A program made the position numbers and the translations under genes. Below are positions 1 to 61,443 of a stretch of 61,443 nucleotides of DNA, piece after piece. Source of the stretch: an uncultured Butyrivibrio sp. (GTDB taxonomy: Bacteria > Bacillota > Clostridia > Lachnospirales > Lachnospiraceae); NCBI GenBank assembly GCA_947168335.1, contig CAMVLM010000003.1:1-61443 (forward strand). Direction: 5' to 3'. The notes beneath the pieces are model-generated. The model made no database searches, was not told the origin of the DNA, and worked only from the letters and a program-made list of their open reading frames with translations. Positions within the stretch are counted from its first letter, which is position 1, and each line of letters opens with the position of its first letter.

Positions 1-61
1 GTGGCGTTGCCGCCAAACGGTTTTCAAGACCGCCTCGTTATGACCGCTTCGATATCGCTCC
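1..61 (-). tRNA. tRNA-Ser (UGA), 5' part; 3' end lies outside the window
   Basis: Read on the minus strand from base 61, the sequence gives a seryl tRNA 5' half. The acceptor strand starts GGAGCGA and is followed by a D-arm, an anticodon stem, and the loop CTTGAAA with anticodon TGA. The start of a long variable arm (GGCGGCAACGCC) follows, as in class II tRNAs. The T-arm and 3' end are cut off by the window edge. A good promoter sits upstream at 114-142. Confidence 0.9.
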
Positions 62-113
62 ATAATGATTTTGCTTTATTGTTCTTTGCGCTTCATCGCA
101 CAGCGCGATAATT

Positions 114-142
114 ATAATAACAACGTAGCAAACTATTGTCAA
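114..142 (-). promoter_or_regulatory. promoter for tRNA-Ser
   Basis: On the minus strand, TTGACA (142-137) is followed by a 17-base spacer and TATTAT (119-114). This is a near-consensus sigma-A promoter. Predicted transcription starts about 45 bases before the tRNA 5' end, so the tRNA can be transcribed apart from ispD. Confidence 0.6.
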
Positions 143-144
143 TA

Positions 145-873
145 TTAATTTTCTATTTTTTTTACTTTTTTATTTTTTATTATTTCTTCAGCCAAAACAA
201 TGTCATCAGGAGTGGTAATCTTGACATTATCATAGGTGCCCTGAACCAGCTTTACTCTCCTGTTTCCGAACGTTTCCATAACCATGGAATCATCTGTTAT
301 ATTTATTCCGTCAGCTATTATCTGACTTTCTTTTTCTGCAAGTTCTTTATAAAGTTCCAGTATTTCTTTGTACATAAAGATCTGCGGTGTCTGAATAAGC
401 CATGTCTTGTCTCTGTCAGGAGTAGTACCTGCAAAGCCATCCTCATCTGCAATTTTAATAGTGTCTTTTACAGGCATGCCTATTACGCATGCACCGTATT
501 CCTTGACTGCCTCAAAACCTCTTTCAAGAATATCCTCATCAATAAACGGTCTTGCGCCATCGTGAATAAAGGCTATATCCGTATCTTCAGACATCGCCAT
601 TAGTCCCAGTCTCACGCTATGATATCTGGTACTTCCTCCGGGAACGACAGCCTTTATTTTTTTTAGAGCTGCAGGTTTAATAATTTTTTCCATGACCTCT
701 TCTATGTCATCTTCAGGCAAAACTAGAACCACCTCATCCACAAAGCTTCTCTCAAACACTTCAAGAGAATAAAGAATCAGAGGTTTTCCACAGATTTCCA
801 TATATTGTTTTTTTACAGAACTCTTCATTCTGCTTCCGCTTCCTGCGGCCAGAACAACTGCTGCCGTTTTCAA
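145..873 (-). CDS. ispD: 2-C-methyl-D-erythritol 4-phosphate cytidylyltransferase
   Basis: Makes CDP-methylerythritol from MEP and CTP in the cytosolic non-mevalonate isoprenoid pathway, which also feeds undecaprenyl phosphate for the glycan genes further on. The N-terminal nucleotide loop LAAGSGSRM (residues about 8-16), KKQY (about 21-24), the GGSTRYHSV segment (about 80-88) and HDGARPF (about 104-110) are all present. At 242 residues it has the family's usual length. I chose a TTG start at 873 because AGGAG lies 8 bases upstream. A GTG at 897 opens a longer frame, but that ribosome binding site would then be inside the gene. It is the last protein gene of the tsaE-tsaD run. Close relatives include TarI-type CTP:ribitol-phosphate cytidylyltransferases, which are harder to exclude by eye. 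Confidence 0.87.
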   Translation of the reverse strand: MKTAAVVLAAGSGSRMKSSVKKQYMEICGKPLILYSLEVFERSFVDEVVLVLPEDDIEEVMEKIIKPAALKKIKAVVPGGSTRYHSVRLGLMAMSEDTDIAFIHDGARPFIDEDILERGFEAVKEYGACVIGMPVKDTIKIADEDGFAGTTPDRDKTWLIQTPQIFMYKEILELYKELAEKESQIIADGINITDDSMVMETFGNRRVKLVQGTYDNVKITTPDDIVLAEEIIKNKKVKKIEN

Positions 874-923
874 TATTATTTCTCCTAAAACAAACACGCT
901 AAAACGATATAGATGGTTTGCGC

Positions 924-2078
924 TTATTTACTGCTTCTGCCGTGATATCTGCGCTCCCTGTCACCCAGAGGCAGATTGGGAACCGCATTAAGATCCATTC
1001 CGGCCACGTTCCCTTTAATGAATTCGTAGTAGCCTGCTGCACCTATCATAGCTGCATTATCTGTGCACAATACCGGTGCAGGTCTGTAAAAAGTCATTCC
1101 GTTTTTAGCGCACTCCATTTCAAGCCTTTCTCTTAAAGCTGTATTGGATGCTACTCCACCGGCAATAGCAATCTTGTCACATCCATACTCTTTGGCTGCC
1201 TGCATTGTATGCTCGGAGAGCACATCAACGACTGCCTTCTGAAATGATGCGGCTACATCGTTTTTGTTCACTTCCTCGCCCTTCATTTCGGCCTGATTAA
1301 GGTAATTAAGCACAGCTGATTTTAATCCACTGAAACTAAAATCATAGGATTTTTCAGAAGTCTTGGCTCTGGGGAAATTTATTGCATCAGGATTTCCCTC
1401 TCTTGCTGCCTTATCAACTTTTGGACCACCCGGATACCCAAGTCCGATGGCTCTTGCAACCTTGTCAAAAGCTTCACCCGCAGCATCATCTCTCGTCTGA
1501 CCAATTATGTCATAAACACCGTAATCCTTTACGTGCACAAGATGTGAATGTCCTCCTGAAGCCACAAGGCACATAAAAGGCGGTTCGAGCTCTTTATACT
1601 CTATATAATTAGCGCAAATATGGCCTTCTATATGGTGTACACCGACAAGAGGTTTGCCCGTAGCAAAGCTGAGGGCTTTTGCTTCGGACACACCTACCAG
1701 AAGCGCCCCCACAAGTCCCGGGCCATATGTAACGGCAATAGCATCAATGTCTTCAAGAGTGCAGCCTGCTTCAGCAAGAGCTGCACGAACGCAGCCGTTT
1801 ATTTTTTCCACATGCTTTCTTGATGCGATTTCAGGCACAACTCCGCCGTATATTGTATGCAGAGCAATCTGGGAAGAAATAATATTTGACAATACCTCTC
1901 TTCCGTTCCTGACTATAGCTGCAGCAGTCTCATCGCAGCTGCTCTCGATAGCAAGGATAGTTATATCCTTCCCATCTTCTTTTCTTTCAGTATCTTCTTC
2001 GCCATTTTTGATTGACATAAATATTACGCCGTCCTCATCGGTGCGGCGCTCTATTTTTTCTTTATTAGTTTTATCCAT
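924..2078 (-). CDS. tsaD: tRNA N6-threonylcarbamoyladenosine transferase TsaD
   Basis: Catalytic subunit that moves the threonylcarbamoyl group onto A37 of ANN-decoding tRNAs, working with TsaB and TsaE encoded just upstream. It carries the ASKHA phosphate loop [10 protein letters not shown] (about 45-54), the metal-binding HxxxH of HHIEGH (about 148-153), the ASGGHSH segment, and a late [21 protein letters not shown]-site region. It is 384 residues long, about 40 more than usual. The extra part is a charged, probably unstructured N-terminus rich in Glu, Asp and Lys. The start at 2078 has a GGAAAG site 6 bases upstream. An internal ATG (residue 21) has no ribosome binding site. The ispD gene follows after a short gap. 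Confidence 0.95.
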
Positions 2079-2129
2079 AATTTTCTTTCCGGAATGGCAG
2101 CAAAACCATTACCATATATTTCATAAGTA

Positions 2130-2726
2130 TCATTTATTTGTCTGCGAATCTTTATCTTCGGAAATAGTCCATCCCATGATCTTCCATTTCCCTTCGGAAT
2201 CTTTTCTCAATACAAATAAATAATCATAAAGAGTTGAAGACGTTCCATGTCTTAAGGAAATCTTGGCAAGAACATTGGATATCTCCTCACCGGACTCTGT
2301 CTTGGCCTGAATATCAGATGAAAGGACTTCATATTTCGTTATGGAATAATCGCCATTTTTCTTGTCATCCACTTCTGATTTAAGGCTCTGGGGCCAGTTC
2401 TTCTGATTTGCTAAAAGTTCAGCATCAAAAATACCTGCGAGAACACTGGCCATTTTACTGAATTCTTCGTCAGTATATTCCTGCTTGTACATTACTTTCA
2501 TAACTCTGATGTACATATCTGCCACAGTCGAAGGTGTCTGGGGATATGTCTTTGTCAGATCAATCGTGGTAATTTTCTGAACTTCTGTGAGCTCTTTTTC
2601 TTCAGTAGAAGTATTGGACCTGCTACCGTTCCTTGTTATAAGAACATAAACACCAAGTACAACCAGTGCTGCCAGCACCATCATCACAACAGTCTTGATT
2701 ATAACGTTCTTTTTAGATTCGTCCAT
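2130..2726 (-). CDS. single-pass membrane protein of unknown function (DUF6715-like)
   Basis: A 198-residue protein with a short charged N-terminus, one membrane helix (about 11-30) and an extracytoplasmic domain of about 150 residues. The domain starts with a TYPQTP segment and ends in a beta-rich part with a WKIMGW motif, somewhat like SnoaL/NTF2-type folds. I believe this matches a Lachnospiraceae family of unknown function, DUF6715, but cannot confirm it here. The start has a strong GAGGAGGG site. It sits between rnz and tsaD in the tRNA-modification run. Nothing in the sequence shows a role in tRNA metabolism. Confidence 0.75.
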   Translation of the reverse strand: MDESKKNVIIKTVVMMVLAALVVLGVYVLITRNGSRSNTSTEEKELTEVQKITTIDLTKTYPQTPSTVADMYIRVMKVMYKQEYTDEEFSKMASVLAGIFDAELLANQKNWPQSLKSEVDDKKNGDYSITKYEVLSSDIQAKTESGEEISNVLAKISLRHGTSSTLYDYLFVLRKDSEGKWKIMGWTISEDKDSQTNK

Positions 2727-2772
2727 AGTCCCTCCTCATAAAAGCCTATATCAGAAAAATAAAAATATCAGC

Positions 2773-3693
2773 TTAATCCTCAAAACGTAATGTCACTGTT
2801 CTTCCATCTTTTGCAGCAACAGTCTTTTTAAATATTTCCTGCGTTTTTGGTAAAAACTCTTTGGGATTTACCAGAGACGGGCTGTAATGGGTCAGCCACA
2901 TTTCACTGACTTCTGCCTGTTTTGCCATATCCGCCGCCTCATAAAAGGTCATATGCTTGTTCTTTACGGCCTTCTCCAGTTTGTCCGGCTCACCGTACAT
3001 TCCCTCACATATAAACAGATCTGACTCTTTGGCATTTTCCACTATTCCGGCTGTCGGGCGTGTATCAGTCACATAAGTGACATGTATTCCCTTTCTCTGC
3101 TCTCCGAGAACCATATCCGGGGTAATGGATCTGCCATCTTCTGTCTCAATAATCTCGCCTTTCTGGAGCCTGCTCCAGTATTTCATTTCAATACCATTTG
3201 CCTTGGCTCTCTCAACATCAAACTTACCGACTCTGTCAAGATACATACTATAACCATAGCAAGGTATATTATGATTTACTCTGAAGGGAACAATTCTGAA
3301 TTCTTTCATTCCGGGAAGCGTGATCGTATCACCGTCAGCATCAATTTCATGATACTGTATTTCAAAAGGTAATTCAGGTGCTATTGTTCTAAGTGCCTTC
3401 ACTACTCTCTCAAGGCCTTTGGGTCCTACAAGAAGAAGCGGTTCTGTGCGCTCCGCATTTCCCATGGTAAGAAGCATCCCGGGGAGACCGGAAATATGGT
3501 CTGCATGGTAATGAGTAAAACAGATTACATCGATGGGCTTGGGACTCCATCCACTTTTCCTAAGGGCAATCTGCGTGCCCTCACCGCAATCAATAAGTAT
3601 ACTTGTTCCGTTATATCGCACCATAAGTGCTGTTAAATACCTGTTTGGCAGGGGCATCATACCGCCCGTACCAAGTAGACAAACATCTATCAT
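2773..3693 (-). CDS. rnz: ribonuclease Z
   Basis: Metallo-beta-lactamase-fold endonuclease that trims the 3' trailer of tRNA precursors. The zinc motif HYHADH is at residues 61-66, followed by the family's ISGLPG. Later ligands are visible as NHNIPCYGY, VTDTRP and the C-terminal MWLTHYSPS. Its 306 residues fit the short bacterial form. The first four bases overlap the end of tsaB-rimI as ATGA, so translation is probably coupled. A 3'-end tRNA processing enzyme inside a t6A cluster makes functional sense as a tRNA-maturation operon. Confidence 0.95.
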   Translation of the reverse strand: MIDVCLLGTGGMMPLPNRYLTALMVRYNGTSILIDCGEGTQIALRKSGWSPKPIDVICFTHYHADHISGLPGMLLTMGNAERTEPLLLVGPKGLERVVKALRTIAPELPFEIQYHEIDADGDTITLPGMKEFRIVPFRVNHNIPCYGYSMYLDRVGKFDVERAKANGIEMKYWSRLQKGEIIETEDGRSITPDMVLGEQRKGIHVTYVTDTRPTAGIVENAKESDLFICEGMYGEPDKLEKAVKNKHMTFYEAADMAKQAEVSEMWLTHYSPSLVNPKEFLPKTQEIFKKTVAAKDGRTVTLRFED

Positions 3694-4874
3694 TCAGTTC
3701 CTTTTCTTTTCCAATAAATTACTGCGTCTTCCTTGGGATTGTCGTAAAGTCCGGGTCTTACTCCCTCATTTACAAAACCAAGTTTTTCATAAAGCTTCCT
3801 TGCAGGGGTATTTCCTTCCCTTACCTCCAGAGTATAGCTGTGGCATCCTGCTTCTTCTCCTTTTTTAAGAAGCTCTGTGAGCATTTCAAATGCAAGTCCG
3901 TTTTTCCTGCAGTCTCTGGCTACAGATACATTGAAGATCTCGCCTTCTCCAGAAACATTCTGAACGCCGCAAAGTCCAACTATTCTTCCTGATTTTTCAG
4001 CCACGAGATAAACAGAATCATCTCTTGTACTCATTTCAAGAAGCTGTTTCTCTGTCCATGCTTCACTTCCAAGATTTTCCTTTTCAAGGGCTGCTGCTTC
4101 AGTTATATCCTCTGCGCTAATAGCTCGTATTTTTACCTGAGCACGCTTTTTTTCTTTTGCTTCTCTTTCTGCCTGGGATGCTCTTAGGTATTCAGGAGAA
4201 AAACTGTCTGCATCCTGTGATTTTCCTTCTCTGAAATATATTCCGGCCAGTACCGCAAGAGAAGCAGCTCTTTGCCGGTTTGAAAGAGCAGGAACAATTA
4301 CATAATTCACCTTCAGAAGTTCATCAAGTTTATCTCTGTAAACAGGAATTCCGTCTCCTAAAAGAATTACGGTTTTGCCAATCTCATTAAGTTTTTCAGC
4401 AATGGCTTCAACTGATAATGCCGCCTGAGGCATTATGGTCTTCATTCTGTATTTCAGTTCATGCTGGTTCTCATTCTCTTTTTCCGGAACAAAGGTATAG
4501 ATTCCGGTGTAAACCTGGCTCCTTCTGGCATCCATCATAGGGCAGACAATATTGTCGTTGCCATACATGTTATAAGCAAGCGCATCCAGTGTGGGAACTG
4601 CCACAAGCGGCTTATTCAGTGCAAGGCATAGCCCCTTAGCGGTTGCTGCTCCAATTCTGAGTCCCGTGAATGAACCGGGGCCTGCAGAAACAGCAATGGC
4701 ATCAATACTCCCCATGTCCAGAGATATTCTGTCTTTAATCTGTTCCATCATAGGAAGCAAGAGCTCGGAATGAGTTATCTTGTGCTGAATTGAAAACTCA
4801 GCAAGGAGTCTGTCGTCCTCTGTCACTGCCACAGTACAGACAAGCCCTGATGTATCTAGTGCTAATATTTTCAT
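3690..4874 (-). CDS. tsaB: TsaB-RimI fusion: t6A complex subunit plus GNAT N-acetyltransferase
   Basis: A two-domain protein of 394 residues. Residues 1 to about 230 are TsaB, the ASKHA-fold scaffold of the t6A complex, with start ILALDTSGLVCTVAV and signature SAGPGSFTGLRIG. A charged linker (about 225-246) leads to a GNAT domain (about 247-394) with the acetyl-CoA loop RDCRKNGLA and the RimI-like ending ARKLYEKLGF. RimI enzymes acetylate the N-terminal Ala of ribosomal protein S18 in some bacteria and may act on other N-termini. In many Firmicutes tsaB and rimI are adjacent separate genes, so this is a gene fusion with order kept. tsaE ends two bases upstream and rnz overlaps by four bases. 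Confidence 0.93.
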   Translation of the reverse strand: MKILALDTSGLVCTVAVTEDDRLLAEFSIQHKITHSELLLPMMEQIKDRISLDMGSIDAIAVSAGPGSFTGLRIGAATAKGLCLALNKPLVAVPTLDALAYNMYGNDNIVCPMMDARRSQVYTGIYTFVPEKENENQHELKYRMKTIMPQAALSVEAIAEKLNEIGKTVILLGDGIPVYRDKLDELLKVNYVIVPALSNRQRAASLAVLAGIYFREGKSQDADSFSPEYLRASQAEREAKEKKRAQVKIRAISAEDITEAAALEKENLGSEAWTEKQLLEMSTRDDSVYLVAEKSGRIVGLCGVQNVSGEGEIFNVSVARDCRKNGLAFEMLTELLKKGEEAGCHSYTLEVREGNTPARKLYEKLGFVNEGVRPGLYDNPKEDAVIYWKRKGTE

Positions 4875-4876
4875 TA

Positions 4877-5317
4877 TTATCTGTTATCTATCGTCTCCAG
4901 TTTTATGCGGCGATAGTCTGTTCCTTTCCTTAAATCCTTCTCTATGGTTATCTCCATATATTTTTCAGGTAAAATCTCTTCTATCAGATTAGCCCACTCA
5001 ATAAAACAAAGCCCATTTCCATAGAAATAGTCTTCATACCCGATCTCATCCATTTCACTTACATCGCCTATGCGATATACATCAAAATGATAAAAAGGTA
5101 TTCTTCCCTGATCATAGACCTGAAGTATTGTAAATGTCGGGCTGTTCACAGGACCCTCGATTCCAAGACCCGCTGCAACTCCCTGTGTGAGCACGGTTTT
5201 ACCCACACCAAGGTCGCCCACAAGAGTATAAACCATTCCGGGCTCCGCTGTCTCACCTATTCTTTTACCGAATTCAAATGTTTCTTCTGCTGAATTTGTC
5301 TCTAATATTGTACTCAT
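4877..5317 (-). CDS. tsaE: tRNA t6A biosynthesis ATPase TsaE
   Basis: P-loop ATPase that drives turnover of the TsaB-TsaD complex. The Walker A motif GDLGVGKT is followed by the conserved VNSPTFTI switch segment, YHFDVYR and the late FIEWAN. I start it at the ATG at 5317, which gives the ETNSAEETFEFG N-terminus expected for the family. An in-frame GTG at 5335 would add six residues, and neither start has a strong ribosome binding site. It is the first gene of the minus-strand run tsaE, tsaB-rimI, rnz, membrane protein, tsaD, ispD. Its upstream region is shared with the divergent ribU promoter. Confidence 0.93.
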   Translation of the reverse strand: MSTILETNSAEETFEFGKRIGETAEPGMVYTLVGDLGVGKTVLTQGVAAGLGIEGPVNSPTFTILQVYDQGRIPFYHFDVYRIGDVSEMDEIGYEDYFYGNGLCFIEWANLIEEILPEKYMEITIEKDLRKGTDYRRIKLETIDNR

Positions 5318-5361
5318 ATAATCAGAATATTCCACAGATGCACAAAATGCAAGTAATGCTA

Positions 5362-5389
5362 TTGACGAACCTTGACATCTGTATATAAT
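5362..5389 (+). promoter_or_regulatory. promoter of the FMN riboswitch-ribU transcript
   Basis: TTGACG (5362-5367), 16-base spacer and perfect TATAAT (5384-5389). The predicted start near 5396 lies about 10 bases before the P1 stem of the riboswitch, which is the usual arrangement. Confidence 0.65.
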
Positions 5390-5404
5390 AATGATTGTAA
5401 ATAA

Positions 5405-5527
5405 ATCTTCGGGGCAGGGTGCAATTCCCTACCGGCGGTGTTTGCTTATGCATGAGTCCGCGAACTGCTTCGGCGGCCGATTTGGTGAGATTCCAAAACC
5501 GACAGTACAGTCTGGATGGTAGAAGAT
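5405..5527 (+). ncRNA. FMN riboswitch (RFN element)
   Basis: A classic RFN aptamer. The P1 stem is ATCTTC (5405-5410) with GAAGAT (5522-5527). The conserved blocks GGGGCAGGGTG, AATTCCCTACCGGCGG, GAGTCCGCGA, GGTGAGATTCC and CCGACAGT are present in order. It senses flavin mononucleotide and lies directly before ribU. A CCTCC at 5570-5574 can pair with the GGAGG ribosome binding site at 5587-5591, so the switch probably acts on translation. No U-tract terminator is visible before the gene. Confidence 0.97.
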
Positions 5528-5569
5528 GTCGTTATACTTGAATTTCATAGCGCATAATCTTTTTCTAAT

Positions 5570-5591
5570 CCTCCCCGACAATCAAAGGAGG
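5570..5591 (+). promoter_or_regulatory. ribosome-binding-site sequestering hairpin of the FMN riboswitch
   Basis: CCTCC (5570-5574) can pair with GGAGG (5587-5591) across a 12-base loop, hiding the ribU ribosome binding site that ends 8 bases before the ATG at 5600. Extra T-rich bases upstream (TTTTC) could extend pairing to the AAAA after GGAGG past a bulge. This is the likely expression platform. The anti-sequestering partner was not worked out. Confidence 0.6.
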
Positions 5592-5599
5592 AAAACATC

Positions 5600-6355
5600 A
5601 TGAACAACAACTTAATTTCATCAGTCGCAGAGAATGCGGGCTACGTAGCTGTATTTTTGCTGCTGATACTTGCAATGTTTGCAATCGCAAAGCTTGCTGA
5701 AGTATTTGTAGCCAAAAAGACAGGCGAGGAAAACACCGGCCTTACTACAAGAAAATTAGTAATTATCGGTCTTTTCTCAGCAATCTCCGGAGTGCTTATG
5801 CTCTTTGAAATCCCTGTATTCTTCGCACCCAGCTTCTATAAGATCGATTTATCAGATCTTCCTGCAGTAATCGGTGCTTTCGCTTTCGGTCCCATGACCG
5901 GTGTTCTCATTGAGTTCATCAAGATTCTTATCAATCTGATCCTCAATGGTACAACAACAGCATTTGTAGGCGAGCTTGCAAACTTCATCGTTGGATGCAG
6001 CTATGTACTTCCTGCATCAATTATCTATCTGTTCAAGAAGACCAGAAAGAACGCAATGATCTCCTGTGCTGTAGGAACACTTGTTATAGCAATTGTCGGA
6101 AGTGCACTTAATGCTTTTTATCTGCTTCCTGCATTTGCAGCCCTTTACGGAATGCCGATTGAGGCACTTATCGGAATGGGTACCGCAGTAAACCCTGCAA
6201 TCGACAATATCTTCACATTTGTTCTCTTTGCAGTAGCACCTCTTAACCTGTTAAAAGGCGCAGTAATAACAGTAGTGACTGTTGCAGTTTACAAAAAGCT
6301 CAGTCCTGTCATCAAGAATGCTACACTTGTTTCTGTAAGAAAGCAGGAAGCATAA
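5600..6355 (+). CDS. ribU: riboflavin ECF transporter S component RibU
   Basis: Substrate-binding membrane subunit of an energy-coupling-factor importer. It binds riboflavin and docks onto the shared EcfAA'T module, whose genes are not in this window. Residues about 47-240 form the usual six-helix RibU core with FEIPVFFAPSFYKIDLSDLP and the GPMTGVLIEFIKIL region typical of riboflavin-specific S components. An additional helix at about 14-32 makes it longer (251 residues) than the usual 190-210. The GGAGG site lies 8 bases before the ATG. The FMN riboswitch immediately upstream independently supports riboflavin as substrate. It is the only plus-strand gene in the first 47 kb and ends at a bidirectional terminator shared with murA. 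Confidence 0.95.
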   Translation: MNNNLISSVAENAGYVAVFLLLILAMFAIAKLAEVFVAKKTGEENTGLTTRKLVIIGLFSAISGVLMLFEIPVFFAPSFYKIDLSDLPAVIGAFAFGPMTGVLIEFIKILINLILNGTTTAFVGELANFIVGCSYVLPASIIYLFKKTRKNAMISCAVGTLVIAIVGSALNAFYLLPAFAALYGMPIEALIGMGTAVNPAIDNIFTFVLFAVAPLNLLKGAVITVVTVAVYKKLSPVIKNATLVSVRKQEA

Positions 6356-6405
6356 TAGATTATCCAAACTTAGCTGACTAACTAAAAATCCATATAAAAT
6401 CCATG

Positions 6406-6445
6406 AAAAAGCACCGTACTTGATATTCAGTACGGTGCTTTCATG
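6406..6445. terminator. bidirectional terminator between ribU and murA
   Basis: AAAGCACCGTACT (6408-6420), an 8-base loop, then AGTACGGTGCTTT (6429-6441) make a perfect 13-bp stem flanked by A and T runs. It can end both the plus-strand ribU transcript and the minus-strand murA transcript. Confidence 0.85.
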
Positions 6446-7738
6446 TTATGCAAACTTCAATTTGAATTTCTGTTCATCACGATCCGTGTCTATCTTCTGT
6501 ATCTGTGCTCCAAGCTCTCTGAGCTTTACATCAAAATCTTCGTAGCCACGCTCAATATATCTGATATCCTCTATGGTTGTAAATCCATCAGCGGTCAGTC
6601 CTGCAATAACAAGCGCAGCTCCCGCTCTGAGATCCGGTGCCGCAACATCTGCTCCGGTGTATTTATCCACACCTTCTATGATGGCGGTACTGCCCTCTAC
6701 CTTAATGGATGCTCCCATTCTGGTAAGTTCATCAACATATTTAAAACGATTTTCAAATAACGATTCCGTAACAAGACTGATTCCGCTTGCAAGTCCAAGC
6801 ACCACAGTAATCTGCGGCTGCATGTCCGTAGGATATCCCGGATACGGTAAAGTCTTTACATGAGCGCTTCTCATACGTTTTGTTGCCACTACACGAACCG
6901 CATCATCCGACTCAAGCACCTGGCATCCCATTTCGATAAGCTTGGCACTTATAGACTCTAAATGCTTGGGAATAACATTCTTGATAGTTACATCACCTTT
7001 GGTAGCTGCTGCAGCCATCATAAATGTTCCTGCTTCTATCTGATCAGGTATTATTGTGTATTCCGTTCCATGAAGTCTCTCAACTCCTCTGATACGAATT
7101 ATATCAGTACCGGCACCCTTGATATCAGCACCCATACTATTTAAGAAGTTGGCAAGATCAACCACATGAGGCTCTTTTGCTGCATTCTCAATGATTGTCT
7201 TTCCATCTGCCATTGAAGCTGCCATCATGATGTTGATAGTGGCACCTACACTGGCTATATCAAGGTAAATATGACTGGCCTTAAGATAATCGGCCTGGGC
7301 ATTTATACTTCCATGTTCAATTGTTACGTTAGCTCCAAGAGCTGTAAAACCTTTGATATGCTGATCGATAGGTCTGAGACCGATGTTACATCCACCGGGC
7401 AGAACTACCTGGGCACATTTATATTTTCCAAGAAAAGCACCTATCATATAGTAAGATGCTCGTATCTTCTTGATATATTCATTCTCAATTTTGTAAGAAC
7501 GAATATTGCGGGCATTTATCTTGACGGAATGTCTGCTGACACGTTCCACAAGTACACCAATACTTTCAAATGCCTGAAGCATAACATTGGTATCTGCCTC
7601 ATCCGGCATATTGTCTATATATACTGTCTCATCTGTCATAGTGGCTGCGGCAAGTATAGGAAGTGCTGCGTTTTTGGCACCGCCGATCTCGACCTCACCA
7701 ACAAGCGGAGTCCCGCCTTTAATCACATATTTTTCCAT
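6446..7738 (-). CDS. murA: UDP-N-acetylglucosamine 1-carboxyvinyltransferase
   Basis: First committed step of peptidoglycan synthesis: transfers enolpyruvate from PEP to UDP-GlcNAc in the cytosol. The substrate Lys-Asn pair is in GGAKNAALP (about 19-27). The catalytic cysteine, C117, is in the loop PGGCNIGLRPID. IPDQIEAGTF and GYPTDMQPQ match conserved active-site segments. It has the usual family length of 430 residues. The presence of Cys rather than Asp means the fosfomycin target residue is intact. The gene has its own promoter (7814-7842) and ends at a bidirectional terminator. Low-GC bacteria often carry two paralogues, and which one this is cannot be told from the window. Confidence 0.96.
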   Translation of the reverse strand: MEKYVIKGGTPLVGEVEIGGAKNAALPILAAATMTDETVYIDNMPDEADTNVMLQAFESIGVLVERVSRHSVKINARNIRSYKIENEYIKKIRASYYMIGAFLGKYKCAQVVLPGGCNIGLRPIDQHIKGFTALGANVTIEHGSINAQADYLKASHIYLDIASVGATINIMMAASMADGKTIIENAAKEPHVVDLANFLNSMGADIKGAGTDIIRIRGVERLHGTEYTIIPDQIEAGTFMMAAAATKGDVTIKNVIPKHLESISAKLIEMGCQVLESDDAVRVVATKRMRSAHVKTLPYPGYPTDMQPQITVVLGLASGISLVTESLFENRFKYVDELTRMGASIKVEGSTAIIEGVDKYTGADVAAPDLRAGAALVIAGLTADGFTTIEDIRYIERGYEDFDVKLRELGAQIQKIDTDRDEQKFKLKFA

Positions 7739-7813
7739 ATCTCTCTGTATTCACACCTTCGTGAATATCCTTAGTTAATGAATTTGTCTCCCCAAAAATT
7801 GCTAACGGGTTAT

Positions 7814-7842
7814 GTTATACCACAAATATTGCCATTTGTAAA
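7814..7842 (-). promoter_or_regulatory. promoter of murA
   Basis: On the minus strand, TTTACA (7842-7837), 17-base spacer, TATAAC (7819-7814). The predicted start gives a leader of about 70 bases that contains a small hairpin (TTCAC, loop, GTGAA) shortly before murA. Confidence 0.6.
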
Positions 7843-7851
7843 ATGCACTAA

Positions 7852-9429
7852 TCAATTCAGGTAATCAAGCGGGTTTACCTGTGATCCGCCAATAAGTATC
7901 TCGAAATGGAGATGTGCACCGGTACTTACACCGGTATTACCGCTAAGCGCAATTTTCTGGCCCTGTGTTACAGACTGTCCGGGCTTTACAAGGATCTTCG
8001 ACAGATGTCCGTATCTCGTCTCTCTGCCGTCAGAATGGCTTATATAAACTACATAACCATATCCTCTTCCCCATCCTGCTCTGGTAACGACACCGCCATT
8101 AGAAGCCATTACCGCTGTACCGACAGGTGTTGCCCAGTCAATACCCTTGTGATAGCTGCTGGCTCCCTTGGTGGGAGATTTACGCCTTCCGAATCCGGAA
8201 GATAACCTGCCTCCGGAAATAGGCTTAATATATGTAGGAGGCACTATTGTTCCACGCTCAACAATCTTGGGAACCGCCTCGTATGTTACTTCTTCTTTCT
8301 GAATATCCCTGCCGGTCTCACCATTGTTTTCATAGTTTATAAGCGCAACAACCTTACGGTGTCCGGAGGACGGCTCCTGAACAACTTCTGAATGTGTGGT
8401 GTACCAGGAATTATTATCTCTATAGATTACATCTGCTTCATAATCTTCTTCATAATATTCCTGTTTTGTATAAACAACAGAGAGCTCAGGTTCGGGAACT
8501 GTAACTATAATTTCATCACCGATTCTGATGGTGGATTCTTCATTATCAATTGTTTCATTCATGGCTATAAGATCAGCCAGCGGAATTCCGAATTTTTCCG
8601 CTATAAGTCCAAGTGTATCTCCGGACTGTATCTCATAAATCTGAGGCGTTTCCTGATCTTTGGTAACTTCATCGATTGCGGTATTTAAATCCGTGATTTC
8701 AGAAGAAGGCAGGTAACTTTCAACAACCTCAATTTTATCTCCAAAATCGATATTCATTAAACCAAGTTTGTAATCATCAAAACTCTTTTCTTCTATAAGA
8801 GGTTTGATTTCTTCAAAAATATCCGAAATAGCCTGGTCAATACCTGCTTCAGGGAACTTTACCTGCGCCTGTTTGGCCTCGACCTCTTCATTGGATACCA
8901 CATTTGAAGTCAGAACATTAACTTCTCTTGTGGGGTCGGTAACCAATTCCACGCTATATGCATTTTCGGTATCATACTTTCCCAGAGCAGTCTGCAAAAG
9001 TGCCAGAACATCATCTTTACTGGAAAGATTGACCGAATATTTATTGATTTTAACTGTATAGGATCTCTCCAGAGTTTCTGATTCGTTGCCCTTCAGAACC
9101 TCCAGCATCTTTGCGGTAACGGTTTTTCTGCTGTCAATCTCACCCACAAGTACGTCATCCGCCTCCATGGTAAGACTTGCATCGGCAAGCACCAGTTCTT
9201 CACTATCCTTGGCAAAAAGTCTCCTGGCATCCCTGAGGCTCTTCCTGGCGGATTGTTCTGATGCCAGCGTACCAACATATACCCCATTAAGGGATACTTT
9301 GAAAATATTGTTGCCGCTGCTTTTTACGGGAGTAAAAATGGGCAAGATAAAGATAACCCATATAATTACAGCCTGCACCGTACCTTGTAAAAGTCCTATT
9401 CTGAATTTTTTAATTCCTTTAAAACTCAT
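7852..9429 (-). CDS. cell-wall M23 metallopeptidase with LysM and G5 domains
   Basis: Membrane-anchored wall hydrolase of 525 residues. An N-terminal helix (about 11-33) is followed by a region of about 230 residues without a clear family. Then come a LysM peptidoglycan-binding repeat (about 264-313, starting IYEIQSGDTL), a G5 domain (about 316-395) and an M23 lysostaphin-type endopeptidase (about 405-523). Zinc residues are visible in YHKGID (His 427, Asp 431) and in GAHLHFE (second His of HLH). The intact site argues for an active enzyme cutting peptide crosslinks. I chose the ATG at 9429. A TTG at 9435 would overlap the upstream gene by four bases. The upstream coiled-coil protein is probably co-translated. 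Confidence 0.92.
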   Translation of the reverse strand: MSFKGIKKFRIGLLQGTVQAVIIWVIFILPIFTPVKSSGNNIFKVSLNGVYVGTLASEQSARKSLRDARRLFAKDSEELVLADASLTMEADDVLVGEIDSRKTVTAKMLEVLKGNESETLERSYTVKINKYSVNLSSKDDVLALLQTALGKYDTENAYSVELVTDPTREVNVLTSNVVSNEEVEAKQAQVKFPEAGIDQAISDIFEEIKPLIEEKSFDDYKLGLMNIDFGDKIEVVESYLPSSEITDLNTAIDEVTKDQETPQIYEIQSGDTLGLIAEKFGIPLADLIAMNETIDNEESTIRIGDEIIVTVPEPELSVVYTKQEYYEEDYEADVIYRDNNSWYTTHSEVVQEPSSGHRKVVALINYENNGETGRDIQKEEVTYEAVPKIVERGTIVPPTYIKPISGGRLSSGFGRRKSPTKGASSYHKGIDWATPVGTAVMASNGGVVTRAGWGRGYGYVVYISHSDGRETRYGHLSKILVKPGQSVTQGQKIALSGNTGVSTGAHLHFEILIGGSQVNPLDYLN

Positions 9430-9431
9430 TA

Positions 9432-10031
9432 TCAAACCAAACCTAAAAATCTTAGTATGTTAAAAACAAGATCTGCTATTGAAACAAGCAGAATTATTAT
9501 ACCTAAAGGTAACAGACCTTTTTCTTTCTGTCCATTATTAATCTTGTAGTCTTCTTCCAGCTGATTTCTGGTGGTGTCAAGCCTTCTTAACAATACGGAG
9601 AATTCACCCCTGATTCCATCCATCTGCTTCTGAAGATCCTCTTTTATCTCATCAAGCTGCTTCTTCTGCTCATCTATCACTGATGCCTGAACATTTCTAT
9701 ATATCCTTACACCAACGTCATGCGTAGCTTCATCACTCTTATCCAGGCGCTTATTGAATTCGTCCTTAAGACATTCAAGCGCAGCATCCACATCCTTTGC
9801 AGAAGTATCAGCAGTAGTTTCTGTGTTTTTCAGATCCTTAATAGCAAGCTCAATATCCCCGAGCCGCTTTTCCATATTTTGTGCATTTTGTCTAAGAAAT
9901 GCTATCTCTTCTTCATATTGCTTATTCTGATTCTCAATTTGCTGACGATGAGCCGCCTCAGCCGCTTCATTGGCCTTGATCATTTCCTGTGCACTGAGCT
10001 TATTTGCGCGTCTTGTCATAAAGTTATCCAT
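9432..10031 (-). CDS. tail-anchored coiled-coil protein of unknown function
   Basis: A 199-residue protein that is almost entirely helical and charged. A long heptad-rich segment runs from about residue 14 to 165 (many Glu, Lys and Gln), followed by a short Asn/Lys-rich stretch and one C-terminal membrane helix (about 175-195). There is no signal peptide, so it is probably cytoplasmic with a tail anchor. The start at 10031 follows GGGAGGGG. The frame extends to a TTG at 10043, but the ribosome binding site would be inside the gene. It ends next to or overlapping the M23 peptidase start, which suggests that the two work together at the envelope. The shape resembles membrane-tethered regulators of wall hydrolases, but there is no recognisable family. 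Confidence 0.78.
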   Translation of the reverse strand: MDNFMTRRANKLSAQEMIKANEAAEAAHRQQIENQNKQYEEEIAFLRQNAQNMEKRLGDIELAIKDLKNTETTADTSAKDVDAALECLKDEFNKRLDKSDEATHDVGVRIYRNVQASVIDEQKKQLDEIKEDLQKQMDGIRGEFSVLLRRLDTTRNQLEEDYKINNGQKEKGLLPLGIIILLVSIADLVFNILRFLGLV

Positions 10032-10169
10032 ATCCCCTCCCAAAATTCAGAACCATTTTTTACTAGGTTACATCATTTATGCATTTCGTACAATAATCCA
10101 TTTAATACAATGACTATTTTGTGTATATTAACCTCTAGTTTAAACTTTATTCATAATTTGTTAATAATT

Positions 10170-10189
10170 CATTGTTATAATCAACAATG
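10170..10189 (+). promoter_or_regulatory. extended -10 promoter overlapped by an operator-like inverted repeat
   Basis: CATTGTT (10170-10176) and AACAATG (10183-10189) form a 7-bp inverted repeat around ATAATC. A TGT-TATAAT extended -10 (10173-10181) lies inside it on the plus strand. No matching -35 box is clear. Transcription would start near 10188 and run into the hairpin element that follows, not into any plus-strand gene. Confidence 0.4.
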
Positions 10190-10311
10190 TGGTAAGGAAA
10201 TGATCCACCACAGAGAGCATCAAATTATAGCTCCGAAAGATAGATAAATTTTTTCATAATAGCCCGGGTGCCGAAAGGTGCCTGGGCACTCCTCATTAAT
10301 AGGCCTTTTTT
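10190..10311 (+). ncRNA. candidate small structured RNA or untranslated element
   Basis: The gap between the alarmone synthetase and coiled-coil genes contains a GTGG/CCAC arm (about 10190-10212), a short GAGC/GCTC hairpin (about 10215-10234) and a long hairpin with an 11-bp stem (10262-10272 with 10277-10287, including three wobble pairs) closed by GAAA. AGGCC and six T residues (10306-10311) follow. Read on the plus strand the loop is a GNRA tetraloop and an extended -10 promoter lies upstream. Read on the minus strand the hairpin might instead help end the alarmone synthetase transcript. No known riboswitch class was recognised. Confidence 0.35.
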
Positions 10312-10319
10312 GGCCATTA

Positions 10320-10964
10320 TCACTGACCTTCAACAGAAGTTGTCACTGACTGAATTTCTTCATTGAGCGTAAGCATTCTCTCGTCCAGCTCAGCCACCAT
10401 TTTTGCACACTCAAAAAGCTGCGCCTTTATTGTAGCAGGTGCTTTGGATTCGAATTTATACTGGATCTTATGCTCAAGGCTTGCCCAAAAGTCCATGGCA
10501 ACCGTACGGATCTGTACTTCAACCTTGACATTGGCCATTCTGTCCGACAAATAAACGGGTACGGCAAGTATCATATGATAGCTTCTGTATCCGCTGGTTT
10601 TGGGATTCATAATATAATCCTTGATAGTGAGCACTTTAATATCCTGCTGATTACTTATCATGTCGGCAATCCTGTAAATATCCGACGTAAATGAGCATAT
10701 AATACGAATTCCGGCTATATCATTCACATATTTGACCATATTTTCCAGAGTGGACTCATAACCATGTCTCCTGAGCTTTTTAACTATGCTCTCAGGGGTC
10801 TTGATTCTGGACTTGATATGCTCTATAGGATTATATCTGTGAACCTCCTGAAATTCGTCATTAAGTATCTCTAACTTTGTATTTATCTGTTTTAATGCAG
10901 AATTATAAAGCAAACTGACTTCTTCCCAGCTTTTAACATCTCCATCAGATAATCTTGTCTCCAT
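10320..10964 (-). CDS. small alarmone synthetase, (p)ppGpp synthetase domain only
   Basis: RelA/SpoT-type pyrophosphokinase of 214 residues that makes pppGpp or ppGpp from ATP and GTP or GDP. It has only the synthetase domain, with no hydrolase, TGS or ACT part, as in RelQ/YjbM-like small alarmone synthetases. Visible motifs are KSRIK (51-55), DIAGIR (82-87), PKTSGYRSYH (121-130) and VEVQIRT (148-154) followed by DFWASLEHK. A helical tail with Glu-rich sequence may serve tetramer assembly. The gene lies 18 bases after a GT2 glycosyltransferase, so it is probably co-transcribed with it. Linking alarmone synthesis to envelope polysaccharide is suggestive but unproven. Confidence 0.92.
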   Translation of the reverse strand: METRLSDGDVKSWEEVSLLYNSALKQINTKLEILNDEFQEVHRYNPIEHIKSRIKTPESIVKKLRRHGYESTLENMVKYVNDIAGIRIICSFTSDIYRIADMISNQQDIKVLTIKDYIMNPKTSGYRSYHMILAVPVYLSDRMANVKVEVQIRTVAMDFWASLEHKIQYKFESKAPATIKAQLFECAKMVAELDERMLTLNEEIQSVTTSVEGQ

Positions 10965-10982
10965 ATTTCCCCCTGTGTAACA

Positions 10983-11912
10983 TCATTTTTTCCAATAATC
11001 CTTGTTCATGGAAAAAGCTACCACAAGCTTTTTGGGCAGAATCTTATAACTCCTTCCAAGCTTGTAACCCATAAATCTGAAACCGCACATAATAACATAA
11101 TCAGGAACCAGGTAAAATTTACCAATATGTCTGAAATGCCTGATAGTATCCCTGACCATTTTTTTGCCCTCTGTCTCGGAACGAATTCCCGAAAAGATCT
11201 CCGGATGATCCGTCTGTGATACTCCCAGATCAAAATTCCTGCTGAACTGCTGTGTATAACTGTAATTATGCGAATGAATCACCCCTGCTTCCGGAACATA
11301 GCATATGGCATATCCCTTATACATTGCATTTCCGGCAAATACCATATCCTCATTAAAAATAGTCTTTTTGAGGAAGCCTCCCACCTTGTCAAAAACATCT
11401 CTTCTGTACATTGCACATACATTTGAACAGAAGAAAGTCTTTATTCCGAGTTTAGGCAAATCCTTAATGGTTTTCCTAATTGCGACTGTAGGATAATTAA
11501 ATTTCCTTGAATAACGCTCTGCAAGATTGCAATCTGCTTTGGGATACTGTCTGCCATAAGCAGCAGCAACTTTAGGATCCTTTAAAGCCTTAACAAGATG
11601 TGAAATAAGCATATTATCCCTTGGTACCGCATCCTGGGTTATCATCAGGAAATAATCGGCATCCGACATCTGCACGCCCATATTTCTGGTGTTGCCATGA
11701 TCAAACTCAGACTTTGCAATATGCTTAACAACAATATTGTCATACTTATTTACGGTATCAACAACATCTTTCTTCTCAACAAAGTAATGCTTCTCAGTAT
11801 TAATAATAATAATCTTATTAGGTGAAAACGCCTGCCTCTCAAGCTCATCAATAAGCATTGCCAGTTCAGCACCCGGCTTATACACCGGAATGATTACATC
11901 TACTTTTTCCAT
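10983..11912 (-). CDS. GT2 family glycosyltransferase, rhamnosyltransferase-like
   Basis: GT-A fold inverting glycosyltransferase of 309 residues. It starts with VDVIIPVYKPGAE, then has the FDHGNTRNMG motif (about 70-79) that is typical of rhamnosyltransferases of the RfbF/RfbN kind. A TQDAVP segment stands in place of the DXD metal site, and a late NEDMVFAG follows. No membrane helices are evident. The donor could be dTDP-rhamnose, since rfbA, rfbB and rfbC lie further along, but the reductase is missing here, so this is inference. The start has AAGGGAAG upstream. The alarmone synthetase follows 18 bases downstream. A terminator at 11961-11991 separates it from the LCP gene. Confidence 0.9.
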   Translation of the reverse strand: MEKVDVIIPVYKPGAELAMLIDELERQAFSPNKIIIINTEKHYFVEKKDVVDTVNKYDNIVVKHIAKSEFDHGNTRNMGVQMSDADYFLMITQDAVPRDNMLISHLVKALKDPKVAAAYGRQYPKADCNLAERYSRKFNYPTVAIRKTIKDLPKLGIKTFFCSNVCAMYRRDVFDKVGGFLKKTIFNEDMVFAGNAMYKGYAICYVPEAGVIHSHNYSYTQQFSRNFDLGVSQTDHPEIFSGIRSETEGKKMVRDTIRHFRHIGKFYLVPDYVIMCGFRFMGYKLGRSYKILPKKLVVAFSMNKDYWKK

Positions 11913-11960
11913 AAACTTCCCTTATCTATATAGGAAACTCAACGAAATTTCCTATGATAT

Positions 11961-11991
11961 GAAAAAGATAGCCCCGAAAGACTCCGGGGCT
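11961..11991 (-). terminator. terminator after the LCP gene
   Basis: On the minus strand, AGCCCCG and CGGGGCT (11991-11970) form a stem, followed by ATCTTTTTC. It lies just after the LCP stop codon and separates that transcript from the GT2-alarmone synthetase pair. Confidence 0.8.
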
Positions 11992-12003
11992 TTAATCTTC
12001 AGG

Positions 12004-13161
12004 TTACTGTTCGCCGATATATTTTGAAACATCAGCAGCAATCTTATCACTATATTCCTGAACACTGGATGAAACCTGATAACTTGTATCATCAAACAGG
12101 AATCCATGAAGCCACTCAACATTGGATGAGAGTGTCATAGGAAGAACACAGCTTCCCTTCTTACCCATGGTGCCGGTTGTACGCATATCCGCCATCGGGA
12201 ATCCATCATTGGCAACTACATTATATTTTGTAACATTCGGCAGATAAACATTTATTATGTCTTCCAGGTCAAGTGAGGTATATGTCTGTCCGAATACACT
12301 GTTTGCAACGCTTACCAGATCAGAAGCACTTGCTGTCTTGGCTTTCTCAAGAATAGCCATAAGCACTGTTCTCTGTCTCTCTGCTCTTCTGAAATCATCT
12401 CCGGCTGTATATCTGATTCTGCAATAAGCAGTTGCCTGAAGACCATCCAGAGTCTGAAGTCCGGGTTCTGTAACCGGTGTATACTTCATGTTCAGCTCTT
12501 TTTCACTGGCCATTGTGGACTGATAGTTGTTAAGGTGAGTAATCTCATTCTCCTCAACATTGATCTCAATTCCGCCAAGCTGATTAACTATCTCGGTAAG
12601 TCCGCCAAATCCAACAGTAATGAAATCGGTGATATCCATATCAAGGTTCATATTGAGCATTGATATTGCCTGTTCAGGGCCACCGGCTGCATAAGCTGCA
12701 TTACACTTATTATATGAATCATTACTGAGATTAAGGTATGTATCACGATAAACTGAAACAAGCTTGATCTCATGTGTTGCATTATTGATTGAAGCTATGA
12801 TGATTGAGTCAGATCTTGTCTTCTTATCAAGCTTACCACCTCTGTCATCAACACCGAACAAAGCGATATTGGTATAGCCTGTCATCTGCTCATTTTCTTC
12901 GACACCACTGTTTACGCTGTTAGATATCTTCTCTTCGTCAAGTTCTACCTTGCCGACTTTATCAACACCAAGTCCGCCAAATAAAAACCAGGCTGCAACT
13001 ATAAGTAATATAAGAAGTACTAATTCAACTCCCAGTACAATAAATGCACGTTTCTTGTCTTTTTTTCTGTTTCCTCTTCTAGAGCCCCCACTTCTACGGC
13101 CACCATTAGCAGGTCTGCCGCCCCTACTGCTCCTAAGCTCGTCGCCATTACGATTCGACAT
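12004..13161 (-). CDS. LytR-CpsA-Psr (LCP) family glycopolymer ligase
   Basis: Membrane-anchored phosphotransferase that attaches polyprenyl-linked glycopolymers to peptidoglycan. The N-terminus is Arg/Gly/Ser-rich and cytoplasmic (1-35), followed by one helix (about 37-62). The LCP domain starts with NIALFGVDDRGG (about 98-109) and has the conserved RSDSIII, VYRDTYL and RRAERQR segments, whose Arg and Asp residues bind the pyrophosphate lipid. It is the last gene of a run of GT2, GT2, sugar transferase and LCP, which fits a ligase acting on the glycan built here. At 385 residues it is of normal length and ends at a good terminator. Confidence 0.94.
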   Translation of the reverse strand: MSNRNGDELRSSRGGRPANGGRRSGGSRRGNRKKDKKRAFIVLGVELVLLILLIVAAWFLFGGLGVDKVGKVELDEEKISNSVNSGVEENEQMTGYTNIALFGVDDRGGKLDKKTRSDSIIIASINNATHEIKLVSVYRDTYLNLSNDSYNKCNAAYAAGGPEQAISMLNMNLDMDITDFITVGFGGLTEIVNQLGGIEINVEENEITHLNNYQSTMASEKELNMKYTPVTEPGLQTLDGLQATAYCRIRYTAGDDFRRAERQRTVLMAILEKAKTASASDLVSVANSVFGQTYTSLDLEDIINVYLPNVTKYNVVANDGFPMADMRTTGTMGKKGSCVLPMTLSSNVEWLHGFLFDDTSYQVSSSVQEYSDKIAADVSKYIGEQ

Positions 13162-13243
13162 GTCAGCACAATCTCCTTTTTTGCTTAGTTTTCCACTGAC
13201 CTATTTTGACACAAAAAAGGAAAATATACAAGTCGAATAACCT

Positions 13244-14653
13244 TTAATATGCGTTCTTATTAACAAAGCCATGGAACAATGTTCCAAACAGAATTCTAAT
13301 ATCAAATTCAAAGGTCCAGTTTTCAATATAGTATATGTCGTATTCTATTCTCTTACGTATAGAAGTATCTCCCCTGTAGCCATTTACCTGAGCCCAGCCC
13401 GTTATACCGGGGCGAACCTGATGCTTGACCATATATCTGGGAATCTCTCCCTTAAATTTCACAACAAACTGAGGTCTCTCAGGTCTGGGGCCAACCAGTG
13501 ACATATCCCCCCAAAGTACGTTAAAGAACTGCGGCATCTCATCAATGCTGTGTTTTCTGAGGAATCGACCGACTTTTGTTACTCTGGGATCATCTTTGGT
13601 AGTCCAGCCCTTCTTCTCAGCGGATTCGGACTGCACTTCCATAGTCCTGAATTTAAACATCATAAAGCTCTTGCCATGAAGGCCAACTCTTTCCTGCTTA
13701 AAGATGATAGGTCCGGGACTGGATAATTTAACCGCAATTGCCGCAAGAAGCATTGCGGGTGAAAACAGAATAATAAGAATAATCGATCCGATAATATCAA
13801 CTATTCTCTTCATAAATGCATTAAATCCATTTGTCAGAGGAACATATCTGATGTTAATAACCGGAAGTCCGAGTATCTCCTCCGTATATGGATTGCTGGG
13901 GAACAGGCTCGTGTAATCCGGAATAAACTTTGTATGAACGCCTGACTCCTCACATATAGCAACAAGTTCTTCCAGCTTGTCATATCGATCCAGAGGAAGA
14001 GTGATTGTAATCTCATCATAACTGTTGTCGGCAAGAAATCTTGTGAGCATATCAATTTCGCCCACAACCTTAACTCCATGATAGCTTGTTCCTATCGGAA
14101 CCATATCATCCAGAATACCGCTTACAACATATCCCCACTGAGGATTGCTGTTGATCCTGCTGATATATCCTTCAGCAGACCTTGAATATCCGATAAGCAG
14201 AATATGTTTTAAATTGTATCCTTTTCTCCTTACATATCTGAGGAATCTGCGGAGAAGCACTCTCGAAAGGCTGGTGAGAACAATATTGATAAAGAAGAAA
14301 TACACTATCATGGATCTTGAAAAGTCTATCTGCTTAACAAGATACAGGACAACGTAGAAACCGATCAGACCAACCAGATTGGCAGAAAAGATATTATACA
14401 GCTCATATCTCATCTTGGTTGCGCGCTGAGGCGTATACAGATTAAACATACTGTACAGCGCAATATATGCGGGCACCAAAACATAGAGGGCAGAAAAATA
14501 TGTCCTCATAGACAAATATCCGACTTCAGGATCTATCTTTGAAAAAGGTGATTCAAATTTAAAATACCAAGCCAGAATATATGCACAGGCTATTAAAATT
14601 CCGTCCCCAACAATATGCAGTCTGTTAAGATTTGTCTGATTATCTTTAATCAT
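13244..14653 (-). CDS. polyprenyl-phosphate sugar-1-phosphate transferase (WcaJ/CpsE type)
   Basis: Initiating enzyme for a lipid-linked glycan: moves a sugar-1-phosphate, often glucose or galactose, from its UDP form to undecaprenyl phosphate. It has several N-terminal helices (within about 12-130), a CoA-binding-like middle domain (about 145-265), a re-entrant helix (about 285-310), and the catalytic C-terminal domain. That domain shows SPGPIIFKQERVG, MFKFRTM, RKHSIDEMPQ, DMSLVGPRPE and GITGWAQVNGYRG. It is full length (469). It is co-directional with two GT2 genes upstream and LCP downstream. A priming transferase suggests a flippase-dependent or lipid-linked pathway alongside the ABC exporter. 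The exact sugar cannot be read from the sequence. Confidence 0.94.
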   Translation of the reverse strand: MIKDNQTNLNRLHIVGDGILIACAYILAWYFKFESPFSKIDPEVGYLSMRTYFSALYVLVPAYIALYSMFNLYTPQRATKMRYELYNIFSANLVGLIGFYVVLYLVKQIDFSRSMIVYFFFINIVLTSLSRVLLRRFLRYVRRKGYNLKHILLIGYSRSAEGYISRINSNPQWGYVVSGILDDMVPIGTSYHGVKVVGEIDMLTRFLADNSYDEITITLPLDRYDKLEELVAICEESGVHTKFIPDYTSLFPSNPYTEEILGLPVINIRYVPLTNGFNAFMKRIVDIIGSIILIILFSPAMLLAAIAVKLSSPGPIIFKQERVGLHGKSFMMFKFRTMEVQSESAEKKGWTTKDDPRVTKVGRFLRKHSIDEMPQFFNVLWGDMSLVGPRPERPQFVVKFKGEIPRYMVKHQVRPGITGWAQVNGYRGDTSIRKRIEYDIYYIENWTFEFDIRILFGTLFHGFVNKNAY

Positions 14654-14675
14654 ATTATGATTATTCTATACCAAA

Positions 14676-15674
14676 TCACCCTGCAAGTCTACGAATACAG
14701 TTTAGCAGCAGTTCCATTTCGATTATGATATAGTTCCCCACATTTTTTGTTTTGAAAGGTACTTTCTTATCCTTATTATCCAGAATTTTATTAATTCCTT
14801 TAACAAGGCCTTTAGCATAAGAAAGTCCCAGATGTTTTCTTGCAAAATAAATCTGTTTAATCAAAATTCCGACTATGATTAACGGCAAATTGATAACAAA
14901 TTGAAGTGCCGGCATATTTTTATAAATCAGGTACAGGTTGTTTGCAGCAGTCAGTTCTTCTTTGAAAACATTATACCTTGAACCGCTTGTGCCGCTTCCG
15001 GCATGATAAACTATTGCTTTTGGCTCATATATGTTCTTATACCCATAAATGCGTGCTCTGTATCCAACATCAACATCTTCGAGGTAACAAAAATGCACCT
15101 CGTCAAAATATCCTATTTCTTCAAAGACACGCTTTCTGTAAATAGCAGCACCGGCACATGCACTGGTCACAGCGCATCTTTTGGAATAGGAAGTTCTGCT
15201 TTTATCCCTTCCGGGCGAAAACGCCCATCCCAATGCACAGTAATAATCTCCTGCATCATCGATAACTTCAGGATTTTTAAGAGACAACATCTTGGCCCCG
15301 ACAGAAAAGATCCTGCTATCACGCTCGATTGAACTGACAAGATTTTCAATCATCCTCTCATCAGAAACCGTATCATTATTAAGAAGGATCACATATTCAG
15401 TTTTTGACATCCTGATACCGACATTAACAGCATAAGAAAAGCCTGTGTTTTCCTGAAGAAGGCAGAACTCTGTTTCAGGATAGTTCTGCGGTTTCTTAGC
15501 CATAAATTCCCTGGCGTATTCCACGCTGCCATCAGTGGATGCATTATCCACGATTATTACAGGTGCTTTATATGTCTGTTTGCCAAGGCTTCGCAGACAA
15601 TCCTTCAGGTATTTCCTGCCATTGTAATTCGGAATAACTATTGTAACTTTTTCTTCCAAAGTCCTGATACCCAC
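14676..15674 (-). CDS. GT2 family glycosyltransferase
   Basis: A 332-residue transferase with N-terminal motif VTIVIPNYNGRKYL, IVDNASTDGS, LLNNDTV and a CYLEDVDVGYRARIYG segment, as in rhamnosyltransferase or O-antigen GT2 proteins. A hydrophobic stretch at about 255-275 may sit on the membrane. The start is uncertain. The assigned GTG follows the stop codon of the upstream GT2 gene with no gap, and a TTG five codons later is a possible alternative. Translation is probably coupled. It precedes the priming sugar transferase, so it may add an early sugar to the lipid-linked chain. Confidence 0.9.
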   Translation of the reverse strand: MGIRTLEEKVTIVIPNYNGRKYLKDCLRSLGKQTYKAPVIIVDNASTDGSVEYAREFMAKKPQNYPETEFCLLQENTGFSYAVNVGIRMSKTEYVILLNNDTVSDERMIENLVSSIERDSRIFSVGAKMLSLKNPEVIDDAGDYYCALGWAFSPGRDKSRTSYSKRCAVTSACAGAAIYRKRVFEEIGYFDEVHFCYLEDVDVGYRARIYGYKNIYEPKAIVYHAGSGTSGSRYNVFKEELTAANNLYLIYKNMPALQFVINLPLIIVGILIKQIYFARKHLGLSYAKGLVKGINKILDNKDKKVPFKTKNVGNYIIIEMELLLNCIRRLAG

Positions 15675-17090
15675 TTAAATACTTGTCTCATATGCAGGAT
15701 CCCATAAAACATGATATCCCTCCTGTCTGACAAGCTTACCAAATCTGATGCATTTCTCTCTTATTTCTTCCTCTGTTCCGATATCAGAAGATAAAACCTT
15801 TGCATTTTCCAATGTGTCTACATAAGGCATTCCGAACACGTCCTCATATATTCCGGCAAGTTCAGGCCTTATTTTCATGCAGCGCACATCAACCGCATCC
15901 GTATCCTGTTGAAGAACTGCCCTGTGCTGGATACCACCGCTGAATCCCTTGGGAAGGTTTTCAAACCTTACCCAGCCATTCTCACGGTAATTACCACCCA
16001 TAATGGCACCTTTGCGATTGGTGATTCTGCCACCCACGACACCCACATCGCTTCTCTTCTCGAAAATATCTCCATCATAGTCCACGCGGTAAAAACCAAC
16101 ATGCTTAAGATCCGAAACCTTGCAGTCAATTCCGCTTGATTTAAGGAAATCATAAACAGCACGCCTTCCTGCCTCATAAGCATAGGTCTTGCTCTGCGGA
16201 TTGGCAGATGTGGAATTGTCATGACTTCTCCAATGATACAATACCTTGGGAATATGTACCACCTGTCTTGCTGCATTTGGTACCCACATTGCATCACCTA
16301 TACATCTAAGGAAAAGGTCATAATCCTGTGCTCCGTCATATTCCGGTCTGAATCTGCATCTGAAAATTACATCAGACCTGATGGTTGTAAGATGACAGAT
16401 ATAATTATTTGACAGGAACATATCAGGATTAAATGATGACTTCCTGTGAAGCTGGAAAAATCTGGTTCCTTCAGCATCACATTTGTCCTCATCCGAATAT
16501 ATAAGCTTCGGATAATTCCTTATAGCTGTAATAGCCACCTCACACAACGCGTCCGGTGTAATATAATCATCATGATCAAGAAGAGTTATATAATCTCCTC
16601 TTGCAACATCCAGAGCCGCATTGGTATTTGCAGATATCCCATCATTGGACTTTAGCTTGAGATATCTGATTCTTCCATCTCCTGCCGCATATTTCTCAAC
16701 AGTTTTTGTAAGAGGATATATAGTCAGCTTTTTGCCGTTATGTTCCTTTATAACAGGCGCTTCCGCAAGTATCAGCTCCCACTTTCCATAGGTCTGATTT
16801 CTGACGGATTCTATCATTTCAGTAAAAAAGGCCTTGTCCGTATTATAGCAGGGCACAATGATACTGATAAAAGGCAGCTTTTTTGATTTGGAAGCATCAT
16901 TCAAAATGGATCTGTACCATTTTCTCTGCTTCTCCAGCTGTTCTTCAGATGCGGGAACAAATTCATAATTATCTCCCATCTGATCGTGGATTCTTTCAGC
17001 TGCTGCCACAACAGAGTTATACACACCGTTTCTTTTTGCGTATGCAATTGTCTTTTTAATATTATTCAGCATATGCTTATTATACATCAC
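15675..17090 (-). CDS. GT2 family glycosyltransferase, single-domain variant of the tandem GT2 family
   Basis: A 471-residue protein. After an N-terminal part of about 70 residues it has a GT2 core with ISIIVPCYNTDKAFF, a DGISANTNAA segment, LLDHDDYI and an SDEDKCDA motif. The core ends with a DYDLFLRC/YHWRSHDNST stretch. This closely resembles the first domain of the protein encoded at 18990-21056. The C-terminal 110 residues are less conserved. The start is ambiguous: GTG-ATG at 17090-17085 or the ATG six codons later, none with a clear ribosome binding site. A hairpin at 17092-17113 lies directly before it. It belongs to the short operon with the next GT2, the sugar transferase and LCP. 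Confidence 0.88.
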   Translation of the reverse strand: MMYNKHMLNNIKKTIAYAKRNGVYNSVVAAAERIHDQMGDNYEFVPASEEQLEKQRKWYRSILNDASKSKKLPFISIIVPCYNTDKAFFTEMIESVRNQTYGKWELILAEAPVIKEHNGKKLTIYPLTKTVEKYAAGDGRIRYLKLKSNDGISANTNAALDVARGDYITLLDHDDYITPDALCEVAITAIRNYPKLIYSDEDKCDAEGTRFFQLHRKSSFNPDMFLSNNYICHLTTIRSDVIFRCRFRPEYDGAQDYDLFLRCIGDAMWVPNAARQVVHIPKVLYHWRSHDNSTSANPQSKTYAYEAGRRAVYDFLKSSGIDCKVSDLKHVGFYRVDYDGDIFEKRSDVGVVGGRITNRKGAIMGGNYRENGWVRFENLPKGFSGGIQHRAVLQQDTDAVDVRCMKIRPELAGIYEDVFGMPYVDTLENAKVLSSDIGTEEEIREKCIRFGKLVRQEGYHVLWDPAYETSI

Positions 17091-17091
17091 A

Positions 17092-17113
17092 AGAGACTGC
17101 CAAAAGGCAGTCC
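17092..17113 (-). terminator. hairpin between pgm and the next GT2 gene
   Basis: GGGACTGCC, TTTT loop, GGCAGTCTC on the minus strand form a strong 9-bp stem just after pgm and immediately before the GTG/ATG start of the next gene. The tail lacks a long U run, so it may be a weak terminator, a processing site or a translation-affecting hairpin. Confidence 0.5.
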
Positions 17114-17145
17114 CTTATAATTATTCCCCGTTTGTGATCAATCTG

Positions 17146-18888
17146 TCAGGCTTCTATAATTGCTTTTACAGCAGCAGTAAGTTCTTCCTGCTTTTTGTTT
17201 GCATCTTCAAGGCTGCTTCCCTTAACGCCCATGTAGAACTTAATCTTAGGCTCTGTTCCTGAAGGACGTGCGCAGCACCATGCGTCATTATCAAGCGCAA
17301 AGTACAAAACGTTTGATGTAGGAAGACCAGTCTGACCCTTTTCTCCTGTCTGAGGATTTACGGTTTCGCCTGTCTTATAATCTCTGAATTCTTCTACAGT
17401 CCAGCTTCCGAAGCTCTTGGGAGGATTGCTTCTAAGTCTGTCCATAAGAGCAGCAATCTCCTTTGCTCCCTCAATTCCCTTCATTGTAATGGAGTACTGA
17501 CCCTCTTTATAGTAACCATAATCTTCATACATATCGATCATGGCATCCCAAAGAGTCATGTTGTTCTTCTTGCAGAAAGCTGCAACCTCGCAGAGCATCA
17601 TAACAGCTACGATTGCATCCTTATCACGTGCGTGTGTTCCTGCAAGACATCCGTAACTCTCCTCAAGACCGAATACATAGTTGTATTCCTGATTGTTCTG
17701 CTCAAAGAGTTTAATCTGCTCACCGATATACTTAAATCCTGTAAGAACTTCAATATAGTGAAGGCCATGCTTCTGTGCAACCGCCTTAGCCATGTTTGTT
17801 GTAACAATAGTTGTTACAAAAGCAGGTCTCTCGGGCATTGTGCCTGTAGCCTTTCTCTCACGAAGAATATACTCACCGATAAGCATACCTGACATATTAC
17901 CTGTGAAAGGTATATACTCGCCTGTCTTTGTATCCTTAGCATATACACCAAGACGGTCTGCATCAGGATCAGTAGCAAGAACAATGTCTGCATCCTTTTC
18001 CTTAGCAAGCTCAAGGGCAAGCTTAAATGCCTTAGGATCCTCAGGGTTAGGATAATCCAGTGTTGTAAAATCAGGATCCGGAAGTTCCTGCTCGGGAACG
18101 ATATATACGTTCTTGAATCCAAGCTCTGAAAGAACTCTCTTTACAGGAACAAGTCCTGTTCCATGGAAAGGTGTATATACGATTGAAAGCTTGTCAGCCA
18201 TCTCCTTGATAGCATCAAGGTGAATGATCTGCTTCTTAAGCTCAACCATATATGCATCATCGATATCCTTGCCAATGATCTCGTAAAGACCTGCACTCAT
18301 AGCCTCTTCCTTGGTCATTGTCTTAACTTCATGATAATCGGTAATAGCCTTAACTTCTCCGATAATTCCTGTATCATGAGGAGGTGTAACCTGTGCGCCA
18401 TCCTCCCAGTAAGCTTTGTAACCGTTGTATTCCGGCGGATTGTGGCTGGCTGTAACCATGATACCTGCAATACAGTTAAGCTTTCTCAATGCAAATGAAA
18501 GCTCGGGTGTAGGTCTGAGTTCATCGAAAACATAAGCCTTAATTCCGTTTGCAGCAAGGCATCTTGCAGCTTCATCAGCAAATTCAGGTGAAAAACGACG
18601 GCAGTCATAAGAAATAGCCACGCCTCTCTTGGCTCCATCTGCTCCGCCATTCTTCTTGATATAATTTGCAAGACCCTGAGTAGCCTTACGAACAACGTAC
18701 TTGTTCATTCTGTTGGTACCTGCACCAATAACTCCTCTAAGACCACCGGTACCAAACTCCAACTCCTGATAAAATCTATCCTCAACCTCTTTCTCATCAT
18801 TTCTGATAGCAAGAAGTTCATTCTTGGTATCCTCATCGAAATAAGAATCATTCAGCCAGTATTCTAACTGTTTCATTGCGTCACTCAT
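17146..18888 (-). CDS. pgm: phosphoglucomutase/phosphomannomutase, alpha-D-phosphohexomutase family
   Basis: Interconverts glucose-6-phosphate and glucose-1-phosphate (possibly mannose phosphates), feeding RfbA and UDP-glucose synthesis. The phosphoserine loop is VTASHNPPEYNGYK, the metal loop ATDPDADRLGV, the sugar-binding GLEESYG and the phosphate-binding RPSGTEPKIKFY. At 580 residues it is the PgcA-like size. The longer frame to 18957 is rejected because AGGAGGG lies 8 bases before the ATG at 18888. It has its own promoter (18929-18957) and so may be expressed apart from the glycosyltransferases around it. Confidence 0.94.
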   Translation of the reverse strand: MSDAMKQLEYWLNDSYFDEDTKNELLAIRNDEKEVEDRFYQELEFGTGGLRGVIGAGTNRMNKYVVRKATQGLANYIKKNGGADGAKRGVAISYDCRRFSPEFADEAARCLAANGIKAYVFDELRPTPELSFALRKLNCIAGIMVTASHNPPEYNGYKAYWEDGAQVTPPHDTGIIGEVKAITDYHEVKTMTKEEAMSAGLYEIIGKDIDDAYMVELKKQIIHLDAIKEMADKLSIVYTPFHGTGLVPVKRVLSELGFKNVYIVPEQELPDPDFTTLDYPNPEDPKAFKLALELAKEKDADIVLATDPDADRLGVYAKDTKTGEYIPFTGNMSGMLIGEYILRERKATGTMPERPAFVTTIVTTNMAKAVAQKHGLHYIEVLTGFKYIGEQIKLFEQNNQEYNYVFGLEESYGCLAGTHARDKDAIVAVMMLCEVAAFCKKNNMTLWDAMIDMYEDYGYYKEGQYSITMKGIEGAKEIAALMDRLRSNPPKSFGSWTVEEFRDYKTGETVNPQTGEKGQTGLPTSNVLYFALDNDAWCCARPSGTEPKIKFYMGVKGSSLEDANKKQEELTAAVKAIIEA

Positions 18889-18928
18889 TAATTTTTCCCT
18901 CCTCGTACAGTGATTTTCTGACATATTT

Positions 18929-18957
18929 AGTAAAGCATTACTAGGCTCAAAATGCAA
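18929..18957 (-). promoter_or_regulatory. promoter of pgm
   Basis: On the minus strand, TTGCAT (18957-18952), 17-base spacer, TTTACT (18934-18929), followed by AGGAGGG and the pgm ATG. This is a moderate match to sigma-A. Confidence 0.45.
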
Positions 18958-18989
18958 GCAAACAACTTTTCATGCTTTGCTTTCATTTT

Positions 18990-21056
18990 TCAGGCATTTC
19001 TTAAACTGCTGTATCCTTCTACGTTAAGTGAAAAATCACTTCTGTCCAGTGAAAAATTAGGATTGTAGTAAGGATCTCCCTTATCGAGAACTTCTTTCCA
19101 TTTCTCTCTGAAATGTTCAGATTCCTTGTCATATCTTTTAGCATTTTCGCCTTCAAGATCAAGTCCTCTTGAAGCAGACTCATAATGATACATCTCAGCA
19201 AAAGGTGTAAATATGTTCAAATATCCTTTTGCACGTAATTTCAAGCAAAAATCTACGTCATTAAGAGATACTGCAAATCCGGGATCAAATCCCTGTACCT
19301 CATCATATTTTTTTCTGGAAACCATCAGGCAGGCGCCTGTTACAGCAGACATATCCTGCGCATAGCAGAGTCTTCCCATATAACCAAGGTTCATTCCCTC
19401 CTGGCCATAATGGCAGTGTCCGGCTGTCCTGTGTGCTCCAAGTCTTAAAACGATACCGGCATGCTGGATCTTCCTGTTGGGGAAATAAAGCTTACCGCCT
19501 ACAGCTCCCACATCAGCCCTCTGAGCATACATAAGAAGCTCTTCAAGCCAGTTAACTGTGATAACCTGTGTATCGTTATTAAGAAGAAGTACATATTCTC
19601 CGTCAGAATGCTTAACTCCGTAGTTTACAACCGCTGAATAATTGAATGGCGGTCTTGTTCCGTCCGGATTGAGATTTGCAGGATCATCATAATAATTCAC
19701 GATTTTGATCACTGAACCCATTGCGCTGCTTTTCAGCTGATCGTAATAAGCAAATGTCTCTTTGGAAGTGCTTCCATTTTCAACAACTATAATCTCATAA
19801 TTATCGTAAGTTGATTTTTCATATATGGAAGTAAGACAACGCTTTAAGTCCTCCACATGCTCACATGTGGGAATTACTATTGAGATCTTGGGCATTCCCT
19901 CAACCTCGTAGGCAATCTTGAAGATTGTCTCAAAGGCTCTGGTACTGGATATCTTGAAATGCTCATAGCCATGTCTTCTAAGATGATCGGCTACTGCGCC
20001 TCTGGCAGCATCTATGGCGTAGCTCTTGGCACTGATATCAGATGCCACGCTGCCTGCATGGGATCTCCAGTAATATAAAAGCATGGGAACATGAACAATA
20101 TTCTCGGCGTTGTCAGTAAGTCTCAGAATCATATCATGATCCTGGCTGCCATCGAACTCTGATCTGAAAAGTTCGGTACCATCCAAAAGGCTTCTCTTAA
20201 ATACACTGAAATGGCAGATATAATTATTTGCCCTTAAGTTATCAGGTGCATAGTCCGGTTTGAAATGCATGGTGATCATATGATCAATGCTCTTACCGGA
20301 GAAGGTTGCCTCATCACAATAAATGTAATCTGCATTCTTCTCGTTTATCACTTTTACATAGTGATACAAAACTTCAGGATGAAGAATATCATCATGATCA
20401 AGAAGTCCGATAAACTCTCCATCCGCATACTTTAAGCATTCATTGGTGTTTCCTGAAATACCGGTGTTTTTCTCCAGTCTGTGGTAAACAATTCCGGTAT
20501 GCTCAGTCCTTCCCAGCTTGTTTCGCTCATCCTTCTCATACTCTCTGACAATCTGCTCTACATATGCATGATCCTTGTCAGAACCGTCTGCAAGACAGAG
20601 CTGCCAGTTTACATAAGTCTGATTCAGCACAGACTCTATCATGTCTCTGAGGAAATTCTCAGGAGTATTGTAGAGAGGAACCAGGATACTTATAAGAGGC
20701 ATTCTGGGAAATTCTTCCGCTCTTTCTCTCTTTATTCTGTCCTCATCGGGAAAGCTCTCGGTGCCGTAGTGAACCTTGGCCTTCCTCTCAATCTGCTTGT
20801 ACTTTAACTTTGCAATGACTCCGCGAACAGATCCTGCATTCTTAAGTCTGTCCTTCTGTCTGATCACAAAATGCATTGTATTTCTTGCAGGCGTACTGGC
20901 TTTCCATACAGGATTATTCTTGATCCTGTTAAGTTTAAACTCCAGCTCCTGGTTTTTATCCTCAAGATCCGCTACCTTCTGAGCCAGGTCTGCACTTTTT
21001 AGTTTTTCTTTTTCGTATGCTGTTTTATAGTCAAATTCCGTATTATCTGTCATCAT
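18990..21056 (-). CDS. tandem-domain GT2 glycosyltransferase with N-terminal coiled coil
   Basis: A 688-residue protein with two GT-A domains. A coiled coil (about 12-48) is followed by GT2 domain 1 (about 125-340, with ISILVPLYNTPENF, NTGISGNTNE, GLLDHDD, YWRSHAGS). GT2 domain 2 follows (about 395-640, with KISIVIPTCEHVED, VVENGST, LLNNDTQ and the late SLNDVDFCLKLRAKGY). Two active domains can add two different linkages, as in O-antigen and rhamnan polymerising enzymes. It has no membrane helix. The first bases overlap the upstream GT2 gene by four (ATGA). It closes the rfbA-to-GT2 operon that also encodes the ABC exporter, so it probably builds the ABC-exported polymer. Confidence 0.92.
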   Translation of the reverse strand: MMTDNTEFDYKTAYEKEKLKSADLAQKVADLEDKNQELEFKLNRIKNNPVWKASTPARNTMHFVIRQKDRLKNAGSVRGVIAKLKYKQIERKAKVHYGTESFPDEDRIKRERAEEFPRMPLISILVPLYNTPENFLRDMIESVLNQTYVNWQLCLADGSDKDHAYVEQIVREYEKDERNKLGRTEHTGIVYHRLEKNTGISGNTNECLKYADGEFIGLLDHDDILHPEVLYHYVKVINEKNADYIYCDEATFSGKSIDHMITMHFKPDYAPDNLRANNYICHFSVFKRSLLDGTELFRSEFDGSQDHDMILRLTDNAENIVHVPMLLYYWRSHAGSVASDISAKSYAIDAARGAVADHLRRHGYEHFKISSTRAFETIFKIAYEVEGMPKISIVIPTCEHVEDLKRCLTSIYEKSTYDNYEIIVVENGSTSKETFAYYDQLKSSAMGSVIKIVNYYDDPANLNPDGTRPPFNYSAVVNYGVKHSDGEYVLLLNNDTQVITVNWLEELLMYAQRADVGAVGGKLYFPNRKIQHAGIVLRLGAHRTAGHCHYGQEGMNLGYMGRLCYAQDMSAVTGACLMVSRKKYDEVQGFDPGFAVSLNDVDFCLKLRAKGYLNIFTPFAEMYHYESASRGLDLEGENAKRYDKESEHFREKWKEVLDKGDPYYNPNFSLDRSDFSLNVEGYSSLRNA

Positions 21057-23137
21057 TTCACCTTAAGAAGATTTGGCACCCAGTTGATAAGTTTCAGACT
21101 TCCTGTCTGGTCGAGCGCCACCATTCCTATCTGATAATAACCGGGCTGAAGTTTTCCTGTTTCTATTCGAACTTTAAAGCCGGTCATATCCACATCTATC
21201 TGATCCTGAAGTCTGAGTTTTATATCCGGTCTGTACCATGTATAAACCGGCAGGCTGTATACCATTGCAGAAACCGGTCTGGCTCCTTTATCAAGTCTTT
21301 CAACCTGACGAAGCACCAGTCTTCTGTCAAAGAACGCATTGTCAGAACCAATAACAAAACTGTATCCCTTGACGAAATATCCGTCGAGCGCTTCACCATC
21401 GCGGATACCATACATCCAGTTTTCCATGGTTCCGGCATATTCAACTCCAAGGCGCAGGCACGCATCCTGTCTTGCCTCCGGATATCCCTGTTCATGTACT
21501 TTTATCTTGTGATAAGGAAGATCAAGCACAGGCAGAAAATCCTCGCAATGGATTATCGCGCTTATGGTCTCATCATCAGTCAGATATCTGCTGTAGAAGG
21601 GATCCATATTATAAAAGCCCGGATGCCTCTTCATCAGAACATCATATTCATTCGCAAGCCGTTCCATCTTCTTAATATCAAGAGTATCAAGTCCTCTGCT
21701 CAATGACTCATGATGATAAAGACTTATGTGGTTACAGCAGACATTATAATATCCCTTCTGGAAAACGCTGTAACACAGATCGACATCATTGAAAGCAACC
21801 GGCAGTTCCTCGGGGAATCCACCTACCTCATTAAACTTTTCCCTGCTAATCATCAGGCAGGCTCCGGTAGCTCCGATGAGATTGTGTATACCTCTGTTAT
21901 AGCCGAAATAATGTGCCTTCTGATCATGCATCCTCTGCAGCTTATGAACCGGGCCAAGTCTTACATTGGTAATTCCGGCATGCTGTATAAGATCACTGTC
22001 AGGGTACAGGAGCTTTGCTCCAACCACTCCCACATGCCTGAGTTGTGCCTGCGAGAGCATCTCCCTGATCCAGCCATCCTGGATTGCTTCAATGTCATCA
22101 TTCAAAAACAACAGATAATCGCCACCGGATCTGGCTGCTCCCCTGTTGCACATATATGAGAAGTTGAAATCTTCTACTTTATACAGGTAAGTTATGTTTG
22201 TTAAACCATTTATTTTGCTAATGGTATTTATGTATGAACCATATCTTACACGGTTATATGCACTGCTTCCATTATCAACAACTATGATCTCATACTTAAT
22301 GTTTTTCTCATGAGTAGTTGCCACTATGGATTTAAGACACTGCAGAAGAATATCGGGGTGATCCTTCGTGGGAATAATGATACTGACCGTTGCCGGCTTC
22401 ATCAGCATATGTCTTGAATTGTGAAAACTTCTTCCGTAAAAAACATCCGTATCCGGATTTCTGTGGAAAAGGATCTCATCAATATGACCGATGGGGAACT
22501 CTGTTCCTTTCCTTTTACCAAACGCCCTTTCCTCAATGGCAAGCATACAGAAAAGGACATCAGCTGAAAGCATACTTGCTTCCTTGCCAACTGCCTCAGG
22601 GGTATTCTTTTTTACTCCGGAAGTTCCACCCAGCATCCTGAGAGCATTCTCATACTCCTTGGAGGCTGCTTCATAAGTATTTGCTCTGCAGGCAAAGACA
22701 CTTCCTATATAAAACGCATTCAGATAAGTATCAGGTGACCAGTCCGGTTTAAAATACGGATGACCATACTTACCCTTTGAAACCATCTCGTCCTCATCAC
22801 CGTATAAAACATTTATCTCAGGATGAGCCTGAAAATAATTTCTAATGTTTTCTTCAGCATGTCCGGCAAGTTTCCCTTTTGGGCTTACAAAAATCAGAAT
22901 CTTTTCAGCAGTTGCTGTGGGATCAGCTTCTCTCCATACATCCGTGTAGGAAACCACCTCTGTGACAAGCTGAATACGCCCTGTTACTTCATAGGCAGAA
23001 CCGCCTATTACAGTCATAGGACGCTTTTCGCGCTTGTGCTCCCAGATGTTATATGCATTCTTCATGTCATTAACTTTACTCTGGTAAGCCTTTTTTCTTT
23101 TAGTTATAAGAATCTTCTTGGCAACTTCCTTAAGCAT
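21053..23137 (-). CDS. large GT2 glycosyltransferase with degenerate N-terminal domain
   Basis: A 694-residue protein. The N-terminal 230 residues look like a worn GT2-like domain that keeps YGDEDEMV and FKPDWSPD. A complete GT2 domain follows (about 245-500) with VSIIIPTKDHPDIL, VVDNGSS, LFLNDDIE, GVVGAKLLYPD and FNDVDLCYSVFQKGY. The C-terminal 150 residues are beta-rich and unassigned. They could be a carbohydrate-binding or capping module. The start has only a weak site. It lies between the methyltransferase gene and the tandem GT2, with ATGA overlap to the latter. It probably acts on the same polymer. Confidence 0.9.
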   Translation of the reverse strand: MLKEVAKKILITKRKKAYQSKVNDMKNAYNIWEHKREKRPMTVIGGSAYEVTGRIQLVTEVVSYTDVWREADPTATAEKILIFVSPKGKLAGHAEENIRNYFQAHPEINVLYGDEDEMVSKGKYGHPYFKPDWSPDTYLNAFYIGSVFACRANTYEAASKEYENALRMLGGTSGVKKNTPEAVGKEASMLSADVLFCMLAIEERAFGKRKGTEFPIGHIDEILFHRNPDTDVFYGRSFHNSRHMLMKPATVSIIIPTKDHPDILLQCLKSIVATTHEKNIKYEIIVVDNGSSAYNRVRYGSYINTISKINGLTNITYLYKVEDFNFSYMCNRGAARSGGDYLLFLNDDIEAIQDGWIREMLSQAQLRHVGVVGAKLLYPDSDLIQHAGITNVRLGPVHKLQRMHDQKAHYFGYNRGIHNLIGATGACLMISREKFNEVGGFPEELPVAFNDVDLCYSVFQKGYYNVCCNHISLYHHESLSRGLDTLDIKKMERLANEYDVLMKRHPGFYNMDPFYSRYLTDDETISAIIHCEDFLPVLDLPYHKIKVHEQGYPEARQDACLRLGVEYAGTMENWMYGIRDGEALDGYFVKGYSFVIGSDNAFFDRRLVLRQVERLDKGARPVSAMVYSLPVYTWYRPDIKLRLQDQIDVDMTGFKVRIETGKLQPGYYQIGMVALDQTGSLKLINWVPNLLKVK

Positions 23138-23161
23138 GCATTTACAGCCTGTCGGCTCCCC

Positions 23162-25288
23162 TTACTTTGAGAAAAACTTTCGCTTGATCTTGCGAAGGAA
23201 TTCCTCTTTCTCCTCCTGGTTATCACTCTCTGCCACACGCAGAGAATCTTCCAATGTGACCGCTGTTTCCTTGGGAATAAGCGTCATCATCATCGTAACC
23301 TTAAGATGATTCTCACGCATTTTCTCTATGGAATCATCATTCACTCCAAATTCAATATTCGGATCATCTGTTCCGAATACCATACTGTCTTCAGAAATCC
23401 ATGAACCATTGGGGTGGATTGTCATATGCATTCCACTCTCCTCAACAGAAATACCATTCCACAGAATCTGTTTCAGAGTCACGATACATGCCCCAAAAGC
23501 AGGATCAATTCTGATATTCTGCACCTGATCGTTACACTCAACATCAACAGTAACAATATTGTGCTCATCATATGAATTATCCGGGAAAATGGAATCATCT
23601 TCACTATATCCATCTCCCTCATCTACATATATCTGTATCTCCTCAGCACTTCTGGCGGTCTCAACCTGGCCCTGAAGTTCCTTGGGAACAATTGCATTTC
23701 TGCCTATCATTTTCCAGAGCTCTACAGTAGACTTACGTCTTCCTGTAACATACTTCTGAAATTCAGCTTCTTCGCTGAGAAGATTTTTAATATCCTCATC
23801 GGAAAGCTCTATCTTGTCATAAAGCTCTTTCACATCAAGCTTCTCACGATTTCTGTCCTCCAGCTTGTAGCTGTAAAGTGCTCTGAAAGCAATTTCCTTT
23901 GCAGGAATACATTTTCCATAAGTCCATTCATAGTCAATTATAGTCCAAATAGGACCGTTAACCAGAATATTAGGGAAAATAAGGTCATAGTCAGTTACAG
24001 GATAATCTGCCCTGTATCCAATTCTGCGCATGTATTCCCTGAAAAGTGCATTGAATGATTCCATATCATCAGACTCAAGACATGCATCAAACAATGCCGT
24101 AAGCGGTATTCCATTTACAAAAGAGAATATCGCACATCTTCCCTTTTCATCAAGCTGACAGTCATTGACTTCAAGATCGCCGCCTCTGTACCTCTCCCTG
24201 AGGCCATAGTAAGCATCCTGCATACCAAATACATGGTCTATTGCAGCTTCTGTAAGAGGGTGCTTTTTGATAATCTTTCTTCCCAGCTTATCAACGACAA
24301 TATCAGTTCTGATCTTAAACTCGTCTGCCCTGTCATTGGAATACTTACAATAAATAGTATCAAAACCAGGTCCCAGAATTACCTCGAAGGAATTTGCAAA
24401 ATCCGGATACATGCCATCATGTATCAGACATTCATAGGCTCTTTTTTCATTGAATAAAAGCAACCTGTCTCTATCGTAATTTCGTACATTATCCTGCAAT
24501 TCTCCGTACTGAGGAAGATAATCATCAGAGTGGAGCGATGTCATAAGCTTGTAATCCGGATAAGGATAATAGAAGTGATAATCTGAAATACCGCACTTTC
24601 TGAAAATCCTTATAAGTCCGTTTCGGGTAAAGGTTCTTGCCACTGCATCCTTGGAGTAACCTTCTATACCTGCGAAATAGCTTCCCAGGTGGTCCTCCTG
24701 TGCTCCTGCAAAATATTTAAGACCCGTTCTGTTTTCAATCGCTATTACGATTCGGCCATCCTTCTTAAGATGCTTTTTCAGCATAAGAAGAAAATTCTCA
24801 TAGGGAGTCTCTGTACCGATATACCCCTGACCGTACTCAAACACACCAATAAGAAAAATAAAATCAAAGTTCTTGGGAAGATCAGGTTCAATATCCCTGA
24901 AATTTCCCACATGAATGGTTACGTTATCGCACTCACTGTTTCTTGTGGCATTGATCTCGCTTCTTCTCCTGGAGAGATCGCAGGCAACAACTTCCCCTGC
25001 CTTCTCAGAAAGCATACCTGTAATAGCGCCACAGCCAGAGCCAACCTCCAGAACCTTCTCATTACCCTTCATGGGGATCCACTCGACAATATTGCTTCTG
25101 AGCTCAGATAAATGATAAAGAATCGGCCAGCTGGCTTTTTTCTCAATTATCTCCGGATACTCTTCCTTTTTATGCTTTCTGACAATATCAAAGATCTCAT
25201 TCTCAACGGCACCATCGCTGTAAAGGTCAAGTCCCGCGTAATGCTTGTAATTCAGTTTTACATTCCCAATATAAACTTCTTCCTGCAT
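23162..25288 (-). CDS. SAM methyltransferase fused to a kinase-like domain (WbdD-like chain terminator candidate)
   Basis: A 708-residue, three-part protein. Part 1 (about 55-240) is a class I SAM methyltransferase with VLEVGSGCG (79-87), an acidic VACDLS motif and FDFIFLIGVFEY. Part 2 (about 300-520) looks like a small-molecule or sugar kinase of the protein-kinase-like fold. It has lysines at about 338-342 (KIIKK), a hinge FSFVNGIPL, a catalytic-loop-like DYDLIFPNIL (433-442) and a DFG-like IIDYEW (450-455). Part 3 (about 550-708) is beta-rich and unassigned. The methyltransferase-kinase order is that of WbdD, which caps E. coli O8/O9a chains with methyl or phosphomethyl groups. The neighbours are Wzt with a glycan-binding tail and Wzm, which matches that system. 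Function here is inferred. Confidence 0.82.
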   Translation of the reverse strand: MQEEVYIGNVKLNYKHYAGLDLYSDGAVENEIFDIVRKHKKEEYPEIIEKKASWPILYHLSELRSNIVEWIPMKGNEKVLEVGSGCGAITGMLSEKAGEVVACDLSRRRSEINATRNSECDNVTIHVGNFRDIEPDLPKNFDFIFLIGVFEYGQGYIGTETPYENFLLMLKKHLKKDGRIVIAIENRTGLKYFAGAQEDHLGSYFAGIEGYSKDAVARTFTRNGLIRIFRKCGISDYHFYYPYPDYKLMTSLHSDDYLPQYGELQDNVRNYDRDRLLLFNEKRAYECLIHDGMYPDFANSFEVILGPGFDTIYCKYSNDRADEFKIRTDIVVDKLGRKIIKKHPLTEAAIDHVFGMQDAYYGLRERYRGGDLEVNDCQLDEKGRCAIFSFVNGIPLTALFDACLESDDMESFNALFREYMRRIGYRADYPVTDYDLIFPNILVNGPIWTIIDYEWTYGKCIPAKEIAFRALYSYKLEDRNREKLDVKELYDKIELSDEDIKNLLSEEAEFQKYVTGRRKSTVELWKMIGRNAIVPKELQGQVETARSAEEIQIYVDEGDGYSEDDSIFPDNSYDEHNIVTVDVECNDQVQNIRIDPAFGACIVTLKQILWNGISVEESGMHMTIHPNGSWISEDSMVFGTDDPNIEFGVNDDSIEKMRENHLKVTMMMTLIPKETAVTLEDSLRVAESDNQEEKEEFLRKIKRKFFSK

Positions 25289-25291
25289 ACC

Positions 25292-26593
25292 CTAGTCCCT
25301 TTTGGCATCTTTTACACTTACTTCAGATTCCATATCATAGTATCCGACAGTATTCTTGTCAGATACAACTGTAATATTGAGTGCATCATAAAGACGATGA
25401 TACACTACAAAGTCGTCCTGCTCAAACCCGGTAACCCCGAAGGAAACAAGATACTCACCGCCTTGCAGCTGCATCTTCTGTCTGAATGTGATTTCTTTCA
25501 CATCACCGGCTTTGACAGGTTCAAGAAACGCTTTTTCCACCATGGAATTGGTTCCTGTAATTTCTATTCCCATAATGTTTTTAAAGGTAAAAGCAAAAAT
25601 CGGAGCGCTAATATCCTTTAAAAACTCAACCTTCATTCTTATTTCAAATTCAGATCCCTTGATTATTGAATTTGTAGTAAGTCCCTTGGAGTCCACTGCA
25701 TAAAATTCAGTGATTCTGGCTCCATTATTACCATACTCCAAAAGGTCTGGATTAGATTCATTTTTTGCTTCAGCCTGATCTACTTTCTTCTCAGCTGCTG
25801 CTCTGATATCCTCATCCTCAAGAAGAGATTTAAAATCACTCTCCGGTAAAGGATACTGTCCTACCAGAACCTGCTTATATATGTCTATCATCTTCTTGGG
25901 AGTACCCTCTCCAAGAATAACACCCTTATTAAGAAGAACAGCTCTGTCACAATATCTGCTTATGGTGGACAGATCGTGGGATACAAAAAGAATTGTCTTC
26001 CCCTGTTCCTTAAACTCCTCAAACTTGTGATAGCACTTTGCCTGGAAGAATACATCTCCTACTGACAAAGCCTCGTCTACTATCAGAATCTCGGGATCTA
26101 TGTTTATGGCAACCGCAAATGCAAGTCGCACAAACATACCGCTGGAGTAGGTTTTTACAGGCTGATAAACGTAATCACCTATATCCGCGAATTCGAGAAT
26201 CGCATCAAGTCTCTTATCAATTTCCTCCTCGGAAAATCCTATCATCATACCATTGAGATAAATGTTATCAATTCCGTTGTACTCCATGTTAAAGCCGGCA
26301 CCAAGTTCCAGCAGGGCTGAAATGTGGCCGTCAACTTCAACGGTTCCCGATGTGGGTGATAAAACTCCTGTTATGATCTTAAGGATTGTTGATTTTCCCG
26401 ATCCGTTTGTTCCGATGATACCGATAGTCTCGCCGCGCTTAACCTCAAGATTCACATGATTAAGAGCAAGATGCTCGGTGTAGCCCTTTCCCTTCATGAG
26501 ACCAAGGGCATCCTTAAGCCTGTCGGAGTTCTTATTATATAGTTTGTACATTTTGGTAAGGTCAGTGACCTTTATAGCAACATCTTTATCCAT
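25292..26593 (-). CDS. wzt: polysaccharide ABC exporter ATPase with C-terminal glycan-binding domain
   Basis: Cytosolic ATPase that powers glycan export through Wzm. The nucleotide-binding domain (1 to about 245) has Walker A GTNGSGKST (61-69), signature YSSGMFVRLA (149-158) and Walker B ILIVDEALSVGD (169-180). After a charged linker (about 250-290), the last 140 residues form a Wzt C-terminal-like beta domain. In E. coli O9a the equivalent domain binds the capped end of the finished chain and gates export. TagH-type teichoic acid ATPases differ in their C-terminus. It lies 21 bases after wzm and 3 bases before the methyltransferase-kinase gene. Confidence 0.93.
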   Translation of the reverse strand: MDKDVAIKVTDLTKMYKLYNKNSDRLKDALGLMKGKGYTEHLALNHVNLEVKRGETIGIIGTNGSGKSTILKIITGVLSPTSGTVEVDGHISALLELGAGFNMEYNGIDNIYLNGMMIGFSEEEIDKRLDAILEFADIGDYVYQPVKTYSSGMFVRLAFAVAINIDPEILIVDEALSVGDVFFQAKCYHKFEEFKEQGKTILFVSHDLSTISRYCDRAVLLNKGVILGEGTPKKMIDIYKQVLVGQYPLPESDFKSLLEDEDIRAAAEKKVDQAEAKNESNPDLLEYGNNGARITEFYAVDSKGLTTNSIIKGSEFEIRMKVEFLKDISAPIFAFTFKNIMGIEITGTNSMVEKAFLEPVKAGDVKEITFRQKMQLQGGEYLVSFGVTGFEQDDFVVYHRLYDALNITVVSDKNTVGYYDMESEVSVKDAKRD

Positions 26594-26614
26594 ATAATTA
26601 CTTTCGTATCTTAA

Positions 26615-27637
26615 TTAAAGAACATCGGCAAAATGGCTCTTAGTTCTCTTGAATATAAGTGAACCCACGCAGAAGATCAGCGCAGTAACAATCCAAAAAT
26701 AGGTACTAGAGTAAAAATGCTCAAAGAACCACTCGTTCCCATAAACCGCATTTCTGTAACCATTTACAACATAGGTCATGGGATTTAATTTTATTATCCA
26801 TTTCAGTCTGTCGGGAAGCATGTTGATATCCCAAAGAATCGGTGTAGCCCATTGTCCAACCTGGAGCACAATTGCAAGAATCTGTGTCAGATCCCTGAAG
26901 AAAACAACAACCGCACAGGTGGTATAGCATATTGACAGTACCAAAACAAACTCACAAATAGCGTAATAAAAAATCTGTAATGTGTAGATTGTGGGATAAT
27001 GCCCATACATAATAGCCACAACCATCATAACGCACGCAAAGAATACGTGTATGAACAGCGCCGCAATAACCTTGATAAGCGGCAGAATACTTATTTTAAA
27101 AAGCACTTTCTTTACAAGATAATTATATTCCAGTAAAGATGTGGTTCCATTCATCAGTGCTTCATTAAAGAAAAACCAGGGAACCAGACCTGTCGTAAGG
27201 AAAAGAACGTAAGGTACGTCAACTCCTCCTGCCACCATCTGGGATCTGGTCTGAAATATAACATCAAATACAAAGAAATACATCAAAACAGTGACCACCG
27301 GCTGCACCAGTGCCCACACAACGCCCATGTAAGAGCCCGCATATCTCTTTTTAAAGTCATTGACCGCCAATCGCCAGATAAGCTTACGGGAGTTAAACAG
27401 CTCTACAGGCAAAACCATAAGCTTGTCATACCATGCAGTCACAAGTATTGCCGATAAAACTATCAAAAGCACAGCACATATTTTTTTCAGAATCTCAGTG
27501 TGCTGATCTGCCAGCGGATTATAATGCAGGACAATGACCAGCATGAGTGCTATGGCTGCGGCATAATAGCATCCCAGTACTCTGCTCTTAGGCAGAGCAC
27601 TGAAAAATGGCACCCTATCTCTGTTATCCTTGGCCAT
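26615..27637 (-). CDS. wzm: polysaccharide ABC exporter permease
   Basis: ABC-2 type membrane subunit partnering Wzt. The usual Wzm/TagG body starts at about residue 85 (RLAVNDFKKRYAGSYMG, then VVWALVQPVVTVLMYFFVF) and has six helices, ending in NPMTYVVNGYRNAVYG and a final helix. An extra N-terminal part of about 80 residues contains two more helices (about 22-38 and 50-66), which makes the protein 340 residues rather than about 260. The ATG overlaps the rfbC stop codon by one base (TAATG), so the two are translationally coupled. This ties dTDP-sugar supply directly to export. Confidence 0.93.
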   Translation of the reverse strand: MAKDNRDRVPFFSALPKSRVLGCYYAAAIALMLVIVLHYNPLADQHTEILKKICAVLLIVLSAILVTAWYDKLMVLPVELFNSRKLIWRLAVNDFKKRYAGSYMGVVWALVQPVVTVLMYFFVFDVIFQTRSQMVAGGVDVPYVLFLTTGLVPWFFFNEALMNGTTSLLEYNYLVKKVLFKISILPLIKVIAALFIHVFFACVMMVVAIMYGHYPTIYTLQIFYYAICEFVLVLSICYTTCAVVVFFRDLTQILAIVLQVGQWATPILWDINMLPDRLKWIIKLNPMTYVVNGYRNAVYGNEWFFEHFYSSTYFWIVTALIFCVGSLIFKRTKSHFADVL

Positions 27638-28203
27638 TACTTAACTCCATGTTCTCTTTTGTAATCTGCAAGTGTTCCCCATTTAGGGTCCTTCTCTGAC
27701 ATGATAAGCTCAGACTCATCACTGTAAGGCCACTCAATTCCGATTTCAGGATCCTTCCAAAGGATACCGCCCTCATCATCGGGATGATAGAAATCAGAAC
27801 ACTTATATGCAAATTCAGCATAATCTGAAAGCACTACGAAACCATGAGCAAATCCCTTGGGAATAAAAAACTGCTTTTTATTCTCAGCTGAAAGTGTTAC
27901 ACCAAACCATTTTCCAAAGGTCTTGGAACCCTCTCTTAAATCAACCGCAACATCAAAGACCTCTCCGCTTACTACACGGACAAGCTTATCCTGAGGAAAG
28001 TTCTTCTGGAAATGGAGACCTCTCAATACACCCTTTTTAGATGCAGACTGGTTATCCTGAACAAACTCCATGTCAATTCCGCATTCAGCAAAATCTCTTT
28101 TGGAGTATGTCTCCATAAAATATCCTCTGCTGTCTCCAAAAACCTGAGGTGTGATAACCTTAAGACCTTCTATTTCACATGTTTCAACTGTAATCTTTCC
28201 CAT
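27637..28203 (-). CDS. rfbC: dTDP-4-dehydrorhamnose 3,5-epimerase
   Basis: Cupin-fold epimerase turning dTDP-4-keto-6-deoxyglucose into dTDP-4-keto-rhamnose. Typical segments are FGDSRGYFMET, FVQDNQSASKKGVLRGLHFQ (with catalytic His) and the later KGFAHGFVVLSD and DPEIGIEWP. At 188 residues it is full length. It is encoded after rfbA and a low-complexity membrane protein and just before wzm. No rfbD (final reductase) is in the window, so whether the end product is dTDP-rhamnose depends on a gene elsewhere. Confidence 0.95.
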   Translation of the reverse strand: MGKITVETCEIEGLKVITPQVFGDSRGYFMETYSKRDFAECGIDMEFVQDNQSASKKGVLRGLHFQKNFPQDKLVRVVSGEVFDVAVDLREGSKTFGKWFGVTLSAENKKQFFIPKGFAHGFVVLSDYAEFAYKCSDFYHPDDEGGILWKDPEIGIEWPYSDESELIMSEKDPKWGTLADYKREHGVK

Positions 28204-28229
28204 TGTACTAATTTCCTTCCAAAAATATA

Positions 28230-28967
28230 TTAATTACCTGAAGTTGCAGTGCTGCCTGTTGCTGAACTGTCATCCGAAGATCCGGATGTTGACGCAGCAT
28301 CACCTGTTGTTGTGCCGGTATTGCCATCCGAAGCACTTGACGCGCTGTCGGAAGCCCCCTCTGTTCCTTCGGAAGCTCCGCCTGAAGCACTGTCGGAAGT
28401 GTTTGCATTTTCATCCGATGAGCTGCCTGAAGCATTTCCAGCGCTTTCATCACTACTGCTTGCAGCAGCATTCGATGTGTTTCCATCTTCAGGTTTATCC
28501 TGTGGCTTATCACCATCAGGTTTTTTCATATCGTCATCACCTAAAGCATCCGGTACCTTCATATCTTCTTCATCAGAAGGCGTCTTGCTGTCAGGATAAG
28601 AGTACTCCGTATCAGGAGAATCCATATCATTAAGATCTGTAATATCCGTGCTGTCTTCTTCGGTTGATGCATTGGCAGGTACCGGAACATTGTCCACCAC
28701 TACAACCACAGAAGGTCTCTGTTCGCTTTTATCAAAAAAATCATCAGCGGTCAGAAATCCCTTAAGGTTATCGCCAATTTGCTCACCATAAGCACTGCTT
28801 GTTGACTGTTCCTCTGACTCCGCCACTTCTTCAGTAGTTTCAGTCTGGGATTTGTTGCCCACAAGCTCATCTATCTTATCCTTATTCGCAGCGTATACAA
28901 CCACCACGATCAGAACAACCGTGGTTATAATAGCTGCAATCGAAAGCCGTAAAGCCTTAGAGTCCAT
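28230..28967 (-). CDS. membrane-anchored Ser/Asp/Thr-rich low-complexity protein
   Basis: A 245-residue protein with an N-terminal helix (about 8-26), a modest region (27-100) containing a hydrophobic patch [14 protein letters not shown], and then a disordered tail. The tail is acidic at 100-155 with repeated DD, KP and PD steps, and Ser/Ala/Gly/Thr/Asp-rich from 155 to the end. There is no wall-anchor motif after the tail, so it points outward from the membrane. It overlaps the end of rfbA by 11 bases, with a GAGGT site for its own ATG. The tail resembles wall-spanning or O-glycosylated linkers. A role as scaffold or acceptor for the glycan is possible but not shown. Confidence 0.75.
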
Positions 28968-29826
28968 TTGCTACCTCAACAAGATATTTACCGTAATCAG
29001 TCTTCATAAGAGGCTCGGCAAGCTTAAGAAGCTGTTCCTTTGTAATAAAGCCTCTCTTGTATGCTATCTCCTCGATACATGAAACATAGAGACCCTGTCT
29101 CTTCTGGAATGCACATACGAAATCTGCAGCATCAAGAAGTGAATCATGATTTCCTGTATCAAGCCATGCAAAGCCTCGGCCCATTGTCTCAACACGAAGA
29201 TCGCCTCTTCTGAGGTATTCATTGTTGATACTTGTAATCTCTATCTCGCCTCTGGCTGAAGGCTTAACATTTTTAGCAATCTCAATTACATCATTATCAT
29301 AGAAATAAAGTCCGGGAACTGCATAGTTACTCTTGGGATGCTCGGGCTTTTCTTCGATTGAAAGAGCCTTACCGTTCTCATCAAACTCTACAACGCCGTA
29401 TTCTCTGGGATCGCGAACATAGTAACCGAAAATAGTCGCACCCTTTTCTCTTGAAGAAACTTCCTTAAGGAGCTTACTGAAGCTCTGACCATAGAAAATA
29501 TTGTCTCCGAGAACAAGTGCTACGGAATCACTACCGATAAAATCCGCACCGATAATGAATGCATCCGCAAGTCCTCTGGGCTGCTCCTGAATAGCATATG
29601 AGAATTTCATACCGAGCTGCTCTCCGGTTCCGAAAAGCTCTTCAAAAACAGGAAGATCCCTGGGTGTTGAAATAATAAGCACCTCTCTGATACCCGCAAG
29701 CATAAGAGTTGAAAGCGGATAATAAATCATGGGCTTGTCATAAACAGGCATGATCTGTTTTGATATAGCTCTGGTAAGTGGATAAAGTCTGGTTCCGGAA
29801 CCTCCGGCAAGAATAATTCCTTTCAT
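28957..29826 (-). CDS. rfbA: glucose-1-phosphate thymidylyltransferase
   Basis: Makes dTDP-glucose from glucose-1-phosphate and dTTP. The N-terminal signature is [16 protein letters not shown] (about 3-18), with [12 protein letters not shown], the LGDNIFYG metal segment, [16 protein letters not shown] and [13 protein letters not shown]. At 289 residues it has the normal size. GGAGG lies 8 bases before the ATG and an extended -10 promoter (29860-29868) lies upstream, so it probably opens the operon rfbA, low-complexity protein, rfbC, wzm, wzt, methyltransferase-kinase, GT2, GT2. Its substrate can come from the phosphoglucomutase encoded further along. Confidence 0.96.
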
Positions 29827-29859
29827 TTAATTACCTCCAAAAATAACTAAACCGCAACA

Positions 29860-29868
29860 ATTATACCA
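29860..29868 (-). promoter_or_regulatory. extended -10 promoter before rfbA
   Basis: On the minus strand, TGG-TATAAT (29868-29860) is an extended -10 element. The -35 region is poor. It lies about 35 bases before the rfbA ATG and is placed to drive the rfbA-wzm-wzt operon. Confidence 0.45.
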
Positions 29869-29882
29869 TAAACACGGTGTTT

Positions 29883-30812
29883 TTACTTGTCGCTTTTACG
29901 AACTTCATCTATTATAAACGGCGGTCTTTTTCTGGATTCCTCCAGCACACGCCAAATATATTCTCCAAGTATTCCCAGTGTAAGCATTATAAGTCCCGAC
30001 GCAAAGAGCACCACGCACATAAGCGATGCATATCCGGCAATCGGTGTTCCCACTGTCAGCTTCTCATAAATCGCACTTATGATTCCTATAAGAGCAGCAA
30101 TAGCAAACAAAACTCCGCAGACACTCATAAGTCTGATAGGGAAATAGGAAAAGCTCATCATGGAATCAACAACAAGTTTGAACTTTTTACCAAAGGTCCA
30201 TCTGGATTTACCTACGGTTCTGTCCTTCCTGTGGAAGTAAACCTTGGCTGACTTAAATCCAATCCACATAACCTGCAGTGTAAGTGATGAGTTCTTCTCA
30301 TCCATCATCTCAAGGACTTTGATTGCCTGTCTGTCCAGAAGATAACAGTCGCATCCCCCCTGAGGCATATCCTTATTGATAGTTTTTCTCACAAGATAGT
30401 AGTACATTCCTGCAAAGAATTTCTTTACCGCACCCTCATCTCTTTCAGAACGGATTGCAAGAACAACCTTATTGCCTTCCTTCCACTTTTCATAAAGATC
30501 AAGAATAAGGGTTGAATCCTCCTGCAGATCTGCCTGCTTGGTCACAGCACAATCTCCTGTACATACAGAAAGTCCGGCAAGTATTGCCGCATGCTCACCA
30601 AAGTTTCTGGAAAGCCTGGTGCAGACAACATTAGGATCCTTTTCAGCTATCTTATTCATGACTTCCCAGGAATTATCTCCTGATCCGTCATCAACGAAGA
30701 CAATTTCATAATCTCCGAGCTTGTCGAAGATTTTTTCCTTCATGTCCTCATAGAGCATCTCCAGAGTGTCTGAATTGTAATAAACAGGCACAACAATCGA
30801 AATTTTGCTCAT
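29883..30812 (-). CDS. GtrB/DPM1-like GT2 glycosyltransferase with two C-terminal membrane helices
   Basis: A 309-residue protein with an N-terminal GT-A domain (ISIVVPVYYNSDTL, FVDDGSGDNSW, TRLSRNFGEHAAI, TKQADLQ). Amphipathic segments and two membrane helices follow (about 230-255 and 265-290). This is the layout of enzymes that load a sugar onto undecaprenyl phosphate on the inner face (GtrB, ArnC, dolichol-phosphate-mannose synthase type). I start at 30812 because AGGAG precedes that ATG. The longer frame to 30851 lacks support. Together with the EmrE-like pair at 32075-32796 and GT-C proteins in this locus it could form a three-part glycan decoration system. Confidence 0.9.
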   Translation of the reverse strand: MSKISIVVPVYYNSDTLEMLYEDMKEKIFDKLGDYEIVFVDDGSGDNSWEVMNKIAEKDPNVVCTRLSRNFGEHAAILAGLSVCTGDCAVTKQADLQEDSTLILDLYEKWKEGNKVVLAIRSERDEGAVKKFFAGMYYYLVRKTINKDMPQGGCDCYLLDRQAIKVLEMMDEKNSSLTLQVMWIGFKSAKVYFHRKDRTVGKSRWTFGKKFKLVVDSMMSFSYFPIRLMSVCGVLFAIAALIGIISAIYEKLTVGTPIAGYASLMCVVLFASGLIMLTLGILGEYIWRVLEESRKRPPFIIDEVRKSDK

Positions 30813-30841
30813 TAATTCTCCTATCCCTAAAACGCAACAAT

Positions 30842-30869
30842 AGAGAGCCACAGTTTCCCGAAGCTCTCT
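30842..30869. other. hairpin between rfbB and the GtrB-like gene
   Basis: AGAGAGC (30842-30848) and GCTCTCT (30863-30869) can pair across a 14-base loop. It sits in the 5' leader of the GtrB-like gene on the minus strand, after rfbB. The flanks are not U-rich enough for a confident terminator. Confidence 0.35.
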
Positions 30870-30915
30870 TTGTTATTATAGTGAACGATAATGCGTCAAT
30901 AAATATTATAAATTA

Positions 30916-32004
30916 TCAAAGCTTATCGCTGTACATGCTATCGTAATACTTCTGATAATCTCCACTTGTTACATGCTCCATCCAATCCTCATGAGCAAAG
31001 AACCACTTAATGGTCTTGCGGATTCCTTCGCGGAACATTGTCTCAGGCTCCCAGCCGATCTCAGCTTTGATCTTATCGGGAGCGATGGCATAACGACGGT
31101 CATGTCCCTTTCTGTCCTCAACATAAGTAATGAGGTCGTATGTAAGCTTCTCTTTTCTGGGATCTGAATCGTCAAGAGACTCTCTGAGTACATCAATAAT
31201 AGTCTGTACAATCTCAATATTCTGTTTCTCGTTGTGACCACCGATGTTGTAGGTCTCAAACAGTTTACCCTGCTCCTGAACCATATCGATTGCCTTGGCA
31301 TGATCCTCAACATAAAGCCAGTCACGAACGTTCTTACCATCACCGTAAACAGGAAGTGCCTTTCCCTCAAGTGCATTGTGGATCATAAGAGGAATAAGCT
31401 TCTCCGGGAACTGATAAGGTCCGTAGTTATTTGAGCAGTTTGTAATATTAGCAGGGAACTTATATGTATCCATATAAGCCTTAACAAGCATATCTGAACT
31501 TGCCTTACTTGCTGAGTAAGGGCTGTGAGGATCATAAGGTGTATCCTCATAGAAGTATGCATTGGGATCCTCAGGAAGTGATCCGTATACCTCATCTGTA
31601 CTTACATGAAGGAATTTCTTTCCTTCTTTAAATGAGCCATCGGGAAGCTCCCATGCCTTCTTGGCAGCATTAAGCATTGTTGCTGTACCAAGAACGTTTG
31701 TCTCAACAAAGATTTCAGGGTTGACGATTGATCTGTCAACATGGCTCTCAGCTGCAAAATGAACAACACGATCAATATCATTCTCTTCAAAGATCTTGTT
31801 TATAGCATCTCTGTCGCAGATGTTAGCCTTTACAAATGTGTAGTTGTCTCTGTTCTCAACGTCCAGAAGATTCTCAAGGTTACCTGCATAAGTAAGCGCA
31901 TCAACATTGATGATACGGATCTCGTTATCGTACTTTTTAAACATATAATGTATGTAGTTGGAACCAATAAAACCTGCTCCGCCTGTTACAAGATAAGTTC
32001 TCAT
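30916..32004 (-). CDS. rfbB: dTDP-glucose 4,6-dehydratase
   Basis: Extended SDR enzyme converting dTDP-glucose to dTDP-4-keto-6-deoxyglucose with bound NAD. Visible are the Rossmann loop VTGGAGFIGSNY (about 6-17), HFAAESHVDRSI, the catalytic STDEVYG, the YSASKASSDM segment with Tyr and Lys, and NNYGPYQFPEKLIP. At 362 residues it is of normal length. The ATG at 32004 has GGAGG upstream. The longer frame to 32061 is rejected. It is separated from rfbA and rfbC by the GtrB-like gene and has its own promoter (32045-32073). Its product can feed rhamnose or amino-sugar branches such as the aminotransferase at 51943-53049. Confidence 0.96.
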   Translation of the reverse strand: MRTYLVTGGAGFIGSNYIHYMFKKYDNEIRIINVDALTYAGNLENLLDVENRDNYTFVKANICDRDAINKIFEENDIDRVVHFAAESHVDRSIVNPEIFVETNVLGTATMLNAAKKAWELPDGSFKEGKKFLHVSTDEVYGSLPEDPNAYFYEDTPYDPHSPYSASKASSDMLVKAYMDTYKFPANITNCSNNYGPYQFPEKLIPLMIHNALEGKALPVYGDGKNVRDWLYVEDHAKAIDMVQEQGKLFETYNIGGHNEKQNIEIVQTIIDVLRESLDDSDPRKEKLTYDLITYVEDRKGHDRRYAIAPDKIKAEIGWEPETMFREGIRKTIKWFFAHEDWMEHVTSGDYQKYYDSMYSDKL

Positions 32005-32044
32005 TATAATCCTCCATGAAATAAGAAATAATAACTCATAGTGT

Positions 32045-32073
32045 ATTCTAACCGCTAACAATAATTAATGCAA
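32045..32073 (-). promoter_or_regulatory. promoter of rfbB
   Basis: On the minus strand, TTGCAT (32073-32068), 17-base spacer, TAGAAT (32050-32045). It starts just after the stop codon of the upstream EmrE-like gene. Confidence 0.5.
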
Positions 32074-32074
32074 A

Positions 32075-32413
32075 TCATAAAATATAGAAGATAATTATGC
32101 CTGCCAGAATAAGCACCATTCCTGCTATTTTGTTACTTGTAATGCTTTCTTTAAATATGATTCTACTTAAAAGCATTACCATAATATAACCCACCGGTTC
32201 GATTATGACAACATACATATAAGGCATGTGTCCATAGCATATGATAGCTATCAGCATCGACACCACCAGCATTCCATATCCTCCGATAACAAGGATATTC
32301 AGATACTGACGTATAAAACCCGGATATTCTTTCTGTGAGCTTTTCTTAAGCAGTATCTGAGAAACAGAAGCGATAAGCTGTCCCACAAGCATCAGTAAAA
32401 TAAAGGGTATCAT
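32075..32413 (-). CDS. EmrE/EamA-like four-helix transporter subunit
   Basis: A 112-residue protein made of four membrane helices (about 2-20, 36-58, 64-84, 91-111), as in small multidrug resistance or half-EamA proteins. It overlaps the previous, similar small gene by four bases (ATGA). Pairs of such half-size proteins act as heterodimeric flippases, for example ArnE/ArnF for undecaprenyl-phosphate-aminoarabinose. Context in a glycan locus near a GtrB-like enzyme makes a polyprenyl-phosphate-sugar flippase more likely than a drug pump. The substrate is not shown by sequence. Confidence 0.82.
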   Translation of the reverse strand: MIPFILLMLVGQLIASVSQILLKKSSQKEYPGFIRQYLNILVIGGYGMLVVSMLIAIICYGHMPYMYVVIIEPVGYIMVMLLSRIIFKESITSNKIAGMVLILAGIIIFYIL

Positions 32414-32796
32414 TGGCTGCCTCCCTTCATTTTTTCTGCATCATCATTCTCAGGCTGCCTGTTCAGTATAATAGTGCCCGCAATAACAAGGATAACTCCC
32501 ACAACTTTCTGAACAGTCACGCTTTCGTGGAAAAGTACAACACTCCAGAGAAGTGACCACAAAAGAGTCATCGCCTTGTTGGCATAAGCGATTGATAATT
32601 CAAATCGCTTCAAAAGCTGCTGCCACAGTATTGCATAAATGCCAAGTACGGCAAAATCAAGCAGATAGAACAATATAAACGGCAAAGACAAAAATTCGTA
32701 ATTTGAAACAATTTTACTTATCACCGTAGTCAGTGAATAAATAAGTACCGCTCCCTGTAAAAAGAAAACAGCAGCGAGCTTCTTACTTTTTACCAT
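32410..32796 (-). CDS. EmrE/EamA-like four-helix transporter subunit, partner
   Basis: A 128-residue protein with four predicted helices (about 5-25, 34-56, 69-88, 94-112) and a charged C-terminal tail. It forms a translationally coupled pair with the gene at 32075-32413. The ATG at 32796 has GGAGG six bases upstream, inside the last codons of the SGNH-like gene, which it overlaps by 14 bases. A TTG at 32811 would place the ribosome binding site within the gene and is rejected. The role is probably to flip a lipid-linked sugar with its partner. Confidence 0.82.
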   Translation of the reverse strand: MVKSKKLAAVFFLQGAVLIYSLTTVISKIVSNYEFLSLPFILFYLLDFAVLGIYAILWQQLLKRFELSIAYANKAMTLLWSLLWSVVLFHESVTVQKVVGVILVIAGTIILNRQPENDDAEKMKGGSQ

Positions 32797-33751
32797 ATAT
32801 CGCCTCCGCAAAGTGAGCTGCTATATGCTCATTTCCGGCTTTATTCACGTGAATATTATCAAGAAGATAGTCCGAACTGTTTCCCTCATCAATTGTTCCG
32901 TAATAGTTGTCGATAAAGGACACTCCCCTGTCTCCGCATACATCGATCATATGCTGTCTGTAGGTTGTAAGTCTTCCGTTTCCGAAATCGACCATATCAC
33001 CGTTCTTAAGCGAACCATCTTTATCATAGGCATAGCAGAAAGTAAATGACATGCACACGATTCTGATAAAGGGATACTTCTCCTGAATCATCTTGATTCC
33101 GGAACTGAGAGCGCCCATATATGTCATGGGATCATCTGCATTCGAAGGATTTCTGCCCGGTCTTAAATTTATATAATCCGTTGCATCGTAATAAACAACC
33201 AGCGTATCAATCTTGTTAAAATCCAGATCTTTTAAGGCACTTGTATTCCTGGTATATGCATAATCCTCATAGGTCTGTGCAGTAGTCAGCATGTCATCAA
33301 AGTTTCCCTCTGATATCGACTTTGCCACATTGTAAAAGCTGAATCTGTCCATTGAATAATCATCCTGATATTCAGCATTCTTAAGTGCAATATTGCTTGC
33401 CGGGAAACCTGCATTTACGACATTTGCTCCTGTTTTAGCCGCAATCTGCGCACAAATTCCATCTTCTGAGCTATCGTAAGTAACCGCATCATTACCCAGG
33501 ACCAGAATATTTTCCTCTCCGTCATCCTCATGTCCTTCAAGCTTATCACTGGTAAGAACAAATATCTGATCCTCTATTTCAACTTCAAATTCTGAAGCAT
33601 CCACATCCGAAGTATCGATCTTAAATCCCTTGTTCCAGATGCTCAGCTTTATTACAACAAAAGCTATAACCGCAACAATAAGTCCTAAAACAATAAAGTG
33701 AGCCCATATGGGAATCCCATTTCCGTTTTCTGAATTTCTCTTATCTGACAT
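32783..33751 (-). CDS. membrane-anchored SGNH-like protein with degraded catalytic motifs
   Basis: A 322-residue protein with one N-terminal helix (about 15-38) and an outside domain of the SGNH hydrolase fold. The block I motif that normally reads GDS is replaced by LGNDAVTY, so the serine nucleophile is absent. The block III GxND is replaced by YDATDY. Block II (NAGFPAS) and block V (DNIHVNKAG) remain. It may be a non-catalytic binding partner. I chose the ATG at 33751 with a GGAAGG site. An ATG at 33766 overlaps the upstream gene by four bases. It follows an SGNH/AlgX-like gene and an MBOAT gene, so it probably belongs to that acylation module. Confidence 0.8.
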   Translation of the reverse strand: MSDKRNSENGNGIPIWAHFIVLGLIVAVIAFVVIKLSIWNKGFKIDTSDVDASEFEVEIEDQIFVLTSDKLEGHEDDGEENILVLGNDAVTYDSSEDGICAQIAAKTGANVVNAGFPASNIALKNAEYQDDYSMDRFSFYNVAKSISEGNFDDMLTTAQTYEDYAYTRNTSALKDLDFNKIDTLVVYYDATDYINLRPGRNPSNADDPMTYMGALSSGIKMIQEKYPFIRIVCMSFTFCYAYDKDGSLKNGDMVDFGNGRLTTYRQHMIDVCGDRGVSFIDNYYGTIDEGNSSDYLLDNIHVNKAGNEHIAAHFAEAIYGKK

Positions 33752-33762
33752 AATCCTTCCTT

Positions 33763-34848
33763 TCATGAATACCTGTCAAAAAGCTCCCTGAAATCAAATG
33801 CGTCTATGATATCACGCATTTTCTGAAGCTCATCAGCAAACTGTGAACTGCTTGTAATTTCATGTTCTCCATTTGCAAAGCATTCTGTCATATAGCGGTT
33901 TATATCCGGCTTGTAATGGGTATAATCCGCATAGTTATCAAGGTCTGTCACCACGTCTTTCATGTTCTGAAAATAAAACAGACGCACATTATCATACGCC
34001 AAAAGTTCAGAAGCCGCAAATTGATATTGATTCATTGTGGCATCCAGATGGTTCTCAACTAATACATTATTCCAGTAAAGAATACTGTACGGAGGAAAGA
34101 ATATATAAAAAGTTGTGTCCGGATTTTCTTTTATGAAAGGAAGAATGTTCTGTTCCAGGTTCTCCCTTGTCTGAGGAATCAGAAGATTCTCATCCATCTT
34201 ATCAGCAACAGGCTCCGGAACCTCGTAGCCTTGCATAACCCAGTCAATATTGTAATACTCTTCAGTCCACCAGCTTGCATATATCTCTGACATGTTTGAA
34301 GGATTTTTCTGTATCATGGGTCTTAATATATATTCAAGAAGAACATCTTTATTCCATAGATACTTAACATCATTCACCGGATTTTTATCATAAAGATACA
34401 TTGGAAGGGGATATTTTATCTCATCCGTTGCAGCTGTCATCGTAGGCATGTCGAGCCCTATAAAAACAGCCTTAACATCGGAATTCTGCCTTGCAAGAGT
34501 TCCCTCTTCAAAAACTATGTCCAGGATATTTTTATCATCCCTGGGGTATGCCCCGCTGTATGAGAGCTTTAAAGTATTAAGCCCCATCAGCTCATTAAAA
34601 TCATCCGTGTGAAAATTCACCGTCATTGATGAACCGATTATGCAGCTGTCGTAGGTCATGTTTCTTGCCATGCCCGGATTTTGCGAAAGCTGATTATCAA
34701 CCACATAGGGAAATCCCTTAACCGGCGCATGATAATGGAAAAACGGATCAACATAAATAACAAGCACACTGACTGCCGCAAGCATGACAGCCACAATCGC
34801 TGCAAATATCCCTATTAAGTTAATAGCTTTATACTCTTTTTTCTTCAT
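33763..34848 (-). CDS. membrane-anchored SGNH/AlgX-like protein, MBOAT partner
   Basis: A 361-residue protein with an N-terminal helix (about 10-32) and an outside domain. The domain has SGNH-type blocks: IIGSSMTVNF (about 70-79) with a serine in the nucleophile position, FFPPYSILYW, and DNYADYTHYKPDIN, which supplies the late Asp-His pair. Proteins like this (AlgX, AlgJ, DltD-type) take the acyl group passed across the membrane by an MBOAT and put it on an outside glycan. The MBOAT gene ends three bases upstream. The acceptor glycan is inferred to be the polysaccharide of this locus. Confidence 0.82.
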   Translation of the reverse strand: MKKKEYKAINLIGIFAAIVAVMLAAVSVLVIYVDPFFHYHAPVKGFPYVVDNQLSQNPGMARNMTYDSCIIGSSMTVNFHTDDFNELMGLNTLKLSYSGAYPRDDKNILDIVFEEGTLARQNSDVKAVFIGLDMPTMTAATDEIKYPLPMYLYDKNPVNDVKYLWNKDVLLEYILRPMIQKNPSNMSEIYASWWTEEYYNIDWVMQGYEVPEPVADKMDENLLIPQTRENLEQNILPFIKENPDTTFYIFFPPYSILYWNNVLVENHLDATMNQYQFAASELLAYDNVRLFYFQNMKDVVTDLDNYADYTHYKPDINRYMTECFANGEHEITSSSQFADELQKMRDIIDAFDFRELFDRYS

Positions 34849-34850
34849 AA

Positions 34851-36269
34851 TTAAAAGTTCACATAAAGGAATGTGCTGACATTCCCAAGACTAAGGGTGC
34901 ACCATACAAATAAAATTGCCATTACAACCATGGTCAGAGGTCTTCTCTTTATAGTTTCCGCAAGCTCCCTTGCAGGTTTAAGTGCGAAGACAAAAACCAG
35001 TGACAGAATAAGGATTATCCACATGCATACATATCCGCCGAAGCTGTAATGGGATATGGGAGTAACCTTAAAAATATACCAAAGCTCATCCAGTTGGAAG
35101 CATTCCGCAAGTTTGATACTTATTCTCATGCCATAGTATGCATCAGGAGTTACTATCTTTTTCAGCAGAGTCAGAGCATCGGAAACATTCGCCGCTCTGA
35201 AAAATACCCACGCCACCGTGACATAACAGAAGGTCAGAAAGGTCTTAAGCCACCTGAGCGTATCCTTCCCGGAATCTTTATGTATAAATCTCGTAATTAC
35301 CATCAGGACTCCGTGAAGCATTCCCCAGACAACAAAGTTCCAGCCTGCTCCGTGCCAGATACCGCTCAATAAAAAGACTATCAGAATATTCAAATAAGTC
35401 CGAAACTGTCCTTTTCTGCTGCCTCCAAGCGGTATATAAACATATTTAGTAAAAAACTTTGTCAGAGTGATATGCCATCTGTCCCAGAACTCCGCGATAT
35501 TTGCAGATTTATACGGCGCATTGAAATTGACGTCAAGGCTTACGTCCATCATCCTGCAAATACCTTCAGCCATATCACAGTATCCGCTGAAATCAAAATA
35601 AAGCTGAAGCGAATAACACAGAGCAACTATGATAGCATCAAGAGCTGTAAGCGTCGACAGATTGCTGTATCCGTAATCGGCACCAAGGCCCAGCGCATCT
35701 GAAATCAATACTTTCTTGGACAGACCGAGCACAAAAAGTATAAGTCCGTTAAGAACGCTTTCAGCATTGACCCTCTTGTTCTTTAAAGTGTTCAGCTCCC
35801 CTGTAATCTTTTTATAGTCAGCAAGAGGTCCCTGCAGAATCTTAGGGAAGAACAAAATATAACTCAGGTACTCCCCAAGATTAAATTCTTCAATTTCTCC
35901 TTTTTTCAGCATTACAAGAAAAGCTATCTGCTGAAATGTATAAAAGCTCACTGCTATCGGCATTCCCGAAACAGTTCCGAACTTAAAAAAAGCCAGAAAT
36001 GCCACGTTAAAAATCACCCCGGGAATAACAGAAACTCCCTTTTTCCTGATTAAATATCCCCATAGCCCGTTAATTGCAATACTAAGCAAAATAGCCCACA
36101 GACTAAATGAGCCAAAGCCTACAAAAAAGGCTGCCGAACTCAGAATAATCCACAGGCGTATAAGTTTTCCCCGTTTCCCGGCATCATCGATAAAGCTCTG
36201 CAGGATATAAAGAATCAACAAAAAAACAGGAAGATATATAAAAATAAAAATGTATGAATTAAATGTCAT
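34851..36269 (-). CDS. MBOAT family O-acyltransferase, module 1
   Basis: Polytopic acyltransferase of 472 residues that carries acyl groups, usually acetyl, across the membrane for glycan O-acylation (AlgI/DltB family). Diagnostic segments are YFDFSGYCDMAEGI, NFNAPYKSANIAEFWDRWHITL, YIPLGGSRKG and LSGIWHGAGWNFVVWG with the conserved catalytic His. The length fits AlgI. The start lacks a strong ribosome binding site. It is followed by the SGNH/AlgX-like gene and a second, degraded SGNH-like gene. A second, separate MBOAT module lies at 38927-41857, so two acylation reactions may occur on the same or different glycans. Confidence 0.95.
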   Translation of the reverse strand: MTFNSYIFIFIYLPVFLLILYILQSFIDDAGKRGKLIRLWIILSSAAFFVGFGSFSLWAILLSIAINGLWGYLIRKKGVSVIPGVIFNVAFLAFFKFGTVSGMPIAVSFYTFQQIAFLVMLKKGEIEEFNLGEYLSYILFFPKILQGPLADYKKITGELNTLKNKRVNAESVLNGLILFVLGLSKKVLISDALGLGADYGYSNLSTLTALDAIIVALCYSLQLYFDFSGYCDMAEGICRMMDVSLDVNFNAPYKSANIAEFWDRWHITLTKFFTKYVYIPLGGSRKGQFRTYLNILIVFLLSGIWHGAGWNFVVWGMLHGVLMVITRFIHKDSGKDTLRWLKTFLTFCYVTVAWVFFRAANVSDALTLLKKIVTPDAYYGMRISIKLAECFQLDELWYIFKVTPISHYSFGGYVCMWIILILSLVFVFALKPARELAETIKRRPLTMVVMAILFVWCTLSLGNVSTFLYVNF

Positions 36270-36274
36270 AGTAG

Positions 36275-37042
36275 TTAATTTGCCATCTTGGGATCTTCAT
36301 AAATATTGTATCCGTCCACATTATCCACAAGAATAAGGCCCATCTCCTCCAGACTAACATCTATACTACGATCCTGCCACATAACTATGTATCTGCACTT
36401 TGTCTCTCTTGTGGCAGCTAAAAGCTCCTCAGCGTTTATGGTCTCAGGCTTCTCAAACACTTCATGGACCGCATTGTAATAATTCCACTGGGATGCAATG
36501 ATGTCTCTTCCGTAAGGCATTAAAATATCCGTATCATACTGTCTTACAAAATGTACAAGCTCTTTAGGGAAAACCGCACGAACTCTCGGCTCCCCCTCCT
36601 CCGGAGATATCTTATCACAGATATTGATAACTACCTGAGGGATATGATACAGATTCTGCGCTCTGGAAACATACTCGTTTTTGTACACCAGACTTCCACA
36701 TAAAATTATCACCGCACCAATAACCGCGGTTCCGATTCTCTTATGCTTTGCAAAGAGCTTACAGCCCGCATATGATACGCAGACACTCATGGGCAAAAGC
36801 CACAATAATCTGTAATAGGTATCAGCTCCGTCATCAAGTATGGCAACATATGCAATCCTGGTGAAAGGTACAAAAAAGCCCACAAGAATTATTGCCGGAA
36901 CTATGGCAACCACTATTTTTTTCCTTAAATCCTTTTCAGCTATAAGGAGATACAACAACGCAGCTCCAAAGAGGAAAAGCAGATATCCGTTTCCTCCGTA
37001 CTGCTTAAATATCACCCAGCTCTCCATGAAAATCCCGTACAT
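36275..37042 (-). CDS. C-terminal half of a polytopic membrane protein, split by an in-frame TGA
   Basis: A 255-residue frame with about five membrane helices in the first half and a soluble C-terminal domain (about 135-255) that contains LMPYGRDIIASQWNYYNAVHE and ends in a small beta domain. It lies in the same reading frame as the gene at 37052-38272, separated only by one TGA codon and three sense codons. The two together look like one protein of about 665 residues, probably of the DUF6077 type. The ATG at 37042 has GAGGA six bases upstream, so the half could still be made by re-initiation. Role unknown; the location suggests a glycan polymerase- or transferase-like membrane protein. Confidence 0.65.
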   Translation of the reverse strand: MYGIFMESWVIFKQYGGNGYLLFLFGAALLYLLIAEKDLRKKIVVAIVPAIILVGFFVPFTRIAYVAILDDGADTYYRLLWLLPMSVCVSYAGCKLFAKHKRIGTAVIGAVIILCGSLVYKNEYVSRAQNLYHIPQVVINICDKISPEEGEPRVRAVFPKELVHFVRQYDTDILMPYGRDIIASQWNYYNAVHEVFEKPETINAEELLAATRETKCRYIVMWQDRSIDVSLEEMGLILVDNVDGYNIYEDPKMAN

Positions 37043-37051
37043 ATCAGGTCC

Positions 37052-38272
37052 TCACATTGACATATAAACATAAAGATAAATCACACTCGGCAATACCGAT
37101 AGGGCAGCCTTGGGAATAATCTTTATATCCCTTGTATAAACAAGCAGCATAAATGATAAAACTGCCACAAAACCGCTTCCGAACATTATTCCCATTGAGC
37201 TCATTATTCCTGCTGCCATATTAACCATGAACAGCAAAATCCATGAACTGTTTCGAATAATCCTTGTACCGCCTGCAGTTTCTTCTTTCCACAAATATCC
37301 GGGTTTTCTGCAATCCTCGAACATCCATAAAAATAACCACAGAATTGACGGAATTATGAAATTAGCCACCATGGCTTTACCCTGCCAGGTTCTCATCATG
37401 AAAAATGTCTCAGACGTGTAAATTGAAGTGTTTCCAAACATCTGAAACAGGGCCACAAATATCATAAAAATCGGAAGCATGTCCTGTTTTGCTCCAAGAA
37501 GGATTCTGCCGATTTCCAGATACAAAATGTAAACAAGAGGCATCAAAACAAGCGGAAGAACAGAATGGCATACAATTGTTGCATGAACTCCGCTCATCTT
37601 TGCTATAAAAGCTTCCCACATTGTAAAGACAGCCATGGCATGTCTGAGATCCAGACTTGTTGAACTGCCTGTATAGGGAAGTATCGTGTTCATAACATCT
37701 GCCTGCTGCGCAAGCAGCGCTTCAACTACATAATAGGCATCATCACCGTCAAAAGGTGCCATAAACACAGCCATAAAAAGCTGAAAGAGCACAATAGCGA
37801 TAAAAACCCCAAAAAAGATCATGCTCTCAACACTGTACTGGTATTTCATAACCCTTACATCAGTTCTGGGGCTCATCATTGCAGCAGGCTCTGCTCTCTC
37901 CTCCCCCTGGAAGGTAAGCACCATAAAGGTTCTGAATCTTCCTCCGCGAAAGTCCTCTTTATACCGGGGCACATATCCATCTTTTATTGCTTTGCGGACC
38001 CTTTTTACAGTAAGACATACACCTGCCAGAGCAAGTAATATCTCAATTACAGCGAATATCCTTCTGCAGTATCCAAAAGCTCCATACTGAACATGTATCA
38101 TACAGGGTATAGCCACCAGTTCAAACACCGCGAAGGACAACAGATATCCGCTTATGTAATTAATGCCCACCGTTCTTTTGGTAATGGGCAGAAAATTTAA
38201 AACCAGCTGTCCCATACACATGGGAATTATCAACAGCCAAAAGACAAGTGCTAAAACCGAGAGTACGACCAT
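37052..38272 (-). CDS. N-terminal half of a polytopic membrane protein (DUF6077-like), split by an in-frame TGA
   Basis: A 406-residue membrane protein with about ten helices and a charged cytoplasmic loop (about 85-145). A conserved-looking segment PFDGDDAYYVVEALLAQQ (about 173-190) resembles the acidic first outside loop of GT-C-type enzymes. Its last residues YVYMSM are followed by TGA, and the same frame then continues into the 36275-37042 gene. The ATG is two bases after the uridine kinase stop and uses a GGAGG within that gene. As a complete protein it would be a large membrane glycosyltransferase-like or DUF6077 protein. Whether the stop is natural, a mutation or a sequencing error cannot be told here. 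Confidence 0.7.
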   Translation of the reverse strand: MVVLSVLALVFWLLIIPMCMGQLVLNFLPITKRTVGINYISGYLLSFAVFELVAIPCMIHVQYGAFGYCRRIFAVIEILLALAGVCLTVKRVRKAIKDGYVPRYKEDFRGGRFRTFMVLTFQGEERAEPAAMMSPRTDVRVMKYQYSVESMIFFGVFIAIVLFQLFMAVFMAPFDGDDAYYVVEALLAQQADVMNTILPYTGSSTSLDLRHAMAVFTMWEAFIAKMSGVHATIVCHSVLPLVLMPLVYILYLEIGRILLGAKQDMLPIFMIFVALFQMFGNTSIYTSETFFMMRTWQGKAMVANFIIPSILWLFLWMFEDCRKPGYLWKEETAGGTRIIRNSSWILLFMVNMAAGIMSSMGIMFGSGFVAVLSFMLLVYTRDIKIIPKAALSVLPSVIYLYVYMSM

Positions 38273-38274
38273 AC

Positions 38275-38901
38275 TCAGTTAACCTCCTCCCTGAGCATAG
38301 CTTCCAGGTGTTCAGTAAAGATATTTATACCTGTGATATTCTCACCACCTCTGGGGATAATGAGATCAGCGTATTTTTTGCTGGGTTCAATGAACTGCTC
38401 ATGCATGGGTTTAACTGTCTCTGCGTACTGTGTGAGAACAGAATCCACACTTCTTGCTCTCTCAATTGTATCCCTGCGTATACGTCTCATAAGTCTCTCA
38501 TCAGCATCGGTATCAACAAATACCTTAACATCCATAAGATCTCTCAATTCCTTGTTTTCAAGAATAAGAATTCCCTCCAGAAGAATTACAGCCTTGGGAA
38601 CCACATGAACAGTCTGATCAGATCTGTTATGGATAGCATAATCATATACAGGGATGTCTATTTCTATTCCCTGCTTAAGCTTTTTAACATCTTCTATCAA
38701 AAGCTCCGTGTCAAAGGATGAGGGATGGTCATAATTAAGCCTGCTTCTCTCATCATAGGATAAATCATTGTGCGCTTTGTAATAAGAATCATGACTGATC
38801 ACCACAATATTATCTCCAAACTTCTCCCGGATAATATTCACTATTGTAGTTTTACCGGACGCTGATCCTCCTGCAATACCGACAACACATACCTTTGACA
38901 T
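38275..38901 (-). CDS. udk: uridine kinase
   Basis: Phosphorylates uridine and cytidine using ATP or GTP for pyrimidine salvage. The P-loop is GIAGGSASGKTTI (about 8-20), followed by HDSYYK, NYDHPSSFDTELL and the late RRIRRDTIERAR lid. At 208 residues it is the standard size. I start at 38901 because AGGAAGG precedes that ATG. A longer frame to 39045 overlaps the upstream SGNH gene and is rejected. It is unusual to find it inside a polysaccharide locus. It might raise UTP supply for UDP-sugars or simply have been captured by the operon. Confidence 0.95.
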   Translation of the reverse strand: MSKVCVVGIAGGSASGKTTIVNIIREKFGDNIVVISHDSYYKAHNDLSYDERSRLNYDHPSSFDTELLIEDVKKLKQGIEIDIPVYDYAIHNRSDQTVHVVPKAVILLEGILILENKELRDLMDVKVFVDTDADERLMRRIRRDTIERARSVDSVLTQYAETVKPMHEQFIEPSKKYADLIIPRGGENITGINIFTEHLEAMLREEVN

Positions 38902-38926
38902 ATAGACCTTCCTTTCAAAACAAAAA

Positions 38927-40435
38927 TTAGTACTGATCCTGATACTCTCTGAGCTGCGACTCATAATAAAGGTGTGCAGCCGGGGCATCGCCCTTATTCT
39001 CATAGATAAGTATCTGGATATCCTTATCCGTATGTTCATCATCATACAGATAGTTTATGCTCTCATCCGCCGTAGGATAAAGCAAGCGGAATTTTTTCTC
39101 AACAGGGATATATGTCATACTTCCCATGGAAGTATCAAATCCCTCCAGAACCTCGCCGCCTACTGCCTCATATTTTTTACCAAGTCCGACATCATTTACA
39201 AGTATATAGGCTTCCTTATTTTCCGCAGCCTCATATATTCTTGATGTTCCGGATATGTTGGCAATCAGGTGTCTTATTCCCTCATCTTCAAGCGCAGGTG
39301 ATTCCGTATTAATGTATATTATACTGTTATATCCGGTATTCGACAAAAGTGAAAGCTCAAGCCTGAGTTCACTGCCATCAAGAATCATATTGTTAAGATC
39401 CTTCTTTGATCTTTTGACAAGCTTATCCCAGTTATCATAGCCCTCTTCTCCCCTGTGATCAGGAAGATCTGCATTTTCATTAAGATATTGTCCAAGATAC
39501 TCTGTTACCTTATATGCTCCCTGTACATTAAGATGGCCGTGGTCATTAAGATCAGCCGCTTCATCAATCACTCCCTCTGTTTTGAGCATATTGATATAAG
39601 GAACTCCGTACTTGTCAGCCACCAGCTGTACAGTGTTGGCAGTTATCTGATCCTTTGTTTCAGCAGAAAAAGGAAGGTAAACCAGAAGAATACCTATTCC
39701 GTCTCTCTGACATTCATCAATTATCTTCATCAGATACTCTTCACCGACAGTATGCTCCGGCAGAACCTCGCCCTCCTGGCAGGGCTCATACACGTCAACA
39801 TCTGTCTTGACCCCATATTGCATCTCAGCGCCCATGAGCTTATTGGTATCACCGCTATCTGTCAGTCTTGCAAAATCATTGCGGTCTATTTCACTCCATC
39901 TGTCATGATAAACAATAAAATCGCATAGGAACTGGTTCTTGATTTCCCTGCTCTGAATAAGCTCATCCAATGCAGCAATCTTAAGCCTGCTCAAAGGAAA
40001 CGCATCCATGTTCAGGTGAAGCTGCTTGACCGAAGCATTGATCATATCCTGTGAGGCCCCTTCATCCATGACATCTAGATACTGATAGTTTTTCTCCATC
40101 ATGTAGCAGTCAACGATCACATAATCCGGCTTAACATAATCAAGAGCTCTGATCAGTGTCCAGTAGGTCTCCTGCATGACGCTGCCATGACCACCCAGAT
40201 TGTATGAAGTAATTCCATAGTCATCATATAAAACCAGTGGGTTAATTCCGTCTATAACATGGGATGATCCCAACAGCAGCACATCCAGATGATCCTTTTT
40301 AGCCTCATCAAAAAATGCTCTGTTCTTTATATAACTGCTCTTTCTCTCAGTAACCAGCATTGCAGCCATAAGAGCTGATCCAAGCAATACAAGAAACAAT
40401 ATGGTTTTTAAAAATAATCCTAACTTCTTTTTCAT
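38927..40435 (-). CDS. membrane-anchored SGNH-like protein, partner of MBOAT module 2
   Basis: A 502-residue protein with one N-terminal helix (about 7-28) and an outside SGNH-fold domain. LLLGSSHVIDGINP (about 53-66) carries the nucleophile serine, SYNLGGHGS the second block, and DLNDHGHLNVQG the late Asp/His block. The C-terminal 170 residues form an additional beta-rich domain of unknown type. The adjacent MBOAT gene (40454-41857) lies 18 bases upstream. By analogy to DltB/DltD and AlgI/AlgX pairs it probably finishes O-acylation of a surface glycan. It differs strongly from the module 1 SGNH proteins. Confidence 0.85.
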   Translation of the reverse strand: MKKKLGLFLKTILFLVLLGSALMAAMLVTERKSSYIKNRAFFDEAKKDHLDVLLLGSSHVIDGINPLVLYDDYGITSYNLGGHGSVMQETYWTLIRALDYVKPDYVIVDCYMMEKNYQYLDVMDEGASQDMINASVKQLHLNMDAFPLSRLKIAALDELIQSREIKNQFLCDFIVYHDRWSEIDRNDFARLTDSGDTNKLMGAEMQYGVKTDVDVYEPCQEGEVLPEHTVGEEYLMKIIDECQRDGIGILLVYLPFSAETKDQITANTVQLVADKYGVPYINMLKTEGVIDEAADLNDHGHLNVQGAYKVTEYLGQYLNENADLPDHRGEEGYDNWDKLVKRSKKDLNNMILDGSELRLELSLLSNTGYNSIIYINTESPALEDEGIRHLIANISGTSRIYEAAENKEAYILVNDVGLGKKYEAVGGEVLEGFDTSMGSMTYIPVEKKFRLLYPTADESINYLYDDEHTDKDIQILIYENKGDAPAAHLYYESQLREYQDQY

Positions 40436-40453
40436 AGAAGAACACTTCTCTCC

Positions 40454-41857
40454 CTAAAACTGTACGTAGATAAATCCGGTCTCATCATATCCCGGTCCCC
40501 AGATTCCACAGGTAACCACAAGAACAACTGCAGCAATGTAAATAAACCATCTGAGCCATATTCCCTGACCGGCAATTTTCTCTCTGATACTGATGCCTGC
40601 AAGATTCGCAATATCCGCTGCTATAAGTAAATCAATGGATGCTGCAAGAAGAAGCACGTTTGGTCTGTCAAGTCCAAGATTATATAGCCTGCCCTCGGTG
40701 ATAAAACCGGGATCAGGTATAAACAGATGACTTACCATATAAATAGCTGCCTTAAAGTCAGTTACCCTGAAGAATATCCACGCAATATTAACCAGCATAA
40801 ATGTGATAACTATCCTGAGAAGTCTGTGGGAAAAGCTCTTCCTGTCCACATTAAAAATGCTGCAGAACTTATCTCTTATAGGTTTAAACACAAATCCCAA
40901 AACCTGGTACATTCCGTGAAGCAGTCCCCACATTGCAAAGGACAGTCCTGCTCCGTGCCATATACCGCTTAACAGGAACACTATCAGAACGTTAATGTAT
41001 TTGCGAACAGTTCCCTTTCTGTTTCCTCCAAGCGGAATATAAACATAATCCCTAAACCACGTGGACAGAGAAATGTGCCATCTTCTCCAGAATTCAGCGA
41101 TAGATTCTGATAAATAGGGTGAATCAAAGTTCTTTATAAGATCATATCCAAGCACCTTTGCGCATCCGATCGCAATATTACTGTAGCCTGCAAAATCACA
41201 GTAAATTTCAAAGGTGTATAATATCGAACCCACAAGTGTTGCAGTTCCTGCAAACTCCTCGGGGTTTGCATAAATGGATGCCACAAGGATTGCACATCTG
41301 TCTGCAATGATCAGCTTCATAAAATAACCCCAGAGCATCTGCAGAAGACCATCCCTCATTCTCTCATAATCAAAATCCTTTGGTTCTTTGAACTGAGGAA
41401 TCATATGTCCCGCACGCTCTATAGGGCCTGATGTCACATTTGGGAAAAAGGATACAAAAAGCGCATATCTTACAATATTTTTCTCAGCAGCTGTTTTTCC
41501 TTTATAAACATCTCCGCAGTAGGATATTGCCATAAACATGAAAAAGGAAATACCAATTGCGCCAAACAAAGATATCCCCGAATATTTAGACATTCCCAGA
41601 ACAGACAAGTTGAGAATAACGGCAATAAAGAGAACTGCTTTTCTTATATTACCTTCTTTTTTCTCCATTATAAGTCCGGAAACATAAGTTGTTATTATGG
41701 TAAAAAGAAGAACCGGAATGCCCTTAACATCAAGGGATGCGTAAAAACAGGCACTGGTCAGAAACAGCCAGATATATCGGAATCTGGCAGGTATGATATA
41801 GTTCAAAAGTGCCACTATTGGCAAAAAAATAAGAAACTGCAATGAAATAAGCTGCAT
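40454..41857 (-). CDS. MBOAT family O-acyltransferase, module 2
   Basis: A 467-residue polytopic acyltransferase of the AlgI/DltB type. It has EIYCDFAGYSNIAIG, KNFDSPYLSESIAEFWRRWH, YIPLGGNRKG and LSGIWHGAGLSFAMWG with the catalytic His, and ends in an aromatic-rich tail. The ATG has GGAG 11 bases upstream, and an extended -10 promoter is placed at 41892-41900. It probably begins a long transcript through the SGNH partner, udk, the split membrane gene, module 1 and the EmrE-like pair. The existence of two different MBOATs suggests two acylation sites or acyl types. Confidence 0.95.
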   Translation of the reverse strand: MQLISLQFLIFLPIVALLNYIIPARFRYIWLFLTSACFYASLDVKGIPVLLFTIITTYVSGLIMEKKEGNIRKAVLFIAVILNLSVLGMSKYSGISLFGAIGISFFMFMAISYCGDVYKGKTAAEKNIVRYALFVSFFPNVTSGPIERAGHMIPQFKEPKDFDYERMRDGLLQMLWGYFMKLIIADRCAILVASIYANPEEFAGTATLVGSILYTFEIYCDFAGYSNIAIGCAKVLGYDLIKNFDSPYLSESIAEFWRRWHISLSTWFRDYVYIPLGGNRKGTVRKYINVLIVFLLSGIWHGAGLSFAMWGLLHGMYQVLGFVFKPIRDKFCSIFNVDRKSFSHRLLRIVITFMLVNIAWIFFRVTDFKAAIYMVSHLFIPDPGFITEGRLYNLGLDRPNVLLLAASIDLLIAADIANLAGISIREKIAGQGIWLRWFIYIAAVVLVVTCGIWGPGYDETGFIYVQF

Positions 41858-41891
41858 GATAATTGTACTCCATCAGTTGATAATTAACGAC

Positions 41892-41900
41892 AGTATAACA
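41892..41900 (-). promoter_or_regulatory. extended -10 promoter before MBOAT module 2
   Basis: On the minus strand, TGT-TATACT (41900-41892) is an extended -10 motif without a clear -35. It lies just after the terminator of the SGNH lipoprotein gene and about 35 bases before the MBOAT ATG. Confidence 0.4.
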
Positions 41901-41930
41901 AATTCAGAGCCAAATAGATATAAATCGGGC

Positions 41931-41968
41931 AAAAAAATCCTCCAACACCATTTAACCGGCATTGGAGG
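41931..41968 (-). terminator. terminator after the SGNH lipoprotein gene
   Basis: On the minus strand, CCTCCAA and TTGGAGG (41968-41939) form a stem with extra pairing of CGG and a loop, followed by ATTTTTTT. This is a good intrinsic terminator ending the transcript of the gene at 41992. Confidence 0.85.
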
Positions 41969-41991
41969 TGAATAAATCAATTCAGGTAAAA

Positions 41992-43185
41992 TTATTTGCC
42001 ATAGGTGAAATCATTTATTTCCATGTAGGAAAGCTCTCCGTCATCCTGTCCCAGGGCTTTCTTAATGAAATGAGCAAGAGCGGTAGCGTATATCTGTCTG
42101 CCCTTCTCTTTGTAATGAAGCCCATCCTGCAGATAATCATCTACAGTAGTGATCTTGAGGTCGAAATATGTCGCATACATGGTATCCATATATACCAGTC
42201 CCTCATCATCAGCAAAATTGCCGCAGATGTCAGCGTATTCAGCAAGTGTTCCTATTCCCTTACTTACTGTGTAGCTGTCTCCGATAACAAAACCATCAGC
42301 ATTGTACCACATGCAATATGAAGGTCCGCAGATCAGGAATTGTGCATTGGGGCTTATCTCTTTAAGTGTGTTTACACCTACGTTCAATGCACCTTTGTAA
42401 GAATGGATATCGTAAGCGGAATCCGCATTATGGAGATCCTTGCCGTTGATATAGTCATTTGCACCATACTCTATAACATAGAGGTCTACCTTGGCAGGAT
42501 TTACTGCCTTAAGATCTTCTGCTGCCGGATACTTATCCAGATATGATGTGTCATTAACCTTACCAGCGAGGGCGTAGCACATTGCTACAAAGCATGTATC
42601 TGTCATTGTGCTGGGTTCCGGATCGCCACCGCGCTCTAATGATGCAGCAGTTCCGCCTATTGCAAGATTGTAGTATTTAACATTATCCAGAAGTGCACAT
42701 GTATATGCCGGTATAGAAGAACCGGTTCCTCTTGCATTATCAAACTGGCTGTCACCCATAAATACTATAGTTGTCTTACCATCATCCTCAGAAGAAGCAG
42801 CTTCATCAGCCTTATTTGCATCCTCCTGAACCGGCTGTGTAACTTCCTCTGCTTTTATTTCAGGTTCAACTATTTCTTCAGGTTCATATGATGTAGCAGC
42901 CTCAGCGGAAGATGTTTCCGAGCCTGCCTCATTTGATGAATTCTCCTGCACAGCAGAATCCGTCGATGCTGCGTTATCAGATGATGCCTCTCCTGAAGCC
43001 TCACTTGTCTGCTCAGTAGAATCAGACGCTGTGCTTGCTGCACTGTCAGCCAGCTCTGAAACCACATCACCCACTGTGCTCTCAGCATTATTGGCATCAT
43101 CGGTTACTTTGCTTGTTCTATTCGCACATCCAACTGCAGACGCCAGCATAAGCGTAGTCAGTACTAATGCGACCTGTTTTCTCAT
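41992..43185 (-). CDS. SGNH/GDSL hydrolase lipoprotein
   Basis: A 397-residue secreted lipoprotein. The signal peptide ends in a lipobox-like AVGC with Cys 20. A long Ser/Ala/Glu/Asp-rich linker (about 21-135) lets the catalytic domain reach out from the membrane. The SGNH domain is complete: FMGDSQFD (Ser about 145), LAIGGTA, EYGANDY and the late DGLHYKEKG with Asp and His. The enzyme is probably a glycan esterase, plausibly removing acyl groups added by the two MBOAT modules, but the substrate is inferred. It has its own promoter (43239-43267), a GGGAGG site and a strong terminator, so it is a single-gene unit. Confidence 0.9.
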   Translation of the reverse strand: MRKQVALVLTTLMLASAVGCANRTSKVTDDANNAESTVGDVVSELADSAASTASDSTEQTSEASGEASSDNAASTDSAVQENSSNEAGSETSSAEAATSYEPEEIVEPEIKAEEVTQPVQEDANKADEAASSEDDGKTTIVFMGDSQFDNARGTGSSIPAYTCALLDNVKYYNLAIGGTAASLERGGDPEPSTMTDTCFVAMCYALAGKVNDTSYLDKYPAAEDLKAVNPAKVDLYVIEYGANDYINGKDLHNADSAYDIHSYKGALNVGVNTLKEISPNAQFLICGPSYCMWYNADGFVIGDSYTVSKGIGTLAEYADICGNFADDEGLVYMDTMYATYFDLKITTVDDYLQDGLHYKEKGRQIYATALAHFIKKALGQDDGELSYMEINDFTYGK

Positions 43186-43238
43186 TAACAGTTCCTCCCA
43201 AACGTTATTTCCACATATTTATAACCACCGAATCAGAT

Positions 43239-43267
43239 ATTATCATTTTTTCAGGTGGTTTTTTCAA
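43239..43267 (-). promoter_or_regulatory. promoter of the SGNH lipoprotein gene
   Basis: On the minus strand, TTGAAA (43267-43262), 17-base spacer, GATAAT (43244-43239). The predicted leader is about 45 bases long. Confidence 0.55.
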
Positions 43268-43311
43268 AAAACGCAAAAATTTAAGGAAATCTTAAACATT
43301 AATACAAAACA

Positions 43312-44253
43312 TTACTTTTTCAATTTACTCTTTTTCTCTGAGTGCAGACTGATGAGTCTCATCTCAAATTCTCTTCTGTGATTCAGTGTCAGATTATTGA
43401 GAATTATTCCTGCAAACAAAGACAAAATTGCTGAAAGCATTACAAATCCGCATACTATCAGTGTCGGGAATCGCTCAACCAGACCGGTCTCCAGATACTC
43501 AGCAAAAAGCGGAATGAAAAATACGATTGAAACCACAGCAAGAATAATCGCGAGGAAAGAAAAAAATCCCATCGGCTTGTAATCCCTGTAGAGTCTTGCA
43601 ATCGTTAGTAGAACCCTCATTCCATCAGAATAAGTATTGAGTTTTGATTCTGATCCTGCGGGTCTGTCGCGGAACTCAATGATATAGTTCTCAATCTGCA
43701 TGTGGTTATTTACCGCATGAATTGTCATTTCAGTCTCTATCTCAAAGCCTGTTGAAAGCACCGGAAATGTTTTCGCAAATTCGTAACTAAATGCTCTAAA
43801 TCCCGTCATCACATCCCTGATATCACAATCAAAAAGCTTATTTATGCTGCCCCTTACGAGGCTGTTTCCAAAATTATGAAAGGGTCTTTTATTCTCTGTG
43901 AAATATGTGGATGACAGTCTGTCCCCCACTACCATATCTGCATGCTTCTCAAGCACCAGTTCGCACATACCCGGCGCAGAATCCATGGGATATGTATCAT
44001 CACCATCTACCATTATGTAGCACTCAGCATCTATCTCTCTGAACATTCTGCGGATTACATTGCCCTTGCCCTGCACATACTCATGTCTGACAATTGCGCC
44101 TGCTGCCTTTGAAATCTCGGAAGTTCTGTCAGTTGAATTATTATCATATACATAAATAACGGCCTCAGGCAGTGCTGCCTTAGAATCCCTGATAACCTTC
44201 TCTATAGTCTGTTCTTCGTTATAGCATGGTATCAATACTGCTATCTTGTCCAT
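43312..44253 (-). CDS. DPM1-like GT2 glycosyltransferase with two C-terminal membrane helices
   Basis: A 313-residue protein with IAVLIPCYNEEQTIEKV, VYDNNSTDRTSE, YVQGKGNVIRRMF and the metal motif VDGDDTYP, followed by DVMTGFRAFS. Two helices (about 228-250 and 262-285) anchor it. This type transfers glucose, mannose or another sugar from a nucleotide to polyprenyl phosphate. It lies between the SGNH lipoprotein and a large GT-C-like membrane protein (44273-46048), a natural donor-maker and user pair. It is distinct from the GtrB-like enzyme at 29883. Confidence 0.92.
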   Translation of the reverse strand: MDKIAVLIPCYNEEQTIEKVIRDSKAALPEAVIYVYDNNSTDRTSEISKAAGAIVRHEYVQGKGNVIRRMFREIDAECYIMVDGDDTYPMDSAPGMCELVLEKHADMVVGDRLSSTYFTENKRPFHNFGNSLVRGSINKLFDCDIRDVMTGFRAFSYEFAKTFPVLSTGFEIETEMTIHAVNNHMQIENYIIEFRDRPAGSESKLNTYSDGMRVLLTIARLYRDYKPMGFFSFLAIILAVVSIVFFIPLFAEYLETGLVERFPTLIVCGFVMLSAILSLFAGIILNNLTLNHRREFEMRLISLHSEKKSKLKK

Positions 44254-44272
44254 CTCTTACCCCTTACAAAAA

Positions 44273-46048
44273 TCATAATTCATATACATAGATCACATAG
44301 GGAGTACTTTCATCACTGTATGTTCCTTTAAGTGTCAGATTTTTCTCCCCTGCGTTTGATATCTCTATTCTGGAAAAAATGTATTTACAGGACAGATCCT
44401 TAAGCGCTTCCGTATCAATATAAATATTGTTGTCCGTAACGCCTGCATAGCTTCTTGTTGCCATTACGATCGAATCATCTGTTCCCGAATACAGATAACA
44501 TCTTGCTCCCCAATCATCAAAGAACACCCTTGAATTCTCTTTTCTCTCAAGTGCAGGAGCAATTACTTTTCTGAAAGCATCCTTATATTCCTGTGAATAG
44601 AATCCCAGATATCCGTCAAGCGTTGAAATACCGTTATATTCCAGGATTGCCGGATGAATACCGTAGGCAACTGACCACTGATCTTCCTTGTAATCAAGCT
44701 CGTTTTTTATTTTATCAAATAGCTTCTCCGAATAAAACTCTCTGTAACTGAGTCGGTCTACTTCATGTCCTGTTTTTATTCTGTAAGCCGTTCCGAAAGC
44801 CGTGTCATAAACATCATTGTAATGACCGGATGCCAGAAGAATCACAAATACTGATACAACCGGAATGATCAAAGAAACTGTCTTCAATAATACTGCCCCG
44901 TTTTTATCAGCCACTCCAAGGCTCTCTGCCTTTATAAAAAGTCTTCTGGAAATAATGAACAGAGAAGCGTACCACAAAAACGGACTGAAAAATACCGTTC
45001 TGTTAAACTGCCATCCAGTAAGAGGCGGAACTAATGTTGCCACCAGATTTCTCATGCCCTCGCTGTAATATATACCGTATACAACACTGTTAAAAACAAG
45101 CAGAAGGGCAAAGAAATTATAGATATCCGTAAATATCCCCTTAATATTCTTTTTAATTACATAGTTCACATTCAGAATCACAAAATATATTGCGCATACC
45201 GGAAGAACGAATTTGGTATGTGCATCATCCGCATGCATCATGCCGTTTTTCCAGACATCAAATATCTCACCGGATATCTGTGAAAGAGTCATATTGGCAT
45301 CTTTCATGGTACTTCTTATAGTCACCTCATCAGAAAACAGCATTGTTCCGAAAAGTCTGTATTCCAGCACCGCATATCCCAGACCAAGAACTGCAACCGC
45401 AAGCATTAGTGAAAAAGAAGGCTTTCTGTCGCTTATCCATCTCCAGATGATCGCAAGCACAAGATATCCCAGTATAAACATTCCAAAATATGAAAAATAG
45501 GAAACCACCGGATACAGGAACAAAAGTGCATAGTACTTCCAGACACTCCTGGATAACCCCTGTCTGTATATTCTCCTTAGCAGGAAAATTACAAGCGGAA
45601 TGGATGCAAAACATATTCCAAATGCGGGAAACAGATTGAGAATGCCATAGGAAAATGCGCATATCCATGTTATGGCATCAGACTTTTGGCCGAAATCCTT
45701 AGCCAGCAGGATACATGAGACCATGGCTACGATAACTTTGAGTATATAGCCCAGAATATATGCATAATAAGCGGGAAAAATCTCAAACAATACAGAATAG
45801 AGATAGAACTCTCCCGGAAGATTATCTCTGCTGATACCTCCAAGGAATGGAACAAGTGCATCATGGGCAAAAAAAGTCCCTGTATTCTGCATCATCTTAT
45901 ACTGAGCCACAAAGAGATCCAGATTATCATGCACAGCAATATAGCTGTTTTCGCCAACTATCATGTACATTGCAAAAACAGCTATTAAATACAAAACTAT
46001 AAGACAGATATACCACCTGGAAACTATTTTTCCAAAGATTCCCCTCAT
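44273..46048 (-). CDS. large polytopic membrane protein, GT-C/YfhO-like (DUF6044-like)
   Basis: A 591-residue protein with about eleven membrane helices over residues 12-410 and a C-terminal outside domain of about 170 residues. The first outside loop, VHDNLDLFVAQYK (about 38-50), has an acidic pair at the place where GT-C enzymes keep their catalytic acid. The tail starts after a HYNDVYD segment and contains YNGISTLDGYLGFYS, as in YfhO-type proteins. I believe it matches DUF6044, not confirmed. The gene begins with AGGAAG and follows the radical SAM gene by three bases. It probably transfers a sugar from a polyprenyl phosphate made by the DPM1-like enzyme next to it. Confidence 0.75.
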   Translation of the reverse strand: MRGIFGKIVSRWYICLIVLYLIAVFAMYMIVGENSYIAVHDNLDLFVAQYKMMQNTGTFFAHDALVPFLGGISRDNLPGEFYLYSVLFEIFPAYYAYILGYILKVIVAMVSCILLAKDFGQKSDAITWICAFSYGILNLFPAFGICFASIPLVIFLLRRIYRQGLSRSVWKYYALLFLYPVVSYFSYFGMFILGYLVLAIIWRWISDRKPSFSLMLAVAVLGLGYAVLEYRLFGTMLFSDEVTIRSTMKDANMTLSQISGEIFDVWKNGMMHADDAHTKFVLPVCAIYFVILNVNYVIKKNIKGIFTDIYNFFALLLVFNSVVYGIYYSEGMRNLVATLVPPLTGWQFNRTVFFSPFLWYASLFIISRRLFIKAESLGVADKNGAVLLKTVSLIIPVVSVFVILLASGHYNDVYDTAFGTAYRIKTGHEVDRLSYREFYSEKLFDKIKNELDYKEDQWSVAYGIHPAILEYNGISTLDGYLGFYSQEYKDAFRKVIAPALERKENSRVFFDDWGARCYLYSGTDDSIVMATRSYAGVTDNNIYIDTEALKDLSCKYIFSRIEISNAGEKNLTLKGTYSDESTPYVIYVYEL

Positions 46049-46051
46049 TAA

Positions 46052-47047
46052 TCAGTCTTCCTTCTTTATGAGTTTCATTCTCTGCTGACCGCCAAGCTTG
46101 TTGGGATCTCTGCCCTCCAGAATAGCCTTGACCATTGTCATTCGGAAACCGGCATCAATGAAGTCACAGTGTTTGCAGAAAGGCTCGTTCTGACGTCCAC
46201 TTGCAATCTTTCTTCTGACTTCCATGAATTTCTCAGAAGCCCAGCCATCCTTAAGGCTTGTGTTATTGAGATCTGCGTACTCAGTAACCTCGTAATTATC
46301 ACAGCAGCAAAGTCCAAGCTTGCCGTTAGGCATAATCCACATATCTGTGAAGGGAAGAAGACATGTCTCCTTGATAACCTTCTCTGTGGCCTGCTTGTTG
46401 GGTGCAGATCCGGCTCTGTTTGTAAGAACCTCCTGCAGATATCTCATCTGAATCTCGATATCAAGGCCCTTAAACTCTTCGGGATTTGCCTTAACATAGT
46501 TATAAAGCTCCTGAATATTATCATGAAGCTTGAATTCCATACTGTAGTTATTGATGATGAGCTGGTTGATATAAGGCTTGATCTCCTTAACCTTATCAAT
46601 ATTCAGGATAAGTCCGTTTGTGCTCATGAAAATAAAGCAGTCAGGAAGCTTCTCTCTGGCATATTTATGACGCTCAACAATCTTCTTATCAAGAAGAGGC
46701 TCATTGTTTCCGTAAAGTGTAAGATGTCCCTTGTAACCCCAGTCAGCAAGCTGATCAATGATGCTCTTGTAAAGCTCATCATCAATTGTGCAAAGAGGGC
46801 GCTTCTCAGCATGAACATTAGCTGTACAGAAAGCACAGGTGGAATTACACCTGTTGATAGTCTCTATATTAACAACATTTGGCATGGGAACTTCAGGAGC
46901 ATTCATGAAATAATCAATGTACTGCTGCTGAGACTGATGTCTTGTCACAAACTGAAGTTTAAGATATGCTTCGCTGGCAAGCATAGGGAAATGCTTTCTC
47001 GCAAACCATCCGAATTTACCCATGAAACTGTTAATTTTAATCGGCAT
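46052..47047 (-). CDS. radical SAM protein with SPASM-type C-terminal cluster region
   Basis: A 331-residue enzyme. The radical SAM motif CNSTCAFC gives Cys 67, 71 and 74 for the 4Fe-4S cluster that cleaves S-adenosylmethionine. LTLYGNNEPLLDKK is the downstream core strand. A C-terminal cysteine set (CLLPFTD, LGLCCCDN, FCKHCDF) marks a SPASM-like auxiliary cluster. I start at 47047, where GGAGG precedes the ATG; a longer frame to 47077 is rejected. It is first in a transcript with the GT-C-like and DPM1-like genes. SPASM enzymes often modify peptides, but no precursor peptide was seen. In glycan loci related proteins may act on sugars. Substrate unknown. Confidence 0.9.
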   Translation of the reverse strand: MPIKINSFMGKFGWFARKHFPMLASEAYLKLQFVTRHQSQQQYIDYFMNAPEVPMPNVVNIETINRCNSTCAFCTANVHAEKRPLCTIDDELYKSIIDQLADWGYKGHLTLYGNNEPLLDKKIVERHKYAREKLPDCFIFMSTNGLILNIDKVKEIKPYINQLIINNYSMEFKLHDNIQELYNYVKANPEEFKGLDIEIQMRYLQEVLTNRAGSAPNKQATEKVIKETCLLPFTDMWIMPNGKLGLCCCDNYEVTEYADLNNTSLKDGWASEKFMEVRRKIASGRQNEPFCKHCDFIDAGFRMTMVKAILEGRDPNKLGGQQRMKLIKKED

Positions 47048-47082
47048 TAAACAATCCTCCATCAATAAATAAAGCAAAGTTG

Positions 47083-47110
47083 ATTATAACATAAGAAGAT
47101 ATTTTTTCAA
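47083..47110 (-). promoter_or_regulatory. promoter of the radical SAM operon
   Basis: On the minus strand, TTGAAA (47110-47105), 16-base spacer, TATAAT (47088-47083), with a TGT extension directly before the -10. It is back-to-back with the plus-strand promoter at 47128-47156. Confidence 0.65.
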
Positions 47111-47127
47111 CCACATCCAAAGTTTGA

Positions 47128-47156
47128 TTGACTAAGCATAAGCTGTTTCCTATAAT
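47128..47156 (+). promoter_or_regulatory. promoter of the GT39-like gene
   Basis: TTGACT (47128-47133), 17-base spacer, TATAAT (47151-47156). Start of transcription is predicted near 47163, about 40 bases before the ATG. Confidence 0.7.
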
Positions 47157-47201
47157 GAAATAGCGCTAATCAAGTGTAAATCCACTATTTTGGAGTTCAA
47201 T

Positions 47202-49085
47202 ATGGTGATCTATAATATTTGTTTTGGTATTATCTATCTTTTAATTGCAATCACATCATTTTTTCTCTGGTTTAAAAAAGACAAAGTTGTTTCACACGTA
47301 AATATATCCAACGTATCTTTCAACCGCATCTACACTATCATTCTTCCGGTTGCAGTTATCGTTCTGGGATTCGTTATAAGGCTTCACATGATAGGGCAGC
47401 TTCCTGCAGGGCTTCATCAGGATGAGGCTTCCATCGGATACGAGTCCTATATTCTTGCAAATTACGGTGTGGACAGGGATGGTAATACTTTTCCCGTATA
47501 CCCGATAACATACGGTTCAGGCGGCGGTAGTCCTCTTATGATCTATCTCAACGTGCTGACTACTTACCTGTTCGGATCAGGCGTCCTTACCCTTCGTATG
47601 CTGCCTGCCATTTTGGGAGCACTTACTCTGCCTGTCTTTTTCCTTACCATGAAGGTACTTTGCAAAGATGAGGTTATCAGCAATTCTGCGGACTTATCCC
47701 TGTCCCAGATAAACGGAGAGTATTTATGGCTTCCTCTGGTCACACTCTGTATTATCACATTCTGCCCCTGGCATGTAATGCTTTCAAGATGGAGCCTTGA
47801 TTGCAATACCACACCTTTTTTTGTGTGCCTGTCTTTGTTATTGTTCGCCATGGGCGCATATCGCCAGAAGGCTTCCAGCTCCTTTGCTAACATAGGAACT
47901 CTTTTTTCATCCTCGGACAGTAAAAAGAGGCGTTCACTTCATGCCTCGGATCCCGGAGCCACACTTCTATTTTCTCTGTCAGCCATTTGCTACGCCATAT
48001 GTCTGTACAGCTACGGTGCAACAACCATCGTAATCCCGATCCACCTGCTTGTAATATCCATATTCTGTGTGAAAACCGGAAGAATGTCAGAGTTACAGAT
48101 TACCCTGGGTATAATTCTTTTCCTTATAGTATCAATACCGCTTGCCCTGTTTTATGCGGTTAATTATTTCGGACTGCCCGAAATCACCACACCTTACTTT
48201 ACGATCGGATCATTCACTGCAAAAAGAGCAGTTTTTGTTTCCGGCACAGGCTTTGCAGCAGCAATAATAAATAATCTCAGAATAATTATCCTGAATCTAA
48301 GCACAGGTAACAGCTCAGAGCAGATTTTAAGCTATATACCGGGATTTGCACCACTGTTATCTTTCACATTCCCCTTTACCATCGTGGGAATTGGTGTAAG
48401 CGCGTGCAGACTTAGAAAAGGCGAAATTATCGATGTTTTTATGGCAAGCATCTTTGTTCCTTCACTTTTATTCGGTCTTTTTGTAGAAGAGGATATTACC
48501 CGCATGGTACTCATTTTCATGCCTGTAATATATTATCTCGCCAGAGGTTTTATTTTTACCACTTCCGAATTTACCGAAATGGAGAAAAGAGCTGATAAAA
48601 AAAGCACTCAATTCGCAGCTGTTGTCCTCAAATCCATCGCTCCCGCTATTTTCTTTGTGGGTGCAACAATATTTTTGAATGTATACTTTACATCCTATAA
48701 CAGCATGAGCAGCGATGCTTTCATGCCCGGCTATGGAGACGCCTGCGCTTTTGCCGAATCTGTTTCAAAGGACGACACTCACATCTATTCCACCTACGAG
48801 CATGTATCTGCGCCTTTTATGGTGGCACTTTATTATACAAAAACATCGCCCTATGATTTTGTAAACACCGTACATTACAAGGATCCCACCGCAGAATTCA
48901 GGATAGCTGATTCCTTTGGTAAATGGACCTTTGGTCTGCCGGAAGATTTTGAGCAAAAAATTACCTCCTACAAAGAGGAGGGTAATATTTTTGTACTCCA
49001 CAAAAGTGAGCTTGATAGATATAATATCAGTACCGAAAACGGCTACGAAATCCGTTACTTTGCAGACTTTGTCGTGGTCAGATGA
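47202..49085 (+). CDS. GT39/ArnT-like membrane glycosyltransferase
   Basis: A 627-residue GT-C enzyme with about twelve membrane helices and a soluble C-terminal tail. The first outside loop is LPAGLHQDEASIGYES, with the Asp-Glu pair expected for a PMT_2/ArnT-type catalytic acid, and TYGSGGGSPLMIYLN follows. The start at 47202 has GGAG six bases upstream; a TTG at 47190 is in frame but overlaps the ribosome binding site. Such enzymes take a sugar from polyprenyl phosphate and put it on a lipid, protein or glycan outside the membrane. It has its own strong promoter and is one of few plus-strand genes here. Its 3' end overlaps the convergent gene by 31 bases. Confidence 0.88.
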   Translation: MVIYNICFGIIYLLIAITSFFLWFKKDKVVSHVNISNVSFNRIYTIILPVAVIVLGFVIRLHMIGQLPAGLHQDEASIGYESYILANYGVDRDGNTFPVYPITYGSGGGSPLMIYLNVLTTYLFGSGVLTLRMLPAILGALTLPVFFLTMKVLCKDEVISNSADLSLSQINGEYLWLPLVTLCIITFCPWHVMLSRWSLDCNTTPFFVCLSLLLFAMGAYRQKASSSFANIGTLFSSSDSKKRRSLHASDPGATLLFSLSAICYAICLYSYGATTIVIPIHLLVISIFCVKTGRMSELQITLGIILFLIVSIPLALFYAVNYFGLPEITTPYFTIGSFTAKRAVFVSGTGFAAAIINNLRIIILNLSTGNSSEQILSYIPGFAPLLSFTFPFTIVGIGVSACRLRKGEIIDVFMASIFVPSLLFGLFVEEDITRMVLIFMPVIYYLARGFIFTTSEFTEMEKRADKKSTQFAAVVLKSIAPAIFFVGATIFLNVYFTSYNSMSSDAFMPGYGDACAFAESVSKDDTHIYSTYEHVSAPFMVALYYTKTSPYDFVNTVHYKDPTAEFRIADSFGKWTFGLPEDFEQKITSYKEEGNIFVLHKSELDRYNISTENGYEIRYFADFVVVR

Positions 49086-50281
49086 TCAGTATTCAAAACC
49101 TTTATTCCAAGATAAACAAAGGCTGTCAGCTCCAGAGCAGAAATTACAGTCATGGAAAGATTTGGATATCTGAACAGAACTATTACATACACAAGGAATG
49201 AGCTTACATTCATTGCTATGGCGATGGGTATAAGCTCTTTTTTTATGCCCAAACAAAGAGCAGTCATCAGAAGAACAATGGCATAATCATATCGCTCATG
49301 CATTCCCGGCAGGAACATACAACAGGTCCATCCCATGAAAAGTCCAAGCAGAAGCATGTTTTCTGCACTTTCAAATGCCTCTCTGTGATGATATGCATAA
49401 ACTGCGATCAGAATCATCATCGCCGCAACAAGCGCAATAGCAGGCACCTTTAATATTTCACTGAAATCATCAAGGCCGAAATTATAAACATTCGGATAAT
49501 AAGAAACCATTCCGTAACCTTCAGTCTGAACCTCGTTTGTCTGGGAAAGGTAAGCCAGATAGGTGGCCTTGATTCCTTTTCTGCACAAAACCGAAGGAAG
49601 TCCCATCAGCAGGTAAATAAATGGAATCCATAAAAACTCCAGGATGCTGAATTTTCTTTTGATGATGTACACCACAAGAAACATCGGTATAAAGAATATC
49701 GCCTGAAGCTTGAATCCGAAAGCTATCGCCAGAAATACAAAAGCCCATCTGTAGTTTTCGCTAAGCAGGTGGTAAACCGATATCACAAGAAAAACAACAT
49801 AGATGGCATCGCACTGCTTCCACAGCGCTCCATTAAAGAGAACAAACGGAAGAAACAGCGTACAGACTCCTATAAAACCCGCACCTCTTTCACTGATGAC
49901 ATTTTCTTTTCCGCTCTTTGAAATTAAGAGTTTTACTATTCTGAAAATATAATATGCACTTACAAATTCAGCTATGGTCGAGAATACAGTAATTGGAACA
50001 TAGGGCTCGCAGGGAAAAAGTGAACATATGGCATACATCACATTGTAGGGAACATAGTAATCTCCTATGCTCTTTCCGAGTCCAGCAATTATTCCGTATT
50101 CTCTGTAACTGTTAACCCAGTCAAGGTAATAGGTATTGTAATCAGGGGAAAGCTCTGTTTCCGGCATTAGACACAACCTTGCAGCCACCGCAAGAACGAG
50201 CAAAAGTCCCATTGCGACAGCATCAAGATGCTTATCTATAAGATTTCCCAAAAACTTATCAAGTTTTGTCTGCTTATCCAC
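49055..50281 (-). CDS. GT-C-type membrane glycosyltransferase, mannosyltransferase-like
   Basis: A 408-residue protein with about ten helices. SPDYNTYYLDWVNSYREYG (about 44-62) places an Asp in the first outside loop, and LFNGALWKQCDAIYV resembles the WGQxD segment of DUF2029/PIG-M-like mannosyltransferases. It starts with GTG after TTAGGATTTA. It is the last gene of the transcript epimerase, aminotransferase, DUF6056-like, GT-C. Its end overlaps the plus-strand GT39-like gene. The donor is probably a polyprenyl-phosphate sugar. Acceptor unknown. Confidence 0.82.
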   Translation of the reverse strand: MDKQTKLDKFLGNLIDKHLDAVAMGLLLVLAVAARLCLMPETELSPDYNTYYLDWVNSYREYGIIAGLGKSIGDYYVPYNVMYAICSLFPCEPYVPITVFSTIAEFVSAYYIFRIVKLLISKSGKENVISERGAGFIGVCTLFLPFVLFNGALWKQCDAIYVVFLVISVYHLLSENYRWAFVFLAIAFGFKLQAIFFIPMFLVVYIIKRKFSILEFLWIPFIYLLMGLPSVLCRKGIKATYLAYLSQTNEVQTEGYGMVSYYPNVYNFGLDDFSEILKVPAIALVAAMMILIAVYAYHHREAFESAENMLLLGLFMGWTCCMFLPGMHERYDYAIVLLMTALCLGIKKELIPIAIAMNVSSFLVYVIVLFRYPNLSMTVISALELTAFVYLGIKVLNTDHLTTTKSAK

Positions 50282-50306
50282 TAAATCCTAATCCTCCGAA
50301 TCAGTT

Positions 50307-51935
50307 TTACTTAAGTATAACAGAATCTTTGTGATAATATTCAGCCACTGCCTTATTCAGCCAGTCATTTGCATCAGCTGTTATATCCGAGAAAAATAAA
50401 AGCGAAGGTCTGACTGAGTATGGTTCAAGGCTTACATCCTTTAAATTCTCGTCGTGGAGCAGCGAAAGTCTGTCATTAAACTCCTGCTCATATCTTCCCG
50501 CAGAACCGTTCACAATATCAGAAACAGCTGCCGTTGATGTATAAAAACCGGAATTTACCTTAACTGCAAGAAGAGAACCGATAACAAAAAGCGCTGAAAC
50601 ATATATTATTGTTTTGGAAGCTGTTTTTCCAAAATAACCTTCATAGAAAATATCAAGAGGAGATAGTTTTTTCTCATCCAGCCCTTTCTCCTTTGAATAA
50701 TGTTCAATACCTGTTCTTGCCCATCCGCAGGAATATCCAAGTATGAGTACAAGAAGCAGCATTGTCTGGGTGTAGAAAATTCCCATGATCCTTCCGGCTA
50801 CAATATTACCAGTTGCATACAACGGCGGAGTAATATTTGCTGCTGACAGTAAAAATCCAAAAAGCGAAAAAAGAACCGGATGCTGGAATCTGTATCTTTT
50901 TCCAATTTTTCCGACAGCCTTCCACATAAGAGGAATGAGCAGCACCAGAAGACATATCACCGGCCAGGTTATCCACTCGCCAAGCATATACTCCAATGTG
51001 TAATAAATCGAAACAAAAATTGCCTTAAAAGGTCCAAATGGAGAAGCCGTTGCCCTGTTAGAATTACCGGGGCCTATCACAGACACCATGAATCCCATAA
51101 GATTAAAAACTGCAGGCCATGCAACCTTATTAACTGATGACAGATTCCTGCATACTTCTGTAAGGGGGATTTTTTCCCACTTCTCTTTTTCGGCATCACC
51201 GATTCTCTCAAATAGTGCAGAATATCCGGTAACAAACAGAATGCAGAGCGAAATTACAGCAAGGCTCAGAGCTGTCATATAGTTAGCTCCGCCAAGAAGA
51301 AATCCCAAAAACGAAATAAGTACAGGAATATTGCCTTTTTCCTTCTGAAGAGTAGTTTCCTTAAGCAGAAATCCAAGCCAGAGCAAAGCCAGACCAAACA
51401 TGAACATGTAATTTATTGCTCCGCTGTACCAGAAAAAGCTTTCACATCTGGCACTTCCCTCAGGCATACACTGTATCAAAAGAAAATAAGTAACCGAGGT
51501 TATACACCCGGTCAGATTACGCTCAACACCAAGGATATTGGTCAGAAGCTGCTTCATGAAAAACCAGAGTCCCAGAGTAAGCATTCCTATCACAACAAAT
51601 GTGCCCAGGAAATAATATTTTTCACCAAAAACACTCGGAGCCAAAGCTGTAAGGGCATCCGAGAAAAAGTAACCCGTCCAGTTAAGGTAATACCAGATTC
51701 CCATGTATATGGCTTTTAATACAGCGCCAAAGATGCTTCCCGACTGAACATAAGCCTCATGAACCTCAAAAGCCATACTGAAATCATCCGCGGCAGGAAC
51801 ATTGTAAAAGGATATAACAAAAAGAGGGATAACAGCCAGCACATTCACCACAAGGAATATCATCCTTAAGTAAGTCAGCTTTACCCATCCCTCTTTCATA
51901 TCAATCTTTTTTTCTGATGCAGTATTGTTTGTCAT
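50307..51935 (-). CDS. polytopic membrane protein, GtrII/DUF6056-like
   Basis: A 542-residue protein with about twelve helices and an outside tail of about 80 residues. The first outside loop reads FYNVPAADDFSMAFE (about 43-57) with paired Asp residues. Later, NWTGYFFSD and ESFFWYSGAINYMF match the pattern of DUF6056 or GtrII-like glucosyltransferases as I remember them. These are thought to add side-branch sugars from polyprenyl-phosphate donors. It follows the aminotransferase gene by 7 bases and belongs to the same transcript. The family name is from memory and not checked. Confidence 0.75.
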   Translation of the reverse strand: MTNNTASEKKIDMKEGWVKLTYLRMIFLVVNVLAVIPLFVISFYNVPAADDFSMAFEVHEAYVQSGSIFGAVLKAIYMGIWYYLNWTGYFFSDALTALAPSVFGEKYYFLGTFVVIGMLTLGLWFFMKQLLTNILGVERNLTGCITSVTYFLLIQCMPEGSARCESFFWYSGAINYMFMFGLALLWLGFLLKETTLQKEKGNIPVLISFLGFLLGGANYMTALSLAVISLCILFVTGYSALFERIGDAEKEKWEKIPLTEVCRNLSSVNKVAWPAVFNLMGFMVSVIGPGNSNRATASPFGPFKAIFVSIYYTLEYMLGEWITWPVICLLVLLIPLMWKAVGKIGKRYRFQHPVLFSLFGFLLSAANITPPLYATGNIVAGRIMGIFYTQTMLLLVLILGYSCGWARTGIEHYSKEKGLDEKKLSPLDIFYEGYFGKTASKTIIYVSALFVIGSLLAVKVNSGFYTSTAAVSDIVNGSAGRYEQEFNDRLSLLHDENLKDVSLEPYSVRPSLLFFSDITADANDWLNKAVAEYYHKDSVILK

Positions 51936-51942
51936 CCCCCTC

Positions 51943-53049
51943 TTACTCCACCTTAAAAGAATTTATACAACCAATGATGTAATCCATCTCCTCTGAAGTC
52001 ATTCCACCATATATCGGGAGTGACAGAACCTCATCTGCACAACTCTCTGTTATGGGCAGATCTCCCTTTTTCATACCAAGATAAGAATATGCCTCTGAAA
52101 GGTGCGGCGGAATAGGATAATGAATAATAGTTGTTATGTTATTTTTATCCAGATACTTCATCAGTGCATCTCTGTACTTCGGAACTCTGATAACATACTG
52201 ATGCCACACACTCTCTGAGCCCTCAGCCACAGATGGTTTTATAACAAGCGGATTGTTAATACCCTCTGAGTACCTTGCAGCTATGGAAGCTCTCTCAGAA
52301 TTTATCTCCTGAATATATTTAAGACGAATTCTTAAAAGTCCCGCCTGCATCTCATCAAGCCTTGAGTTAGCGCCCACAACCATGTTGTGATATCTCTTCT
52401 CACTGCCGTAATTTCTGTATATCTTCATGAGCCTTGCCAGTTCCGGATCATCTGTTGTTATTGCTCCGGCATCTCCGAAAGCACCCATATTCTTGGAAGG
52501 ATAGAAAGAAAAACAACCGATATCTCCAAAACTTCCGGTCATCCTGCCGCCAAAGCATGCTCCATGGGACTGTGCACAGTCCTCAACCAGCTTCAGATTA
52601 TACTTTTTGCAGAGCTCCTGCACCTTATCCATTCTTGCAGCCTGTCCATATAAATGAACAACAAGAATAGCCCTGGTCTTATCAGTAATCTTCTCTTCAA
52701 TTTTGGAAACATCAATCTGATAATAGGGATCCGGCTCAACAAAAACAGGCGTTGCGTCATTTATAGTAATACCCATAACGCTTGCTATATATGTATTGCC
52801 CTGTACAATAACCTCATCACCCTTGCCAATGCCAAGGACTCTGAAGGCAAGCCACAGCGCATCGAGCCCGCTTGCAAGCCCTACGCTGTACTTTGTTCCT
52901 ACATATTCTGCAAATTCCTTCTCAAAGCTCTCCACCTCTTTACCCAGGATATACCAGCCTGAGCGAAGTACCTGCAGCGCCTTATTCTCATATTCTTCCT
53001 GATGTCGCATGAATCCGCGATCCATACGGCTTTGCATTATTCTGTCCAT
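51943..53049 (-). CDS. DegT/DnrJ/EryC1/StrS sugar aminotransferase, QdtB/FdtB-like
   Basis: A PLP-dependent aminotransferase of 368 residues acting on keto-sugar nucleotides. The Schiff-base lysine is K186 in YPSKNMGAFGDAG. Other marks are ASGLDALWLA, VIVQGNTYIASV, VHLYGQAARMD and the NSRLDEMQAGLLRIRL segment. The sequence is close in pattern to enzymes making dTDP-3-amino-3,6-dideoxy sugars (FdtB, QdtB). Those need dTDP-4-keto-6-deoxyglucose, which RfbB in this locus makes, and a 3,4-ketoisomerase, which is not in the window. The gene lies 22 bases after the epimerase gene. Substrate choice is an inference. Confidence 0.9.
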   Translation of the reverse strand: MDRIMQSRMDRGFMRHQEEYENKALQVLRSGWYILGKEVESFEKEFAEYVGTKYSVGLASGLDALWLAFRVLGIGKGDEVIVQGNTYIASVMGITINDATPVFVEPDPYYQIDVSKIEEKITDKTRAILVVHLYGQAARMDKVQELCKKYNLKLVEDCAQSHGACFGGRMTGSFGDIGCFSFYPSKNMGAFGDAGAITTDDPELARLMKIYRNYGSEKRYHNMVVGANSRLDEMQAGLLRIRLKYIQEINSERASIAARYSEGINNPLVIKPSVAEGSESVWHQYVIRVPKYRDALMKYLDKNNITTIIHYPIPPHLSEAYSYLGMKKGDLPITESCADEVLSLPIYGGMTSEEMDYIIGCINSFKVE

Positions 53050-53070
53050 ACGATACCTATTGTTTTTATA

Positions 53071-54129
53071 TCAATTATTATCTCTTCTCTTTACATAGCC
53101 GGCATACCACTCAACAAATCTGTGGATACCATCTCTTAAGTCTGTATCAGGCTTAAAGTCAAAATCTCTGATAAGATCATCAACATCAGCATATGTAGCC
53201 TCTACGTCTCCGGGCTGCATGGGAAGAAGCTCTCTGTGTGCTTCAAAATCAAAATCTGAAGGAAGAACGCCCTGAGCCACCAGCTCCTTCTGAAGAATAT
53301 CAACAAAGTCCATAAGGTTTTCAGGCTTGTTGTTACCGATATTGTAAACCTTATACTTTGCACCTCTCTCATCAGAATCAGGTGTACTCTGCATTACATT
53401 AACAACGCCTGTTACGATATCATCAACATAGGTAAAGTCTCTTCTGCAGTTACCATAGTTAAAGATCTGAATCTTTTCGCCTCTGAGAAGCTTATCAGCA
53501 AAGAGGAACAATGCCATATCAGGTCTTCCGATAGGTCCGTAAACCGTAAAGAATCTAAGGCCTGTTGTAGCCATTCCGTAAAGGTTACTGTATGAATAAG
53601 CAAAAAGCTCATTTGACTTCTTTGTAGCTGCATAAAGTGAAAGAGGATGATCCACCTGATCCTTTGTACTGAAAGGAAGCTTGGTATTTCCACCGTAAAC
53701 ACTTGAGCTTGAAGCATATACAAGATGCTCTACCTTGGGATCGCTGTGGCGGCATGCCTCAAGAATATTGTAGAAGCCAATTACATTAGCCTCAACGTAT
53801 GCACCGGGGTTCTCGATAGAATAACGAACACCAGCCTGAGCAGCAAGGTTAACCACAACTGTGGGCTTGTACTTTGCAAATGTCTCATCAACTGCTGCCT
53901 TATCTGAGATATCGCCCTTAACAAATGTGAATCCTTCGTACTTTGCAAGCTTGTCCAGTCTTTCATGCTTTAAGCGAACATCATAATAATCATTGACATT
54001 ATCAAGTCCGATAACTTTAATATCTTTAAATTCATCAAGAAGTCTCTCAGCCAGATGTGAGCCGATAAATCCTGCCGCGCCTGTGATAAGCACGCATCTT
54101 CCTTCTAATTTAATGTCTTTAGCTTTCAT
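53071..54129 (-). CDS. NAD-dependent epimerase, UDP-glucuronate 4-epimerase-like
   Basis: Extended SDR protein of 352 residues. It shows the Rossmann loop GAAGFIGSHL (17-26), NLAAQAGVRYSI, the catalytic YAATK (Tyr 166, Lys 170) and GRPDMALFLFA, a signature of UDP-glucuronate 4-epimerases (Gla, LspL, Cap1J type), which make UDP-galacturonate. UDP-GlcNAc or UDP-glucose 4-epimerases are less likely from the RPDMA motif. The ATG has AAGGAG upstream. It is the first gene of the minus-strand transcript that runs to the GT-C gene, divergent from the flippase gene. Uronic acid in the glycan would fit the GH105-like gene nearby. Confidence 0.9.
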   Translation of the reverse strand: MKAKDIKLEGRCVLITGAAGFIGSHLAERLLDEFKDIKVIGLDNVNDYYDVRLKHERLDKLAKYEGFTFVKGDISDKAAVDETFAKYKPTVVVNLAAQAGVRYSIENPGAYVEANVIGFYNILEACRHSDPKVEHLVYASSSSVYGGNTKLPFSTKDQVDHPLSLYAATKKSNELFAYSYSNLYGMATTGLRFFTVYGPIGRPDMALFLFADKLLRGEKIQIFNYGNCRRDFTYVDDIVTGVVNVMQSTPDSDERGAKYKVYNIGNNKPENLMDFVDILQKELVAQGVLPSDFDFEAHRELLPMQPGDVEATYADVDDLIRDFDFKPDTDLRDGIHRFVEWYAGYVKRRDNN

Positions 54130-54184
54130 ATGATAAAAATCTCCTTTAAAAATATGCTATATTATCATTAGATTTAAAAAATGA

Positions 54185-54213
54185 TTGTATATAAATACTT
54201 ATTATATTATAAA
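54185..54213 (+). promoter_or_regulatory. promoter of the flippase-GH105 transcript
   Basis: TTGTAT (54185-54190), 17-base spacer, TATAAA (54208-54213) in a very AT-rich divergent region, followed by a CGGAGGT site before the ATG at 54238. Confidence 0.5.
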
Positions 54214-54237
54214 CATTAATCCTCGGAGGTCAATTTT

Positions 54238-55779
54238 ATGGGCAGAGTCAAGCTCGCCGCAAGAAATATAGCATTTGGATACATTGGTCAGCTGGCAACC
54301 GCACTTATGTCCTTTATCCTCAGACATATATTCATTTTAAAGCTTTCAGAGAATCTTTTAGGTGTCAACTCCCTATACAGCAACATACTATCTCTTCTGT
54401 CAATGGCGGAGCTGGGAATAGGAACAGCCCTCAACTTCAGCCTGTATGCTCCTGTTGCAGATAAGAACACCGAAAAGATCAAATCCTACATGCAGATGTA
54501 CAGGAAGGCATATCATACAATCGCCATGGTAGTGGCAGGCATCGGTGTTGCACTTATACCTTTCCTAAAGTTCCTTATAAAAAATCCGGGAGAAGTATCG
54601 CAGCAGGATCTTATCCTTTACTACCTGATTTTCCTGTTTAACACAGTAAGCACATACTTTGTTTCCTATAAGTACAGTCTTGTTAATGCAGAGCAGAAAA
54701 ACTATATACAGACCAACATTAACACTCTGACAAAAGTAATAACCGTATTTTTCCAGATAATAATTCTTCTGATCATTCCTAACTTCTATCTGTATCTTTT
54801 GACAGATGCTGCTGTACAGCTTATTCAGAAGATTTTTGTAAGCAAATACCTGGATAATCTTTATCCATATTTAAGAGACAGGAATATCACTCCTCTTACC
54901 ACAGAAGAGCACAGCGCGGTATGGAAAAAGACCAGGGCTTTGGTTCTTCACAAGGTCGGCGATGTGGCAAGACTCCAGACAGATACCCTTATTATTTCTT
55001 CCTTTATCGCTGTCGGAGTAGCGGGCCATGTGGATAACTACATCCTTATCACCGGTACCGTTGCAAACTTTGTAAACATAATATTCAACTCTGTAATTTC
55101 AAGCTTCGGCAACCTGATAGCCACTGAATCAAAAGAAAAGCAGTATAAGCTCTTTAAGGTGTATCGCTTTTTTGCATCATGGGTATACGGTTTTTCAGCA
55201 TGTGGATTCTTTATCCTGCTCCAGCCTCTGATCTATCTGTGGCTGGTAAAGCGATTTGGCGAAGCGTGGCTGCTTCCCGCAATAGCTGTTTATATCTATA
55301 TAGCTGATTACTATTTCAAGGGAGACCGAATCGTATTATCCAACTACAAGACAGCTGCGGGAGTTTTCGAACAGGATAAATACCTTGCACTTATTCAGGG
55401 ATTTGTAAACCTGGTAATTTCAATTGTCCTTGTTCAAAAAATAGGTCTTGCCGGTATTTATGTTGGAACGCTTATCTCCGGGCTTATTGCAAACATCACC
55501 AAACCCGTCATTATCTACAAGGTATGTTTTGACAAGAGCTCCGCTGAATATTTTACCGACAGCGTCAGATACATCCTTACAGAAATCCTGGCAACCGGAA
55601 TATGCTTCTTTATAAGCTCATTTGTTTTAAAAGAAATAACTATCCCCGGATTCGCTATAATGATAGTTATAGTAACAATTATATTTAACGGAATATTTAT
55701 TCTCCTGTTCCACAGATCCGAAGAGTTTGGTTACTTACTCGAAACAGTCAAAAGCAAACTGAAAGGCAGAGCTCTATGA
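54238..55779 (+). CDS. polysaccharide flippase, MATE/Wzx-like
   Basis: A 513-residue protein with about fourteen helices, starting AARNIAFGYIGQLATALMSF and the long-range pattern of oligosaccharide-lipid flippases. LGVNSLYSNILSLLSMAELGIG (in two pieces here, about 41-62) is typical of Wzx/RfbX proteins. It would turn an undecaprenyl-pyrophosphate-linked repeat unit to the outside. No Wzy polymerase was recognised for certain; one of the unassigned polytopic proteins might fill that role. The stop overlaps the GH105-like start by four bases (ATGA). Transcribed apart from the ABC exporter, it indicates a second export route. Confidence 0.9.
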   Translation: MGRVKLAARNIAFGYIGQLATALMSFILRHIFILKLSENLLGVNSLYSNILSLLSMAELGIGTALNFSLYAPVADKNTEKIKSYMQMYRKAYHTIAMVVAGIGVALIPFLKFLIKNPGEVSQQDLILYYLIFLFNTVSTYFVSYKYSLVNAEQKNYIQTNINTLTKVITVFFQIIILLIIPNFYLYLLTDAAVQLIQKIFVSKYLDNLYPYLRDRNITPLTTEEHSAVWKKTRALVLHKVGDVARLQTDTLIISSFIAVGVAGHVDNYILITGTVANFVNIIFNSVISSFGNLIATESKEKQYKLFKVYRFFASWVYGFSACGFFILLQPLIYLWLVKRFGEAWLLPAIAVYIYIADYYFKGDRIVLSNYKTAAGVFEQDKYLALIQGFVNLVISIVLVQKIGLAGIYVGTLISGLIANITKPVIIYKVCFDKSSAEYFTDSVRYILTEILATGICFFISSFVLKEITIPGFAIMIVIVTIIFNGIFILLFHRSEEFGYLLETVKSKLKGRAL

Positions 55780-56852
55780 ATAAATCATTGCAGAAAAACA
55801 TGATAAATGTTGCAAGGCAGGACCTTAATAACATAAATAAATACAGCGCAAAAGACATTCTCAAAGATACCGCAAAGCGCGTTATCGGAAGACCTGCATC
55901 CAACAGAGATATGCTTTTCTGGCCTGCAGGAATGCTCCTTCTTGGTCTGACAGACGCTTACCTTTCTCTTCCCTCTGACGATTCACTCAAAGGGGAGATT
56001 TTAGAGGATATCAAAAACTATGTTGACACCTGGGCCGAAGCCACTGATGAAAAGATTTCATATGTGGATGATGCTCTGGCAGGTCTTTCCATCCTCAGCC
56101 TGTTTACCACCACAGGAGATAAGAAATATCTTTCTTATGCCGGGAAAATTTATGATTTTTTATGCAGCTATCCTAAGGACAAAAACGGCAGCATAATTTA
56201 CAATCGCTCCGCTTCAAATGATTACATATTTGCTGACGGAGTTGGTGAGACAGTAATGTTTCTTTCAAGATTCTCCGCCATCACACGAAGCGATGAGGCC
56301 AGAACACTTGCAAAAAAACAGCTTGAAAACTTCCACAGAAACGGTATGGATAAATTATCAGGGCTTCCTTACCATGCCTTTTCCTCCGAAAAAAACTCAA
56401 AGCTTGGTCTTCTTGGCTGGGGAAGAGCCTGTGGATGGCTGTTTATGGGATATGGAGAGTATATAAACTGTTTCAGATCTTCGGATGATGAAATCAAATC
56501 ACAATTCATAGAACTGTCAGAGACATTATTAAAACTGCGCCGTCCGGACGGTGGCTTTTCATGGCATGTCCCTTCAATTGAAGGGGCACCGGATACCTCC
56601 GCTGCATCCATGATTGCTTATGGTTTTTCTCAGGGACTCTCCTGCGGCATATACGGAACAGATACAGAAAAATACAACAAAGCCGTTCTTGATGCCACTG
56701 CCTTTATTGAGCAGCATACCAAAAACGGCTCTGTAAATGATGCATTATCAGGTTGTGAAGACCTTGGCGTTCACCGTCAGGTCTACGGCCACTTCCCCTG
56801 GGGACAGGGCGCAGCACTGGCACTTATTTCTTCCGCACCGGAGATGGTCTGA
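55776..56852 (+). CDS. GH105-like unsaturated uronyl hydrolase or related (alpha/alpha)6-barrel protein
   Basis: A 358-residue protein with the (alpha/alpha)6 barrel pattern of GH88/GH105 enzymes. YVDDALAG (96-103), FADGVGE with Asp 154, GLPYHAF (His 200), LGWGRACGW (about 213-221), RPDGGFSW and PDTSAASMIAYGF line up with conserved GH105 segments. There is no signal peptide, so it is cytoplasmic or membrane-associated. It is coupled to the flippase gene by an ATGA overlap. GH105 enzymes remove an unsaturated uronic acid end. In a synthesis locus it could trim or turn over a uronate-bearing glycan, or be a non-canonical member. Activity not certain. Confidence 0.85.
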   Translation: MNKSLQKNMINVARQDLNNINKYSAKDILKDTAKRVIGRPASNRDMLFWPAGMLLLGLTDAYLSLPSDDSLKGEILEDIKNYVDTWAEATDEKISYVDDALAGLSILSLFTTTGDKKYLSYAGKIYDFLCSYPKDKNGSIIYNRSASNDYIFADGVGETVMFLSRFSAITRSDEARTLAKKQLENFHRNGMDKLSGLPYHAFSSEKNSKLGLLGWGRACGWLFMGYGEYINCFRSSDDEIKSQFIELSETLLKLRRPDGGFSWHVPSIEGAPDTSAASMIAYGFSQGLSCGIYGTDTEKYNKAVLDATAFIEQHTKNGSVNDALSGCEDLGVHRQVYGHFPWGQGAALALISSAPEMV

Positions 56853-56880
56853 TTGAGATAATCAGACTCCGGGCTTTTAT
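56838..56880 (+). terminator. terminator of the flippase-GH105 transcript
   Basis: CCGGA (56838-56842), GTCTGATT, a GAGAT loop, AATCAGAC and TCCGG (56868-56872) build a two-part stem with a small bulge, followed by GCTTTTATT. It starts inside the last codons of the GH105-like gene and ends inside the last codons of the convergent gene. Confidence 0.75.
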
Positions 56881-57332
56881 TCTTCAAGAATCTTTATGGC
56901 ATAGGAACAGGTTGCTCCGGCTTTTACTTTATTTTTCTCTGCTGCCTCAAGCACCTTGTAAACCAGGCGTTTTGCGATGCCTTTTCCTTCAAATTCCGGT
57001 CTCACTCCGGTATGATAGATTATCCACTCATCCTCTGTCTGCCTGTACTGGCATTCTCCGATCAGTCTGCCTCCATCATAAGCAGCGCTGCGGCAATTCT
57101 CTGTTTCCATTTTGACATCTATATTATGTTTATACAGACATGTAAGCGCCCCCGATGGACACTGCTCAATCGCCTGCCATATCTCACTGGTCTCTGCCCT
57201 GTTTAAATCAATCCAGGGTTTTCTGGACGGGTCAAATGCTTTAGAACAGCCATGGACACAGCGTTTTGCGTGAAAACACTTATCTGAATTCCAAAAAACC
57301 ACTATATCTTCATTTTCATATAATCTGTGCAT
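56877..57332 (-). CDS. divergent 4Fe-4S protein fused to a YjdJ-like GNAT domain
   Basis: A 151-residue protein in two parts. Residues 1-68 are a divergent ferredoxin-like mono-cluster domain of the YjdI/Fer4_19 type, with Cys 19, 25, 29 and 58 and the PWIDLN and QCPSGAL segments. Residues about 78-150 are a minimal GNAT domain of the YjdJ type, with TGVRPEFEGKGIAKRLV as acetyl-CoA loop and a late CSYAIK. In many bacteria the two parts are separate adjacent genes. The fusion is known in Firmicutes. Substrate unknown. It starts the accessory region after the glycan locus and follows the ANT-like gene. Confidence 0.9.
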   Translation of the reverse strand: MHRLYENEDIVVFWNSDKCFHAKRCVHGCSKAFDPSRKPWIDLNRAETSEIWQAIEQCPSGALTCLYKHNIDVKMETENCRSAAYDGGRLIGECQYRQTEDEWIIYHTGVRPEFEGKGIAKRLVYKVLEAAEKNKVKAGATCSYAIKILEE

Positions 57333-57435
57333 ATATGCTAAGCTTTCCTTTCATCTGACATAATATGTTCAAAATAACTAATAAATAAACCCGCAAATGT
57401 ATTTTTTGAGCCACATGTTTATGGTAGTTTTAGGT

Positions 57436-58143
57436 TTACACACCAGCGCCACAATAAGTGCCAAGATACTTCTGCCATTCTTCCTCAGAGAGCCATTTCT
57501 TCATATACTTTCCGGATTTACCAACGCTGACAGAATAATCGGTCATCTCACCGATCTTCCAGGAAAGCATTTTTTCAAGTTGCTTTCTGACCACAAAGTT
57601 CAGCATATCCTGTGCATATGTCTCTTCTTTTCTCCAAAGACCTTTTGCGATATTGTTTAGGCACCACCAGAATTCGTTACAGACAGCAGCGTACTGTTCC
57701 TTTGTCGGTCGTTTAACAACATAAGTTTCTTCCGATGCTTCCGGAATCGATGGAAGAATTCCATCCTTATCAAGTAAAATTCTGCATAAGCTGTCTTCAA
57801 GAACGTTTTCCTTTGCATGCGGAATTGATTTCACGGTAAGATCCAGTCTGTTTCCATCCGTAAATATCATAAGCCAGCCATAGGAGTTTTCTTTATCGCT
57901 TGGATAATCCGGATGTTCGTCCGGATACTGCATAAACAGGATATCCCCGAACCGCCAAATCCATTCCCTGTCCCGAATAAAGGATCCGGTTTCTTCTACA
58001 ACATAAACAATGTCATAATCCTGAAAAATATCCTTTGGTGCATTGGGATTGGTTCGTGATCCATTCATATAAACGGCACGGATCCGGGCATCTTCCTCAG
58101 CTGTACGCAGGATCAGTTCCATCATTTCTTTCTCTGTACGCAT
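57436..58143 (-). CDS. ANT(6)-like aminoglycoside nucleotidyltransferase, C-terminally short
   Basis: A 235-residue protein matching the AadK/ANT(6) streptomycin adenylyltransferase family. The active-site strand is MNGSRTNPNAPKDIFQDYDIVY, broken here as GSRTNPNAP and DIFQDYD with Asp 42 and 44, followed by a GDILFMQYPD segment and LDLT. The family is usually about 285-300 residues. This frame ends at YLGTYCGAGV and lacks about 50-60 C-terminal residues. I looked in the three minus-strand frames after the stop and found no continuation. It may be a truncated or divergent member, so streptomycin resistance should not be assumed. No ribosome binding site is strong. Confidence 0.75.
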   Translation of the reverse strand: MRTEKEMMELILRTAEEDARIRAVYMNGSRTNPNAPKDIFQDYDIVYVVEETGSFIRDREWIWRFGDILFMQYPDEHPDYPSDKENSYGWLMIFTDGNRLDLTVKSIPHAKENVLEDSLCRILLDKDGILPSIPEASEETYVVKRPTKEQYAAVCNEFWWCLNNIAKGLWRKEETYAQDMLNFVVRKQLEKMLSWKIGEMTDYSVSVGKSGKYMKKWLSEEEWQKYLGTYCGAGV

Positions 58144-58222
58144 TTATCATTTACCCCACATTTTCGATTTCCTAAATCATTTTCCTCTCTGAAACTGATT
58201 ACCAAAGTTATTAAAATAGTAG

Positions 58223-58366
58223 CTATACTCCTTGTGGCCTACAATAATAAAAGCCCAGTGTGCGTTCTTCCAGTTCATTTAAAGATGCGGTAATGGATTC
58301 GCAGGACTCTAGATTGTCTATGGAAGCATGCCACATTAGAGTGTGTAGTCCTTTAAAATACGCCAT
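58223..58366 (-). CDS. small ORF of unknown function (47 aa), possible remnant
   Basis: A 47-residue frame starting MAYFKGLHTL and ending CRPQGV, with NLESCESITASLNELEERTLGFYY in between (written here in two helices, about 19-31 and 32-43). It fills the gap between the ADP-ribosylglycohydrolase and ANT-like genes. There is no good ribosome binding site. It may be the C-terminal end of a decayed gene. Kept at low confidence because the composition looks protein-like but no family was recognised. Confidence 0.25.
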   Translation of the reverse strand: MAYFKGLHTLMWHASIDNLESCESITASLNELEERTLGFYYCRPQGV

Positions 58367-58416
58367 GCCGTTCTAATTGGCTGATCTTCAAATAACTGTA
58401 CTTTATCATTCCCCAT
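58336..58416 (-). pseudogene. fragment of a Bro-N/antirepressor-like gene start
   Basis: An ATG at 58416, overlapping the last codons of the ADP-ribosylglycohydrolase gene, opens a 26-residue frame with N-terminus MGNDKVQLFEDQPIRTAW. This closely resembles the start of Bro-N-domain proteins common in gut Firmicutes (the QLFEDxxIRTAW pattern). The frame then leaves the family pattern and stops after KDYTL. It looks like the first 17 or so codons of a lost gene that was translationally coupled to its upstream neighbour. Confidence 0.4.
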
Positions 58417-59725
58417 CTGTGTAATTCCCCGGAAATGCAATGCTGTTTTTTGGTTCTTCCAATTCTAAAATCGCCTCCATAAATTCTTTTGTCAAAAGGA
58501 ACTTTTCTCCCCAAGGATTTATAATAATGCCATCCTCTGGGCAATTCTTATCGGAAAATGATTCTAAAATATCTCGTATCACCATAGTGAAAAGATCTGA
58601 TGATGGTCCTTTATGATATTCTTCATCAGAAGTAAATGCCACTATCCATGACCTGCCATCATCTGTCTCTAAATGCTGATACTTAAACCGCTGTTTTTCT
58701 TCAATGGTTACTGTATCTCCAACCTTTACACTATTTAAATCAATCAGATTCTCCAAAGATTGCTGTGGAATAACCGGAACCAGCCATCTTGCGTCCTCAT
58801 ACATTCGGTAATAGATGGACTCTAAAATCATTTCAAAGTTTTTCTCGCTTGTATCATTATGAAACTCTGAAATTGCCTGTTCAATCGAAGCATTCCACTT
58901 AAATGCATTTAAATCTGTCGGTTCATATCTTCCTCTAAGTTCATCAAATGCATCCAAAATCCGACACATCTCATCTGTCAAACGAAGCTTTACTTCTGCC
59001 TCCATCATCATCGGAATACCATAAAAAGCTTCTGCTATCCCTCCTGCAATACAGGTAAGTGTATCGCAATCACCGCCCAAGGATACCGCAGTACGAATGA
59101 CATCTTCAAAATCCTCACCTTCCAAAAAAGCTGTAATAGCCTCCGGTACCGTCTCCTGACAAGACTCTACATGATGATAACTCGGACGAATCTCATCACA
59201 GGTTCGGGACAGATCATAATGGAAGTTGTCAATGACGTAGTGTTTTATCTCGTCCTTATCTGCTCCATTTCTGGCAAGAAAGATTGCGGATGCAGTTGCC
59301 TCTGCTCCTTTAATTCCCTCCGGATGATTATGTGTTACTTCAGCAGTCCACCGAGCCACCTCACGTGTCCTTTCCATCGAGTCATAAAGCCATCCAACCG
59401 CTGATACTCTCATGGCAGACCCATTTCCCCAGCTCTTATAAGGCATTGGATTTTTCTCTTTAAGCCATCCTCTGAATCTTCCACCGTAACCGGCATTGGG
59501 GTATCTGTGTCCCCAATCTTGCATTGCTTCGATAACAGCTTTTTTTATCTCATTTTCCGTAGCTTCCGTGCCTGCATAAATTAAAGCATCTGCTATAGCA
59601 ATTGTCATAACAGAGTCATCTGTAAACTGACATCTTGGATTCCAAAACTCAAACTCCTTTGTTTTTTCCCCTCTATCAAACTCGTAGGGTGCACCTACCA
59701 TATCACCTAAAATTGCTCCAAACAT
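58406..59725 (-). CDS. ADP-ribosylglycohydrolase fused to an SseB-like domain
   Basis: A 439-residue protein. Residues 1 to about 255 are a DraG-type ADP-ribosylglycohydrolase: FGAILGDMVGAPYEFD, CQFTDDSVMTIAIADAL (metal TDDS), HNHPEGIKGAEA and the late GGDCDTLTCIAGGIAEA with the second metal Asp pair. Both metal motifs are intact. Residues about 275-425 match SseB-like domains, with VPVIP, FKYQHLETDDGRSWIVAFTS and GIIINPWGEKFLL. I start at 59725, after AGGAGG; an in-frame GTG at 59734 is rejected. The macrodomain gene lies just upstream, so the pair handles ADP-ribose from opposite ends: removing it from a target and binding or hydrolysing the free or attached form. Confidence 0.88.
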   Translation of the reverse strand: MFGAILGDMVGAPYEFDRGEKTKEFEFWNPRCQFTDDSVMTIAIADALIYAGTEATENEIKKAVIEAMQDWGHRYPNAGYGGRFRGWLKEKNPMPYKSWGNGSAMRVSAVGWLYDSMERTREVARWTAEVTHNHPEGIKGAEATASAIFLARNGADKDEIKHYVIDNFHYDLSRTCDEIRPSYHHVESCQETVPEAITAFLEGEDFEDVIRTAVSLGGDCDTLTCIAGGIAEAFYGIPMMMEAEVKLRLTDEMCRILDAFDELRGRYEPTDLNAFKWNASIEQAISEFHNDTSEKNFEMILESIYYRMYEDARWLVPVIPQQSLENLIDLNSVKVGDTVTIEEKQRFKYQHLETDDGRSWIVAFTSDEEYHKGPSSDLFTMVIRDILESFSDKNCPEDGIIINPWGEKFLLTKEFMEAILELEEPKNSIAFPGNYTDGE

Positions 59726-59783
59726 AATCGCCACCTCCTGATTTATGTGCTTTCCTTAACTTCTGTAATCAGTATAGCGAATC

Positions 59784-59828
59784 AAAAAAGGGAAATGGTC
59801 ACTTGCCAAGTGACTTTTCACTTCCCTT
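59784..59828 (-). terminator. terminator after the macrodomain gene
   Basis: On the minus strand, AAGGGAA pairs with TTTCCCTT around an inner hairpin GTCACTTG/CAAGTGAC, followed by TTTTTTG. This is a strong composite terminator between the macrodomain and ADP-ribosylglycohydrolase genes, so the latter needs its own promoter, which was not clearly found. Confidence 0.8.
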
Positions 59829-59834
59829 ATAATC

Positions 59835-60905
59835 TCAATTTAATGAAGTACCCAGACATTCCTGTTTATTGGCAAATAACACCTCATTAATCGTATATAT
59901 ATCGTAGATTCCGTGGCTGATAAAATATCCAACAATGAGATCAAACCTGCTACTCGGTGAAAAAGCAAATCCCGCTCTTGCCAACAAATCCTGTGCCTCA
60001 TCCATAGGAAGCTCCAGTGCTATAATAAGCGCGACAGCCGTTTTCTTACTTGGCTTATAACTCTTCTTGGAACGAATATCCGAAAACACTTTCTTCGTAA
60101 TATTGGCTTTCTTGTACATAGACACATCATCCATGCCACTTTGATCTATTAACTTAAAAAGTCTTTCCTGAAAACTATCTCCCGGATTACCAATCACTTC
60201 ATCCAGGCTCATATTTTCTATTCCATCGGAGAATACACTGGATGGTTCTGGCATTGCTGCCTCTAACAGAACAGCCTCTTCTAAAGCCAGTTCTCTATAT
60301 CGAAGCTCGTATTCTTCTAAATCTAAATCGTCATTTTTACCATGCCTTCCCCGATATTCTCTATGGTAGCTTCGCTTCACATAATTCTCATCTACAAAGC
60401 TCTGAACCTCTGAAAACACCTTGCCGGATAATTCAAACGCCTTGCGATCAAATACCACAAGCATAACCGACATTTCATTTTCAAAAAGAAACTTCTGAAT
60501 CTCTGATGTTGCAATCTGCAACGCCTTATCCTTCGGGAATCCGTAAACACCGGTAGCAATCAACGGAAATGCAATGCTCTCACATCCATTTGATGCTGCA
60601 ATCCTCAAGGAATTTCTATAGCAGTTCTCCAACATTTCAAATTCACCATGCTTACCATCTTCCCAAGCAGGTCCGACTGTATGAATAATGTACTTTGCTT
60701 GAAGATTAAACGCCGGAGTTATTGCAGCTTCTCCCCTTGCTATCTCTCCAATCTTTTTTCTTTCAGAAATAAGCTTCTTTTCACCGGCGGCATTATAAAT
60801 CGCACTGTCTGTTCCACCGCCAATAATAGGCTTGGGATTTGCAGTATTAACTATGGCATCCGCCTTAATTTTGGTAATGTCATTTCTTACTATTTGAAAA
60901 GGCAA
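59835..60905 (-). CDS. macrodomain protein with C-terminal HTH-like domain
   Basis: A 356-residue protein. The macrodomain (about 1-170) has NDITKIKADAIVNTANP with Asn 20 and 23, the GGGTDSAIYNAAG loop and FPLIATGVYGFPKDKA, the two loops that hold ADP-ribose. A charged linker (about 170-230) leads to a helical domain (about 235-350) with an XRE-like pattern: ITKKVFSDIRSKKSYKPS followed by AVALIIALELPMDEAQDLLARAG. I use a TTG start at 60905 because GGAGGTG lies five bases before it and the family begins PFQIVRNDITK. An ATG at 60944 lies inside a palindrome and is less likely. It may be a de-ADP-ribosylating enzyme or an ADP-ribose-responsive regulator. Confidence 0.87.
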   Translation of the reverse strand: MPFQIVRNDITKIKADAIVNTANPKPIIGGGTDSAIYNAAGEKKLISERKKIGEIARGEAAITPAFNLQAKYIIHTVGPAWEDGKHGEFEMLENCYRNSLRIAASNGCESIAFPLIATGVYGFPKDKALQIATSEIQKFLFENEMSVMLVVFDRKAFELSGKVFSEVQSFVDENYVKRSYHREYRGRHGKNDDLDLEEYELRYRELALEEAVLLEAAMPEPSSVFSDGIENMSLDEVIGNPGDSFQERLFKLIDQSGMDDVSMYKKANITKKVFSDIRSKKSYKPSKKTAVALIIALELPMDEAQDLLARAGFAFSPSSRFDLIVGYFISHGIYDIYTINEVLFANKQECLGTSLN

Positions 60906-60932
60906 ATCTTCACCTCCACAATTCTTAGTCCA

Positions 60933-60955
60933 CTTCTGGTCCATTGGACCAGAAG
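60933..60955. repeat. perfect 11-bp inverted repeat before the macrodomain gene
   Basis: CTTCTGGTCCA (60933-60943) and TGGACCAGAAG (60945-60955) flank one central base. It begins immediately after the stop codon of the 70-residue gene and ends about 30 bases before the TTG start of the macrodomain gene. It could be an operator, an RNA hairpin that separates the two genes' expression, or an IS-like scar. Confidence 0.7.
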
Positions 60956-61168
60956 TTATGCCTCTTTAAAAATCTGATTGTTAAGATCAAAGAACACCCA
61001 ATCTCCTTCATTGATATCCTTCTCGTATAGCTCTGAATCGGATATCTCCATATTAATCTCAGAACCGCTTTCATCGCGTAGTATTACTCTATCCATTGCG
61101 ATATAACCATCCGGACGTTCTTCACAGCCATAATCCGGTTCTAAAATCTTTTTAACAATATACTTCAA
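60956..61168 (-). CDS. small protein of unknown function (70 aa)
   Basis: A 70-residue acidic protein starting with TTG (KYIVKKILEPDYGCEERPD follows) and containing VILRDESGS and GDWVFFDL. The pattern of short strands suggests a small beta fold. GGAG lies about 11 bases before the TTG. It is directly upstream of the inverted repeat and macrodomain gene, so the two may be co-transcribed. No family recognised. An antitoxin- or adaptor-like role beside ADP-ribose enzymes would be speculation. Confidence 0.6.
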   Translation of the reverse strand: MKYIVKKILEPDYGCEERPDGYIAMDRVILRDESGSEINMEISDSELYEKDINEGDWVFFDLNNQIFKEA

Positions 61169-61181
61169 ATTTCAACAGCTC

Positions 61182-61416
61182 CTATAAATCTTTAAGTTTT
61201 GTTCCATTCTCTGTTTTCCAATCAACATTCCCATTAGAAGTATGACCAAGAATTACAGCCGATGCTGCTGATGGAGCACTAAACTCATAATCCTTTTGCA
61301 CTCGCCTCAGTTCCCTTACAATACAAGTAAACTGTATCATCCGTAGCTTTAGGAACTGGTACAAGCACCTTATACCCAAGTTGAATTACGCCATAACCTG
61401 CTAAACTAGATATTCT
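61182..61416 (-). pseudogene. frameshifted C-terminal remnant of a DUF4357-like gene
   Basis: Two overlapping minus-strand frames together read as the end of one family. The upstream frame (61416-61285) gives GYGVIQLGYKVLVPVPK and VYLYCKGTEASAKG, then stops. The other frame (down to 61182) gives YEFSAPSAASAVILGHTSNG and VDWKTENGTKLKDL, the pattern of a DUF4357 domain found at the end of GIY-YIG or similar proteins. The middle of the domain is missing and the frame changes near 61290, so this is a decayed remnant. The missing N-terminal part would lie outside the window, if it exists. Confidence 0.55.
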
Positions 61417-61443
61417 TTAATCATAGCCTTTATTATATTAGAA

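What the first reader, a model, noticed from the sequence alone, without database searches (positions are those of the whole stretch)
23162..27637. Gram-positive version of the WbdD/Wzt/Wzm capped-chain export system
A protein with a SAM methyltransferase domain followed by a kinase-like domain is encoded next to an exporter ATPase with a C-terminal glycan-binding domain and its permease. In E. coli O8/O9a this trio sets chain length: WbdD caps the chain end by methylation or phosphorylation plus methylation, and the Wzt tail reads the cap before export. Motifs seen here: VLEVGSGCG, DYDLIFPNIL, IIDYEW, and a 140-residue Wzt tail. A third, beta-rich domain of the methyltransferase protein has no counterpart I recognise. 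Two multi-domain GT2 proteins directly downstream would be the polymerase. If true, this is terminal-cap-dependent export in a bacterium without an outer membrane.
Basis: partly seen in the sequence, partly recalled or inferred. Interest (0 to 1): 0.72.

Follow-up and report, generated by a model that had tools for sequence, protein, structure and literature searches.

The report
Capping enzyme gating Gram-positive sugar export
Next to a sugar-chain exporter in a bacterium that is most likely a Butyrivibrio, a gene encodes a methyltransferase joined to a predicted kinase that would likely cap finished surface-sugar chains with a methyl-phosphate so that the exporter can recognise them, as a likely relative was shown to do in Klebsiella, which would extend this checkpoint to bacteria that likely have no outer membrane.

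Summary
In detail: Wzm, Wzt (with a Wzt_C tail) and a 708-residue methyltransferase + kinase-like + beta protein lie in one tight gene row. The proposed mechanism (cap the chain end, read the cap, export) is well supported by homology; the family is a different one. The closest described enzyme is not E. coli WbdD but the N-terminal half of Klebsiella pneumoniae O7 ORF6, published as a methyltransferase plus Pfam-silent kinase plus Ig-like module that adds terminal methylphosphate to rhamnose. A proteobacterial protein of that layout (Pseudomonas asturiensis) aligns with the window protein over 672 columns (27%, 2e-48), into the third domain, and its GT2-GT2 half with the downstream 688-residue protein (36%, 4e-119). 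So the 'unrecognised' third domain has a counterpart. Kinase residues D435/N440/D452 are identical in 62 of 62 relatives; 72 of 73 Lachnospiraceae genomes matching the protein also carry Wzt_C. New here: the likely single-membrane host, the split of one O7-type chain into separate genes, and a coiled-coil-like stretch on the polymerase instead of the terminator. Cap-dependent export in Gram-positives was already proposed for Geobacillus (WsaE, methyl cap). No chemistry is known here; the O7 sequence itself was not compared.

The parts
23162..25288 (-). Predicted chain terminator, 708 aa: methyltransferase + kinase-like + beta domain + C-terminal helix (helix modelled with low confidence)
   Evidence: ORF; AlphaFold2 mean pLDDT 88, pTM 0.72; 27% over 672 columns with a P. 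asturiensis protein of O7 layout
24389..25288 (-). Methyltransferase domain, residues 1-300 (SAM-site residues Y23, Y58, G83, G85, D104, Y152)
   Evidence: Pfam Methyltransf_12/25/11; profile match to the O7-layout family 5e-72; residues aligned
23684..24391 (-). Kinase-like domain, residues 300-535
   Evidence: Order of strands and helices in the model read as a kinase; WbdD is the top Foldseek match over 560 columns; profile vs PDB sequences: JAK1 5.8e-5
23924..23986 (-). Catalytic-loop and metal-site motif, D435-LIFP-N440 ... I451-D452-Y-E454-W455
   Evidence: D435, N440, I451, D452, E454, W455 in 62 of 62 relatives
23273..23653 (-). Beta-rich domain, residues 546-672, counterpart of the Ig-like module of O7-type terminators
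   Evidence: Ten-residue pLDDT means 83-94 over 551-670; BLASTP match to P. asturiensis runs to residue 652; also present with the separate kinase genes of L095 (1.2e-21) and L096 (8.3e-10)
25292..26593 (-). Wzt, exporter ATPase with carbohydrate-binding tail
   Evidence: ABC_tran + Wzt_C; 37% over 429 columns with E. coli O9-family Wzt, 2e-88
25331..25738 (-). Wzt_C, likely cap-reading domain
   Evidence: Pfam PF14524, only copy found in the genome; best PDB sequence match is 2r5o (7.5e-12), recalled as the O9a Wzt tail
26615..27637 (-). Wzm, exporter permease
   Evidence: Pfam ABC2_membrane 1.1e-13
21053..23137 (-). Glycosyltransferase, GT2, 694 aa
   Evidence: Pfam Glycos_transf_2 1.9e-16; 30% with the GT2-GT2 half of the P. 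asturiensis protein, 3e-45
18990..21056 (-). Likely polymerase: heptad stretch + GT2 + GT2, 688 aa
   Evidence: Two GT2 stretches; 36% over 628 columns with the GT2-GT2 half of the P. asturiensis protein, 4e-119
20904..21035 (-). Short heptad (coiled-coil-like) segment at the N-terminus of the polymerase, residues 8-51
   Evidence: Home-made heptad score 0.64, above all 2400 null windows (max 0.59); a segment above 0.45 in 52 of 53 orthologues
27637..28203 (-). RfbC/RmlC, dTDP-rhamnose pathway
   Evidence: Pfam dTDP_sugar_isom 1.6e-75
28957..29826 (-). RfbA/RmlA-like, dTDP-rhamnose pathway
   Evidence: Pfam NTP_transferase 1.9e-77
30916..32061 (-). RfbB/RmlB-like dehydratase (longest ORF; the true start may lie further in)
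   Evidence: Pfam GDP_Man_Dehyd 8.5e-95
13244..14653 (-). Polyprenyl-phosphate sugar-phosphate transferase, likely chain initiator
   Evidence: Pfam Bac_transf 6.9e-72
12004..13161 (-). LytR-CpsA-Psr protein, likely attaches the exported polymer to the wall
   Evidence: Pfam LytR_cpsA_psr 1.6e-33

Best explanation
The 708-residue protein is most likely a bifunctional chain terminator of the Klebsiella O7 ORF6-N type, predicted to phosphorylate the last sugar of a finished, likely rhamnose-containing chain and then methylate that phosphate, and the Wzt_C tail of the adjacent exporter would read this cap and admit only capped chains for export. Steps: (1) dTDP-rhamnose is made by RmlA, B, C (window) and RmlD (elsewhere in the genome); (2) a polyprenyl-phosphate transferase starts the chain and GT2 enzymes, above all the 688-residue two-GT2 protein, extend it at the inner face of the membrane; (3) the kinase domain (D435, N440, D452) phosphorylates the chain end, which stops growth; (4) the methyltransferase domain methylates the phosphate; (5) the beta domain helps hold the chain; (6) Wzt_C binds the cap, Wzm/Wzt export; (7) an LCP protein attaches the polymer to the wall. 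Shown here: gene order, domains, homology, conserved residues, co-occurrence. Inferred: every catalytic step, the rhamnose in the chain, the identity of the cap, and wall attachment.
For: BLASTP from the methyltransferase into the beta domain (residues 17-652) with a P. asturiensis protein of O7 layout, 27% over 672 columns, 2e-48; that protein carries Y28, Y66, G91, G93, E112, Y158, exactly the residue numbers published for ORF6-O7, and D443 near the published D441. O7 ORF6 was shown to add 3-O-phosphate and then methyl to terminal rhamnose, and D441A abolished the phosphorylation (PMC11231755). Methyltransferase+kinase profile vs the O7-layout family 1.2e-83, kinase alone 2.2e-22. Polymerase half 36%, 4e-119. 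Identical catalytic residues 62/62. 72 of 73 genomes with a match to the protein carry Wzt_C against 22 of 77 without; the match begins within 300 nt downstream of Wzt_C in 58 of 73. Similar gene order rfbB-A-C, Wzm, Wzt, terminator, glycosyltransferases in a C. braakii plasmid. Wzt 37% to O9-family Wzt over its length.
Against: No chemistry of any such glycan is known. The K. pneumoniae O7 sequence itself could not be fetched; the link runs through P. asturiensis and published residue numbers. The kinase fold rests on a model and on a Foldseek match with poor global superposition (TM 0.21 by query length, rmsd 20.9); VIA rows cover only the methyltransferase. Among the 25 of 33 Pfam families shown for 46 members there is no protein-kinase or APH model; one member hits HisKA_2 at 0.0071. 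The beta profile reaches P. asturiensis only at E 0.016 in a set of 261 sequences, and 1 of 121 O7-layout proteins below 1e-3. The terminator lacks the coiled coil that the paper lists for O7 orthologues. The C. braakii relative has Glu at the place of D452 and glycosyltransferases of other families. Of the 73 matching genomes only 35 have a reported match over residue 435, and in 21 the matches end before residue 330, so there the kinase is absent, separate or diverged. L080 has the protein without a recognised Wzt; 22 genomes have Wzt_C without a match.
Confidence: 0.72

Rival explanations
1. Methyl-only or phosphate-only cap: one of the two domains is catalytically silent or acts in binding, and the cap is a plain O-methyl (as in E. 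coli O8, Aquifex or Geobacillus) or a plain phosphate.
For: The O8 enzyme lacks a kinase and methylates sugar hydroxyls (PMC3482155 Discussion); A. aeolicus has methyl caps (PMC9445017 passages), and so does Geobacillus (PMC2943079 passages); in vitro the O7 enzyme methylated only part of its phosphorylated product; some relatives carry methyltransferase and kinase as separate genes (L095, L096, L098), and in 21 of 73 genomes the reported matches end before residue 330.
Against: In the fused form both active sites are conserved: kinase D435/N440/D452 62 of 62, methyltransferase Y58 and Y152 62 of 62, G85 61 of 62. In L095, L096 and L098 the separate genes are neighbours.
Confidence: 0.15
2. 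The enzyme decorates the chain internally, or modifies another surface component, and has no role in termination or export.
For: L080 carries the protein with no recognised Wzm/Wzt nearby; Wzt_C occurs without a match to it in 22 of 77 genomes, so the two can be uncoupled.
Against: Tight coupling with Wzt_C in the other direction (72 of 73 genomes), neighbourhood in 57 of 62 loci, fusion to glycosyltransferases in L084, L085, L088, and homology to the layout of a tested terminator.
Confidence: 0.1
3. True member of the WbdD family, transferred from Gram-negatives.
For: WbdD is the best Foldseek match; same order wzm-wzt-wbdD-polymerase; both proteins happen to have 708 residues.
Against: No BLASTP similarity; kinase profile-profile probability 13.7%; kinase profile reaches 3 of 120 WbdD-family proteins against 90 of 121 of the O7-layout family below 1e-3; His-His and coiled coil missing.
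Confidence: 0.03

Closest known systems
Klebsiella pneumoniae O7 ORF6 (ORF6-O7-N methyltransferase-kinase terminator + ORF6-O7-C GT2-GT2 polymerase), PMC11231755
   Same: Methyltransferase, then a Pfam-silent kinase of about 220-235 residues, then an Ig-like/beta module; SAM-site residues and catalytic Asp correspond through P. asturiensis; a GT2-GT2 polymerase; rhamnose pathway genes and Wzm/Wzt alongside.
   Different: Here the single O7-type chain is split: terminator (708 aa) and polymerase (688 aa) are separate genes with an extra GT2 protein between; no coiled coil was found on the terminator and a short heptad stretch sits on the polymerase; the host is a Lachnospiraceae. The sequence of ORF6-O7 was not compared directly.
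E. coli O9/O9a WbdD-Wzt-Wzm (PMC3482155)
   Same: Same gene order; methyltransferase followed by a kinase-like domain; Wzt with C-terminal binding domain, 37% identical over 429 columns; likely the same logic.
   Different: Kinase not alignable by sequence; no His-His phosphate site; beta domain in place of the 460-708 coiled-coil region; polymerase with GT2 domains rather than Glycos_transf_1 domains.
Geobacillus stearothermophilus S-layer rhamnan, WsaE/Wzm/Wzt (PMC2943079)
   Same: Gram-positive, rhamnose polymer, cap by a methyltransferase, export by Wzm/Wzt predicted to bind the cap.
   Different: WsaE is one protein with a methyltransferase and two glycosyltransferase domains giving a 2-O-methyl cap; no kinase is described in the passages read.
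Aquifex aeolicus and E. coli O8 methyl-cap systems (PMC9445017; E. coli IAI1 locus)
   Same: Cap read by Wzt's C-terminal domain; Wzt of O8 38% identical over 381 columns, ending inside the tail.
   Different: Methyl caps only; the O8 terminator has no kinase.

Membership tests
K. pneumoniae O7 ORF6-N type terminator | N-terminal methyltransferase with the published SAM-site residues (Y28, Y66, G91, G93, E112, Y158) | tested here: met
   Window Y23, Y58, G83, G85, D104 (acidic, D for E), Y152 align with them; P. asturiensis has exactly the published numbers
K. pneumoniae O7 ORF6-N type terminator | Pfam-unannotated kinase domain with catalytic Asp (D441) | tested here: met
   No Pfam match over the domain in the window protein; D435 aligns with P. 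asturiensis D443; profile match to the O7-layout family 2.2e-22
K. pneumoniae O7 ORF6-N type terminator | Ig-like carbohydrate-binding module after the kinase | tested here: met
   BLASTP alignment runs to residue 652, through most of the beta domain; weak by profile, E 0.016; the fold of the domain was not searched on its own
K. pneumoniae O7 ORF6-N type terminator | Coiled coil after the terminator domains | tested here: not met
   No heptad segment after the beta domain in the window protein and in 58 of 59 relatives; found instead at the N-terminus of the polymerase (52 of 53). Home-made score; WbdD O9, WbdD O8, P. asturiensis and C. braakii score positive. So it is filed as a variant, not as a member in the strict sense
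K. pneumoniae O7 ORF6-N type terminator | Transfers phosphate, then methyl, to the terminal sugar | not testable with these tools
   Needs enzyme assay
E. coli O9a WbdD | Methyltransferase followed by a kinase fold | tested here: met
   Model and Foldseek rank 1, by predicted fold only
E. coli O9a WbdD | Sequence homology of the kinase domain | tested here: not met
   BLASTP none; hhalign 13.7%, E 0.002 over 71 columns, although the catalytic loop falls in register
E. coli O9a WbdD | H132, H133 (and R203) in the methyltransferase, needed for phosphate methylation | tested here: not met
   H132/H133 align with E151/Y152; R203 lay outside the alignment and was not tested. This does not exclude phosphate methylation: P. 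asturiensis, of the O7 layout, also has Glu-Tyr there
E. coli O9a WbdD | C-terminal coiled-coil region | tested here: not met
   Beta domain in the model; no heptad segment after residue 516
Cap-dependent Wzm/Wzt exporter | Wzt with fused Wzt_C domain | tested here: met
   PF14524 8.7e-42, score 142.9 bits against a cut-off of 30.4
Cap-dependent Wzm/Wzt exporter | The Wzt tail binds the cap and export depends on it | not testable with these tools
   Needs binding assay and mutants
Geobacillus WsaE-type methyl-cap system | Methyltransferase and two glycosyltransferase domains in one polypeptide | tested here: not met
   Separate genes in the window, although fused forms exist in relatives L084, L085, L088 and L099, L100, L103

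The most novel reading that the evidence does not exclude
A methylphosphate-cap checkpoint is the standard quality control for wall polysaccharide export across much of the Lachnospiraceae, with chain length set not by a long ruler on the terminator, as in E. coli and Klebsiella, but by a short coiled coil moved onto the polymerase; the cap would then be a shared molecular signature of these gut bacteria.
Probability: 0.35. Interest if true: 0.66.

Novelty: new variant of a known kind. Interest (0 to 1): 0.52.

Why it matters
If true, a checkpoint worked out for Gram-negative O antigens also governs wall glycans of a family of gut and rumen bacteria (a match to the protein at 1e-20 in 73 of 150 Lachnospiraceae genomes, one per genus; in 35 of the 73 a match spans the kinase Asp), which gives a defined end group to look for, two point mutants to make, and a natural experiment on the ruler: terminator and polymerase are separate here and the coiled coil has changed sides. 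I found no report of it in the ten literature searches made, whose listings were capped; WbdD together with Firmicutes gave 0 papers, the O7 paper says its orthologues included alpha- and gammaproteobacteria and cyanobacteria, and the word Gram-positive does not occur in it.

Tried and rejected
Rejected: membership in WbdD. Rejected: the beta domain as a second Wzt_C (hhalign probability 0.1%) or as the tail of the 694-aa glycosyltransferase (0.9%). Led nowhere: VIA-align shows only methyltransferase rows; the viral fold library gives mostly methyltransferases, a Megavirus protein first; NCBIfam gives no match over its cut-off among the 25 of 28 rows shown for the 708-aa protein; glucorhamnan literature (listing only) gave nothing on this locus. 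The A. aeolicus Wzt tail did not appear in the PDB sequence search of the window's tail; that is no test of relatedness. Wzt identity does not tell the cap type: 37% to O9, 38% to O8, 37% to C. braakii. Lack of WbdD's His-His was first taken as evidence against phosphate methylation and dropped, because the O7-layout P. asturiensis protein has Glu-Tyr there too.

Caveats on counts: one search scored 7998 candidates and listed 120 of 4346; one search listed 120 of 378; one search listed 120 of 1041. The structure alignment used 46 chosen sequences. Fisher p 1e-21 ignores shared ancestry. Distances: 300 nt 58, 1000 nt 62, 6000 nt 68 of 73; in 2 genomes the match lies upstream of Wzt_C, and 3 have no Wzt_C match on the same contig and strand. 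E-values are for a set of 261 sequences; the separate kinases of L095-L098 were in the kinase profile by construction. The heptad weights are my own, not COILS; threshold 0.39, 0.45; the null reaches 0.59, as high as several positive controls; it also marks 474-516 of the window protein, inside the predicted kinase, and short stretches in folded parts of controls; tails under 28 residues count as negative.
Full report
Observation. Three genes on the - strand, 26615-27637 (Wzm), 25292-26593 (Wzt with a Wzt_C tail at residues 286-421) and 23162-25288 (708 aa), follow each other with gaps of 21 and 3 nt; two GT2 proteins (694 and 688 aa) come next. The genome is most likely a Butyrivibrio: the nearest named record is Butyrivibrio sp. 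SIG341, 97% over the methyltransferase. It has one Wzt_C match and no Omp85 match, while the control search finds Omp85 in 7 of 14 known genomes including E. coli; the assembly is 85.7% complete, so that absence is suggestive only.

Anatomy of the 708-aa protein. In the window protein Pfam sees only the methyltransferase; for 46 relatives no protein-kinase or APH model is among the 25 of 33 families shown, and one member hits HisKA_2 at 0.0071. An AlphaFold2 model from 46 sequences has mean pLDDT 88 and pTM 0.72 with three domains: a methyltransferase to about residue 300, a domain at 300-535 whose strand and helix order I read as a kinase, and a beta-rich domain at about 550-671, then one helix with low confidence. 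Foldseek ranks WbdD entries 1, 2, 6 and 7 among 350,542 PDB chains (4azt: E 1.2e-10, 560 alignment columns, 12% identity), with poor global superposition (TM 0.21 by query length, rmsd 20.9). A kinase-only profile of 29 sequences finds eukaryotic protein kinases best (JAK1 5.8e-5, GCN2 4e-4). The kinase residues K342, D435, N440, D452 and E454 are identical in 62 of 62 relatives, and the methyltransferase residues Y58, G83, Y152, N186 and H200 likewise.

Which family. WbdD and Wzt were read from the E. coli HS O-antigen locus, whose order is wzm-wzt-(708-aa methyltransferase)-wbdA, and the O8 locus from IAI1. Wzt of the window is 37% identical to O9-family Wzt over 429 columns including the tail. 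The 708-aa protein does not align with WbdD by BLASTP, and its kinase profile scores 13.7% probability against the WbdD family (34 sequences), although the catalytic loops fall in register. Distant relatives in the same phylum (398 genomes; regions) led to a second family, here called the O7-layout family: methyltransferase, Pfam-silent domain, then glycosyltransferases in one long chain (L100 1555 residues, P0244 1250, P0251 1260; listed hits 894-2365), with a heptad stretch in the two tested, L099 and L100. Profile-profile comparison with it gives probability 100% (E 1.2e-83) over both domains and 99.5% (2.2e-22) for the kinase alone.

The described enzyme. PMC11231755 (passages, and section 11 part 1) reports that K. 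pneumoniae O7 ORF6 has an N-terminal methyltransferase, an unannotated 223-residue domain that is a kinase (D441A inactive), an Ig-like module, a coiled coil and two GT2 modules, and that it adds 3-O-phosphate and then methyl to the terminal rhamnose. I could not fetch its sequence. A tblastn search of plasmids with the first 545 residues of L100 found 10 records, two of them covering 99% of the query; with the window protein the same two records match over 72% and 41%. The P. asturiensis protein (1457 aa) has Y28, Y66, G91, G93, E112 and Y158, the published residue numbers of ORF6-O7, and D443 near the published D441. The window's 708-aa protein (residues 17-652) aligns with its first 720 residues at 27% over 672 columns, 2e-48, into the beta domain, and the window's 688-aa protein aligns with its second half at 36% over 628 columns, 4e-119. 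The C. braakii plasmid carries rfbB-rfbA-rfbC-rfbD, then, after an IS630-family transposase gene, permease, ATPase with Wzt_C, terminator and glycosyltransferases, close to the window's order; its terminator matches at 27%, 7e-42, but has E464 at the place of D452 and its next two glycosyltransferases are of other families.

Neighbourhood and co-occurrence. In 62 loci the order Wzm-Wzt-terminator is found in 57, and a glycosyltransferase is the next recognised gene downstream in 59. Among 150 Lachnospiraceae genomes, one per genus, 73 match the protein at 1e-20 and 94 have Wzt_C; 72 have both, 1 the match only, 22 Wzt_C only, 55 neither. Of the 73, 35 have a reported match over residue 435 and in 21 the matches end before residue 330. 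Some relatives carry methyltransferase and kinase as neighbouring genes (L095, L096, L098), and others fuse the kinase or the terminator to glycosyltransferases (L097; L084, L085, L088), which independently marks the domain borders and ties the enzyme to polymer synthesis.

What is different. In WbdD, and in the O7 ORF6, a coiled coil lies between the terminator domains and the polymerase or its recruitment site, and for WbdD it sets chain length (PMC11231755 passages). By a home-made heptad score with positive controls the window terminator has no such tail and the 688-aa polymerase has a short heptad stretch at residues 8-51; across relatives 1 of 59 terminators and 52 of 53 polymerases are positive. 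The score is crude: its null reaches 0.59 and it also marks part of the kinase.

Mechanism and rivals. The best reading is an O7-type terminator that phosphorylates and methylates the chain end, read by Wzt_C before export, with an LCP protein attaching the polymer to the wall. RmlA-, RmlB- and RmlC-type genes are in the window and an RmlD match of 8.4e-85 lies on another contig, which favours rhamnose. A methyl-only or phosphate-only cap, and a non-terminating decoration, remain open at lower probability.

Precedent. Cap-dependent Wzm/Wzt export in a Gram-positive was proposed for Geobacillus WsaE with a 2-O-methyl cap (PMC2943079 passages), and the idea of non-reducing-end signals in Gram-positives was discussed for Lactococcus rhamnan (PMC5596347 passages). 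The addition here is the methyltransferase-kinase type in a likely single-membrane clade, with a different division into genes. PMC3482155 was read in outline, Results and Discussion; PMC9445017 in passages; other papers were seen only in search listings.

Noticed in passing
L138 (Citrobacter braakii plasmid pF217-3), 1264-14895: An rfbBACD row followed, after a transposase gene, by permease, ATPase with Wzt_C, terminator and glycosyltransferase genes sits on a plasmid typed as conjugative, so this surface-polymer system may travel between Gram-negative bacteria.
   Followed up: partly
L095 7534-9634, L096 7283-9761, L098 9404-11154: Methyltransferase and kinase are two neighbouring genes; in L095 and L096 the beta domain stays with the kinase.
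   Followed up: yes
L084 5761-9408, L085 3360-7010, L088 9977-13624: Methyltransferase and kinase fused to a GT2 part in one chain of about 1215 residues, without a beta-domain match.
   Followed up: partly
L080 9953-11971: The 672-aa terminator homologue stands without recognised Wzm/Wzt nearby, behind a 340-aa gene that I did not identify.
   Followed up: partly
window 34851-36269 and 40454-43185: Two MBOAT O-acyltransferases (34851-36269, 40454-41857) and a GDSL-like protein (41992-43185) suggest O-acylation of surface polymer.
   Followed up: no
window 28230-28967: A one-helix membrane-type protein with a long Ser/Asp/Gly-rich, likely disordered tail lies between rfbA and rfbC; no Pfam match over its cut-off.
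   Followed up: no
window 37052-38272 and 44273-46048: DUF6077 (6.6e-117) and DUF6044 (1.7e-176) proteins of unknown function in the same polysaccharide region.
   Followed up: no
viral fold library, K7YUZ4 (Megavirus courdo11): Best viral match of the model is a giant-virus methyltransferase-domain protein aligned over 483 columns (E 5.3e-13), longer than a methyltransferase alone.
   Followed up: no
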